From Antitrichia curtipendula (taxonomy: Eukaryota > Streptophyta > Bryopsida > Hypnales > Leucodontaceae), in NCBI GenBank assembly GCA_951230915.1, contig OX579636.1, positions 43,093,912 through 43,157,911 on the forward strand: 64,000 nucleotides of DNA, given 5' to 3'. Positions 1-64,000 of the stretch are shown piece after piece (within the stretch, counting starts at the first letter, position 1; every line of letters starts with the position of its first letter). The position numbers were made by a program, and so were the translations under genes. The notes under the pieces are model-generated. The model saw only the letters and a program-made list of their open reading frames with translations, did not search any database and was not told where the DNA came from.

Positions 1-405
1 CATGAGCCTATCAAAGGAAATCTAAAAATATATTATTTTATAGCCTCCATATTTGTACAAATAGGGTTTCCTTGTGCATACACTTCTAAACATTGAAGAT
101 GGTTTTGACTTCCATTTTTTGGTGAAATGTGATTACTATCAAGTCTTTACAAATGGACAATTTTTAGTTATTTTTGTGTTTGTAATTTTATAATTATTAT
201 TAATTTATACCTAGTTGTATCTATTTTTTGTGACAAATTTTTTTTCTTCAAATAGTACTTTTTTAGCACTTGCAAGTAGTCATCGGTACCTGTAGCTGTC
301 GATTTTTTAGATCAATGGCTGAGATTGTTCTATTTTGTAGAACTTGTAGTACTAATAGTATTGAGCATATAAACTACAATTTTGGCAAACTATCTAGTAT
401 CCACT

Positions 406-533
406 GAGTCAAATACCAACGCCATTTATCCATCTATACACATAGAGTCAAATATGAATGCCATTTCATGAGTCAAATACCAACGCCATATATCCATCTA
501 TACACATTGAGTCAAATACAAATGCCATTTCAT
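406..533. repeat. 64-bp tandem duplication
   Basis: Two adjacent units (406-469 and 470-533) share the same series GAGTCAAATACCAACGCCAT, ATCCATCTATACACAT, then a second GAGTCAAATA, with only a few mismatches. Each unit contains two shorter GAGTCAAATA sub-repeats. No function is evident. Confidence 0.8.
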
Positions 534-589
534 AATTCAGTAAAGAGGTTGTTTTATTGACATTTGTAGGAATGGAGAGTGGAGACAAC

Positions 590-1165
590 ATTCATATGTT
601 GAAACTTTAACTGTCCAACATAAATCCTCAAAGGGTATGGGATAATTTGAAGATGAGAGCTTGACCAGTCATTGTCAAAATGTAAACATTATGTTTGAAA
701 TAGAATTTTAAATCTCACTTAGGAATAGTAGAATAATTTTTCTCAAACAACTTTGAAATGAGATACATTAAAAATCAAGCTAACTTTCATCTCCAAAAAT
801 TTGTTTGAGATTTTCAGCATCCAATCAAAAGTTATAGACCAAATTCAAAGAAGAGTTTTGAAAATGTCAAAGAAATTGTCCCTTCCAACCCCTCTTTGAA
901 ATTTGTCCATAACTTTTGATTGGAGGCTCAAAATCTCAAATGAATTTTTGGATATAAAATTTAACTTCATTATCAACTTTTTTTAGTTCAAAGATATTTT
1001 TCTATATTTAAATGAGGTCAAATTTTCTACTTCAAATACAATTTCTGCTTTTGACTTAACTATGAGCAGCTCAAGAAGTCCTACTAATTCTAATTTAATT
1101 CTAATTTACATACATCACATAGATTGTTTCACCTCCTTCTACCCCATAAGGAGCTTGATTTCACA
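590..1165 (-). repeat. Foldback repeat, copy 1
   Basis: The sequence can fold on itself. The stretch around 800-850 (ATCCAATCAAAAGTTATAGA) is the near complement of that around 905-940 (CCATAACTTTTGATTGGAGG). Related copies lie at about 23070-23640 and 40955-41520 in the other orientation. All three share a segment on overall ATTATCCCAT, CTTTGAGGATT and AAGTTCTCATCTTC-type sequence. Probably an old non-autonomous element; superfamily not identified. Confidence 0.6.
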
Positions 1166-1328
1166 GTTGAAAACACAAATCATGAATGACTTAGGAAGCC
1201 AAGTGAGGTAATTTAATTGGTGAATTAATTTTTCTTAATAAATTCTTAATAAACTAATTTCTTTCTTTGAATATTTATTTAAAAGCGTAGAAGCTTATTT
1301 TGCTATCGACCCAATCAATACGTAACTA

Positions 1329-1631
1329 AAGTAGGGGTCTGTGAAAGCAATCTGTCTCTAAAAGCGACCTCTAACACAGAGGTACATTTTACTTTCTTCA
1401 ATGTACCAACCTTGTACATATCAGGAGGGGGTCGCTTTTAGAAACCACTGTGTTTCAACTTCAAAATTTTGTAACTAATTCCACGAAGGTCCAAAAAATA
1501 TGAAATGACTTATATTAGATGCCAATTCCATTTTTCTTCCTACTAAAATTTACTGAAAATTGTTTCAAGGAGTTTAGCTTCCCTGAAAATGCAATCAGCC
1601 CTTAAAGAGTTGCTTTAACAGCCTCCTACCT
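1329..1631. mobile_element. AGGTA-family MITE (TA target site)
   Basis: About 303 bp. The left end is AAGTAGGGGTCTGTG after a TA, and the right end CCTCCTACCT before a TA. The interior shares long stretches with the copies at 16329-16641 and 27180-27504 (GATGCCAATT, AAAATTTACTGAAAAT, TTGTAACTAATTCCAC). There is no coding capacity. It is probably a non-autonomous relative of the pogo-type element at 28888-39552. Confidence 0.75.
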
Positions 1632-1971
1632 TACGACCCAAGCAACTCCATTGAAGATGTTTCGCAATTAATTGGGAGGGACTTGATTCCAACGTACCAC
1701 TCATATGTCATAACTCTCACGTCAAATTCTTTTGTCAAACTGGTGAAAATTCGCGACGATGGCACAGACTGTTCCAGACGTCTGGGAACAAAATCTAGGA
1801 ACAGTGAGTCCTAGATTTTATTGAGCTTTGTGCAGCACCATCATTGCACAATTAATGCAATGTTGGCGCTCGGCATCACGGCAATCTAACAAAATGGATG
1901 TTCGAAATTTACAGTTGACAGATCGATCGGAGCTTGCATCGTCGATCTAAGTACTGGATAGTACTGTATTG

Positions 1972-4568
1972 TCACAAGCATTGGCACCATTCCTTTCTTA
2001 TATGGGCATCCTCGCAGCTTCTCGTCGGGGGTACCTCCTGATGCAACAAATCCAAGCTGAACTGCAGCAAGCGATGGTGCGCAGCTGGATCCACCCACTT
2101 GCGCCTCTCCTCCTCGCTCAACCCCGCCATCCTCACTGCCTGCAGCGTTTTGTAGATGTCCAACCCTGTCACCACCCGCTGCTGGTTCACCGTCAAAGTT
2201 TCATGCCTGCGATGCAGATCGGTGAACCACGGCGGCAGCATCATGGCCCAGAACGGGTTCTTGTGCTCCACGGCGCCGTTCTGCGCGACGCCGAAGTTCA
2301 GTCCCATGTGAAGGCCGTGATCAGCCGCAATGATCACCGCCGTGTTGTTCCACTCGGAGAATTTAGCGATAAAAGCAGCCAGCCCGTCGTCCAAGTTGCG
2401 CAGCACTTCGGTGGTGCCTTCGTGGCCTTCCAGAAACCAGGCTAACGAGAATCGGGGAGTTTCCGGATAGGCGGTTTTGAAGGTTTCCAGGTACCGAAGC
2501 TCATGCTCGTGCACTTGCTCGCCTTTCAAGCAGCGCGCGGTGATCGAGTACGGCCCCTTGAAGTTCCCGAACGGATTGGCGTCCTCTGCGAAGAAATCCG
2601 AGTGGCAGAAGGGTGCCAGAAGCTCGTGGTCGAAGCTGGAGGACTTGTGTCCTGACTGGCGGTTCATGTAAGCTGCCGCTAAGTCCTGGCATGTGCCCGC
2701 CGTGAAGAGCGTCGCGTACCCCGAGTGCCGGTAATCCTCCCACACGGAAGGGAGGATTTGCTCCTTCGCCTGGATGGTGCCCTGGAACATGGCCCGCGCG
2801 TTCGGTTCCGTGCAAAACGCTAGCACGTTGTAGCGGAAGAACTGGTAGAGGCGCGTGACGCCGCGAGCGTCGGCAGCCTCGAGAGCGGCGACCGTTTTGC
2901 GGAGCCGGCGGTGGAAGCCGCGCCGACTCGTGGCGTCCAGAAAGAGAAACAATACGTTCAGTTTCTGCGACTGATTGTCCGAAACGCGCTGAAGAATTTC
3001 ACGTCTGGGAATCACGCGCGTCACCAGTTTCTCCACGCCCCCGCATCGGACGATGACCGCCTCGGTTCCGCCCGGGAGAATGATCGCCGAGTGAACTTCA
3101 TACGCAATCTCACCAGCTTCTCGCACCTTGATTAAAAATATTTGTAATTGGGTTAGACGCGAATCTACCATCAGCGCGCATCAATATATAGCCAAGAGTC
3201 ATAGCCATAAGCTAGGTATGTTTTAGCGATACACGCGTTTATACATTCATACATTCATGATTTGAACTCCTTAATTTCGTTAAATGGGTACGATTTCAAT
3301 TTGGCACCAAAAACTGTGAACCAAATCTACACAAAGCTCTAAAAACTAGAACTGGGACTGGTATAGAATTGCGTTTCAGGCCAAGTTGAGGAATACGCTA
3401 ATTTAACGAAATTGGCGATTAAATAAGAAAGTCACAGACGTCTGAGATTACTGTATAGGGCATGCATGATGGTTAGTGAGTGGCCTCTCTTCTATTTCCA
3501 ACCTGGATGTTGATGCAACTCATAAAGAATTTAGATTAATTTTGTGAGGATGTTGCTACTGTTCAAGCATATTAATAAAACAATACGGTGCATCTTCAAA
3601 ATTTCAAATACCTTGTCCATGACGTTTTTATTGAAAGGCCGGGCGAAGGCGCCTTCATAAGTTTCCTCGATGAGCTTCTCCCCCTTGGGCCAGTCCACAG
3701 TAGAAGGAAGCGGGGTGTAAGTCATCCCCACGCCCGCATCGCAGCTTACAGTGAGTTCGCCACCAACACTAAAATTCACAGAGAATCCGACATTGTTCGC
3801 TTCCTTCTCCAAATCACCGCAACTGAACGTGCTCGCTCCGAAGTTCTGGCTGCCTTCGGGAAAAATATCCACCCACGGCAAGCCGCGTTTCACCGGCGTA
3901 CACGTATTCAAAGGCAGCATGCGCTCGCCTCGGAATCCCTGGTCCCAAACTGCGCTACCCTCCCGAAGAGCTCCCGTCGCTCTCACAACCGCGAAGATCA
4001 CAAAAGGAATGTGAATAGCGACAAGGAGGCGGGTTCCCGCGGCGCGCCATAGCCCGTATTCCAGTGCAGAGATGAGCAACGCCGGGACGACGAAGACGGT
4101 GAACATGAGCATGTTGTACGCGCCGTGGCGCTTGAGGCTGCCGCCGTGGTCGAGTAAAAACAAGAGATTAAGAGAAGTGAGGATGAAGCCAAGGAGAAGG
4201 GCGCGTGTTCGGCCAGAGATGGTGGGATCGAACACGGCGATGTAAACTGCGGCGAGGAAACACGTGATTGCTGAGAAGAAGGAGACCGCAATTAGACCCA
4301 GACTGTGCACCACGGTACGCAAGTCGCCTCCGACGAGGGACTTCCAGTATAAGAAAACCCATGCCACTGTCAGGACCAGCACCGTCGCCACGGGATTGCA
4401 ACATAAACCCTTCGCCTTCGCCTTCCCCTTCTCCCGTTTCTGTTGGCTCTCAGCGTCGTCAATGTCGTCACTATGTTTCCTGGAAGTTTTTCGTTGCAGC
4501 TGTTTGTTGGTGAAAAGCTTGTGAAGTGTTGGAAACCACGACCATGTGAAAGCCCTTCCATTCTTCAT
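1972..4568 (-). CDS. Multi-pass membrane protein with alkaline-phosphatase-fold (DUF229-like) domain
   Basis: Two exons, complement(join(1972..3126,3612..4568)), giving 703 residues. The donor is AAG|GTATTTG and the acceptor AATCAAG|GTGCGA, both phase 0; the 485-bp intron (3127-3611) otherwise adds stops. The basic N-terminus (to about residue 55) is followed by about five hydrophobic helices near residues 60-77, 88-113, 122-139, 151-171 and 180-196, then a soluble domain. That domain has metal-site-like motifs of the alkaline phosphatase/sulfatase fold: LFLFLDATSRRGF near residues 379-391 and ADHG near 587-590. DUF229 proteins share this layout. The likely role is a membrane-anchored hydrolase or phospho-group transferase facing the endomembrane lumen; the substrate cannot be told. 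The start is the first ATG of the open frame. Upstream there is no recognisable neighbour on the same strand. Confidence 0.75.
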
Positions 4569-5830
4569 CTGCCCTCAAAGGTTTAGTAGTCACGAGGCAT
4601 GATTGTTTCGTGATTGCTGCAATGACTTGGGTTGTGCATCTCGTGACCTAAGTATTGCCCACGGTGGCTCTGTTTCTGAATAGGAGTCACCTCCCAGCCG
4701 AATTATAACATATGATTCCCTATCACCGAAACCTCCTGCGACTCCAATTCAAACAAGGACATGATGCTTGCTCTTTCCCGCAATGGAGAATCGTTTCCAG
4801 CAACACCCTTCTAATGCAGCTTTCGAATCCCTTTCATAGGTGTTACAAATGCACGCTGCAGTGGCAAAGTAGCGAACGCGATTACTCAATGTACGAATTG
4901 GATTTCAAAAGTGATCAAGAGCGCTACTTGATGTATAGATGCAATATAGTGATGATTGTCGCGCACTGTACCCTAAAAGAGCAACATGGGCGCAAGGAAT
5001 ATAATCTACACGAACACCTTCAAAGCAAGACCTTCACAAACGAATTCTAAAAGCAGATGAGAAAAATAAGTACCGCATCGAAGGAGACTGCGCTTCCAAC
5101 CGCTGCCTTCACCGCAAAGAGTAACCGTTACTGAAGGCCTCACGCATCCGCGACCGGGGACAATTCACAGACACAGTACCGTCGGCACCCCTAGCCTCCT
5201 CGATCAAGGTATTACGACTAAGCGAGTACCATAGAAAAATTAGCACAAAACATCCCGAGAGTCAAATCACGATTGCTCGAGATTGAAGCCCTTGCGCCGC
5301 CACAGCATCCAAACTCTCTGTTTCCAATTGACCCGCTTTGCGAATACCACAGTTGCACCAATCTCCCCAACAAGCACAAGTTAGCTGTTGACTCTCGGTG
5401 TCAAATATCAGGTATTCGATCCTCAACGGTATGCGAGCGACCATCTTTCCATCACCTACAACAGTATGAAAAGCCAGTGGCGGCGTCCTCCCAACGTGAA
5501 TGAGCCTGCATACTCTCTGCTGCAGGCAAGAGTATGCACGCCACTTCGTCCCCGACATGAATAAGCCTCGTGCAAAACAGACAGAGATGAGGACCTGAAA
5601 CTTTTCAAGTCTTTGGCGGTGAGCCTCTAGATGGACGGACTCTGCCTCTTTCTTTCCATTTTTCATTTTTCACATCCGTTTGCTGGGTGGCTCCAAAGTT
5701 GCGGTTGAGCTTCTCAATTCTGCCACATTTCGCACAAAATTCTTGTCATCCACAATAAAATTTATGACGGAAGATTTCCAACATGCAAATTCTCAAGAAA
5801 ATTGCTCTTGAATGTGGCTTAGGAATCGCA
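4569..5830. other. Upstream region of the DUF229-like gene
   Basis: This lies 5' of the minus-strand gene and presumably includes its promoter. Open frames of 112 codons (4712-5050) and 134 codons (5262-5666) occur, but neither resembles a family I recognise. Base composition is more even than in the AT-rich DNA to the right, so older host or transposon sequence may be present. Confidence 0.4.
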
Positions 5831-6039
5831 TTTCCTCAATATCCTAGCAGGGCTTCAGGCGAAATGTAGCCTTCAAAAAATCAGGACGAACGGACTTTCG
5901 GTGAGACCGTGAGAGCGCGAGATTCAGGTTCTGTCCACGTGGGGCTGGACCGTATCCTGGGACAGGTACAGTGCTGTAGCTTAGAAAACTGTCGGAAAAT
6001 ACAACAGGACTACAGGAGTAAGGTAACAGGTTCATAAAT

Positions 6040-6320
6040 CGCCCACCTAAAAGCTGAAACTGAATTTGGGGGGAGGCGAAGCTTCTTGAAATGATTTTCA
6101 GTAAATTTTCCTTTAAAGACAAGTGGAATTGGCATCTAACGCGAGTCGTTTCATATTTTTTGAAGCTTTGAGAAATTAGTTATAAAATTTTGGAAGTTGA
6201 AATGGCATAGGGCTCTAAAAGCGCCCACCTCCTAAAATATACATTGTTTGTACATTGCTAAAGGCTATGGAAAAGCAACGTATAGACATAGTGTACAGGT
6301 AAGGAAATGGGCAATTTTAG
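6040..6320 (-). mobile_element. Partial AGGTA-family MITE
   Basis: Reverse-strand similarity to the interior of the MITEs at 16329-16641 and 48789-49095. It includes the complements of AAAATTTACTGAAAAT, GATGCCAATTCCAC and a paired tract GGGCTCTAAAAGCGCCCACC. Clear terminal repeats could not be placed, so it is listed as a fragment. Confidence 0.55.
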
Positions 6321-6463
6321 AGCTTGTGTGATTTTTGAGTCTGTTAGCTTACTACATTTCTGAATCTCTTAATGTAGCGGCGTTTGGATATATTTTGAGT
6401 TTTACCAGCTATTTTCTTTTAATTCCCATTGGTGTGCCCTGTACTGTTTATAGCCCCGCCTTG

Positions 6464-6662
6464 AACCCCCTCTTTTAAAAAATCAATAGCCGTGTGATTC
6501 AAAAAGAAAACAATACCCCCTCTAAAAAAATCAACATCCATGCGATTCGAAAAGAAAACATTCCCCCTTTTAGAAAAAACACAACCATGCAATTCAAAAC
6601 GAAAACAATAATCCCCCTCTCAAAAATCAACAATCATGCAATTTGAAAATAAAACAATATTC
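6464..6662. repeat. About 50-bp tandem repeat, four copies
   Basis: Four head-to-tail units, each beginning CCCCCTCT or CCCCCTTTT. Each then has AAAAAATCAACA-type sequence, CATGCGATTC or CATGCAATT, and AAAAGAAAACAATA. Units differ by 10-20 percent, so this is a decayed minisatellite. Confidence 0.75.
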
Positions 6663-9600
6663 CATCAGTTGTGCGATTTGACTTGAGAAAAAAACATTAG
6701 TACCTATGCGCCTGCTTGTCTTCCAAGACTAAGAGATTTGCAACACAAGATCAACATAGCCTAATAAAATGACCTAAAATTTCTAACTTAAAAACTCCAA
6801 TGCATTCGAAATAGCAAAGCATCTCTACTGCTATGTAAACATTTCACTAGCATTCCACACAATATGGGCACAAATCAACAAAATGGAAGATTAAATAATT
6901 TGGATATTTAACATGCAATATTTTTTCATGCCATGATGGTGTTAATGCAATGATGATTATATTTTCAGCAGCTAGACTTTGCAAATTTCAATTCTGAAAT
7001 TGCGGCGTAGGATACATGTAGGTCCTTCAAATTTCTGATGGTCTACCTTCTAATTTGAAATGTAGTTGATTCTATGGAGTCTTAATTACAAAAAGATGTT
7101 ATTGAGAATATTGCTCATGTAGCAGGTTTGTTGCTGATATGTTACTTTGATCAATATCTTGAATAGTTGTAGATTATTTGCGTTTTTTGCGTTGCATACA
7201 TCCTTGGGTAGTTTCATCTCATGTATTTTAAGGCTCCAATGTCTGCATGTCAAGCTAAAAGAGACTCTTGGTCTATACTCAAAAGTCTTAATTTTTAGTT
7301 CTAATAGATGTAATGAAGTAGCACAATCATTATTGTTGGCATTCTGTATTGTTCTTTGTTGCATTTTCTAAGCTTGACATCTTCAAATCATATGATATTG
7401 CATCAAGTAGTCTTTACCAGGTGCCTAGTACATCTTGATTTCATGCACTACATTTAGATGTCATCTCAAAATGTGGGTTATCAATTAATGTTCAATTTTT
7501 TGTTGTCAAAGTAGTACAAGACTAAGGTTATCATTGGAGCATGTAAGGGGGTAAAAGAGACTGCATACAATAAAAGAGCCATTTCCACCCCCTCTAAAAA
7601 AAGGTTGGCAGAGAGTGCTGGTGAAGATGGTGCAGGAAATGCATGTGTTCTTATATATATTCCGGTGGTTTACGCTGATCGGGATGCACTCAATGTTCTT
7701 CTAGTGTAATTATGACGATGGAAACACTTATTGTGTTTTATGTAATATGTTTGATGCAATATAAGAAAATTAAAACCATTTTTGGTCAATGATGGTGTGC
7801 TATGTGTGCAAAATTTATTGTTTGACTATCCTACTTTTGCATTTGTACATGATTTTACACTATCACTATCACCTCAAAAGCGGCAATAACTACTTGTATA
7901 CTTATCACAACCAAAACAAAAGTAAAATAATTTTCTATATTTTTAATTTGTAAAAACTTTGAAATTCAATATCTTCTATGCATGAAGAAGTGAAAAGGCT
8001 TTGTTGAGGTGTGAGAGGTTGCGTTCTTGATACAAATAGAAAGCTTTATGCACAAAAGAGTGCAAGGATTCATGGTGTTTGGACATGCAATGTGAAAGTG
8101 TTTTGTTTTTTCAAAAATTCATACAACTTTGAAATTCAATAACTTTCACATCATATGTACAAATGCCACAAAACAAAATCCGTGCACTCCTCCTCGTAGA
8201 GAGCTTTCCAATGGTACCAAGAATGCGCCAAGGAACTCACGCCTTGTTAGAGCTCAACGTATCAAACAAACAAAAGATTAACAATTTAAGGTATAGACTA
8301 GTATGTCATATGTCGTTGCCACACTTAGTAGAATGTCATTTGTAGTTGCCACAAAGTAATTTTCTAATTTTTCATTTCATACAAAATTTAAAAATCAATA
8401 TATTTTTTGCCATGAGTCAAATGCTACAAAATAAAGCCCATGCATCCCTCCTTGTTGAAGGCTTTTCGACAATACTAAATTACAAATTGCGTTGGAATCA
8501 TAATGAAGAGTATTTGATCATCATAACAAATATATACATGTGAAATTTAGAATCATACAATAATTTGGGATCTTTTTTATATACTATCTACCATCTAATG
8601 TTGTCATCATTTGTTGAAACTATAGCTTGCATTCTATTGAGCATATTAGAAACGAGCATTTGCAATTGTTATATAAATACTTGATTCCATACCACTTGAA
8701 TTGTTTGTATCATTTCTTTCGTGTTCTTCAGCTCCAATGTAGCAACAAACCTTTGACTATCTTCCTAAAATTATCTATAATGAACGAGGAGGCCAAACAA
8801 ATTTCTTTATACCATGAGCTTGTCTCTACTGCTCTAGAAGTTGTTGTATTATATTTAAGTACACTTTACTATGATTTCAACTCAAACTATGGTATCAAAA
8901 TCTATACATTTTTTAGCATGTAAAAATATCTTGAAGTTCACAGATTTTTTGCTAGTTGAATTTGCCTAGGAAAAAAAACATAAGATTATAGAATCCAATT
9001 GTACAATAGGGTCCAAAAATAATTCAAATTTTTGTTGTGGGGGCTTCACTGTTCATGAGAAAGCACTTTGTTCACTTGAATCTAGTTCCCTTGATTTAAA
9101 CCAAATTAATTACATTTTATCAAGTCATTAGTGGTCAGTAATACCTACCAATCAACCATGGAAAAATGTCACAAATTAGAGAATATGATTAAATTTAATA
9201 AATGTGTTGTCACAAGTTTTAAAATGGATCTTTGATTGTTGAGCTCTTTCATATTATTTCTATGACAATTGTTCATTGCACTTCATAATGCTCAAAGACC
9301 TAGAGAGTGGGACATCAAATTTTATTGCATTATAGTGAATAATAGTATGAAAAGTTAGATTGAACGCCATGACATATTGAATGTTGAGTACTAAGGAGAA
9401 GACTTATATTGTGGGGATGCCTTAGGGTGGGATTAAATGCAAAGACATTGGAGTAGTCTTGAATGTTCCATGCTCAACCATTTCCACTATTTTGACAAAT
9501 TAAAAGGTTTGTGGAAGTGTAGAGTCCTTGAAAATTCAATGTAGTAGGCATCCAAAAATATTTGATCATGGTGCTAGGAGTTTGTCACGTTTTGTTACAA

Positions 9601-10560
9601 ATGATAGAAGACAATCACTTGTCGGAAATATCAAGCCACTTGAACAAATGTCGTAACACAACATGGTCATATTCACATGAGATGGGCTTTAAATATTGCA
9701 TAAATAAATAAAAACTATCCTAATAACAAGCTCAAAGTAGACAGGCTTGCATTTACATGAGCTTATGAAAGTTGAACTTTGAGGATTGATGCAATGTGAT
9801 TTGGTTTAATGAGCGGTCATTTGAAATTGATAAGAATTCCAAGGCAAATTAGAGTGTGGTAAAAATCATATGAAAGATATACATGGGATTGGATAGCACC
9901 ATCTTTCAAGTTTGGTTGTACTTCATTGATGGCTTGGGGTGGATTTTGTAGCTTTAATAAATGCCTTTTTGCTATTATATCTCTTGACAAAAAGATAGCA
10001 AGTGATTTTGTGACTCTTGTTTATGAGGGAACATTAAGCGACAAATTTTATTTTTTGCACAATCACCTTCAACAATTGACACTTACAAAAGATGACTCTC
10101 CACATTGCAACTAACTTCTATTGCAATGGAGACAAGCTTATGGTGTGATAAACTAATCTAGCTTGCAAGCTCTCCAGATTTAGTGAAAAAACATTGAGAA
10201 TGTATTGAAGACTATCAACAATTTATTGCGGCATTGCTATAGACAACCCCCCAAAAGGAAGAAATAGTGCAAACTGTACAATTAATGTTGAATACAATAT
10301 CTCTAGAGCACTTCTATACCATCATAAGAAATATACATGGCAAAATGCAAGCAATTATTTCAACAAAAGTTGGTGGCATTAGATGATAGATGTAGTGTTA
10401 TTTATTATTATTTTATTATTATTGTATAATAATACAATTTTATAATATAAAATTATTATATTATAAACTAGACTCTACCATTTGTTCGCCACAGTTTTAA
10501 TCCCTAAATGCCCGTGGCACCAAATTTTGGTGTCAACAATACTTTGAAGTTAAATAAAAC
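6663..10560. other. AT-rich intergenic region without supported genes
   Basis: No open frame here looks coding; the longest are about 100 codons and of low complexity. Around 7980-8560 it resembles the repeat block at 60620-63960: phrases such as TTTGGACATGCAATGTGAAAG and CATAACTTTCACA-like sequence recur. AT-only tracts lie near 10385-10470. Confidence 0.5.
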
Positions 10561-10564
10561 ATAA

Positions 10565-13500
10565 CCAAATTACAATTTTAAATAATTTATATTTTTGAAA
10601 AATTCCTTTTTAAGTCTAATTTTAGCATCAAAAATCTGATTGTGAAAATGATTGATTTATGATTTTTCTATTCAAGATTTTGTGCAAGGGTGTCCATTGC
10701 AATCTTGACTTTCCATAGTGTTGAGAGCTCTTGGAAATGAGCCTCAAATACATTGTATCTTGGAGAAAAAATCACACTAGTAATTCATTTAAAAACATTG
10801 TAGAGTAGATTTGGAGAAGCCATAAATTAATTGGGTTTATGCATGTTTATCCTCATATTTTTTGGGTGACCAACTTTTTAGATTTGACATGTGAAAAGAG
10901 GATTAAAAGACTTCAAATCACTTTCCCATTTTTAACACACTCATGATCAAAAAATTATAATCTTTCAATTCATAAGTGACATTGTTGTGTTTTCTTTTCC
11001 TACGTGATCTCCAACATGTCTAGTTTGAATTTGTACGGTTACAATTCAAAACAAATTGATGCAACTTATCGAAATGTTGGCTTTTTGTTCAATTTAGAGC
11101 AATTTTTTTAGAAGCTCAAAAAAGGCCTTAGGCATTTTAGGGGTTGAATTTTTGATCCCACGTGAGCTTTTTTGGGTTTTTTCAAGTTCCTCATTTTTGT
11201 TCTGATTCACCTTGGCTTGGGAGAAAAAAATTTGAATAAAGTCTCATGCCACAACTTCATCACCGCATTACCGCATTCAAATCTTTTTTCTTCATAATAA
11301 GGAGCTCTAGACATGCTTCAGTCTTCGGGGATAAGTTACGTTCCTTATACGAGAAGTTGATGAGGATGTTTCGTTGAAGCAGCAAATACAATAAAGTTAT
11401 CCTGAAAGTCTCTTCTTTTGTTTTTTCTTGTTCTTAAAATTGTTTTTAAAATGCGTGTATTTGAAATTGAACCCTCAAAAGGTGTTGAGGCCAACCGGTG
11501 GCCAATGGGTAATTGACTTTCGAAGGTTACTGTAGAAATGAAAAATGCACCTATTGGTCTATAAATCAAATTATTTTTGGTAAAGTACTTTGGTGATAGG
11601 TCCAAAATGAAAAAGACTCTACAAGGGTTTAGGTGTTTGATGGACTCCTTCATTTAGGATTGTAGGATGGAAAAAAAACGTTTTATCATTCAATATATAT
11701 TTTTTGGACGTGACTTGAGTACATTTTCAAACAATAGTCTTACAAATTCCCTCTTTTGGGGTATTTTTGACTTTTCTAAAGGAAAAAGAAGCTTAATCCA
11801 TGGATCATCTTTAGAGTGATTTTGGTCATTTCAAGCTACTTACACTTGATGTAAATTTGAGCCATAAAAATAGTATTTCTTGAACGAGTGTCCAATTAAC
11901 CCCTAAAGATTCAAGGCCTTTTCTTTGCCAAAAAACACTCAAAACTACATTTCTATTGCAACGAGTAAAAAAATTAAAAATTATTTTTTTTGCACATCTA
12001 ATTGTAGGATCTTACACTTAATTAGTATGAGAATGTGTGGAATAAATTTCAGAAATTTTGACAGTACAAAATGCAATATACTTTGTATTTAAAGTGAAGA
12101 AAACAAAAAAATTGCACATTGCGGAACTAGATTATGTGACTTGAACCTCCTTAACTTAAACTTTTTGCACTACAAAGTTTTGGGCTTCAAATCCTTACAG
12201 TGGGAAATTGAGTTGAGAGTCTAGGAGGGAAAAAAATTCCAAAAGAAATAATTTTCATTCTTAAAACAATTGTTAAGTAGAAATAGGTACAAGATAGAAG
12301 GAAAATCTAAGTTAATATCTCTATAGATGGAATAAAAATGCACTAATTCTGATGATGAGATTGTTCTAGCAAGAAAGCTAAATGATGTGCAACTTGTTGT
12401 TTTTTTAAATTGTAAAAATTGCATTTGCATATGAATCCTACGAGTTATTTTTTCACAAAGATGCTTAGATTGTCCAAATAACAAGATTGTCCATAACTTT
12501 CACATCACTTATTCAAATGAAATGAACCAAAGCTTTACATCCATACAAAAGTATAATCTATGAGAAAAAAAATTCAAAAAATTCAAATTCAAGTTCAATT
12601 TTTTTCTGTTGCCCGGTCTCCCTCGTTTTGAACTTATCTAGGCATAACTTTTGTTCCCGGGCACCAATTGAAAAAAATATGTATTTCCACAAAGACATCA
12701 ATTTTTTTAACTTAAAAAAATAATTCAAAAAATCATAACAAAAAATTGAGGCCATAGGTACCTGCTCGAAATTTAATTTGTCCCCTGAAGGGACAATAGT
12801 TCTTTAGGGGTTAATAAGATTGAAGCTTATTAAGAGTAGATTCTATTCCAATTGGAAATTTTGAAAAATTCCTAAATTGCAATATTTTATAGCAATATGA
12901 ATTTTGGACCCATAACCACGATTTATTGTTTTTCTAATTTTAGAATGATATAGTAACTTTGGTTTATACCATGATGTTATACACTATAATATATATATAT
13001 ATGTAGTGAAAGTTTCATATTTTTGGAATACATTTTAAACTCGATATGAGTTGGGGTGGGGGGGTATTAAAACATTCACAATAATTTCAAATTTTCCTAA
13101 AAAATTAAAAATTTGATGACTTGTAGTAGACCTTTGAAAAATAGTTCGACTTTGAAAAATAGAAGTAAATTTTTTCATTCATCTCTAGTTCCAAAATGGC
13201 AACAAATAGACTAATGGACAGTGAGGCTTGAAATTTGTGGTCATGGGCCCATCCTTCTAGAGTTAACTCCTAAATGTCAAAGGCCATTTTTGAGTTTCTA
13301 AAAAATTGCTCTAAATTGAACAAAAAGCCAACACTTTGATAAGTTGTATCAATTTGTTATAAATTGTAACCATACAAATTCAAACTTCACATGTTTGAAA
13401 TCACACAAGAAAAGAAAACACAACAATATCACTTTAAGATGGAAAGATTTTAATGTATGATTATGAGGGTGTTAAAACTGTGAAAGTGATTTGAAGTCTT

Positions 13501-13835
13501 TTAATCCTCCTTTGACATGCCCAATCTAAAAGGGTGGTCAGCAAAAAATATGAGGATAAAAGGCCTAATATGCCTAAGCCCAATCAATTTATGGCTTCTC
13601 AAAATCTACTTTACAATTTTTTTAAATGAATTTTTAATGTGATTTTTTCTCCAAGATCTAGTATATTTTAGGCTCATTTTCAAGAGCTCTCAACACTACG
13701 GAAAGTCAAGATTGTAGTGGACACCTTTGCACAAAATCTTGAATAGAAAAATCATAATCAATCATTTTCAAAATCAAATTTTTGATGCTAAAACTAAACT
13801 TCAAAAAGATTTTAAAAATATATATAAACTAGCAT
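10565..13835. repeat. Large inverted repeat, about 600-bp arms
   Basis: The left arm (about 10565-11160) and right arm (about 13240-13835) are diverged reverse complements. GATTTTTCTATTCAAGATTT at about 10662 pairs with AAATCTTGAATAGAAAAATC near 13733. GTTCAATTTAGAGCAATTTT near 11090 pairs with AAAATTGCTCTAAATTGAAC near 13303. The 2-kb centre holds the element at 11896-12814. It could be an old foldback transposon with very long terminal repeats, or two inverted copies of one repeat. Confidence 0.65.
11896..12814. mobile_element. CCCCTAAAG/TTAA element, copy A
   Basis: About 911 bp between TTAA sites (11896-11899 and 12811-12814). The left end is CCCCTAAAG and the right end CTTTAGGGG, inverted copies of each other. 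The interior aligns with the copies at 27922, 39883 and 62751: CACTCAAAACTAC, TAGGATCTT, CATAACTTTTG, and a hairpin-like TCCCCTGAAGGGACA next to the right end. A TTAA target with CCC-type ends is the pattern known for piggyBac transposons, but there is no transposase to confirm it. Confidence 0.7.
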
Positions 13836-14973
13836 ACAAACACACAAGTGAAAGAAGATGTCATTCAATTGATTCATTGTGTTTGCAAAATGGCTTTGAA
13901 ATTGTCAAAAAATAGCAAGAAAAAACACATATGAAGTTGTATCTCCTTCTACTAAAATGCTTCTCAGTCACTTGTAACTTCTTGGACTGATATAAATTTT
14001 TTGCCATACAAACTAGCTAGTATGTGCAACTTTTCCAAAAAATATTATTGAAAACAGGCACTATATGTAGAAGAAAAATAAATCCACTACTTATAGTCAC
14101 CCCTTCAAGGTAGTGGATTTATTTTTTTATTTAAGAATAAATAAATAAGTACCATTTGAAGATATTCGCAAACATGACAAAGATGTTCTAACAAAGAAAT
14201 AACCTTGCTTGTTCAAATGTTCATATATACAATTCAACAAGGAGCTTAATAACCCTATACTAACAAGTGGCCCTACATTTGCAAGGTAACAAAACAATCT
14301 AAGGTAGGTATTAATATAAATTATTGCCTCCTTTTCAACTACAATATTGTACTTTTACCAATATTTGTCCAAAATTACAACCTATAAATGTTAAACAATT
14401 GTAGATAAAGTACATAATTGGAAAGTTTTTTTATAATGAATATGCCTACTTTAGTCCTTTAACGAAGCAATAATATAGCTTTCAATGGTACTACCATATA
14501 TACAATGCAAACAATTAATTAATTGTTCCAATATTTTTTATTAATCATATTGTCAAAAATTAGGAGATTTGAATCTATGTTCGAACTCAAAAAATCCAAA
14601 TTAGTTTGGGAAGGGAAAAAAATAGAATACTAACAAACCAAAAAATAGAAACAAGTCATTATTTCATCTATTAAAGAAGAAAATCAATACTAGAAAAGTT
14701 GTAACCAAAACAACAAAAAACCAACAATTTTTTTGTTGTTCTAGGCATTGGCAATTACGATTTGACTTAATCAACAAATTGTTATAAGAATGCAACCTAC
14801 TTTTTGTTGTTCCAAGCACTATAATTTTTTTGACCAAATCAATATAAATCCAATAGGTTTTATAAATACCAATTAGTATGTTGCACATGTGCATATGAAT
14901 TCAAACATGGCATGTTGGATGAAGAAAATGGTTTGGAAGACCAAGGCCCTATATTCAAACCATAGTGCCAATA

Positions 14974-15090
14974 CATTTGCCGATGTGGCACTTTGGCCCT
15001 TGATGACATGGCCCTTTGATTCATTGACGTGGTAGTTTGGTCCCTACCAATGTGGCAAATTGACCTTGTTGATGTAGCAGTTTATATTTT
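14974..15090. repeat. Imperfect about 22-bp tandem repeat
   Basis: Five or so units of the pattern TTGATGTGGCANTTTGGNCC (for example GATGTGGCACTTTGGCCC, GACGTGGTAGTTTGGTCCC). The array is decayed and sits in otherwise AT-rich DNA. Confidence 0.6.
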
Positions 15091-16328
15091 TTTAATATTT
15101 CCATTGTCTAAAGGAATGATTCTAGGACAACAAATTTCGGTGTAATTTTGACCAAGACAATGCGACCAAAACAACAAGCGCAAACAACAGTTTTCAAGGG
15201 TGTAGTAATATTTTCTTTGGTAATTTAGTGATGTGTACTCCAAGTTCACTTTCTTTTTGGTATGAATACTATCCTACATTTGTTGCATAATTATGTGGAA
15301 CATTTTAGTAACTGCAAATGGTAGGAAAGTGATCACTGTGTATCAAATGTTTTTTTTCTTTGACAAATTTCTATAAAAATCTATTTTGTAAGTTTGGTAT
15401 TGTCCACCACTATACTAGAAAATAAGAAAATGATAGAAATGAAATGGTCAAAATATTTGCAAGTTGCTATCCTTTACTATAAAATATCAAACATGGATCC
15501 AAATTTTTCTTTTGATGCAAAATTTATTATACATGTATAAATATATTTTTAATTATTTTAATATAAATAATGATAAGTTATCGATACCATGCTTTGTTGA
15601 TGAACTTTTAAATTGAGCCCATCATCTTAACATTTAACTTCTAAAATAGAAATTATATTTTTGGATAAATTTTGAAAACCAAAACTTCTAAGTTGAATTG
15701 GTCAAGATCTACAAAATATTTTGCCAATTTTGACTGCATATATAATTTCAACATGTCATGTTGAACACAATGATCTTCTTTCAGTACAAAGCCTCGAAAA
15801 AGTCGAAGAGACCATATAATTTAGAACATGTATGATTTGTCACTTCCTCTTTCTTTTTAATGGTCACCGTTCCTTAAAAAAAACAAAGTTATGTTTTTTC
15901 TTAATGACAGTCAGTGTTACCGTGGAAAAAAGATCTTAACAAATCAAAGATTTCAAATTTCAATTTTTTGCACCTTCCCTTGATGTTTGTGCAATTGATT
16001 CTTATTGATTGCATATCTTGTAAATCAGGTTCTTTGGTGGATTGTTAGTACAATCAGTAGGACTAAATTTAAGTTAAGTTAAGTTAGCTTCAAAATCCTG
16101 CATTGGCATGATGGTCTGCTGGTTGTACAGATGCACAAAATGAGGATGTGCGGTACTTGGGTTGGTGAATTCTTGCCTGGTATGTGCCAACATTAATGCA
16201 CAACTTGCAAGGAAAGTGTTGGGGAAGTTTTCGTACCTTTGCGGGTAATTTGCCTCCTCTTTGTAGAAGGAGCCGGGGGCACCGGTTGCATCGTCTCCTT
16301 ACCAAAATCTTCCGGTTTATTTCCTCTA

Positions 16329-16641
16329 AGGTAGGAGGTCCTAAAATGGAGCGGGTTCTAAAACCAATCAGGCTCTAGAGGTACATTTTGCACTTTCCAA
16401 TATACAAGTGGTGTGCATTTGAGGAGGTGGTCGGTTTTAGAGCCCACAAAAATGCACTTTTCTGCAACTTCAGAAATTCATAACTAATTTCACAAAGCTT
16501 CAAAAAATATTAAACAACTTGGTTTAGATGCCAATTTCTCTTGCCTTTCAAGAAAAATTTACTGAAAAATATTTTAAGAAGTTCTACCTCTCCAAAAGTC
16601 AGCTTCAGCTCTTAGATGAGCATTTTATGGACCTCCTACCT
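16329..16641. mobile_element. AGGTA-family MITE (TA target site)
   Basis: 313 bp with ends AGGTAGGAGGTCC and GGACCTCCTACCT, an exact 13-bp inverted repeat, flanked by TA (16327-16328 and 16642-16643). The first 30 bases nearly match the left end of the large pogo element at 28888, and the last 35 nearly match its right end before 39552. It has no coding capacity. This is the clearest small derivative of that element. Confidence 0.9.
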
Positions 16642-16967
16642 TAGTATCAAATTCGCATTGGCCACTTTCCTTCAACTTCAAATTAACAAAGACTACAATC
16701 TTCCTCTTTCGAAGCCATGTTGATTTTGAAACTGAACTCCAAATTTCATTACATTAAGCAAACACAAATAGCGGAGCAAGGGTTAGGTATCACAACCAAC
16801 CCTAAAGTAATTCATGCTTCCATCTTATCCATGTACTCCAAGCCCACGAAGCCTCAAAGTTGTCTAGACCTAAAGTGGTACCCAACTCATCCAAGAATAT
16901 ACATGCCTCCAACAACTCAGGTATTAGCCTTGGGATTTGAAAAGACAAGTGGCTAAAACCTGACAAT

Positions 16968-17654
16968 TTAACCCCTAAATGTATTTGACTATGTTTTTCA
17001 CCAAAAACGCTCTAAAACTAGCCATTTCTAGTACAAGATCCAAATTTTGGAAAGAAATCATTTTTGGACACATGTAACCGTAGGATTTTATAGTACAATA
17101 GTTTAAAAAGATTGCAGTATATTAGTGTTTGAAATGACAAAAAAACTTTTTTTGACCCTACAAAACAACATGCAGCTGCACTTTGGAAGGTCATATTTAT
17201 ATTGAAAAATGTTCAAAATGGTGGTTACTCTTTGGACTCATTCTGCAAGTCAAGTTCGCTACATGCTTGAAAAAATTCAAGATCATTTGGAATTGTAGAT
17301 GATAGTAAGCAGAAAATAGTAAGGAGGAAAAAATATAAAATGATTCAAAACACCAAATTGTTAATAATTTATTTATGGAACTGAAATATTCCAATCCCAA
17401 TGGTTGGAATGTTGTGATAAACAATCTACACCCATTTTGTAAAAAAAAAATTCAAAAATATTAAAAATTGAGTTAAATAAAGGACTTCAAAGTTTGTTTT
17501 AAAGTAAAAAATCCATAACTATCCACAAACTACCCCCAAACTAAAACTCCCATAAGTTTCATTTCATTAATCGAAATGGAATGATTCAAAGCTTCCATGC
17601 ATATACAAATCTAGAGAACCAATTTCGAACTTTAATTTTTTTTTAAAGTGATTT
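16968..17654 (+). mobile_element. CCCCTAAAG/TTAA element of longer type, truncated copy (C2)
   Basis: It starts TTAACCCCTAAA and follows the same course as the copy C interrupted at 28888. It contains an unoccupied version of the target of the big pogo element (TA at 17320-17321). Copy C3 abuts its right side in opposite orientation, apparently inserted at the TTAA near 17654; the rest of C2 beyond C3 was not found. Confidence 0.65.
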
Positions 17655-18612
17655 TAAACCCCTAAAGGACCAAAGTGCTTTTGGAGGCAGCATAGCAATT
17701 TTAGGCAACTCAGTGCGAATGGGATTTTATTTATTTTTCTTTGAAATTTTAACAAAACATTTTCCCTAGGAGTAGCTTTAGCCTTTAATGCCCAATAATT
17801 TTCATAACTCTTGACTACATTATCAAAAAGTTATTGAATGATATGAAGTTTTCATTGCTTGGCGGGCAACCTAGGCAATAAAAATAACTTCTTTAAAATT
17901 CTTTTTTTGAAAAATAAAAATTCGAAATTATTTTTTTGGATTTCTATATACATAGAAAATTTTGAATCATTTCATTTTTATTATTGAGATGAAAGTTATA
18001 AGGAATTTTAGTTGTGCATAGTATACAAGTAGTTATGAAATCTCTTTTCTAAAATAAACTTTGAAGTCCTTCAATTTACTCAATTTTTAATATTCTTGAA
18101 AAAAAATAAAAACATTAGGTTTAGATTTTTTATTACAACATTACAACCATTGGGATTGGCATTTTTCAATTCCATAAAGAAATGGTTAACAATTTAGTAT
18201 TTTGAATCATTATTTACTTCTTTCTACTTACTATTTTTTTCCTATATGTTGTACAATTCCAAATGATCAAAAAAATTTCAAGCATGTAGCCAACTTGCCT
18301 TGAAGAATAAATCTTAAGAGTTACAACCATTCTAGAAATTTTTTCATAGAGATTTGACCTTGTGAAGTGCAGTGGCCTTTTTTTTCGCAGGGACAAAAAA
18401 GGATTTTGCCACTTCAAATGCTAATATCTTGAAATCTACATAGTGGAAATTTCTGAATTTTTTTCTACATCTTCTCAAACCAACATCATAGAAGATCCTA
18501 CAGTTACATTTGTCCAAAAATATTTTTTTTTCTAAAATTTGGTACTTGTATTAGAAATGGCAGTTTTGGAGCATTCTTGGTGAAAACATAGTGCAAAACC
18601 TTTAGAGGCTAA
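17655..18612 (-). mobile_element. CCCCTAAAG/TTAA element of longer type, intact copy (C3)
   Basis: About 958 bp, reverse orientation. It is the uninterrupted counterpart of the copy split by insertions between 28506 and 40698. Read on the minus strand it runs from a variant AGCCTCTAAAGG end to CCTTTAGGGG. It holds the empty TA target (18229-18230) of the 10.7-kb pogo element, and the site where copy D sits in C is also unoccupied. No coding capacity. Confidence 0.75.
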
Positions 18613-18750
18613 TGAAAGTTGAATCTACATGTTCACCTTTTTATTTTTGCACACTATTAGGGTCCTACCAAATTTTTGTTTGATTTTGGATCCTTCATTT
18701 TCACACTCCTACTGGTCATTTTTTTAAAAGCACCAACTAACAATGAACTA

Positions 18751-18983
18751 AGGTAGTCCACTTTAAAAGTGTACATGCCACACAAGTACGTTCAGCTTTC
18801 TTCTATGTACCAACAAAGTACATTTCCAGAGGTGGTCGCTTTTAGTGACTACTACAATTCAACTTCAAAAATTTGTAACTGATTCCACAAAGGTCCAAAA
18901 AACATGAATTGACTTGGATTGGATGCCAATTTCATTTTTCTTCCTATGAATATTTCTTTAAAATTGTTTCAAGGAGTCTACCT
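18751..18983. mobile_element. AGGTA-family MITE, shortened right end
   Basis: The left end AGGTAGTCCACTTTAAAAG follows TA (18749-18750). The right end is GTCTACCT before TA (18984-18985). The interior matches other family members (TTGTAACTGATTCCAC, GATGCCAATTTCA). At 233 bp it is shorter than its relatives. Confidence 0.7.
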
Positions 18984-18999
18984 TAGTTAAGCGGCATTA

Positions 19000-19899
19000 A
19001 GGTAGTCTGCTCTAAAAGTGACCATCTTCTTCAAACCGCTCTTAGGACATTTGCAATGCAGCCCATGTATATCGTCACTGTAAATGCAAATGCAGGGGCT
19101 GAAAACGAGGCCTCCACAATGCAGGGTTCTTTTTCCACAGAGGCGCCCCAATGCGTGGCCGCTTTAGCAAGTCCTATCCTGTAAATTGTGTTGAAAGTCA
19201 GCGGAAAGGATGTGTAGGTTACTAAATTTCTGCAGAAGATTCTTTGGCTCTTGCGATTAATGAGGTAAGATGCAATTTCTTCATCAGTGGAGAAAATTTT
19301 CCCTTTCAACACGAGAAGCTAAAGTCGTCGTCATGATGACCCACAAGGAATCAGCTTGCTGAGACGTTTCGAGGGACAGGCAAGAAGACTAAAATTGTCG
19401 ATCCCACATGGTTCTTTACAGAGCCCTTAGAACTACAAGTTGTCATAACAGGTGCATTGGTATATACATTTAATTATCCAAACGATACAATGCAGGTACT
19501 GTCGCTGTTACAGGGAGCATTGCAAATGCCCTTATAATAAGCTTTGGAATGGACATGAGGTGATCCTTAAATGGACCTCTTTAGCCATTGAGTGAATCGA
19601 GGACAAAGAGTTATCCATTGCAATAGCCAATCAATCTCTTTGGTTTCCCCACATTTGTTTACAAGTTGCAAGGGAACGGATTTTGAGAGACCTACAGTCA
19701 CAAATAGGTGCCTACAACAATAATCTTGAAAATTCCTAACTTATTCTACAAATGTCTGAAAAATATGAAACGACTTGTGTTAAATGCCAATTCCACCATT
19801 CTTCCTAAGAAAATTTACTGAAAATTGGTTTGAGGAGTTTAGCTTCCCCGAAATAGGTGTGATCAGCTCTTAAATGGTCGCTTCAAGAGCAGACTACCT
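19000..19899. mobile_element. 900-bp AGGTA-family element with unique cargo
   Basis: The ends AGGTAGTCTGCTCTAAAAGT and GCTTCAAGAGCAGACTACCT form an imperfect inverted repeat flanked by TA. The last 230 bases are family-typical MITE sequence. The left and middle portions are unlike the short MITEs and richer in G+C. An open minus-strand frame of about 93 codons (19031-19312) looks like complex coding sequence but I do not recognise it; it could be captured host DNA. Confidence 0.7.
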
Positions 19900-20379
19900 T
19901 AGTTCTTCCTGAACATAGGCAAGGAATGCCTTGAGGAGGTAAGGATGGTGCATGATCTCAAATTCCGTGAAAATTTTGGCATGTGGGCTAAATCAAAAAG
20001 ACTTAAATGAATGTCTGCCCATGTTGGTCAGAGCATTCAAGAACCAGGTGAGGCTTGTGTGAACAATTCATGCTGGGCAGTAAATTATTTCAAGTCTTCA
20101 CCATAATTGGACTTTTGCATTGGCATTTTCAAGCCGCCTGTCAACTGAAGATTTATCCTCTACAGTCCATCCATTGCAATATGATCACATGAGTTGTCAA
20201 AATTTCAAATGTGCAACTACAACTTTTCTGCAAGAAGTACATAGACTGATGCAGATTTCTGGAATTCAACACACCAGGTTTTCCAAGCCATAACTTAAAT
20301 CTGTAAGTGGTCCTCATTCTCTTGAAGTACTTACATTGCACAATATTCAGCAATTCAGCATCTCAACCTAATGTACTTA

Positions 20380-20537
20380 AGGTAAACCATCTCATTGCGG
20401 TCAGAATTTGAGTAGGTCTCATTGTGGTCAAAATATTAATGGTGGTGTACATTTGAGAGCTCAAATGTACACCACCATTAACATTTTGACCATAATGGGG
20501 CCTACTCAAATTCTGACCGCAATGAGATGGTTTACCT
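20380..20537. mobile_element. Near-perfect palindromic AGGTA-end MITE
   Basis: 158 bp, with ends AGGTAAACCATCTCATTGCG and its complement. TA flanks both sides (20378-20379, 20538-20539). The arms are about 78 bp and almost identical, meeting at GAGAGCTC near 20457. The transcript would be a long hairpin. Confidence 0.85.
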
Positions 20538-20639
20538 TATACTGACTAACCTTGGGTATGGTTGGTGCAGCCACTTTTGAGTGCATAGTGTGTAGTGATA
20601 CTTTGTGTGTCACTTATGCACCATGAAAATTTAAAAAAA

Positions 20640-20765
20640 TTTAATGAAAATTTAAACCCCACTCCACCTCCTCTTATAATTTTGGGAGGGTGCGAAAGTT
20701 TTTTAAATTAAAATTAAAATTTTAATCCCCCCCATCCCCCTCTTATAATTTTGGGAGGGTGGAAT
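20640..20765. repeat. Direct repeat with CCTCTTATAATTTTGGGAGG core
   Basis: Two copies of a roughly 55-bp block, each with a C-rich run, then CCTCTTATAATTTTGGGAGG. Between them lies AAATTAAAATTAAAATTTTAA. Confidence 0.65.
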
Positions 20766-21413
20766 TGCAAATAATCAATATGGGATAATCTCATACTGTT
20801 GTATCCATATCCCGTCGTTCGTATCCATATATGGTTGTATCTTATGAATATACATATTAGTACCGTATTTCACGTATATATCTGATAGCTATTGATTTTT
20901 CTTTGGGGTGTGTGGAATTTTTTTTAAATGAATCGGACAGCTTTTGATTTTTTTGGTTTGTGTGTGTGTAGTAGGGGACACATACAACTGTGTTGCCTCT
21001 TTTTACTAGATTGTAATCCCTGATGTCCTGAGGAGTCAACCCAAATTTTGATTTGGAGTGATAATTTGCTCAATTGCGGTACAAAATGATTAAGGTGGAA
21101 TATTTGACAAAAGAGTGCTTGAATGTTTCCTAGTGGATGAATTGTGAAAATGCTATGATCTCTTAGAATTGGATTGTTTTTAAAATGAATATACATGTTT
21201 TTTTGATGAATGATTGATTTTTCATTCATTTTTTTCATATTTCATTGATACTCGTGGATGTGAATGGTATCATTAATCTATTGAAAGAAAGTTTTTTTGG
21301 ATTGTCCAAAATAAATGAAATAAAAACCTTGGTATCCAACCATGAATCAAAAAGTAGTCACTCACCAATACTTCAACAAGTGCAAAACTAGTCAATCCAA
21401 ATGTACAATGTAC

Positions 21414-22350
21414 AAGGTGGAGTATTGTCAATCAATGGACATGGAACATGATGTGAACATGGATAGCAAGGATTATTAACTAAAGTCTTGTTTATCAGAT
21501 GACGATTTTGGCATCTTGGAAGCATGGGTTTCTTCCAGAGTGGCTCTCGTCCTAGCTCGTTGCTAGTGTTACCACAATTGTTTGGAAGTTGAGGAAGTAG
21601 ATTATATGTCAACAGTCTTCTAGGTATCAAATTCTCCATGCTTCACCTCCTATTCTGTTGAGTGGAGATAAAAGAACTCGTTGCTTTTCACAAATTGATT
21701 GCAAGTACCAAAATTCAAACAAACAAACAAGTCTTTGGATGTACAATCAAAACTCGATGAATCAAAAATTAAGTGATATGTAGCAAATGCACAAGCGTGT
21801 GAAACGGGTTCAAAAGTAGGAAGAGGTTTGAGAGGGTGAAATTGAACTCCAGCTTTGGAAATCAAGTTCTATATTGATTATTTAGACCACCTAAGTAGAA
21901 CCTAAGTCTGGATTGGAATGTCATACAGAAATGCCATATAAAGTGGACACCATTTATAATCCATAGCAGATTTGGTAGGATTGATGATTTGGTATCACTT
22001 GCATGTGACGCTTCACAAGAGAGACAAACAAGCCATTGCCTTCAAATGCTCATACTTGTAAAATTTTGTTCTAGTTGCTTTGCCATGTGTGTCCACTATA
22101 AGAGAAAGGGGTGTTTTAAGTGTGTTTTTAAGTATAGTCCTAGAGATAAGATATTAAGTAATGACCTTTATGGAGATTTTCAGTAAAAATTTACTAGAAA
22201 CACATGTAATTCTAGTAAATTTTTATTGAAAATCTCCATAAAGGTCATTACTTAATATCTTATCTCTAGGACTATACTTAAAAACACACTTAAAACACCC
22301 CTTTCTCTTGGAGACGTCTCTAGATTATTTTTCTACCATATCCAAGGGGT
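21414..22350 (+). pseudogene. Decayed copy of the methyltransferase last exon and 3' flank
   Basis: From about 21430 the plus strand reads like the minus strand of the methyltransferase gene from its last exon onward (about 57655 down to 57000). Shared pieces include ATGGACATGGAACATGA, TTTATCAGATGACGAT, AGAGTGGCTCT, GTTTGGAAGTTGAGGAAGTA and GATGCTTCACAAGAGAGA-type sequence. The coding part carries an early stop (GATTATTAA where the gene has GATTATTTG) and further frame damage. The copy is interrupted by the palindromic MITE at 22094-22315; similarity resumes beyond it. As flanking DNA is included, this is a DNA-level duplication rather than a processed retrocopy. Confidence 0.8.
22094..22315. 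mobile_element. Palindromic CACTA-end MITE
   Basis: 222 bp of two long inverted arms (about 100 bp each) around a short centre near 22205. It begins CACTATAAGAGAAAGGGG and ends CCCCTTTCTCTTGGAGAC, flanked by GTC on both sides (22091-22093, 22316-22318). The methyltransferase 3' flank near 57040 is the homologous empty site. CACTA-like ends and a 3-bp duplication fit the CACTA/EnSpm superfamily. Confidence 0.8.
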
Positions 22351-23069
22351 GTCCAAAGAGAAGTGTAGAAAGAGGCATGTCATAAATGTTACATGTCTAC
22401 AAGTAGCTTATTTGCATACTTAGACTTAGCAAGTGTTCTTTGTAGTGATGGTATGCGATTATTTTGATAGGTGTTTAGACCATTGTTTCTTTGTAATTGC
22501 CGAACCTACATGGCTACAGAGCTGGCAAGAGTTAGGAGTGGTATTTACTAAAGAAAAATTAATAACTATTTGTAGCTCTCTATCACTGCAAGTTGTTATT
22601 ATATAAATTTGAAACTTCTAATTTTATAGATCCATGAGCAATAACAATCTTTCTTAATGCAAGGAGATGTGGACAATACTTAAACACTACCAAAATGATT
22701 TTTATGTACTACACTAAAATTGGTAAATAGTGTTGGCTATACTAATTGTGATTTGCAAGGTTAGTGTTAGATCATTATTTACCCATTCTAACACTATTTT
22801 AGCTCTATAATAAAATTTGGTCATTTCAACATTTTAACGAGAGTGCATTTAGTGTTAGATGGAAACAAAATATAGAAGTTGGAATGGTGGGGGAAAAGTG
22901 GTGTATGAAATGTGGAAATAAGCAATGAGATGCTGAAATAGACACTTAAATGCACAATGAAATGCTGAAATGTAATAATAAACAATGAAATGCTAAAATG
23001 TACCTCACTTGCTTCAAAAGCCATTCATTATTTGTAAATAGGATTTGAAAGACAGATTCTTTATATACA

Positions 23070-23640
23070 TATGGGATGGTAGGAGGTAAACAAACCATGT
23101 GAGATATGTAAATTGGAATTAGTAGGAGCTCAACCCTCCATAGTTAAGTCAAAAGAAGGAACTGGATTTAAAGTAGAATTTCAAACTTCATTTAAGCATA
23201 GTAGAATATTTTTTTTCAAAAAACTTTGAACTAAGGAAAGTTGGAAAATCAAGTTAACATTCATCTCCAAAAGTCCTTCTAGTATTTAGAGAATCCATTC
23301 AAAAGTTATGGACAAAATTAAGACATGGGTTGGAAGGGACATTTTCTTTTATATTTTCAAACATCCTCTTCAAGTTTTGTCCATAACTTTTGATTGGAGA
23401 TTCAAATTCACGAACAAAATTTTGGAGATGAAACTTTTGGAGATTCTAGCTTTAACAACTTTTATTAGTTTAATTTTTAAAAAACAAACTATTCTACCAT
23501 GCCTAAATGAAGTCTAAAATTATAATTTACATATAATTCCTATTGTTTGACAATTAGTGGTCAAGTTCTCATCTTCACATTATCCCATATCCTTTGAGGA
23601 TTCATGATGGAAAATGAATTTCATTATAAAAATGATGTCC
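23070..23640 (+). repeat. Foldback repeat, copy 2
   Basis: Same family as 590-1165 and 40955-41520. The inner arms (about 23160-23320 and 23370-23525) are mutual complements, for example CCATTCAAAAGTTATGGACA against TGTCCATAACTTTTGATTGG. The right flank CATTATCCCATATCCTTTGA is shared with the other copies. Confidence 0.65.
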
Positions 23641-25759
23641 CAACCCTTTCCTAACAAATGTCAATGATACATTCTCTTCAATTTGCCATCAAATTTTTGA
23701 TTTATTGGCAAATGTTCATATGATGTTGGTATTGAAGCTTACTTTGTTCTCCATGATGTGTGGATGAATTTTGTGGATGAAAGAGGAAAAGGTAGCCTTT
23801 GTGAAGACTATTGAATGTTATGCTGTAGGTCTGAACGATTGATTACTTAAGATGATCCTAATCTTAACAAACCAATGGCAAACCAACTCAAAACTAATGT
23901 TTCCATGAAATTTGCACTTTTCTATTTTTGTCACAGGTGTTACAATTTTAAAACCACTGTTATCAAATGTGAGGTGTGTATATACTATGAGTGTGTCTCT
24001 ATGCCAAGACTTACCTTGTAAGCACATTTGTGACAATCCCTAAGCTTATATAAGGAAAACCAACCTATGATAGGGAAATCACCCATGACAAACACCTAGG
24101 GAATGATTAATTATAATCTTGTATAGACCATGGCAGACCTTTTTCAATAAATCATATTTGAGCTACATTAGGTTGAATTAATGGTTACAATCAATGTCTT
24201 GGATGATGCTGATAGAGTAATTACTGATTATAATAGGAAATTCCACTTTTTGAATGTAAATTCATCATAGTAAGTGATTTTTGTAGACCTTTATATTTTG
24301 GTCAACTCTTTTGAACCATTTGGCTAGCACACTTTAAAATTTCTAACAAATTCACATTTTGTCAAAAAAACATGATTTCAATTGCTCTCCCAATTTATCA
24401 CATTTGCCTTTAATATGAGAAAAAATTTAAAATTTTCAACAATGCCAATAGTGCACACCAATCATTCTTAGCTTGGCTTGGCATCTTCCAAATGTTGTGC
24501 CACTATCGAGGCCACTATTTACGAAGAACATTTTAATTTTTTCAGAGATTATGTGAGATGGGTTTCTTTGTGTCATAAATTTTTCAAATTTTTATGAAAA
24601 ATTGAAATTATTGTGAATTTTAATCCCTAAAGGATTTGGAAAAGGACCAAGTATCCATTCAACAGACACTTGAAAACTTAAGTAGGGTCATATGAAGTTA
24701 ATTTTGTTTGGATGTTTACAAAATTTTGACACAAAGTGTGAGCATGTACCCTCTTATAGGGAATCTAATTTTTTTTCAATTAGGTGCTTGAATCAAAAGT
24801 TATGCTACTAAAATGAAATTGGACAATTTGGGTATTTCTTGCTAGAACCCTCATCAACTTTTGAAATTGACATGTATATAACAAATAAAATATAGTATCA
24901 ACTTTCCAAAATACAAAAAACATTAAGTTCTCAAATCACATTCTAAGACAAATCAAAGTTTATTAGCTGTGTCATTATAGAAACTTTGGACCCTTCATAT
25001 AATTGTATCACTGCATAAAAATGTGCAATTAAAAAAAACACATTCTAAAAGTAAAAAATTAATTAAAAAATAAAAAATTGCCCACGTGGTTACCTAGTAT
25101 GCCATGCAGAATTGGGGACTAAATTTTTTTTTTTTCAAAAAACAAGCTTATTTTTTTCCCTCCTAGATTTGTACATTTATGGGCAATTTCGTTAAAATGG
25201 CAATATTCTATTAGTTTGGCAATTTTAATAGTTCAGACCGTGCACTCTAAGATGGTTTGAAATCTATACCTATCTTAGATTTTTGAAATCTATATCAGTC
25301 CTAGACATCTGAAATCTGTATAAGTCCTTGATTTTTCAAATTGTGCGATCTGAAATCTGTATTGGTTCTAGATTTTTGAAACCTATACCTGTCCTAGATG
25401 TCACTTTTATAGTTCAAAGTGGGCACTCTGAAAATGGCACACAAAATACCTCCATTTTAATGAAATTGCCTATATTTGTAGAAAATTAAATGGCCTTGTG
25501 GAGGCCCTATATTTTTTGTAATATTGGGGCATTTTTGACGAAAAATAGTTTTCTATTAACTTCAAGCCCTATTATCTTGCAATTTGCAAAGTCAAAGTTC
25601 TTGAAATTTCTCCCACATATTCCAAATGTTTGTCTCTAACTTTTCATTGTTTAAAATTCCAATAGAAATTTCCTCATTGCACAAGAAATCATCAAAAAAG
25701 ACTATTGCATTGTTAGTTCACTTAATCTCTAAGCATCTAGGTGACCAAACGTGTCCCTA
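23641..25759. other. AT-rich gene-free region
   Basis: No credible coding sequence or RNA gene was seen. Around 25250-25400 a short phrase (AAATCTGTATNNGTCCTNGA) recurs about four times. The rest appears to be old, decayed repeat. Confidence 0.5.
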
Positions 25760-26852
25760 CACTATAAAAAAAATGCACGTTTTTGATGGCGTTCAGCAAC
25801 AAACGCGTCGTGTTTTTTCAAACGTCAGATGTTCCAAAAAACATGTATGTGTTTTGCAAAAAACATGTACGTGTTTTGCAAAAAATGTGTACGTGTTTTC
25901 AGAAAATGCAACCATGTCACTGTGAACGGCTATGTTTGTGACAATGTCAACTGCGACATGGCCATGTTTTTATAAAACGTCGCATACAACATAAATTGCC
26001 ATGTCAGCAAGTAGATTTAGAGAAGGACAGCCACGTGGCATATTTTGGAAAAAAATAAATAGATGGATGGATGGACGTCGAGCTGGACGTCTCAAATAAC
26101 GTAGGCTGATTATTCCATATTGTTTGTCTCATAATGGACAAATTTTTTAGCAAATGGCAGTCATGTGGCATATTTTGAAAAAAGAAGAAATGATGGATGG
26201 ATGACGTCGGGTTGAACGTCTGAAACAATGTGTTGGATGTTGAGCTAGACGTCGCAAACAACGTAGGCTATTTATCTCATATCATTTGTCGCACCATGGA
26301 CAAAGAATGGGTATAAATATGACCCTTAAAATTTATTTTTTATGTAATTTTTCCATCAAAATAAAATTGATGGTAAATGGTAAGTTTTTTTACTTCTTGG
26401 TGAATTCTACATTTTTTTTAATTCACTTTTATTTTTTAATTTATATTAACTAATTAATTTTTGAAAAAATGGATTGGATGAAAAGAATGGGATGGATGAA
26501 AAAATAGGCTAGATGAAAAACGTCAGATTCTTTGACATCCACGTCATCCACCACGTCAGATGTGGTCAAGTTAAAAAAAAATTTACGTGGCAGTGCCCAT
26601 CCAAGTGGCGCCTCCGTCGCACTTAAGTGCCCTCCACGTGTCGACCTCTGAGGACCTCAATAGACTTTGTTGTCACCCACTTTTTTGGAAAAACAAGTAC
26701 AAAAGTGATGCGTTCTTCTAGATTTTCACATGTTTTTATCCCATCTAATCGAACGGATTTTAGGAGACGTCAACGCTGATTATTTTTGCATCATACACAA
26801 TGCAGTCTCGCGTTTTTTTTGACGTTTTGAAAAAGTTTGTTTTCTTATAGTG
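25760..26852. mobile_element. CACTA-like non-autonomous element
   Basis: About 1.09 kb. It begins CACTATAAAAAAAATG and ends TTTTCTTATAGTG, with CTA/CTG as possible 3-bp flanks. The interior is richer in CpG and has two internal repeat series. One is a CATGTACGTGTTTTGCAAAA unit near 25842-25900. The other is a roughly 150-bp block with GGCATATTTTGGAAAAAA, GATGGATGGATG and GACGTC motifs repeated near 26030-26290. No transposase. It belongs by its ends to CACTA/EnSpm, but to a different family from the palindromes. Confidence 0.7.
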
Positions 26853-27179
26853 CTGAAATTACAACTTATTCTGACAAATATTTATTCACAATTAAGCTCA
26901 CCTTGACCAACATTTATTGAACCACATTTTTATCCAAACATAAATAGATGTAAACTTGGTGTCATTGTTTGACAATAGCACCTAATTCATTGTCCAAAGT
27001 ATATGACTTACACACTTTGCAAAAATGGATGGGAGACTGGCGCAATTGGGAGGGTTCAATAGATGGTCAAATTGGGTAATTGATGGCATTGGGACTGATT
27101 GACTCTACTTTAAACGTCACCTATGCGTTACGCTTCCAGACAATGTCTTTGAGAGGTCTCAAAAGTGTGAGTTGCCGTA

Positions 27180-27504
27180 AGGTAGGAGGTTTGAAATGTG
27201 TTTGAGCATTTAGAACTGCACACCTTTAAATGTACACAATTTGTAACATGATATTTTTTCATAGCCTTCATTGATGTACAAACTGTGTACATGTAGGGGG
27301 TGTGCGGTTTTGGAGCCCTTTCCTAGTTCAACTTCAAAATTTCATAACTAATTCTCGAAAGCTCTAAAAAAATGAAACAATTTAATTCAAATGCCAATTT
27401 CACTTTTCTTTCAAGGAAAATTTGCTGAAAAATATTTCAAGAAGTTTCACCTCCCTAAAATTCAATTCCAGACCTTAGGTGGTCGATTTATGGACCTACT
27501 ACCT
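27180..27504. mobile_element. AGGTA-family MITE
   Basis: 325 bp. The left end AGGTAGGAGGTTTGAAA follows TA; the right end is GGACCTACTACCT, followed by TG instead of TA, a likely point change. The interior aligns with 16329-16641 and 48789-49095. No coding capacity. Confidence 0.8.
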
Positions 27505-27921
27505 TGTATGGTACAATTACCTCCATAACAATTACAAGCCACAATTACAGTCTATTTGAATGCAAAAGAATCACAAGGCAATAGAGATCAAAATATATGA
27601 ATTCTTGGGTGACCCTCAAGCAAGTGAACCTCAAAAGGGCAATCAATTTACAAGTGGTGTAAGATAAATTGCCCAAATAAGTTTATAAGCAAAGTTCTTA
27701 TTATTAAATTGGATTGATTTTTTTGATGGATCTTATTTACAAATGATCTTATTCTATGAGCTTATATTTTTTGGATATTCTATAAACTAACTATGAATTT
27801 TCAAGTGTTGGTTATAGGTGTATCCAAAATGAAGGTCCCCTTGATGAAGAAGGCCTACATTTTAGTTGAAAATTTAGATGTGACTATTTTCACTACAGAA
27901 CCAAACTTTGGTTTACTTTCC

Positions 27922-28509
27922 TTAACCCCTAAAGCCCCGAGGGTGTTTTTTGCCAAAAACCACTCAAAACTACTACTTCTGTTGTATTCACTTAAGAGAA
28001 CCAATTTTTTTTTTTTTTTTGGAATTTAACCATAGGATCTTGTACTTGACTTGTCTGAGATCATGTAATAAAAATTTCATCAAATTTGACCGTACGGATT
28101 GGAAGATATTAGCATTCAAAGTTGAACAAAAAGTTTTTTTTCAAGAAGATGCTTAAATTGTCCGAAAAACTAAGATTGTCCATAACTTTCTCATCCCTAG
28201 TCCAAATAGAATGAATCAAAGCTTCACGTATAGGTAAAAACAAAATCATTTAGGAAAAAAATTAAAAGAAATTTATTTTGACTTTTTGTAATTTTTTTTG
28301 GGCTGCCCAAGAATCTCCATTTCTTGCTCATTGTGCCATAACTTTTTCATCCGGCGTCCGATTGAAACCAAAATTATATATCTACAAAGCTCTTGCAAAG
28401 CTACACAACCTCAAAAAATATCAAAAAATTTCACTTCAAATTGAGACAATAGGAACCTACCTAGACCCAAGTTGTCCCCCGAGGGGACAAGCGGGTTTTT
28501 AGGGGTTAA
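27922..28509 (+). mobile_element. CCCCTAAAG/TTAA element, copy B
   Basis: About 580 bp between TTAA sites, with ends CCCCTAAAG and TTTTTAGGGG. It has the shared interior (CACTCAAAACTAC, CATAGGATCTTGTACTTGAC, CATAACTTTCTCATC, TCCCCCGAGGGGACA). It shares its right-hand TTAA with the next element, C, so the two are head to tail. Confidence 0.75.
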
Positions 28510-29530
28510 CCCCTAAAGGTTTTTGACTATGTTTTCACCCAAAACGCTCCAAAATTGCAGTTTCTAATACAAGTACCAAATTTTAGAAAAAAACCTTTTT
28601 TGGACAAAGTAACTATAGGATCTTGTAGTACGCTGGTTTGAAAAGATGTGGGAAAATTTTCAAAAAATTACACCCTATAGATTGCAAGATATCAGAGTTT
28701 GAAGTGACAAATTCCTTTCTTGCCCCTGCAAAAATCCGGGCAGCTGCACTTCACAAGGTTAGATCTTTATGAAAAAAAATCTAATATGGTTGAAACATTT
28801 TGGATTCATCCTTGAAGGCAAGTTGGCTATATACTTGAAAAGTTTTAGATCATTTGGAATTGTACAACATATAGGAAACAAATAGTAAGGTAGGAGGTCC
28901 TGAAATTGAGCGGGCATTTTGAACCGACCCTATAATGGGTGCATGAATAGTGCAAGTAGTTGTTAAAATGGATCATAGTTTTTTGCGTTACAAATAATGA
29001 GCGCAAGTGTATGATTTTAGGACTTCTAGCAGTCCTTTCCAGTTTTGCAAGGGGCCAATCAACAATCATAAAAGCGTTATTCTACTGCAGACATTCAATT
29101 CAAAATTGCAATAAAATAGGAAATACAAATATTAAGTAGAGTGGGACCAGCAATAAATGGGAGGAATGGCAAATCTTTATTTCATTAGCAGGCACTGCAG
29201 AGATTGATTACAAGAACAAATTTCAAGAATGGCATGTTCTGTACAAGACGACTCTTAACAAAAGAAGCGCCATTTTAAACTCAACAGCCATCCATATCAG
29301 GAGCTGTAGTGTACATCTTAATGAAAGCATTAAAAAATTCAGGAACATTAAAGTCGATTTTCATGACATAACCGCTGCTCAGGAGAAGGGTTTCTAGTTT
29401 CACAATGCTTGGCCGAGATAGAACAGTGATTACACAAGCATACCAAGAGAATCAGATTCGTGAATAGCTCATAGAATTTAGTCAATTAATTTCATTGTAA
29501 GGTAGCTAGCTTGTTCAGAAGTCATTGCAA

Positions 29531-32434
29531 ATGCCAATGGACAATAGCAATGAATCTGATGGAAGTGCTGGTGAAGGAAGTCTTTGGCGGAGGAGGCGGA
29601 GCTGGGGCAGCAGCCACAGTGATTACAATGAAGAAGAAGACAGTGATGGACAAAATGATGCCCTCTTCCGGTGGGCGCTAGAGGAAGAGGAGCGCCAATA
29701 TTTTCAATTGCAGAAGGAAGGAATAGAAGATAGCGCAGACGATGGACACGAATTTCCAGAGCTAGAAGACGTCAGCAGAAGAAGAGTTCTAAGGCCAAAA
29801 CCGAAGAACCTCCTAGCGCGGCCAATCGAACAACAACCAGTCTTGGACAGTGGTGCTGACAGTGACGGCAGTAGCGCTGACGAAACTTGTCTGCAGTAGG
29901 CCGATCGTTCCAGAAAAAGCCAGATCAATACAACACATAACGAAGAGCATGCAACAAAGCAGGGAAAGCCCTATGAACGACCTACGAGGCCGGAGAAGAC
30001 TACTGCGCAACGTCTACAGATGGAGGCAGACCCAGGGCCACAGAATCCTGCTTTTCATGGTAATTCCCATGGGAATTCGAACTCTGGCGATCAAACTGCC
30101 CTATGCACATCAGGCGATGCAGGTATTTCATCCAGACCTCCTCAAGTATTGCCCTGTAACGAAGGACTAGTTCGAGTTTCACAGCAGAAAAGAAAATTGA
30201 ATGGGAACTGGAGTAATGCTCAACTTAGAAGTGCTGTAGCAGATGTGGAGGAAGGAATGCCGATGAGAACTGCTGCAAGACTTAACAATATTCCTGCAAG
30301 TAGTTTAAGCGGCCATGTTTATGGGACAACTGCTCAAAGAAGACGGGAAAAAGAAGGAGTTCTGACGAAAAACGAAGAACAGCAGCTTGTAGATTATCTT
30401 ATGAAAATGCAGAACCTCGGTTTTCCTTTGAACATAGGACAGTTACGGGAGAAGGTACAAGTTCTGACTCAAACAAGAGTAACCCCTTTCACTGATGGCA
30501 TGCCTGGAGCCGGATGGGTAAAATGTTTTAAGAGGAGACATCCGGAGTTGACTATCAGGAGAGCTCAAGCTTTGGAACAAAAACGCGCTCGTAATTTATG
30601 TCTTGAAAGTGTAGCTAGTTTTTACAGTAATCTCGAGAAGATGTATGACAGTCATAAATATGAACCACATCGCATATGGAATGTAGACGAAAGCGGAGCT
30701 CAGGCTGGCAGGGATGGAGGCGGGTACGTCATAGCTAAACGCGGATCACGAAATGTGCACATAGTAACGCCGGACCACAGAGAGTGGTTGTCTATTGTGT
30801 CTTGCATTAATGCAAAAGGGGACACACTACTGAATTTTTACATTTTTAAAGGGAAAAGACGGACAAGGAATTTTTTAGTGAAAACAGGGGAGAAAGAGGC
30901 TGCCTTGGCAATGCAGAAGAAAGCCTGGATGACGCACGTTTTATTTCGGAAGTGGCTGCTTCATTTCCTGAAGAACGTTTCAGAAAGGTATGAAATATCC
31001 CCATCTACTAGACATTTACTCATACTAGATGGGCATACTTCTCACGTGACTCTAGAAGTTATCAAATTAGCTATGTCAAAGGGTGTAGACATGTTAACTT
31101 TACCATCTCATACGTCACACGCTCTTCAGCCGTTGGACGTTTCATGTTTCAAGCCGTTTAAATCAGCATTCCGAGCTTACAGGGACAAGTGGATGCTAAA
31201 TCACGTCGGACAGAAGCCTATTAAGGAAAACCTTGCACAATGGGTTTCGCATGGATTTCGAAGAGCTCTAACTGTGTCTAACATCACTAAGGGATTTCAC
31301 TGTACGGGGATATTTCCTTTCAACTCCAATGCCATGCAGTCAAAGATAGGGCCAAGCAAAGCGTACATCCAATCTAAAGGAAAAAGTTTGGCTACGGAAG
31401 AGACAGGCGAAGAAGATGATCGCCCATACGAACTGGAAGCATGGGAAATACAAGAAATATTCGACGAAGTGCCCAGCAACCTACCGAATTGCCAGTAGTA
31501 CTACGTTGAAGTGGACAACGAAGATATGCAGTCTGACAAGGATGGGAAAACAACTGGGAGTTCAAGCAATGAGGATGAGTTGGAGGATCAAACCGAAGTG
31601 GGAGACAACAGCCAGTTCACGAAACTTTTAGAGCTTCCTCACGTGGAGTGGCCAGCAAAATCGTCCAAACGCAAGGCGCTGCAGATCGACTACGAGAAGT
31701 CGATTATGCTGACAACTAAAGATCATCTGTCCACACTTGAAGACGTCGTCGCGAAGCGGGAAGCTGCTGCAGAGGAGCGGCAACAGAAGAAATTAGAAAG
31801 AGAGGCTACAAAGGAGATCAGAGCGCAAGAACGAAAAGAAAAACTTGAAGCCAAGGAAGAGCGGCTGGCCTTATCTAGATCTAAGAAGAAGCACAATGAA
31901 TACTGGAGCGCTAAGAACGTCAGAGCAATGGAAGAGAAACTACATGCTGCGATTCGGGAAAATGCCCCCATTACTGGATATAGAGCATCGTATTGTGGCA
32001 TAATACCATTGGTCTGCAAGGAGAACCAAAAAATTGCCATAGAAAGGAGACGAAAAAAGCAACGAGGAGAAGATGTGAGCAATTTACCAGCTCTACAGCA
32101 GGTGTGGCCGCAGCAGATGAACTTTGCGATGATGCTTTCAATGGGAGCAGGATACTTCGGTGGCATGTCCAATCGTCCTCTGCAATATTCGACAACCTTC
32201 CCTGCTCGTCCTCCACAACCCGCGTCAGCATTCACCACTCCTCCACAGCATGCGGCAACCTTCCCCACTCCTCCACAATATTCAGCAGGCTTCTTCCAAG
32301 TTCCTGCTCAACAACCGTCGACAGGCTTCTTCCAAGCTGCGGCTCCACAGTCGTCAACAGGCTTCTTCCAAGCTCCACCCACAACACCTGCAACATTCAA
32401 TACACCCGGCTTCAACCCACAAGGGAAGATCTAG
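29531..32434 (+). pseudogene. CENP-B/pogo-like DDE transposase with two in-frame TAG codons
   Basis: One continuous frame of 968 codons holds only two stops before its end: TAG at 29897-29899 and at 31496-31498. Part 1 (29531-29899) is acidic. Part 2 has a usable ATG at 30020 and 492 codons up to the second stop. It carries a Psq/CENP-B N-type helix-turn-helix (about residues 63-100 of part 2), a second DNA-binding segment (about 115-190) and a DDE_1 catalytic core. The triad is Asp223 (NVDESG), Asp337 (LDGHTSH) and Asp373 (QPLDV), with 35 residues between the last two, as in pogo enzymes. Part 3 (31499-32434) is a charged coiled coil followed by a Pro/Gln/Phe-rich tail with three STGFFQ repeats. 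Part 2 alone could be a working transposase. Whether the TAGs are decay, read through or spliced out cannot be told here. Confidence 0.85.
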
Positions 32435-33249
32435 TATACTTAACAAAATGACATACTTTTGTGAACTCCTCTGTCAATTCGATGTGGTATAATTGACAGT
32501 ATAATTGTCAGTTTCATCTAATATTCGATTTGCTGAAAATTTATTTTTTGACAGCATTCCCTGTTTTCTTTAAATACTTTTGTATCTTTTGAATCTTACA
32601 GTGACAGTTCCATTAGATCTTCCAAATGACAAAGCTTTTCCTTAAGCCTTTAGGGATGACGTATACTTCTGCAGTGAACATCAGCAGCAAGTGCTGAACC
32701 TGATGAAACTCCTCGTTTTGCTGACCTTAGAGATGCTGTACACATCGTCAATGGTAATCAACATAGGGTTATAGATTGGTCACAGGCCAGCAGTTGCTAA
32801 ATATAAGCCTGCCATCAGCCACCACATATATTATTGATCACAGAATCAAACCAAGCCCCCTTTCTAATCACAACTGAATCAAACAAATAATTAATATTTT
32901 GAAAGATACATAAAGAATTCAATAAATGAAGTACATAAATAAATTTACCTTGTGCATTCTGGGTCTACAAAATACTCCGTCAGGTCCACACACTAGCTCA
33001 CATTCTTAGGAGAGACGAAGTCCAATGCGCCCTTGATACACGACTGCAACAAAATTCCAGAACATGAAGGTCTCAGATTTCGCATTATTGGCCACAACAT
33101 ACAACCAAGGTTTACAGAATCCAACTTGCACATTCAATAACTTCCTGCAGAAGTTGTGAACGTCTTATTACATGAGTCAATGTGAACCACAATGACAGAA
33201 GATTCTTCAGCATCATACCATTTGTAATTACTGAACCCGCAGAATTTGT

Positions 33250-33385
33250 AGCTTGAGCTCCTGACGTGGATCAACCTTCAGCTCCTGACGCCGTTTGACC
33301 TTCAGCTCCTAACGCTGCTCCAACTGATAACGACCGTCGACGTGCTGGACATGACAATGCGGAAGATGTAGGTGTCCGACTACGA
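33250..33385. repeat. Short direct repeats beside the C2 fragment
   Basis: CTTCAGCTCCTGACG recurs three times near 33270-33320 with small changes. The segment from about 33322 to 33385 (CGTCGACGTGCTGGACATGA and onward) is repeated with divergence at about 33905-33985. The two copies flank the C2 fragment and may mark how it was acquired or duplicated. Confidence 0.5.
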
Positions 33386-33416
33386 TTGTCACTGCAGAAA
33401 ACAGTCATCTCCACGT

Positions 33417-33680
33417 TTACACATCGGCAATGAAAACAAATCTTTGAAACTCCCAAATCGGTAGTATACCAGTCGGCATTCGAATCTCCACCGTCATCCA
33501 ATTTCCTAGATTGGCATAGATCGAGCCACATGACTCCAAAACAACTAGCAACAAAGCAGCAGAAGCAAAAGTGGGAGATTCACAAACCACACAATAAGCA
33601 TTCGATGATCCTTGGCCGTCCTTGGGCACAAGATCCCTAGCCGACGTCACCTCCACCAGAAGCTTCCGACCAATTGCCAT
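33417..33680 (-). pseudogene. Captured first exon of a C2-domain protein (MCTP/QUIRKY-like)
   Basis: From the ATG at 33680 the minus strand encodes MAIGRKLLVEVTSARDLVPK and then DGQGSSNAYCV. This is the opening of a plant C2 domain as in the first C2 of multiple-C2 transmembrane (MCTP/QUIRKY-like) proteins. A donor-like GTTTGTG follows the CV codons near 33583, and the C2 sequence stops there. Only about 32 codons of the domain are present, of roughly 1000 in the full family. It lies inside the pogo element, so it is read as captured host DNA. The frame continuing to 33417 no longer resembles C2. Confidence 0.6.
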
Positions 33681-34217
33681 AGCTAAGCACCTGCACTACC
33701 ACCACCGACCTACAAACAAGCAGCACAATTCAATCAACACGTTCTGTTGTACCCCCAGCCCCCCACCGCCACTCACCCCGAATCTCTACTGCTTTCCGTC
33801 AATTGCAGTCAAAGCCTGCCCTTTGCCGCAAGAGTAGCCATAATCGAAGTTGGTCGACTCCAGTTGCAGCGAAGCTCAAACAAGAGCACTGAAAACAACG
33901 CGGCGACGCACCAACTACAAACGAGCGTCGATGTGCCTGACAAGACAATGCGGAAGTTCTCGCTGTCCGACGACGACAGTCAGTGCGAGTCGAGGCAGAT
34001 GCTGATTGACCTGGTGCCCGTGGCAATTGTGATTCAAATTCTGGGAGCATGCAATCTGGCGCGCTTCGCCTTCGTTACCCACAGGCTCTATCTGGCTCTG
34101 TCCTCGACTGCAGTCTCTGTTAACATTGGAAATGTGCACTTCCAGAGAACGATGCTTACTAGACAAAGAAACGGAAGGAACAAATGGTTAAAGAACCCTA
34201 CGGTAAAAGTGGCAACC

Positions 34218-34710
34218 TCAAGCAAAAACAGAAGGGGAACAAAGGAGATCGACAACGTATCCGAACGAGAAGGCTGGTGACACATATCCCTCCGTCAATC
34301 CTTCAACGCACACACCCATCTTGGGGTCTTCCTTGATCTGTTCAAGCAATTCGTGGTTAGAACCTTCATATGGCCGTGCCACGGCATCTGAAAATTCAGG
34401 AGACATGCAACAGACGGTATAAGAACAAACCATGAGACTCTGTTGAGAAGGCTGCGGCAGATCGGTAATTTCTTCGTTGCATATCTAACACAACTTCCAT
34501 GTCCCTTTTGTGGATTGAAGGGGTAAGCTTACAGTACGTTGCCAAAAAACTCTGCTATCGCTATGCGCCACGACTGCTCCGTCATTGATGGAGGGAGTAT
34601 TATTCCAGTACTCTTTGAAGCTCTTGGGAATGGTATCAGGAGTGAAGTAATCATTTCGCACGTCGTCTGCAGAGCAGAATCGAACCTGCAAACAAGAGCC
34701 CACTCACGGC
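34218..34710 (-). pseudogene. Unidentified exon-like coding fragments
   Basis: Two stretches on the minus strand look like coding exons. The first is 34530-34700, with FTPDTIPKSFKEYWNN; the second is 34290-34430, with EGSNHELLEQIKEDPKMG. They lie between the H+-ATPase and C2 fragments inside the pogo element. I do not recognise a family. Residue composition is protein-like rather than random, so they may come from a third captured gene. Confidence 0.35.
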
Positions 34711-34979
34711 AAATCACTTAAGCTCGTTAAGAAACTGGGACTGCTACTAATATTACAGGGTTTTTGACAACTCTACTGGAGACGAAGATAATTGATTGGC
34801 ATCCGAAATATGTAAACTCTTCAACAGGCTCATCATCATCATCAAATTATGCTGATTAATACGCTACTCAATTTCATTGTCATGTGTCATCCAAAGGTGC
34901 AACTTAGAACTGTTTGACGATCAATGATCAGCGAAACACATCCACACTGAAGTAATGCAGTTTGTAGCTACAAAAAGTT

Positions 34980-37620
34980 CTGGAAGTAACCGACATTGTT
35001 CGTAGAGTCCACCAAATGTGCTGCTTTCCCGAAAAAGGTGTGCACACCTGTGCCAATAACAACGGCCTCAATCTCTCCTTGTTTGCAAGTGGATCCTGAA
35101 AATACTCCGTCTCAAGATTTCTTCGTGACAGGAAGAGATTCTCCCGTCAAAGCTGACTACAGGAGGGAATGAAATAAGTTAATTAGAACCAACACAATTC
35201 ATGCACAAAACCCCACTTCCGTAGTCCCAAATCATCTGTTGCTAGAATGTTAAAATGACAGCAGCAGGAATACGAGGTACGGAACAAGATTGCATATCCA
35301 AACTGTTTAGTGATCTTATATACGTACAGGACTCCGTGCCCAATAGCCAAGAGACAATCGATATAACCAAAGGATCAATTGAAACGATCGATACCTGATC
35401 AATCTTCAACGGATCACCTGCGAGAAGACGAGCATCGGCAGGGACGATATCACCGAGCTTGATACAGATGATGTCTCCAAGAACCAAAATCTCGGCATCT
35501 CCTTCAGACCAAGCACCATCTCGTAATACCTGCAGAGTGATGATTCAAACATTTTTTAATCTTTAATGACAATAAAACTTGCAAATAACGGTAGATCATA
35601 CATGAGATGCAACCAGACCAGGCTAAACAGTACTTGAAATACAACTCAAAACTGGGTCGTGCAGCATAGGCTTTCAACACAAGGCTTGGGTGAGGCTTTT
35701 TCTGCATCGTCTCCACCATCTGCATCGTCTCCATCGTCTGCACCTCAACATGACGTGGGTCATGCTGAAAAACCTCGTTGATGGGAACGTGCTCCTGCGT
35801 TCATGAACCCCAAGTTAGTACTGTAACAAATGAGAACATGAGATAGCCATTTCACTCGCAAAAGTGATCGCTACAGTGATCACGACTTTTAATGGCAATT
35901 CGCTTTCAAACATAGGCAGACTTCCCGCACAGAGAATACAAAATGAGCTCTCTGACGCTCCGCCTAATACAACCATGCCACCTTGGAATCTATGGAGACA
36001 CAATTCTATTGGCTTGATTTGGTATGAACACATAATCAAACTTAAAGCTTGGTTGGAAAAAGAGAGTATTTCTGTCTGACGTTAAATAAGACTGAAACGT
36101 CCGGGTCCCACAGGCAAAGCACTACGCATTCATCGCTTAAATGGATAGAACAGAAGTGGAATATCGTTTGAGTTTGTTTTTTTCAAAACAATGAATGAGT
36201 TTTCATTCTATTACAGAGAATGGCAGGGCGGGGCAAACGACAGGACTAGTCTAAGTGAGGATGATGGGGCACAGAACATCGGCTTTAAGAAATCGATCAC
36301 CTACCACATAATTTTTCTTCTTCTTTGGAGTAAATGAAAAGAAGATTTCATTGCAAAAGGACAGTACAACAAAGCCCAAGACAGTAGTATTTTACCCCAC
36401 AGGCCAAGCAGACTCAAGACCAGACAGACCGCAGATTGGAAGCAACAACTTCAAAACTCAGGCGAAAGATATTTTCACCTAACTGAAAAGATTACCACAT
36501 AATTTCATACTACCAACTCTTTACGAGCTTTCTACTCACCGTTTTAAGAGGCAACACTTTAAATTACATTTCAAGTATCTACGAAAACTTACTGATACTG
36601 GCATATTTGTCCTGGGTAAAGCAAAAGCCACCTCATACCAGCAAATCGATATCATGAGCAGGAGGAACAATTACTAAAAGATTAAATTAACATTGATCTC
36701 CTGTCTCAGCCTTGTTACTGTTTCCATTGAACCCTTTAAGATGAATTAGAAATTTATTTCAGTGTTGTGTGGAACAACCATGAGAACGCAACAGTCAGAG
36801 CATTAGTAGTAGGTTGCATAAAAAGAGAATATTCTCAGAAAGAACCAATACCAGAGGATTTACAAAATTAGATATCGTAATTTTAAAAGTAAAAAGTAAA
36901 AACAAAAGTTTCGGATGGTGAGGTGAATCACAAACAGGCGGATCATTGATTAGAATGACGCACGGCACGTACAAGAGTTGTACCTGACACGCACTATTCA
37001 CGCGTCCCATGGTCATTAAACTCCGCTCACTTGAGCGATCCACGATAATCAGTTGCTTAACACTTAAAACAATATATTTGCAACAAAAATGCGACTACTT
37101 ACAACCTGCCATGTATATCTGAAATTCGTCACAACATGAAATCTCTAAAGAAGCGGAAAGCTCTCTGATAAACCAGTGAACTCTCTAATGAAGATTATCG
37201 AAAGAATCGACAGCCAAATGTACGTGCTACGCGTACTCTCAAGGTGTGCTAATAAGTCAAGTGCCTCTGAGCGACTCCAGGCGAACCAAAAGTAAGTAAG
37301 AAAACACTCTGATTCCCGGAAACAAAAAGTAATTGATGAAGAGCAAACCAAGTCCCTCATCGCGTGCTCACATTCCGAACGAATCACTCTAAGCATTTCG
37401 AAAACTACAGCAATGCAGGCGTGAAATAAAGACAAGAAAAAGCAACTCCAGCATTCCTACAGCACACATTACGTCCTCCCAAAGCTCACTCGCATACAAT
37501 AAAAGCTTCGATTGTCGTTTCAGCTCACCAGGTCAATGGTCTCGTTGTTGAGCGCCTCTAGCACGTCCATGTCTACGCCCGCTTTATCGAAGTCCCCGTC
37601 GCCGCCACCGATGCAGATCG
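34980..37620 (-). pseudogene. Captured N-terminal exons of a P-type plasma-membrane H+-ATPase
   Basis: Four exon pieces lie in the correct order on the minus strand. About 37620-37529 encodes DMDVLEALNNETIDL and ends at a GTGAGC donor. From 35794 down, after an AG acceptor, comes EHVPINEVFQ. 35529-35395 is an exactly open 45-codon exon ([19 protein letters not shown]) with both splice sites. 35156-34980 carries SALTGESLPVTK, including the TGES motif of the actuator domain, and then [17 protein letters not shown]. The last piece has a TGA where the family has Gly, and its donor is lost (CAG|AA). The family is about 950 residues; only part of the first 250 is present and the exon for the first two helices is missing. 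It is clearly non-functional as an ATPase and lies inside the pogo element. Confidence 0.85.
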
Positions 37621-37830
37621 ACGATGATTGGCTATCTCATCGTCTATCTCATCGTCTATCTCATCGTCTATCTAATCGTCTGCATCGTCTCCATCATGAC
37701 TTTTAATGGCAATTCACTTTCAAACATTGGCAGACTTCCCGCACAGAGAATACAAAATGAGCTCTGACACTCCGCCTAATACAGCCGTACCTCCTTCGAA
37801 TCTTTGGAGACACAATTCTATTGGCTTGAT
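35875..37830. repeat. About 130-bp direct duplication inside the pogo element
   Basis: The segment at about 35885-36015 recurs at about 37700-37830 with a few changes (GACTTTTAATGGCAATTC, GCAGACTTCCCGCACAGAGA, GACACAATTCTATTGGCTTG). Each copy stands just right of a TCGTCT-rich tract next to an H+-ATPase exon. This suggests one duplication that included both. Confidence 0.75.
37632..37695. repeat. 12-bp minisatellite
   Basis: CTATCTCATCGT repeats about four times, followed by decayed CTAATCGTCTGCATCGTCTC copies. It lies next to the first H+-ATPase exon fragment. Confidence 0.8.
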
Positions 37831-38328
37831 GCCTCTGAAATCTCATTCACGCCAAACTCCCTTCGCCAATCCTGTCCAATGATAAAATGACTAGCATTCA
37901 AATATCAGTATTCGCATGACATCGATTTCAAGGTTGTGACCATCCCAGGTCTCCAAAATTGATTTTTTAGCCTTCATGACTCAAAAAACTATCTTGACAT
38001 CATATGCCTGCATGCTTGATGCTTATTGAAATGAAATGTGTAAATAATAGTGTAAGATGGCGGTGACCAGCACATCTAAGTTTGAATGCCTACAAGAGTT
38101 TTGATCGCACACAGAAACGATTAGTGGGAGAAAAACGTTGGGTCTTCCACTGATCGTATCAGTTGGCAGATCGATTGGCCGTATCAATTCGCACTTGTAC
38201 ATCAATACCTTCAGAAAATATAAAAGAACAGTGGCATTGATATCGCAGCTGCTTGTCCACGTTGCTTCTGTCTTTCTGCATAAAGACAGCATTCGTTACA
38301 CGAAGTAAGGCGACGCCTGGCAACAACG

Positions 38329-39255
38329 GTGACAAAGCATACAAAAACACCGAAAAAGCATACCGAAATCGCCATTCTCAAAAACTATTTTGAACGCCTT
38401 ACTGTTTTGCGCCGACGAATTCACAGCCCAGAGAACATGAAACTGCCACAAGCCACACAAAACAACGAAGAAGCATACGAAAATCAAAATCGAAAGAGAA
38501 AAGAAGACTCTAATGTAAACCTACTTCAACAGCCTAAAATTATAAAATACACAGAAGCAAAGAGAAAGCGTGTGCAAGTGAAGGGATCGCAGCGCTTACC
38601 TACAGCAGCGACATGAAAGGCAACTGCAGTGGCAGGGATGGGGAGCCTTCCGTGAAACCCTTGCGACCACCACCAAGCAAGAGCGACACTAGCGAAATCC
38701 GAAGACGTACAGCAGGAAGCGGGCAATGGAGCCACCTCAGAAGCACCGGCATGAACAAGGGAACGATGCCGCCTTGCGATGTAAAAACACTCCGCCGGCG
38801 CGGCCAAAGGCAGGTGAAAGAAGCAGCGACTCCAAGCAGGTGGCTGCGAATGACGAAAATGGCCAACGATGCGTTGTCATGTACGGCACAAATTGGAAGC
38901 CAGAGAAGCTAAAATTCAATGCTCTGCACATTGCTTTGATGAAAACAGGGATTGCAGAAGCGGCGCGCCTTGGATTCCATCACAGCGACAGCAACGCGCC
39001 GGGGAGGAGAAATCAGCTGGCTGCAACGGCTATTTCTTAACTGCCTTTCTGACGTCAGAAATTTCGAACTACAGTATGAGCGATTTTAGGACTACTAGGG
39101 TGGGTATCCAAGAACCTCATCGGCCGCGAATTCATTACCTGACACATTGTTCTTCAATTCCCCTCACGCGATTCATGCAGCTCTGTACTTGTGCAGGGCT
39201 ACCTACCTATTTCTCCAGCATGCTCCATTTTGGACACTACTTGCACGCTTTTTGA
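38329..39255 (+). other. Right part of the pogo element, weak open frames
   Basis: Open frames of 95 to 128 codons overlap here. The frame 38726-39040 ends with MYGTNWKPEKLKFNALHIAL and has coding-like composition. No family is recognised. It may be part of another captured gene or an untranslated part of the transposon. Confidence 0.3.
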
Positions 39256-39882
39256 AACTTTCAAGAGGAATTTGAAACCACTTTCATCTTCTCTTGCACT
39301 GCTCTGCTTTATTTATAGCCGTTTGCCAATTCCTTACAGCTCCCCTCTATGACCACAAATAGCGCCCTAGGCACTGTTCACTTTGAAAATTTGTATCTAA
39401 TTCACTTTAACTCGGAAAATTACACTTTAAATTGCAATTCATTTCTTCTCCACTTTTCTCTCTACGAAAAAAAAATTTAATTCCCATGGCCAGCTGTCCC
39501 TCCTCCAGCTCTGTTTTTCTCCTTAGATGCTCCATTTCTGAGCCTCCTACCTTAAGTATAAAGAAGTAGAGAATGAATCAAAATACTAAATTATTAACCA
39601 TTTATTTATGGAACTGAAAAATGCCTATCCAATGGTTGACATGTTTTAATAAACAATCTAAACCTAATGTGTTTTGTTTTTTTCAAAAATATTAAAAATT
39701 GAGTAAAATGAAGGATTTCAAAGTTTATTTTAGAATAGAGATTTCATAACTACTTGTGAACTACATTCAACTAAACTCCTTATAACTTTCATCTCATTAA
39801 TCAACATAGAATGATTAAATTTTTTTATAGAAATCCAATAAACCAATTTCAAATTTTTATGTTACAAAAAAGTGATTTTTAA

Positions 39883-40463
39883 CCCCTAAAGCCTTGAGGT
39901 GTTTTTTTTGTCAAAAACCACTCAAAACTACCACTTATGCTGCATTCGCTTAAAGAAACCAATTTTTTTTATAAATTTTGGAATTTAACTATAGGATCTT
40001 GTACTTAACTTGTCTAAAATCATGTAATAAGAATTTCATCAAATTTGACCATATGGATTGGAAGATCTTAGCATTCAAAGTTGGACAAAAAGTTTTTTCT
40101 TAAGAAGATGCTTTAATTGCCCAAAAAACTAAGATTGTCCACAACTTTCTCATCCCGAGTCCAAATAGAATGAATCAAAGTTTCACGTATATATAAAAAC
40201 ATAATATTTTAGAAAAAGTGTTCAGAAAAAATTATTTTGACATTTTGTAATTTTTGGGGGGCTGCCCGTCCATCTCCATTTTTTGCTTATTGTGCCATAA
40301 CTTTTTCATCCAGCATTTGATTGAAACGAAAATTATATATCCACAAAACTCTCGCAAAACTAAACAACCTCAAAAATCTCAAAAAAAGTCACTTGAAATT
40401 GAGACAATAGGAACCTATCCAGACCCAAATTGTCCCCTGAGGAGACAAACAATCATTTAGGGG
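39883..40463 (+). mobile_element. CCCCTAAAG/TTAA element, copy D, nested in C
   Basis: About 581 bp. The left end is CCCCTAAAG after TTAA (39879-39882); the right end is TTTAGGGG before TTTAA. It is close to copy B. Copy C3 shows the same place without the insertion. Confidence 0.75.
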
Positions 40464-40954
40464 TTTAAAAAGTTTTTTTAGATGCATGAGTTGCCCACTA
40501 AGCAATGAAAACTACATATCATTCAATAATATTTTGTCCATGTACTCAAAAGTTATGAAAATTATTGGGCCTTGTAGCTACTCCTCGGAAAAATGTTGTG
40601 TTAAAATTTCAAAGGAAAAAAATAAAAATACCATTTGTAGTGAGCTGCCCAAAATTGTTATGTTGCCAAAAAACGAACTTTAGTCCTTTAGGGGTTAAGG
40701 CATCTCCATAGCTCGCACGCTTAATAGGGGTGCCAAGCCAGGTTTAGATTGTTGGTTTGAAGAACGTGGCCTCACCACTCCTCCTCTGCCCCACTGCAGA
40801 TGCGCCAAAGATATTATGTATGAGGTAGTTTTGTTGCTTGAAAATTAAGTACAAGAGATTTAACTTTCAATTCCTTGAGAACTACCTCACATAGCTTTAA
40901 GAGCATTTTCTTCAAATTTTGATTTAATGAGTAAAAAAAAAATATCTTTTTATA

Positions 40955-41520
40955 CATATGGAGTGGTAGGACGTAGAGCAATCCATGTGGGATATGTAAA
41001 TTAAAATTAGTAGGAGCTCAACCACTCATTGTTAAATAAAAAATAGGAATTGTGTTTGAAGTAAAATTTTAGACCCCATTTAGGCATAGTAGAATTACTT
41101 TTATCAAAAAAATTGAATCTAAAAAAAGTTTTAAAATAAAGATGAATTTTATCTTCAAAAACCTGTTTGAGATTTCAAGTCTTCAATCAGAAGTTATAGA
41201 CAAATTTGAGAGAGGGGTAGGTAGGGATTTTTTTTTACATTTTTAAACATCCTCTCTCAAATTTGTCCTTAGCTTTTGATTGAAAGATTGAAATCTCAAA
41301 CAGATTTTTGGAGATAAAATTTATCTCCATTTAACAGCTTTTATTAGTTCCAAGTTTTTTTATAAAAGTTATTCTACTATGCCTAAATGAAGTCTAAAAT
41401 TTTACATCAAACACAATTTTTAAGTTTTGAAAATGAGCGGTCAAGTTCTCATCTTCAAATTATCCCATACCCTTTGAGGATTCATCATGGACAATGGATT
41501 CCATTGTAAAGACTACCTCT
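40955..41520 (+). repeat. Foldback repeat, copy 3
   Basis: Same family as 590-1165 and 23070-23640. The left half (to about 41210) and right half (from about 41255) are complementary, for example GATGAATTTTATCTTCAAAA-type against GATAAAATTTATCTCCAT-type sequence. The right flank ATTATCCCATACCCTTTGAG is shared by all copies. Confidence 0.65.
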
Positions 41521-41855
41521 CCACCCTAGCTTTTCACGAAATGCCAATAAACTATTGCTTTCTTTGTCCCACTAAAACCCTCCAAAAACCTTCCCCATGA
41601 GGGATTAACTACATTTTAGTCTTTGTGCTAGTGATGCATACATTCAAGAACTAGTAACCCATCCCCTAGATCTATGCAAAATCTCTAGTTTAGGTGCCAC
41701 TGTTCAAGCACCCAAAATCTATTTGGAGAGTGTTATATTTGAGCATCATTCGTAAATGCTGCCAGCTTGTCATTCTTGGTGATTTAAAGGTTGGTGGCAA
41801 CAATGGAATTGTAGAAATACATGCTTCCAACCTAGATACCACAACACGGAAACAT

Positions 41856-42087
41856 CGCTACAAGAGAAAGGGGTGTTTTAAGTATAGTCCTAGAAATAAC
41901 ATTTTAAGTAATGACCTTTTTAGGAGATCTTCAGTAAGAATTTACAAGATATTTGTGTCTTTCTAGTAAAATTTTACTAGAAAGATACAAATATCTTGTA
42001 AATTCTTACTGAAGATCTCCTAAAAAGGTCATTACTTAAAATGTTATTTCTAGGACTATACTTAAAACACCCCTTTCTCTTGTAGTG
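41856..42087. mobile_element. Palindromic CACTA-end MITE, near perfect
   Basis: 232 bp, flanked by CAT on both sides (41853-41855, 42088-42090). The ends are CGCTACAAGAGAAAGGGG and CCCCTTTCTCTTGTAGTG. The arms meet without a spacer at TAAAATTTTA near 41972 and differ at only a few places, so it is almost a pure inverted repeat. It is the sister of 22094-22315; the outer 25 bp and ACTTAAAACACCCC-type blocks are shared. Confidence 0.85.
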
Positions 42088-42168
42088 CATGGTCCCCTTC
42101 ATGAACAAATATGCATAGTGCCCAGATGGTTACCAAATCCATTGTCAACACAATTGTTTGAGGAAATA

Positions 42169-43320
42169 AGGTAGGTGGCTCAAATAGCAACCCTCTTCTT
42201 CAAACAATCCTATAGGGAGCTCTGAAATGGAGACTAAATGGGTCTAAAATGGATTGCCAACTTCTTTTAGTGTACAATGTTGCATAATTAAGGGTTGTCA
42301 ATGGATGGAATAAGAGCTAGGGAGGGTCCATTTCAAAGCCACGGTGTGTCCACTTAATTTTTCTAAATAGGAATTGATTGCCCAATTGCCTTATTACAAG
42401 TGCTAAAAGAATGTGGGGTCCATTTAAGTTTAGTAAGGGTCGCATTTAGGAACCTTGTGTATTACTTTTTGAATGCCGTAGTGTTTGTTTTGGGTCAAGC
42501 CATATCTTTTTTTAGACTGCAAACTGGGGGGGGGGCACTTAGAGTGTCCATTATAAACCACGTGCGATCAAAACTTTGGACCCCCTATTTATTTTTTGAA
42601 TTTTAAATAAAACAAAATTAAAAATATATAAATAGATTTTTCTACTTTGAAAGTTTATATTTTGAATTATTGATATTTTTATTTGTTAATGATAATTAGT
42701 TACAAATTTTTGAAGTAAAAAGATACACTATAGAACTGAAAAAACTTTCACACCCCTATATTATATAAGAAAAAATTGTCTAAAAAATGAACAAAAAATT
42801 CCTAAAAATAACTCTCTATTGAAAGCTCATTTTGAGTTGAATATTGATTCAATGGTCATCTAAATGTGTTCTCTATAATTTTTTGAGTTGAAAAACATGC
42901 CATTTTAGTTCATTTCAAACCTCTTTTAGAAATCATTTCATATTTTATTTGAGTTTGAAATTTTGGCAATAGAAACCTATAGTCATTATTAAACAATGCT
43001 CAAAATTTTAGGCTGAAATTATAGTTTATTAGAAACCACTTGTTCACACGTGGTTTGTTGTAGTAGAACTAAGTGCACCCCCCGAGACTGCAAATGAGCT
43101 CATTTCACAAGGCCTATGATCACAAATAGGTGTCTATAGTAGAATTCTTTGGAAAATAATAAGTAATTCATAGATGCTCCAAAAAATATGAAACCACTTG
43201 TGTTAGATTTTGCATCAATTTTTCTTAGAATGAAAATTAAGAGAAAATATTTTTGGGCATTTTAAACCCATCAAAAAGGCCCAATAACCTTAAAAGTGTC
43301 GCTTTTTGAGCCACCTACCT
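42169..43320. mobile_element. 1.15-kb AGGTA-end element
   Basis: The ends AGGTAGGTGGCTCAAATAG and CTTTTTGAGCCACCTACCT are inverted copies, flanked by TA. The interior is AT-rich with no long frame. It includes GATCACAAATAGGTGTC, a phrase also found in the element at 19000-19899. Non-autonomous, larger subfamily. Confidence 0.8.
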
Positions 43321-44021
43321 TAACAAGTATAAAGTGCCTCATATAGTGGACAAGGCTCAACTTGCTAGGAGAAGAATGCTCCTTGATTGCTCGCCACTTA
43401 CTCCCACAAGGTCATTCACTATAGCCAACGCTTACTAAACGATCAAAATCAATAAACAGAGCTTTTTAGTGAGATACAAATTGTGCCTAATTTGGAGTTT
43501 TTTAGTGGGGTAGAGGGAGTACTTCATTATGCCAGCAAAGAATTTTCTAGATGGTTATTGAAATAATGACATTGATATTGATTTAATTCATTGAAAATTT
43601 AATTTCTTGTTGTGCCAAGATGCGGTATCATATTGCCCCTACTTGGAGTAGCCTGTTGCGCCTAATGGAGCTCATGTAGGGGGCCAACTAGAATCAATAC
43701 ATTACACAATGAGTTGAAATCAGTTGGTGCGCCGTGTGGAAGACTCAACATTTGGTTGTGTGTTCTTTAAATCTTGGCATGGTTGGCCTCTTTTTTTCCA
43801 TTGGCGTGTCTGCTGTGGGATAACATTTTAACCCGGGCATGTCCACTCCCCATGTCTTGGCCCTTGGGCCGTGGGGATGCTCTTACCCAATTTCATATTT
43901 CAGAAAGTTCTAAGCTTTAACTAATCACATCATGACAATCAAGTTTTACGTATTCTTATCAGAACCTTGTGATACCAATCATGAGGTGTACATTTCAAAG
44001 ATATGTAGGATTGGGAGAGTA

Positions 44022-44430
44022 AAGTAGTATGCTCTAAAAGCAACCATTTAAGGGCTAGTCCACCTTTTTCTTAGATTTCCATGGATAAAAGTATTTTTAG
44101 ATCATTTTTTAGAGAAAGAAAATTAGATGTGGAATCTAACACAATTTTTTACTTATTTTCCAAGCATTTTTGAATAACTTATAAATTTCCAAAAAATTTG
44201 GAGCATAGGCACTTATTTGTGCTCATAGGGCTCCCAAAATCAATCCACTTGCAACTTGTAAAAAGATGTGGGGAAATCAAAGACAATGATTAGCTTGTAG
44301 TAGAAAAACAATTTTTTCTTGATTCATTCAATTGCTAAAGTGGTCCATTTAAAGATTCCCTCATCTCCATTCTCCAACTAATAAATGGAGTGGCTTTGAA
44401 GGAGAGGGCTGCTTTTAGAGCATACTACCT
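44022..44430. mobile_element. AGGTA-end MITE variant
   Basis: 409 bp. The ends AAGTAGTATGCTCTAAAAGC and GCTTTTAGAGCATACTACCT are an inverted repeat of about 20 bp, flanked by TA (44020-44021 and 44431-44432). The middle carries reverse-oriented family sequence (TGTGCTCATAGGGCTC). No coding capacity. Confidence 0.8.
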
Positions 44431-45390
44431 TATAGAATGGGCTATGTATTGTATATAAGTTTAACTTTTTTTCGAAGGTGCCATGCCATTGATGGATATG
44501 TATTGTAGGTCTACGGTGCACTAGGATTCTAATATTGTAGGAATGGTACTAAATAAACAACTTACTAGCATTGAGGAGCAAGAACAACTTGTCGGCATTG
44601 AGGAGTAATTTATTCCAAAGTGGTGTTCCTTTGGGTATATAAAAAAAAAAGCACTTCATAACATTTAGTGTCCTTCATGCCCACTACCTTTCCTTCATGC
44701 ACTTTGATCATCACATTGAGACTCAACTTGTCAAAGTAGCTACTAATGAAGTATTGTTGGATGTGGAATATTTTATACCATCTATTGCAAAGCAAAAGCA
44801 ATGATAGTGCATGCTACTAAACGTTACGTTAGTTTTAATATCCAATCATATTTTCTTGGACCAATAAAGCAATTGCAAAACAAAAAATTCACTAACCAAG
44901 GGTTTTAAAGAGTGGTATAATTAACCTTGAAACAACAAAGACTATGACCAAAACAGTCAACCAAATATGATCCAAATTGTAGAGGAGTTTGTTAGTATTT
45001 TGTTTTTACAATTTTCCTCAAAGTCATTCACAATAAATTTTAAATATTTGGCATACTTGTTGGGTTAAGTGAGAACAAACCAAAAATCACTCTTTTGTGT
45101 CACTAGAAGGAGAGGTGTTGACATTAGAAATACAATATCATAAACCTCCTTCTACTTATAACAAACATAAATTCCACATTTAGGAATTGGGTTTTACATA
45201 ATTGGATTTTACACTATACTTTCATTATACAATCAAAGGAACAATGGAAATTGATGACAAGAACATCAAACCTTCTCCAAATAATATATTCCTTAACACT
45301 TTTACTGACATTGAAGAATTTTGTATACTTTCTCACAAACCAGAAACAATAAACCATATCAAAGAAGATTTAGAATGTCTAATTCAATCC

Positions 45391-45946
45391 CTAAAGAATC
45401 GAGGCCATTTTTTTTGTCAAGACTACCACTTCTGTTGCGTTCACCCTAGAAAACCAAAAAAATAAATATTTTTTGGAACCTAACTAAAGGATCTTGTACT
45501 TAACTTTTTTCAGATCATTTAGTAAAAAATTCATCAAATTTGACCTTACAGATTGGAAGATATTAGCATTCAAAGTTGGACAAAAAGTTTTTTTCAAGAA
45601 GATGCTTAGGTTGCTCAAAAAAAAATTGTCCATAACTTTCTTATCCCTAGTCCAAATAGAATGAATCATAGCTTCACATGTAGACAAAAACATAATATTT
45701 TAGGGGAAAAAATAATAATAATAATAATTTTGACTTTTGGGGGGTTGCCTGCCAACCTAGGATTTTGGCTTATTGTGCCACAACTTTTGCTCCCAGGCAT
45801 CGATTGAAATAAAAATTATATATTCATAAAGCTCTCATAGAATCGCAAGTCCTCAAAAGGTTTTAAAAACATTCACTACAAATTTGAGACAATAGGAACT
45901 GACCTAGATCCAAATTATCCCTTGAGGAGATAAACAATCCTTTAGA
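45391..45946 (+). mobile_element. CCCCTAAAG/TTAA element, decayed copy E
   Basis: The interior follows copies B and D (CCACTTCTGTTGCGTTCACC, AGGATCTTGTACTTAACTT, CATAACTTTCTTATCCC, GAGACAATAGGAAC). The ends are eroded: TCCCTAAAG on the left, TCCTTTAGAAG on the right, and neither TTAA is preserved. A short AAT microsatellite sits at 45711-45729. Confidence 0.65.
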
Positions 45947-46530
45947 AGTTTGTGGTTCACCTTTAAAGTGCTCCAACGTCCAATTTTGAGACAATAAACA
46001 TATTTATACTCTTGTTTCTTTCTAATTGCTTCTTGGATGAAAGTCATCCTAATTTGTGAAGGTATTTTACGAAGTTGTTGTTCTATCTAATGGTTGGATG
46101 TGGTGTTACAAAAGTACATATTATATTTTTATAGAGTTACAAATGTGGAAGCATGGCAAGTGGTTGACCAAATCCAAATTGTATTGATTGTAGTTCAAAA
46201 CCGGATTTGCAAAAACGAGGTCATAGATTTAATGAACACAAAAATTTCAAAAAATCATTGTATAAAGAAAACCTCATTTCAAATCCATTCCAACAAATTG
46301 CACTCAAAATATGATAATATTTTGCTTGTAATTGATTTTAGTAGGAATTTTGAAGTTTTCCTTTCAAAATTTATATAAAAATATTGGTGATAGCATTGGT
46401 GAATCTACCCATACCTATGGAATCTAAAACTCAAAATCTTCAGCTTTTAATTTGTATATGAGTTCCAAAACATTCTTCAAAATAGTACTTTATAATGATT
46501 TTTCTCAAATCGTGAATTCTGGAGAAAACT

Positions 46531-46956
46531 CTAGACGCTAGGGATTAACATAAATTCTGAAAAGAAGAAACAATAAATTCTGAAGGGGAAAAAAATATCA
46601 AAGTCCACCACATTGGAGCTTCTCAAAGACAGTTTGCAACCATCGATTGCAGCTTCATTTTGGGGTTTATAAAGGTGCATAGATCTAAAGTTCAATGCAC
46701 AATTGCAAAAGGAGGCCCAAGAGCGAGGTTCATGAAAATTTGTGAGTGGAGTCGAAAAGCAGTCATTTGACAATCTGAAAACAGTCATGGCCAAATACGT
46801 GATGTCCAGGTAGAAATCAAGCATCTTTGAGGTTTCTACAAAAGTGAACAACACGGGAAGTAAACTTCTCATCATCTCCAACCTGAAAAATCTATCAGAT
46901 ACTTGTACAAATGACCACCTCAGTTTTCCTCTACCTATTCCCTTCTTTTGATTCAA
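46531..46956 (-). other. Unassigned 141-codon open frame
   Basis: A minus-strand frame with hydrophobic stretches (LLPVLFTFVE, LDITYLAMTVF) and even codon use stands out from the AT-rich surroundings. No ATG-based gene model, splice pattern or family could be confirmed. It may be a fragment of a host gene or part of a transposon. Confidence 0.25.
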
Positions 46957-47004
46957 TAAAGAGAAATGGTTTCAATGCCAATTCTCTATGACCTAGATAA
47001 TGTA

Positions 47005-47124
47005 CTAGAGAACGGTCCGCATGCTGCGGATTCTGCAGCAGCAAGCGGCATTGGGCGAGCCCGGAGGGCGAGACCTGTGGCCGCGCGCTGCTGCAGAATC
47101 CGCAGCATGCGGACCGTTCCCTAG
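47005..47124. repeat. GC-rich perfect hairpin
   Basis: The arms 47011-47042 and 47087-47118 are exact complements over 32 bp (AACGGTCCGCATGCTGCGGA and onward), with the match extending to 47005-47124 with one mismatch. The loop is 44 bp and GC-rich. The block is far richer in G+C and CpG than anything nearby. Confidence 0.9.
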
Positions 47125-47263
47125 CGTTAAGGGCAGTTCCCCGCGTTCCTGGAGAAGTTCCCATGACAGAATCGGCCCTCCCTTGGCAGAATCGGCATGC
47201 ATGGCTAATTCCGCCACCTAACCATGCCTTCAGAAGGCCTGAATCGGCGGGGACTGACCTTAA

Positions 47264-47362
47264 CGGCCATGGAGGGTGCCAATATGGCCTGTAGGATCGC
47301 CTGCTTGAGTCGTAGAGTGATGAGAGCAAATCCTTCAGGCCATATTGGCACTCTCCATGGCC
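47264..47362. repeat. Second GC-rich inverted repeat
   Basis: The arm CGGCCATGGAGGGTGCCAAT (47264 on, 28 bp) pairs with ATTGGCACTCTCCATGGCC (to 47362) with one or two mismatches, around a 44-bp loop. It lies 140 bp right of the first hairpin and may belong to the same insertion. Confidence 0.85.
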
Positions 47363-47996
47363 ATCGTCGTTCATAACAACCATGACCAAAATTCTGGACA
47401 CTTGGTGTGGTGCAACTTGTCAATCAATTCGTATTGAGTGGTTGTTGTTTCCGATGAGTGCCCATCACATTGTGTCAACGATTTGTTATCTTCACAAGGA
47501 ACCTAAATACGTAAATGAGGATTGATAATGTCATGAAGGGCACAAACTACTACTGATAATCTACTTGCTTGTAGCCAATTGTAAAACACCAAGGTGGAGA
47601 GAATTTTGGTGGTGGCCGTTGTGAGTTTGACGTGTCTTTCATGGCTTTACCAAGCAATATCATCTCACTAACAGAGCATATAACTTGCAACAACTGCAAT
47701 TGGGTGATTGGTGAGGAGGGACTTTTGTGAGGAGAGGAAGACACCACTACAAAAGAAGCATACACTATAATCATAAAATGGTAAATCAATTATAATATTT
47801 ACTTAACAAATGCAAAAAACGTTGGATGGATCATATTGTATTGTGGAAAAAGGGTCAAACTTTTAACCACCAGAAATCAGTGATGAAAATGCACGTGCTG
47901 GTCAAGAATAAATTCCCTGTATGAAGTCCTCAAGACTGGTAAATAAAAGAAAATTGGTATTTCAGGGGCAAAATCTCACTAACAAAGTGAAGCCTT

Positions 47997-48290
47997 ATGA
48001 AAAATTTCAGCCCTCCAGAACGCCGCTAAAGAATTGATTTACGGGACCCCTTTGGTGCAATTTCAGAATGAATAAAAAAATATTTTTTTGGAAAAGATAA
48101 AAATAAAAATAAAAATATTAAAAAAATAAAAAACCGACGTGGCACTAATAATGCCATGTCAACACCCAATATATAAATATTAAAAAAATATTAAAAAATA
48201 AAAATAAAAACTTTTTATTTTTATTTTTTTCCTTAATTGCACCGGGCGGGTGCAGAACTCATGGCCTTATGGAGGGCTGAAATTTTTCCT
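47997..48290. mobile_element. MITE with AAAAATTTCAGCCCTCC ends
   Basis: An inverted repeat of about 17 bp: AAAAATTTCAGCCCTCC at 48000 against GGAGGGCTGAAATTTTT to 48287. A partly palindromic core of AAAATAAAAATA tracts surrounds CCGACGTGGCACTAATAATG. The TSD is not clear. It is unrelated to the other families in the window. Confidence 0.65.
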
Positions 48291-48387
48291 AATGGGAAAT
48301 AAGAAATCCTCCATAACTAGTGATTTCATTTTCAACCCTACAAGCATCTAAACGATAAGATTAGAAGATACCTGAAGAAGAGCTGCA

Positions 48388-48780
48388 ATGGTGCCGCATG
48401 AATGCCAAAGAATGGGGGCTAGGTCTAGAAAGGCTCCTCTTTTCTGCAATTCAAACATTCCCATGCCAGAAACTAGACCCCAAAGTAACGATCAAGTAAC
48501 AACGCCCCCTGAATGTACACCTCTGGTACATTCTTGTCATCGAACTTACATGCCACAAAACCCAAGCAAAACCAATGCAATTGCTACCACTCCAGAGGGC
48601 ATCCCCAAACATTTGAATCTTGTATCAAAATTCATGCAACTGATGCTCAAAACGCTCGTTCTCATCAGATCGCTACCAAGTGGGGTGTGCACCATGGTGC
48701 ATATTGGATGTTTCAATGTATGGCACGGTCCTCAAGTGGGGGGGCCGGCAATTTCAACCCGCTATCAGGGCTCTTTTCTT
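48388..48780 (+). other. Unassigned open frame, 133 codons
   Basis: The frame is open and less AT-rich than its surroundings, with CATGCCAGAAACTAGACCCC-type sequence, but no domain is recognised and it ends beside a MITE. It could be chance or remnant coding DNA. Confidence 0.2.
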
Positions 48781-48788
48781 GCGATATA

Positions 48789-49095
48789 AGGTAACATGCT
48801 CGAAAATCATCCACCTCATCAAATGTACATTGTGTGTACATGTTTCTTTTTTGTAGCCTTCAGCAATGTACAAATAATGTTCATTTTAGGAGGTGGGTGA
48901 TTTTAGAGCCTTATCCCATTTCAACTTCAAAATTTTATAACTAATTTCACAAAGCTCTATAAAATATGAAACAACTTAGGTTAGATGCCAATTCCACTTG
49001 TTTCAAAGAAAATTTACTGAAAATCATTTCAAGAATCTTCGCCTCCCAAAATCCAGTTTCAGCTCTTAGGTGAGCGATTTCTAGACCTGTTACCT
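48789..49095. mobile_element. AGGTA-family MITE
   Basis: 307 bp with ends AGGTAACATGCTCGAAAAT and GACCTGTTACCT, flanked by TA. The interior is clearly that of the family (TTATAACTAATTTCACAAAG, GATGCCAATTCCAC, AAAATTTACTGAAAATC). Confidence 0.8.
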
Positions 49096-50096
49096 TAGAG
49101 GCAATTAGGGACTTCTCGCGGACTTAAAAAATTTCTTGGAAGTTTTGCGAACTTCCAAGAAAATTTCATCCTACCAAAAGGAGCCAACTCTACTATAGAA
49201 CTCCCTTCTGCTTTAATGGAACCCTAATTATTTATTGTCAAGTCTCTCCTTGTTTCAAATCTCACTAATTTGCTTTTAGTTATTTACTACCTGTTCTTTT
49301 GTGAGGGGTTCAATATTGAGCCCCACAAACTAGGACCATGCCTAACGTACTACTAATGAACATTTCAAGATAGGGACACTTTTAGAACACAATGCCATTC
49401 CAAATTCACAAATTTATAATGAATAACGCATGAGTCCAATCCAAGTGGGTACAACTTCCATTTATATGCGAAGTAAAATTATTGAGAATTGTGAGAATTG
49501 TTTCTAGGTATGCAACCCCTCTGTACAAACCTTGTAATGTGCATTGGTTCCAAAACAATTATGGGATATACCCTAACTCTAACTCTGCCCCCTTTATTTA
49601 GTTGTACTTTGAAATTTTGGTGACATTAGTGTGAAGTATTTAAATCAAAAAGTACATAAAATACTAAGGACTTCTATTATTATTGACACAATCTTTCTTT
49701 TGGTTAACAATCTGAAAATTCTAGTCATCATTTTTTTTAATCTTAAAAATCTAGCCAATAAACACCTAAATAAAATTATTAGATTCGTTTTAGAGGATTT
49801 GCAGTAACAAAGTCTTCATGTGAGAAAATTGGACCTTTATTTGATAAACAAGACACACCTATAGGCCAAAGCTTCTTGTAGTGTAGCTTCTTGTTATTAC
49901 TAAAACATAACTAGACTACATTAATTTATCCTATTAGTGACAATGCAAAATTAGTATCACCATTGAATTTTATTTTTGAGAATATTGGTAAAACAAAATC
50001 ATATGTAACTTGTACTAATGAAATAATTCTACAAATTATGTGACTTTGATAAATTATTGTCACATCTCACAAATAAGACAATCAATATACCTCCTA

Positions 50097-50504
50097 AGGT
50101 AACTACACTTTAAATAGCGGGCTTTCTAAAGTTGCATAGGCTAGATTCTTGCCTATAATGTACTTCTACTATTCATAAGAAGATAGATAGATAAGAACTC
50201 CGGTCTTCAAAGAAGGCCGCCGTGAATAAAGTGTCTGTTCGTAATGACAATGAGCCGTTGTCCAGTGGATCAAAGGCCATTGATGCAAAACTACTCTTCT
50301 CTCTATTCATAAGAATCTATGGTTGGTTATCTAAACCTTATTATCAACACTTTGAAAATTCATAGTTTATTCATACATTGTCCAAGAAATGCATTTTTAG
50401 AGAATCTAAAATCCCCTTTTGGCTTTCAAGAAAATCCCACCAAAAGTTTTTCAATAGCAACCATGTTAAATTGCTTATTTGTGCGATTTTAGGAGTAATT
50501 ACCT
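50097..50504. mobile_element. AGGTA-end MITE variant
   Basis: 408 bp. The left end AGGTAACTACACTTT and right end AGGAGTAATTACCT are imperfect inverted repeats flanked by TA. The middle contains a more complex stretch near 50180-50290. It ends only about 170 bp before the ArgRS start codon. Confidence 0.65.
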
Positions 50505-50635
50505 TATACAATCCTCATTTGCACTAATCTGTCGATCGAAGCTGCCTCATCCTCTTCCCCAAAACATAGAAATAAAGAACAGAAGTCAATTGTGTCTTCA
50601 AAATTGAAGGGTAAAAAAATAAAAGCCCTGTCCTT

Positions 50636-50645
50636 TTAGGGTTTA
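50636..50645 (+). promoter_or_regulatory. Telo-box-like motif upstream of ArgRS
   Basis: TTAGGGTTTA is the complement of the plant telo-box core AAACCCTAA and lies 28 bp before the start codon. Further copies are inside exon 1 (ATTAGGGTTTGG near 50687 and CCTAAACCCTAAACCCC near 50790). Telo-boxes are known in promoters and leaders of plant translation genes; a role here is inferred. Confidence 0.45.
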
Positions 50646-50672
50646 TTGGATCCGGAGAAGCCCTTCCTCTCC

Positions 50673-53600
50673 ATGCTTCCTTGCCGAATTAGGGTTTGGA
50701 GGCGTCATGGCGGTATAGAGCTCAGAACCATGGACTTGTACTGCGGCAGCAGCCGCTTCGTCAATTCTGGTCTGTCCGCTCTCGTTGTCCTAAACCCTAA
50801 ACCCCTGCTCGCACCCGGGCGCTCCATGCCTTGTTGGCCTTCATTTTGTCGTCGCTTTTGCATTCTTCGTACTCGTCACACTCGCACTCGTGGTTCTTTT
50901 TCCTCTGGACCACTCATGGCTACTGCTAGTGACCTCGCAAGCCCCGCTTCTGCTCTTCCCGTTGCCGTGGACACAGATGTCGGTGTGGGAAGTGTGCGGC
51001 AGCAATTCGCGGATCTGATGCGGCAGTCGCTGGCCGTCACGGTACCGAACGTGGAAGGCATTGAGCCGCAGGTGACCACTTGCGGAAATCCCAAGAACGG
51101 GGATTATCAATGGTGAGTGAGTAGGGTTTTCAGGGAGTGGTCTCAATGCCAGCATCTCCATTTCGGTTTCGTTGCTTGAGAGCCGTGGTAGTCACGTAGG
51201 TTATAGTTCCCCGACCTCAACGCAGAGAATGTTAGGGTTATTTTCTCTTAGGTTTCGAGGGGAAATTGTGGTTAGGTTGGTGTAGGATCGACGAAATTCT
51301 TTAGGTATTCTGTTTTTCCGGAGGGTGTGGTGAAGCTTGTGAAATCGAATGATTCTAATCGACTGTTGTGGTTTAAAATTTGGGTTGACCAGGAATGTCG
51401 ATTTGTTAAGTTTATTAGGTTTCTTATCTGTTCTTTAACCGAAAGAGATGTATAGGTTTCGACCTTTGAACTACGCGCAAACCTCTATAGACTACCAGTT
51501 CTCCTCTGCGATATAGTTGAATGTGCGGCTGTTGTGCAGAATACTGTAGAATTTATATTTTTAGAGGAGGTTGTAACCAAGAGGATTTGATTGTGATTTT
51601 GTTGGTTCATTGTTACAGTAATAATGCTATGGGCATATGGTCTAAGATTAAAGGCCCGGGCGCTCAGTTCAAGAATCCCAATGCAGTGGGACAAGCTTTA
51701 TCGGCGAACATCCCTCGCTCGCCGATGTGGGAGAAGGTGTCTGTTGCAGGGCCTGGTTTCGTCAATTTGTGGCTCCGCGACCAATGGATCGAGAAGGTGT
51801 GGCATTGCACCGCAGCTTGTCGTGTTCCTCGTGGAGTAGTATAGTTGTTCCTATTCTGTAAAGATAGCTTCTGTTGGCAAGAATGTTGTGAATCCGTGGA
51901 GAGAGAGAAACTCTGTGATTGACATGACGTAGACTTTGGGAGGGCCTGTTCAATTCGCTCTAGGGTGACGCCGTTAGTCAAGGATATCGTTTACGCATAG
52001 AATTTGTTTCAGAGGAATTTTTGCTTCAAGTGTACTTGTGGAGTGATCATTGAGTGCTGGTTGTTCAGAAACTTCATCAACTGTTATCGCAAGGAATTGG
52101 CTCGTGGGCTCCGGTGCTCAAATACAAGCGGGTGGTATTAGATTTTTCGTCGCCCAATATCGCCAAGGAGATGCATGTGGGTCACTTGAGGTCCACAATC
52201 ATAGGTGAAAGCCTATGTCGAATGCTGGAGTACTGTGGTGTAGATGTATTGCGGCGAAATCACGTCGGCGATTGGGGAACTCAGGCGAGTGATTACTTTT
52301 TCAGCTCACGAAAGTGTGTTGAATTCTTTGTGGAAGCGCTCATTGACGCCATCGATTGAATATTTATGCTCAACTTATTCTGCTGCGGTAGTGAAGTGAA
52401 TTGTTGTGCAATGCCACCTCCGGCTTCAGTGGAACGATTGGTGTTTAGGCAATAACAGTGCGCAGTCTTGTTAACATTGATGCATTGTACTAAAGTACGG
52501 TCTTGGGCTTGTCAGTTTGGGATGTTGATCGAGTTTCTGTTTGAGGAGTTTCCCAACTGGGAGGAGATTGGAGATCAGGCCATTGGAGATTTACAGGTAT
52601 TAATCCCTCGGCAGAATGCAGTGATAATGATGGTGCAAAATTATTGTCCTTGCATAGTTTCTTGAAGTAATTTCCATATACCGTGAGTTCAGGTCAGATT
52701 CAACACTTTTGATGTCGAAAATCAATTTTCTCGTCACATTTTTGAGGGCTTGCAACAAATCACACGATGACTGTATCACTTTCTCGGCACAACCTAATTA
52801 ATCTACGTTGAATTTAACCAGAACGTAGTGTAAGAGACTTTGTATTTTGAATCGCACATTTAGCTGCTCCGAGACTAGGAGCATTTCAGGCGGTTCCGTA
52901 GTTTGCACTGGTAAGATAAGCCGTGGTAAGTTTCGAACGTAGCAATTTTTACAATGTAGTCCGTGTGCAGGAGTTTTACAAGAGAGCGAAAATCAAGTTC
53001 GACGCGGATCCAGCTTTCAAAGATAAATCTCAGAAAGCTGTGGTGCTTCTTCAGGTATTGAAGCTAAGCTTGGTATCATGACTGCTGATATTGGTTAAGA
53101 CGCGTTTGTCCCTAGTGTGCTCTATTTTTGTAAGATCTGTACTGGTATGCCGAATGAGGTTTTAACGCAATTGTATGGGCACTTGTGCCATGTCGTGATT
53201 TGCAGGGCGGTGATCCGGCTTATCGGGCAGCCTGGACGAAAATCTGTGATGTGAGCCGAAAGAGCTTCGATCAAGTGTACAAGCGATTGAACGTCACTCT
53301 AGAAGAGAGGGTGGGAATACTTACATTTGTTCTTCATTAGACCCTGAATCTTACGGAAAATGTGAAGACGTTAAAAAATTAATTCACTAAAAGCGAGGTT
53401 GGGTGTCGTTTGCTTGTAGGGTGAGAGTTACTACAATCAGTACATTCCACGTGTAGTTAAGGAGCTAGAAGAGAGAGGGCTAGTGGAGGACAGTGAAGGT
53501 GCTCGTGTCATCACGGTTCCTGGCCAGACCATTCCTCTCATATTGGTGAAAAGAGACGGTGGCTTCAATTATGCTTCCACAGACATGACTGCTATGTGGT

Positions 53601-56002
53601 ATGCGCCTTCGTCCACTTCAGTAGTGACCTCTTTGGCACTTCGCTGCATTTCCTTTATTGCTTGACGCATTTTTCATCCAAGGTGGCGATCCTTCCTGAA
53701 GGTACGATATCTAGTTTGCCTAATTATGCGAATGTGCAGGTACCGATTGAACGAAGAAAAGGCTGAGGCGATAATTTATGTAACTGACGTTGGCCAATCC
53801 CAGCACTTCGACATGGTTTTCAAAGTGAGCATCTATCAAGTGCACTTGTTTTGTCATCAAACATGTCCAGCTTCCTTGACATTATCGTAGCCTAAATTCG
53901 TGAGCTGCAAATGACACAAATGCTGTCCTTGGGAGTTCTAGATTGAGTGCGAAATTTCTAATGGTATATTGATGTTGACTTTGATGTTGGATGTTGCTCC
54001 TGAAGGCAGCAAAGCGTGCAGAGTGGTTACCACAAAGTGAATCTGAACTCCCTCGTGCTAAGCATGTTGGATTTGGTCTAGTGCTCGGTGCTGATGGGAA
54101 GCGATTTCGAACGAGAAGCACTGAAGTTGTCCGGCTTGTTGATCTCCTCGACGAAGCCAAGGATCGAAGCAAACAGGGGCTTGTTGAACGAGGTAGTTCT
54201 TGCTTTCTGTCTGTTGCAAGAAATATGTTCATTAAGGTTGTTCGCAGTGTTGGACGAGATGATGCATCAAAGGATTGTAATTTAAGGTGAACATGGTTAA
54301 TGTGTGGTCGTAGTTTTTTCTTCACAGTTAACAGAGGTTATGCCATTGCAGTATGTGGAAATGGCATTTCAAAGCACAGAATTTTTTTGGTGCAGGTCGT
54401 GAAGGTGAATGGTCTGCACAGGAGCTTGAAGAGGCTGCTGAGGCATTGGGCTACGGCGCTATCAAGTACTTTTCTTTTCACGATTTTTCTTTTCCATTTG
54501 TTTGGAGCTTACAATAATTTCATAAATTATTGTTTCAAATTTCTTGTAAATCCATGGGCCCGAAAGTAGTTATGGGTGGTGCGTCTTCTTTGCAGGTATG
54601 CAGACTTGAAAAACAACCGGTTGACAAATTACACCTTCAATTTTGATCAGATGTTGGACATCCGGGTGAGCAACAGTGGTTGTTCTGTATTTGGTTGTGT
54701 CATTTCGTTTTTTGAAGTCGTTGTTTTCGCCATTACTGAGTTCCTTTTGTGAATGTCTACTTCTATGGTTGAGAGCTCTTTGAGCCCGTCGGGAGCATCG
54801 TTCTTTCAACTTTTCGAGATAGCTTGTCTCGATAAGCCCCCGTCTTTTCGGGTTTGATATCAACACATGGGTTTGGAATGATAAGTGCTAAATTTTCACT
54901 TCAGAAGTAAGTGACTCATCAATCAGCCTACTCATTGAAAGCATTGGTAGTGCAGGGCAATACCGCCGTTTATTTGTTGTACGCTCATGCTCGAATCTGC
55001 TCTATTATCCGGAAATCCGGAAAGGACATTGAAGAGATCAAGCAGGTATGACATTCAGCTGCAATAGTACTTTAATTTTGCTTTGAAAGTCGACCCCCTT
55101 CTCGTGACTCGAATGAGTCTGCTTTTTTCCTTGAAATGAATGCCATGGTTCCACTTTAACTTGCGTCACTGAAGTGTATGTTATGTCTGTTTGCCCAGAC
55201 TGGCAAGTTACAGCTAGTGCATGCAAGTGAAAGAGCATTGGGTCTGCAACTAATCCGCTTTGGCGAGGTGCGTCACTTTTTTTCTTTTTTTTTTCTGCTA
55301 TATGTTCTTGTTAACTTGTGAGGACACCACCTGATCTGTGAGAGTGCAATTCCCAATGCCAATCATTTATGTCAATGGATTTGGACCTTACCTGTAAAAT
55401 GAGTTTAGAATGACAGATTTCCTTTTTTTGCAATTTGAGAGACCAGGATGTCTCTTCAGTCATCGTGCAATGAGTAACGCGTCACACTTATCACGGTTTT
55501 GTTATGCTGCGATTCTTACGGCTGCTGTATTTTTCCATGTTTTTCAGTTTGTGGAAGATGCAGCAACGGACCTTCTTCCAAACGTTTTGTGTGAATATCT
55601 CTACACCCTTTCTGGGATGTTCACAGATTTCTATACCAACTGCAAAGTAAGTCTGCACTCTTCAAAGACCGCATGTCGGTTCAACAGTTGTGTGTTCATA
55701 GGAGAGTTTGTAGCCTTTTCGTCACTTGAGCCCTGTTTAGTTAAAACGTTTCGTTAATAAGCGTTATGTCAGATTGCATGATGTGTATGGTTCTCTGGTT
55801 GGGTGTAACATTCTTTTCCATAGGAAGGTGTATTGTCGCGAGGGCTACAACTCGAGATTCTTTGGTTTTGACCCTTGGCTTCTATATGCAGGTTGTGGGT
55901 TCAGAGGAGGAAGCTAGTCGATTGCTGCTTTGTGAATGTACCGCGGTGGTCATGCGAGAGTGCTTTAAGATTCTCGGCATCAAGCCTCTGTACAGATTAT
56001 GA
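50673..56002 (+). CDS. Arginyl-tRNA synthetase, probably organelle-targeted or dual-targeted
   Basis: Fifteen exons: 50673-51112, 51619-51796, 52069-52284, 52516-52596, 52971-53054, 53206-53310, 53420-53598, 53740-53824, 54006-54192, 54396-54465, 54596-54665, 54956-55045, 55199-55267, 55548-55646, 55892-56002. They make 687 residues with no frame break. The enzyme charges tRNA-Arg with arginine. The order is an N-terminal ADD-type region (exons 1-3), a class I catalytic core with a HIGH-type motif HVGH at residues 242-245 (context [16 protein letters not shown]), then DGKRFRTRS in place of a canonical KMSKS, and a C-terminal DALR anticodon-binding domain from about [14 protein letters not shown]. 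The first 80 residues are rich in Arg, Ser and Cys and poor in acids, like a transit peptide. An in-frame ATG at 50916 (MATASDL) would give a form without it, so two products are plausible. All introns are GT-AG except intron 3. Confidence 0.95.
52285..52515 (+). other. GC-AG intron in the ArgRS gene
   Basis: Exon 3 ends GGAACTCAG and the next bases are GCGAGTG. The acceptor is TTGTCAG before TTTGGGATG. Joining here gives [16 protein letters not shown], the strongly conserved ArgRS order. Using the GT four bases further on would shift the frame. A 231-bp GC-AG intron is therefore the best reading. Confidence 0.85.
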
Positions 56003-57557
56003 TTGTACTTGTGCAGCGCCAGCTAAAACAGTATCAGTAGTTTTGTAGGCCATGGAGTTGAGATATTCTTGGCTCTTGCTATTGTGATAAGCCAATAATT
56101 TTTTTGGTACTGATGTGTTTGGTCAAACATTTCTGGTTTTACAAATTCCAGCATCTGTAGAAGAAGATATCCCTATGTTCGTTCTGGTCATTTGAAAGTA
56201 CTGTGAGACCTAGGCATCTCAGACTGTTCAAACAGTAGATTTGCTAGTAGGCGTCTCCATTAACAGCCATTACATTAATTAGCCGCTGTCCTTTGGAGAT
56301 TAAGGCATCAGCAGTCATTGTAATATGAACTTGAGCATAGAAACTCTTTCTCGAGGAGTATACAATTTCAGTGTTAGCAGGTGACAACGTGACCCGTGAT
56401 GTTGTTGAGCTACTATTATTTATTTTGGTTTCTAGGAATCTGACAATATTAGGGGTTGATTCTTGCCCAAAGTCGATTTTAGCTGTGAACTGGCTCAGGG
56501 ATCAACCGAATCCTAGCAAAATGCGATTTGTGAAGCGGTTTTTAGCAGCGAAAAAAACATCAGGAAGTTTCTACTAGTTGCAAACGATATCCGAAATGCT
56601 TTATTTCCTTGATATTGATGTGAGCTCAAAATTTCAGACTTATTGTTGAACGTAGAGGTTATATTATTGCAATTTGAAGCTGAGACTTGAGAGCATATAA
56701 CTACGTCCACAAATGCAGAATGACAAGGAAATATGCTGTGCACCTTGACATTTCGTACTGTAACATACATGTAATAAAATTCAAAAAAGTGAATTAGATT
56801 TTGTAATTGATATGAATACTTTTCACTTCTTTCAGAAAATATATCACAATGATTTCAATTTTTCACAAAATAAATCTGAAAAGTCTGACAATTCAGACAA
56901 AATAAATCTGAAAAGGCATAAAGATAAACAATGACAATATTTTGTAACATGGCCACCATGGAGACTCATGACAAACATTCTAATTAGTTATTACCTCTCT
57001 TCACACCTTGAACATGGTAGAATAAGAATCTTAGGCCACACACACTAAAGCAAGTGTAGCTAAATTTTGCAAGTATGAGCAATTGAAGCAATGGCTTGTC
57101 TCTCTCTTGTGAAGCATCACATGTAAGTGATACCAGGTCATCGATCCTACAAAATCTACTTGGATTACAAAGGGTGTCCACTTCATATGGCATATTTGCA
57201 TGACACCCCAACCCCACCTCAAGTTCCGCTTGGATGGTCTAAATAACCAAAACAGAACTCGATTTCACCCTCTCAAGCCTCTTCCTACCTCTGGACCCAT
57301 CTTACACACTTGTGCATTTGCAAATCACTTGATTTTTTATTTATCGAGGCTGGACTCTTTGTTCGAATCCTGGTACTTGCAATCAATTTTGAAAAGCGAT
57401 GAGTTCTTTCATCCCCACTCAACAGACTTGGAGGTGAGGCATGGATAGTTGGATACCTAGAAGAGTGTTGAAATATAAACTACTTCCTCAACTTCCAAAC
57501 AACTTCGTTAACACTAGCAGCGAGCTAGAACCAGAGCCACTCTAGTAGTGACCCACG
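56003..57557. other. Intergenic region between convergent genes
   Basis: This is the shared 3' space of the ArgRS and methyltransferase genes. No gene is supported. From about 57000 to 57557 it is the methyltransferase 3' flank, of which a decayed copy exists near 21560-22350. A CAAAATAAATCTGAAAAG phrase is repeated at 56868-56915. Confidence 0.6.
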
Positions 57558-60115
57558 CTACAAGACATCAGCATCGTCATCTGATAAACCAGACTTCAAC
57601 AAATAATCCTCGCTATCCATGTTCTCATGTTCCATGTCCATGGAGTGCGGTAAGAGCACCTTTTCCGACGAAGTGGCCTTGCTAGCGTCCTTGGTTCCCT
57701 GCAATTCAGTCCAACAGATCGTATTTCATGAAACAGTCAGGCAGAAGACTCTCCTTGCAGCAATTACAATGAACTCTAGCAAATGAACCAGCTCGGTGCT
57801 GATTAATGAATTGACAATGCCCTACCTTGTAGAGAGAGTAGACGAAGTAATGGAAGCTGTCACCGAATGTTTCATGCTTCATGCTCCACGTCAACCCTTC
57901 CGCTTCGAAAAACGGTCTCCGGAAATGTGGCTGCAGAAAGCAACCGGAAATGGGTTTAGCCCCCCAAGTGCCCACGCCAAATTCAGAAATCTACTTTGGA
58001 AGCTACTTATTAATTATAGTAACTTTAAAAAGAAATTTCTATCGCTATAAACTAGGTAACATTTCTTCTTTCTATCCATACATTTGATACCTTCCTCGAA
58101 GCTTCCCAAATGATTCATTTCAACTGCTGAAGATATAGAAGCAACCACTCGTTAGCCATTCAGGCACTCACGGGTTAAAGGAAATGAGCATGGAGTAATT
58201 GCGATTTCATTCAACACAGAAGGTGCGAGCCTGCACCTGGCCAAAAGCAATGCTGATGAAAACGCCTGTGGGAGTCAAGACTCGATGAGCCTCTGCAAGC
58301 ATGGCGCGTACACGGTTGGCAGAATCGGGCTCTGGGTTCCATGGGTCACCACTGTCCACAAAAAAAACATCCTATGCCACCAGGGTCAGAAGTCTATCAA
58401 CCTCTGACTATAGTCGGACCTCCGAGTAAGTTAGCAGTTAGGGGTGAAAGAAAAGTTCATCAATATAGATGTGTTAACCAATAGTTTGTACCATATAATT
58501 TGTTGATAAAATTGTCACTGTTAATTAAACCCTGAACCCTAAACATCCACAACATGCAATTCATCCCTTCTTTCATCAATAAAGTCCAGTTTTATTTCTA
58601 TTATACCCAAAAGTTGATAATTTAACTATTATCCATAAACACCTGACACTAGCAGGGCACACAAAGTTTAACGATTAATACTTTATATTATTTCCTTTGT
58701 ACCATTTGTGAGAGTAGCAAAAAGGTAACTAATATAAATGATTTAACTTACAACACAGTAAACATTATGGAGGCTTGACAGTACCCCTGAAATGCAATAG
58801 ATCGTTGTCAAAAAAAATTCTATCGGCTGGGAAGTGGGGGAGAGCCTAGGATTATGTCCGAATGGAACTGACCATGGCGCCTTTTTCGATCACAACGTCG
58901 AAGCTCTCGTTGTCGAATGGCAAGTTGAGCATGTCTGCTTCCGCAGCAACCATACCTGTCACGATCACAATTGAGGTATCAGTCCAGTTCGTCAGGGACA
59001 GGATTAATTTGCAGACGAATAGTCCGTAGTCCGAGGGCCCGGAGGGGGAAACCTCGCACATGATGACCCCAATCCCAGCTTCAGTGTGCTTTTCAATCAC
59101 AAACCCTATAGAGCATAGCAAATAAAGACGGGACGGTCACCATGCTCTGCAATTAGGGTCTCGTAAAATATATAAGTCTCCTAGGGGTTGATCTCATTGA
59201 GCTTTGTTTTTTATGAACTGATAATATCATCATACTCTGGAGTGTCCAAATATGAAGGTTAATTACTTATCACATGTTCATTGTTTTCAAACAATAATAT
59301 AGATTGTACTCCTGTCCCATGAAAGAGCTTCACAGGGGGGATATTCAGCAACAGAATGAGGAATAGTTGAAAGACCTGGCAGATCAACAAACCGCTCCCG
59401 CATGCACTCCACGGCCACCTTAGACAAGTCAGTGCACATAATGTGCCGAATGCCATCTCTGTACATGTCTTCGCTCAACCTGGAGGACCCCGCTCCAACC
59501 TCTAGCACCTGTGGCCATACCGCTATATCTTAGCATCTCAAATCTTTCAGACGTTTTCACACAATGTGTAAAGAGAGAGAAATTGACGTCAATACCTTGT
59601 CAATAGGTTTAATATGCTTCAAGACCAGATGACGAAAATGCGAGTAATCTTTGAACCATTCGTAATGCTGCTCCTCTACAAAGCGCTCATCCCTGGCATT
59701 TGTCACGGAGTCCATGTGAGGGGGAAAAAGACCTAATCCAATCACTAATTTCAGACATTCATAAATGCATTCAAAGGAAACTGCGCGTGCTCTTGACGCT
59801 CCGGAAACGGGGTGAATCATTGCGAATGATGTAGAATTCGAGACGTGATTGCGTGCCACCAATGCACCCCAGGAAGCAAAACCTCGTTTTTTTTCTTACA
59901 CAAATGAAAGAAAATTCGTTGCAAACAAAAATTCAAAGCGAACCTCATCAGCCTGGCAGAAGCAAAGTCTTCGATTCCATGGTTGATTGAAAAGGTGTAA
60001 ATTACCAGTAGGACGGACGAAGGTAGAGCAATTTGTCGGCCGGGGGATCCTGGCGCCCAGACGACGCTGGTTGTTGAGCCTGGCCGTCGCCACTTCTCAC
60101 GCTCTCCACCGCCAT
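57558..60115 (-). CDS. SAM-dependent methyltransferase, EEF1AKMT4/METTL13-like
   Basis: Seven exons: complement(join(57558..57698,57826..57930,58237..58371,58873..58955,59376..59508,59596..59692,60006..60115)), 267 residues with no frame break. It is a class I Rossmann-fold methyltransferase. YWDERFVEEQHYEWFKDYSH (about residues 36-56) is the typical opening of this family. Motif I is VLEVGAGSSRLSED (70-83), an acidic motif lies around TDLSKVAVE, and NLPFDNESFDVVIEKGAM is the motif III/IV region. FGQPHFRR begins the C-terminal part, followed by an acidic tail (SGLSDDDADVL). Animal relatives methylate lysines of translation factor eEF1A; the substrate here is inferred only. The start is the first ATG of exon 1. 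Donors and acceptors are GT-AG throughout. The 500-bp intron 4 contains only AT-rich sequence. Confidence 0.9.
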
Positions 60116-60157
60116 CGCCCGATTCTCAAAACCTTTCGTTGCACCCTGTTTCGCAAC

Positions 60158-60182
60158 TCGCTAAAGCCCTAAAGCCCTAAAA
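60158..60182 (-). promoter_or_regulatory. CCCTAAAG repeats upstream of the methyltransferase
   Basis: Two and a half repeats of GCCCTAAA lie about 45-65 bp before the start codon. They resemble the plant telo-box with one base changed. They could be part of the promoter or 5' leader. Confidence 0.35.
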
Positions 60183-60615
60183 AAAAGTGAAACAACAAAA
60201 CAGGTTCTTCTCCAGATTCCAATCCGGAAAATTATAATAATGAACCTTTTTTTAGTGTTTGAGCACAATTATTGATCTTAAAATTATGCTGTAAGTTTTG
60301 TAACATGCTAAATCCTCCATTCAAAGTGGGACCAACGGGGTGAAAACGCAGGTTCTCTGGGGTAAAAGAAAAATCTTGCCCCCTATTTTGTGTCATGCTT
60401 AGGGTATGTTTTTGATCTCTCCTAATTGCAAACATGAATTCAAAATTTGCACATTTTATCATGTGTGGCAAATAAAAAATCCTTGCATATTCTCCCAGGG
60501 TAAATTTACCCTATTGGTCCTACTTTGAATTAAGGATTTAGCATCATCCTTAAGTTTTTATCTTTGATGAAGATTTTTACCAACAATGTTTACTCTATAG
60601 AGATTCCTTTCTTTG
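60183..60615. other. Upstream AT-rich DNA
   Basis: No gene is supported. An imperfect inverted repeat of about 25 bp (TTTGAGCACAATT, GCTAAATCCTCCATTCAAAG against TTTGAATTAAGGATTTAGC) spans about 60300-60545 and may mark a small MITE. Confidence 0.45.
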
Positions 60616-61199
60616 AATCTATACCTTAAGTTAGGTTCGTTGGTTGGTTGGTTGGTTTAGTTTTGTTTGTTTATTACAGTGAGATCTCCTAGATTGTGCG
60701 TCCCTCGGTCATGTGCTTGGTACTGTCGAAAAGCTCTCGATAAGGAGGGATGTATGGGCTATATTTCATGGCATTCCGATTCACAGTGTAAAAGTTATGG
60801 ATTTTCAGTTATTTCAAATTTAGAAAAATTAGAAATTACTTTTATTTATTTTTTGATGGTGGCAATGGCACATGGCACACTAGTTTGGTTTGAGAATTGG
60901 AGATGTTGAGCCAAATGGAACTCACCAATGAGCAGTTTGTTTGTTTTTAGAATCTCTTTAATGCTAGGCCACTTTGCCACACAAGAAACCATAACGATTT
61001 TCTAAGAAACATATAGAATTGTTGCCAAAAGTAGCTAAAAATTATTTAGGAATCTTTGAGGGTTTATTAACTTATAACTTATGAATATTGACAAAATGTT
61101 CATGTATTTATGGATTATCTAAAGGATATTAGCTATATAAGCTACATTTGAATTTTTTTTTAAATTTAAGGTACAAAATTTAAAGTCATAAGAAGAAGA

Positions 61200-61410
61200 C
61201 GAAACATTCATAATAAATTTGTCTAAAAAGTCATCCCACGTATACCAAGGTGGATTTAAGTATCCTCAAATCCACAATCGGATCAAGGAACTTGAATCCA
61301 CCTTGCAATACGTCGGAGGTGTTTCAAGTGCATCGGAAGGGATCGAACCTTCGTCTCAATGATGACAAGTTTGCCATGAACCAAGAGACCACCCGTGGGC
61401 ATTGATGCAC
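61200..61410 (-). mobile_element. Possible tRNA-derived SINE
   Basis: On the minus strand, 61335-61352 is an exact tRNA T-arm shape (GAAGG, TTCGATC, CCTTC) containing the RNA polymerase III B-box GGTTCGATCCC. Upstream is a tRNA-sized stretch (to about 61405), but its A-box and acceptor stem are not convincing, so it is not a tRNA gene. Downstream the sequence forms an imperfect inverted repeat on AAATCCACCTTG and AAGGTGGATTCAAG. Confidence 0.45.
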
Positions 61411-62750
61411 TCATTAAGATTGAAAAGGTATTCATATAATAAAAATAGTCGCGAGCCTATAGTGCACAAACCGTAATGGATGCATGTTGGCAGTGTAGAA
61501 TAAGACCATAACATGTGAGGGTGCAAAGGGTGCTTGTGAACTAGTAAATATGTATCAATTTAGCTACTAAATATTTGGAAGGTCTAGCCCTTTTGAACCT
61601 TAAATGCATGGTGAAACGGTACTTTAAAATTCACTTTTAAACACTTTAAGCTCAAATTAAACATTTAATATAACTCTTTAAATATCCAAGTAAGTGCCAC
61701 ATTATCAAAAGAAAAAAAAATCTATTTTTAAAACATTTTCTTATCTTCTACCTTCTCTTTATTTTATACCTTAAGATATGTTGTTTGTTTTGTTTGATAT
61801 GCTAAGATCTAACAAAATTTGAGGCATCTGGTGGCGTTTTTGGCACTACTTTGGTACCGCTCAAAAGCTCTTGGCAAGAAAGGGTGAACAGACTCTGTTT
61901 TGTAGCATTTGGACCTACAATGTGAAAGTTATACAATTTTAAAGTTTTTATGAATTCAAAAATTGAAATAAATTAACTTTCATTTTGTAAAAATCATAAC
62001 TTTCTCATCACATATCCAAATGTTCACAAAAACAAGTGCATGCACTCCTTTGTGCTTAAAGCTTTCTATTTGTGCCAATTTTGAAGCATTTAGACCTACA
62101 ATGTGAAAGTTATGGATTTTTGAAATAGTAAAATTGAATCAAATTATCTTCTATTTTGGAAAAAACATAACTTTCACACAGCATGTCCAAATGCCACAAA
62201 ACAAAGTTCTTACACTCTATGGTGTATGAAGTTTTATATTCATACCAAGAATACAACCTCTCACACTACGGTGTAAAAGTATTGAATTTCAAAGTTTTGA
62301 TGAATTAAAAAATGAGGTAATTATTTCTACTATTATTTGGGTTGCAGCAACGACACATGGCACATTAGTCTATACCTTAAGTTAGGTTGTTTTGTTTTGT
62401 TTGTTTTCCTAAGATCTAACAAACCATGAGGCGTAGTCCAACATTCTTTGTATCGCTTAAAAGCTCTTGGCAAGAAGAGGTGCTCGCACTTTGTTTCATG
62501 GCATTTGAACAAACGGTGTAAAAGTTATTGAATTATAAAGTTTTGGAGAATTTGAAAATTTAATTAAATTATCTTTTGTTTTGGAAAAATCATAACTTCT
62601 ATGTCACATGTCTAAATGCCACAAATCAAAGCCTTTGCACTCCTTTGTGCACAAAGCTTTCTGTTTGTACCAAGAATGCAACCTTTTACGGTATAATTGT
62701 TTTTGAAATTCAAATATTTAATGAACTAAAAAATCAAAAAATTACTTTAA

Positions 62751-63640
62751 CCCCTAAAAAACACTAAAAACTGCCATTTCTATAGCAAAGAGCAAAAAAA
62801 ATTTATGTTTTTTTTGCATATTTAGTTGTAGGATCTTATATTAGACTCATATTAAAATGTGTGGAAGAAATTTCAAAAACTTTGATCATGTGGATTAGAA
62901 GATATTTTGCATTTAAAGAGAAGGAATCAAGGGGTTTAGCACGTTGCTCAATTACATTTTTTGGCTTTGAACCTTCTTAACTTAAAATTTTTGCTCTACT
63001 AATTTTGAATTTCTAATTTTATATGATGAAGAATTGAGTTGAAAATCTAGAAAAAAAATTCTAAGAAAAATCACTTAATTTTCACTCATTAAAAAATTGT
63101 TAAGTAAAAGTAGGTTCAAGTTTGAAGGAAAAACTAAACCGTTAATAACTCTAAGATGGAATTGAAGCACACAAATCTGAATGGCGATATTGTTCTAATA
63201 ATGAATCTTAACCTTGTAGAACTTTTTTTTTTGAAAAATGTGAAAATTGAGTTCAAAAATGATTCCTACAAGTTATTTTTTCAAGAAGATGCTCTAATTG
63301 CCTAAAAATTAAGATTGTCTATAACTTTTGCATAACAAATCCGAATGGAATGAATCAAAGCTTTTCATCTAAATAAAAATATAATCTAAGCAAAAAAATT
63401 AGTAATTTTTGTTTCAAGTTTTTTTTAAGGACTTTTTTCACACGCTGAACTTAAGAAAGGGCTTTTTGTGCCATAACTTTTGCTCCCAAGCACCAATTGA
63501 AACAAAAATTATATTTTTGAAAAGCTAGTGTATTTTTCTATCTTCATCAAAAAATTCAAAAACTCTCGACAAATATTGAGACCTTAGGAACCTGCCGAAA
63601 ATCCATTTTACCCCCAAAGGGGACAATGGTAGTTTAGGGA
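62751..63640 (+). mobile_element. CCCCTAAAG/TTAA element, copy F
   Basis: 890 bp between TTAA sites (62747-62750, 63641-63644). The left end is CCCCTAAAAAAC and the right end GTTTAGGGA. It aligns with copy A throughout. The host repeat continues across it: AATTACTT before, TTTTGATTGTGGCAATGGCA after, as in the undisturbed unit near 60835-60870. That is a second empty-site proof for this family. Confidence 0.75.
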
Positions 63641-64000
63641 TTAATTTTGATTGTGGCAATGGCACAAGGAACACTAGTTTTTCATACCTTAAATTAGGTT
63701 GTTTGCCTGTTTGATACATTATGATCTAAAAAATCGTGAGTCCCCCGACCTCGTTTCTAATACCATTGGAAAGCTTTTCACGAGGAAGGATAGAGGAACT
63801 TTATGTCGTGGCATTTGGACCTTTGGTTTGAAAGTTATGAATTTTGAATTATTGTTAGTTTTAAAATTTGAATTAGATTATATTTTATTTTAGAAAAAAC
63901 ACAACTATGCTCTTGATAAAAATCTTCACCAAGGATTAAAACTTGTGGAGTTTCAAATCAATTAGTGTGGTAGCACTAAATTTCATTATTACAATATTGG

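Follow-up and report, generated by a model that had tools for sequence, protein, structure and literature searches.

A decayed pogo-superfamily transposon in a moss that probably carried its transposase together with pieces of host genes

Gene capture by transposase-bearing elements

Gene capture in plants has mostly been described for MULEs, Helitrons and small, non-autonomous Pack elements. In addition, the available part of a study of grapevine reports a MULE, the CACTA element Cactavine-5, Pifvine-3 and Hatvine-6 as transposase-bearing elements with transduplicated gene fragments (PMC2528002). The sequence-only reading of the locus described here had called such a combination unusual because Pack elements are mostly without a transposase, an argument that does not hold in the light of these MULE, CACTA, PIF and hAT elements. 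As in grapevine, the present element has a transposase together with captured exons and introns and, as in Cactavine-5, the captured sequence lies downstream of the transposase ORF in the opposite orientation (PMC2528002). Unlike the grapevine elements, which are from a flowering plant and include captures present in several copies, this is a pogo element from a moss of which one copy was seen. In KAONASHI MULEs the captured host domain is likewise reversed relative to the transposase gene, although there, in the text available, a conserved coding domain is present in many copies (PMC13317346, PMC2528002), whereas here there are broken pieces in a single observed copy.

Pack-TYPE elements, including rice Pack-Mariner, resemble the present element in having gene fragments between terminal inverted repeats (TIRs) and a target duplication (PMC8903248). 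They are, however, defined in the available text as non-autonomous and without a transposase match, and Pack-Mariner was sought with Stowaway-type (mariner) ends, unlike the pogo ends found here. Due to the transposase match, the element is not filed as Pack-TYPE.

Within mosses, PpTc1 and PpTc2 of Physcomitrium also belong to the IS630-Tc1-mariner group, but are Tc1-type (DD34E) rather than pogo, and the main text of that report uses neither 'captured' nor 'gene fragment' (PMC4054914). As far as the available text of two surveys goes, pogo in land plants is represented only by Lemi of 23 eudicots (PMC7386202) or by Selaginella and dicots (PMC7325037). In the literature searched, no published case of gene capture by a pogo element was found. 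Gene capture by transposase-bearing elements being known in MULE, CACTA, PIF and hAT, a pogo case extends a known phenomenon.

Ends and insertion site of the element

The window, a 64-kb stretch of the genome of the moss Antitrichia curtipendula, contains a pogo-type element at 28888-39552 (10,665 bases) with TA at both flanks. The end 12-mer, TAAGGTAGGAGG, is present at 28886 (+) and 39554 (-). Allowing two mismatches, there are 13 sites in the window against 2.7 expected, a number reached in none of 100 shuffles, therefore the 12-mer is a family end rather than a chance word; MITE-like copies in the window share the end words of the element. The left TIR with its TA (28886-28911, +; element proper from 28888) and the right TIR with its TA (39529-39554, -; element proper to 39552) form an inverted pair of 26 nt that is 85 % complementary, and both are placed by the 12-mer count, the empty-site alignment and the inverted pairing. 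Joined with one TA, the flanks can be aligned continuously across the junction with each arm of a foldback repeat (16968-18612), the arms being unfilled counterparts of the insertion site. The outer ends therefore came as one insertion, and the end pair and one-TA match bear out the earlier claim of a single pogo-type element with inverted ends, TA flanks and an empty site.

A second, inner (subterminal) pair of inverted repeats is found at 28950-28976 (+) and 39220-39246 (-). Its alignment score of 32 was reached by none of 500 shuffled pairs (mean 20, highest 31), a narrow control given that the top shuffle falls just below the score and that the repeat was noticed before testing, and by none of 94 interior controls (highest 24). 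With up to 8 mismatches of 27, these are the only two sites in the window. Judged from its sequence, the inner pair ties the left and right ends of the element together, and it may be a second transposase-binding site. The continuous empty site and the paired inner repeat make it unlikely that the ends belong to two separate MITEs, a possibility that the sequence-only reading had set against its own proposal.

It is also improbable, for the following reasons, that a host segment lay between a pogo copy and another family member nearby and was carried along when their outermost ends were mobilised jointly, as in the neighbouring-element model of gene capture outlined in the part of PMC8903248 available. 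Family ends are indeed dense, as the 13 end-like sites show, and the right end is at least as similar to two MITE left ends (scores of 18.0 and 15.5) as to five MITE-type right ends (7.5 to 15.0), in a comparison, omitting those of 42167-43322 and 44020-44432, that works as a typing method for the left end only. By sequence, then, the right terminus is not clearly right-type. Furthermore, a stretch at 39220-39241 runs in the same orientation as the right terminus (39527-39548), to which it has 77 % similarity, and may represent a degraded inner end. However, within 28886-39554 the 12-mer with up to two mismatches is present at the two outer ends only, the inner repeat pair links left and right ends specifically, and pieces from two or three unrelated genes inside 4 kb would make no normal host segment.

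A BLAST comparison with the rest of the window (E up to 0.01) matched the element only in a 29-base part of its left end. An Rfam scan of the window gave zero matches at gathering scores, and searches gave no support for an ArgRS-like identity of the ORF at 50640-51113.

The transposase

The transposase frame runs from stop to stop at 29510-32434 (+), with the first ATG at 29531 and 974 codons including two TAG (29897-29899 and 31496-31498), plus the final stop. Its size is near the upper figure of 977 aa given for pogo in the available text (PMC7386202, PMC7325037). Pfam matches identify an HTH_Tnp_Tc5 DNA-binding domain (30371-30556, +; 33.6 bits) and DDE_1 (30779-31288, +; 88.2 bits), both over the cut-off. 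The catalytic Asp codons (30686, 31028 and 31136) have DD35D spacing; the first lies ahead of the DDE_1 match, within a DDE_3 match. Among the query and the 120 relatives listed, the three Asp columns are conserved in 117, 116 and 120 of the 121 sequences, respectively, and identity to the full-length relative P0001 is 50 % across 858 columns. The earlier identification of a pogo-like catalytic transposase is thus supported by both domains and the DD35D triad.

The CENP-B/Tc5-type HTH with DDE_1, the triad spacing, the TA duplication and TIRs of 40 bp or less are all shared with the pogo superfamily as described in the available text (PMC7386202, PMC7325037). DD35D is given there for Passer and Fot-like elements, and HTH_psq for Fot-like (PMC7386202); HTH_psq is only a weak match in this transposase, at 18.7 bits under its cut-off of 20.4. 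At 10.7 kb the element is outside the pogo length range of 1.2-5.2 kb (PMC7386202), due to the region right of the transposase.

With two TAG codons in its frame (29897 and 31496), this copy has probably lost the ability to mobilise itself; the description of the element as self-coding is therefore appropriate for its ancestor, but not for this copy. The structure predicted for the transposase was of poor quality (mean pLDDT 55.2, pTM 0.36). A search with a 12-sequence alignment found no true relatives among 35 genome-contig and 22 viral-contig pattern matches, in collections without plants.

Gene pieces right of the transposase

The stretch from the transposase stop to the right inner repeat measures 6.8 kb, which agrees in size with the cargo of about 7 kb proposed earlier. 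As proven host DNA, however, the cargo is smaller: about 0.6 kb of host exon is recognised in total, scattered through 33.6-37.6 kb on the minus strand, and most of the 6.8 kb is without a recognised match.

The clearest pieces are from an H+-ATPase gene. Similarity search, splice check and six-frame scan support an exon at 34974-35156 (-), with AG before it and an in-frame TGA, and an exon of 45 codons at 35395-35529 (-), with AG and GT at its edges. A weaker exon start at 35762-35794 (-), with AG before it, is broken off after 11 codons (4.9 bits for this part). The piece at 37529-37604 (-), with GT after it, has no significant match of its own; we take it, partly from the order of the pieces, to be the probable first exon. 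Joined together, the exon peptides match Arabidopsis ATPase 2 (5ksd) with 182.7 bits and Pfam E1-E2_ATPase with 107.2 bits. The exons are in gene order with splice signals at their edges; introns were therefore kept, supporting capture as DNA and not via mRNA. In this respect the earlier reading of H+-ATPase exon fragments with introns on the opposite strand stands.

The CRAL-TRIO (SEC14-like) exon piece at 34611-34685 (-), about 25 residues with splice signals and a frame open on to a GT at 34532, was overlooked by the sequence-only reading. It has two matches in all (E 2.4e-5 and 3.3e-4): P0121, 96 % over 25 % of the query, and P0122, 84 % over 26 % (PF00650). The query was two putative exons joined, and both matches are confined to about 25 residues of the first. 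The putative second exon (34257-34387) is left unassigned, as it appears to be out of phase with the first and is reached by neither match. Against PDB, the joined peptide gave nothing better than E 0.11.

Of the proposed C2 exon fragment only a weak match persists, a protein start of 32 codons at 33585-33680 (-), which we take to be MCTP-like. Alone, the peptide scores 20.8 bits against a Pfam C2 cut-off of 22 (13.5 bits in the six-frame scan), and its best PDB matches are E 0.14 and 0.6.

It is very improbable that the region right of the transposase as a whole consists of ordinary transposon sequence with gene matches by chance. This view gains from 32.4-33.6 and 37.8-39.2 kb, where there are zero Pfam matches and which could still be such sequence, but the host exons at 34.6-35.5 kb contradict it, and for 35.0-35.5 kb it is refuted by the joined ATPase exons, at 182.7 bits, in order and with splice signals.

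Pieces captured by Helitrons are often in one orientation, as are all recognised gene pieces here. This would fit a smaller pogo element being first and acquiring the gene pieces later, through a repair insertion or from another gene-capturing element of Helitron or Pack-MULE type, as would the single known copy and the closest full-length relative, P0001, whose 4,403-base contig, maybe incomplete, leaves little room for such cargo. Such a history is nevertheless somewhat unlikely. There were no nested 12-base inverted-end pairs with an 8-10 base duplication (0 or 1 in ten shuffles) in a scan covering elements of at least 800 bases, which degraded ends or the 3-base duplications of CACTA- or PIF-like elements could escape. 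No convincing Helitron 3′ end (TC...CTRR type, with hairpin) is suitably placed within the element, although worn ends of non-autonomous copies can escape detection, and the six frames of 32435-39298 contain zero transposon domains at Pfam E up to 1, neither RepHel nor a second transposase.

Proposed origin

It is proposed, with a probability of about 0.62, that this is one pogo-superfamily element with its transposase and host-gene pieces between its own ends, now decaying. A cut-and-paste transposon (TA-inserting, DD35D) would have inserted at a TA within a foldback-type repeat, its transposase binding paired outer and inner end repeats, excising the element and joining it at the TA. At least two and probably three unrelated host genes, for a plasma-membrane H+-ATPase, a CRAL-TRIO protein and a C2 protein, would have contributed pieces, taken up as intron-bearing DNA copies between the right end and the transposase gene; template switching in the course of repair is the most likely route. 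The cargo was presumably aboard before the last jump; since only one copy is known, later entry into a resident pogo copy keeps a minority share.

If true, TA-inserting pogo elements can keep a transposase alongside pieces from several genes, and in a moss too. The repair (template-switch) model of capture would also become testable, because one window contains the element, short relatives whose ends are similar, and unfilled counterparts of the site. It is possible, though rather doubtful, that a moss pogo lineage exists outside the plant groups covered in the available text of PMC7386202 and PMC7325037, in which elements coding for a transposase collect pieces, introns included, from several host genes and move them, in antisense orientation to the transposase, as units of about 10 kb.

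The copy would then have decayed, acquiring two stops in the transposase frame and one in the captured ATPase. The cargo contains an internal duplication, 35879-36018 (+) and 37693-37830 (+), the copies being 91 % identical. With a drift time equal to that of this duplication, in which 10 of 142 compared positions differ, 4.7 stops would be expected in the transposase frame against the 2 seen (P 0.16).

Element ends and insertion site

This analysis confirmed a pogo element with clear boundaries, known from one copy, that holds captured pieces of genes as well as an ancestral transposase. The element (28888-39552) is 10,665 bases long, with TAAGGTAGGAGG read inward from the TA at the left and right end alike, and has an outer inverted pair of 26 nt that is 85 % complementary. 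A foldback repeat (16968-18612), the two diverged arms of which are 73 % alike over 729 columns, is related to the repeat entered by the large element. Each arm aligns with the left flank (28506 to 28889 or 28895) and the right flank (39553 to 39882 or 39891), and when these flanks are fused with a single TA the alignment to both arms has no gap at the join. One site is filled, two related ones are empty, and the TA is duplicated; the outer ends therefore came as one insertion, and two separate MITEs are unlikely as their source. The boundaries proposed in the sequence-only reading, based on inverted ends, TA flanks, and an empty paralogous site, are thus supported.

A second inverted repeat lies inside the outer ones (28950-28976 and 39220-39246). 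Its alignment score of 32 was reached by none of 500 shuffled pairs (mean 20, highest 31, a narrow margin for a repeat spotted ahead of its test) and by none of 94 interior controls (highest 24); no further sites were found elsewhere in the window at ≤8 mismatches of 27. Judging from this repeat, the left and right ends of the element belong together. Some Tc1-type elements have IR/DR ends, with double repeats at each end, as seen here, and the inner repeats may have a role in transposase binding.

The end 12-mer is present at 13 sites in the window with ≤2 mismatches, against 2.7 expected (0 of 100 shuffles get to 13), and also flanks several short MITE-like copies. The same or similar TAAGGTAG ends were seen at both ends of 16327-16643 and 27178-27506, which are examples of such copies, 42167-43322, and 44020-44432, and at one end of 6019-6327, 48794-49097, and approximately 1375-1633. 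Those closest to the large element have just ~30 to 40 end bases in common with it. Its left end is nearest to both MITE left ends compared; its right end has no clear type.

Transposase

The transposase frame (29510-32434, plus strand) is a single frame of 974 codons, including two TAG. In its central part, the scores for HTH_Tnp_Tc5 and DDE_1 exceed the Pfam cut-offs, and that for HTH_psq falls below its own. As a protein-search query, this part has 380 relatives; when aligned with the best 120 of these, the three catalytic Asp, in DD35D spacing, are conserved in 117, 116, and 120 of 121 sequences. Among the matches listed (120 of 380), two are from Taxus chinensis and the best is P0001, which has 919 residues and is encoded on a 4,403-base contig; the frame, with stops as X, is 50 % identical to P0001 over 858 columns. 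The ancestral element therefore coded its own transposase, but with two TAG the present copy probably no longer does. The self-coding element of the sequence-only reading would therefore describe the ancestor rather than this copy.

Captured gene pieces

The strand opposite to the transposase carries four fragments of a single plasma-membrane H+-ATPase gene, arranged in order. The main exons (35395-35529 and 34974-35156) supply 175 of 182.7 bits against Arabidopsis ATPase 2; the former has AG and GT at its edges and the latter has AG ahead and is interrupted by an in-frame TGA. The two upstream pieces are weak alone (4.9 bits) and are putatively assigned to H+-ATPase by their order. The part matching chain residues ~15 to 121 is missing. 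Beyond these is an exon piece, the first ~25 residues of which have only two matches, P0121 (96 %) and P0122 (84 %, a CRAL-TRIO protein), followed by 32 codons from the start of a C2-domain protein (Pfam 20.8 bits, under the cut-off of 22). Of the host exons claimed previously, H+-ATPase is well supported and C2 weakly, and in the ~7 kb of proposed cargo recognised host exon makes up just ~0.6 kb in all. Pfam scans recognised nothing at 32.4-33.6 and 37.8-39.2 kb, nor in the frame 33687-34277. A 79-base stretch is doubled either side of the C2 piece (33317-33395 and 33908-33986, 78 %), possibly within a further captured gene.

Since the pieces keep introns, capture was from DNA. Template switching would be compatible with a 140-base stretch doubled within the cargo (35879-36018 and 37693-37830, 91 %), which adjoins short ATCGTC-type repeats.

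With a single known copy of the element, later insertion of the gene pieces into a resident pogo element is still the main rival explanation. Six-frame Pfam scans of 32435-39298 show E1-E2_ATPase, C2, and one chance-level match, with no second transposon domain; no inverted 12-mers with 8-10 base duplications, the range scanned (3-base duplications fall outside it), are present in 32435-39300; and the two candidate Helitron 3′ ends (four at a laxer threshold) are weak and badly placed.

Comparison with known elements

In the accessible parts of the sources cited here, pogo elements are reported as 1.2-5.2 kb, against 10,665 bases for the moss element, with Lemi of 23 eudicots as the land-plant record (PMC7386202); another survey has Selaginella and dicots as plant hosts (PMC7325037). 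Pack-TYPE elements by definition have no transposase match (PMC8903248), whereas the moss element has one. Gene capture beside a transposase is already known in grapevine elements of four superfamilies, in one of which the captured piece is likewise downstream and antisense of the transposase (PMC2528002), and the pogo case is a variant of this. TcMariner accounts for 115 of 370 metazoan Pack-TIRs, and a fork-stalling and template-switching model was put forward (PMC8277862). The words mariner and pogo are absent from the main text of a 2026 plant gene-capture review (PMC13317346), and no pogo element with captured genes was found in the titles and abstracts searched, a literature set that leaves out most subscription journals.

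Other features of the window

The window is nuclear DNA of a moss-like plant, to judge from one gene (the DUF229 gene described below), with 37 % G+C over 64,000 bases. The end of an ORF at 50640-51113 (plus strand) is, to our eye, reminiscent of plant arginyl-tRNA synthetase, an identity without support from Pfam or PDB searches. A DUF229 (sulfatase-like) gene (1972-4574, minus strand) is spread over at least two frames. For the frame at 1972-3180 (minus strand, 401 residues), the best of 62 matches, and the sole one under a plant name, is a Physcomitrium patens protein (75 % identity), which makes a different source species probable. Six further matches are plant-like (55-89 %), and fungi, Coemansia among them, make up most of the remaining relatives with names. 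Three palindromes (41858-42085, 22100-22309, and 20378-20539) have arms that are 95-99 % complementary with 0-2 bases between, the first two being akin to each other (68-69 %). A dispersed repeat family (27963-28507, 39922-40465, 45417-45950, 63269-63642, and 12441-12697) has copies on both sides of the element, and the flanking copies are in the same orientation and mutually 86 % identical.
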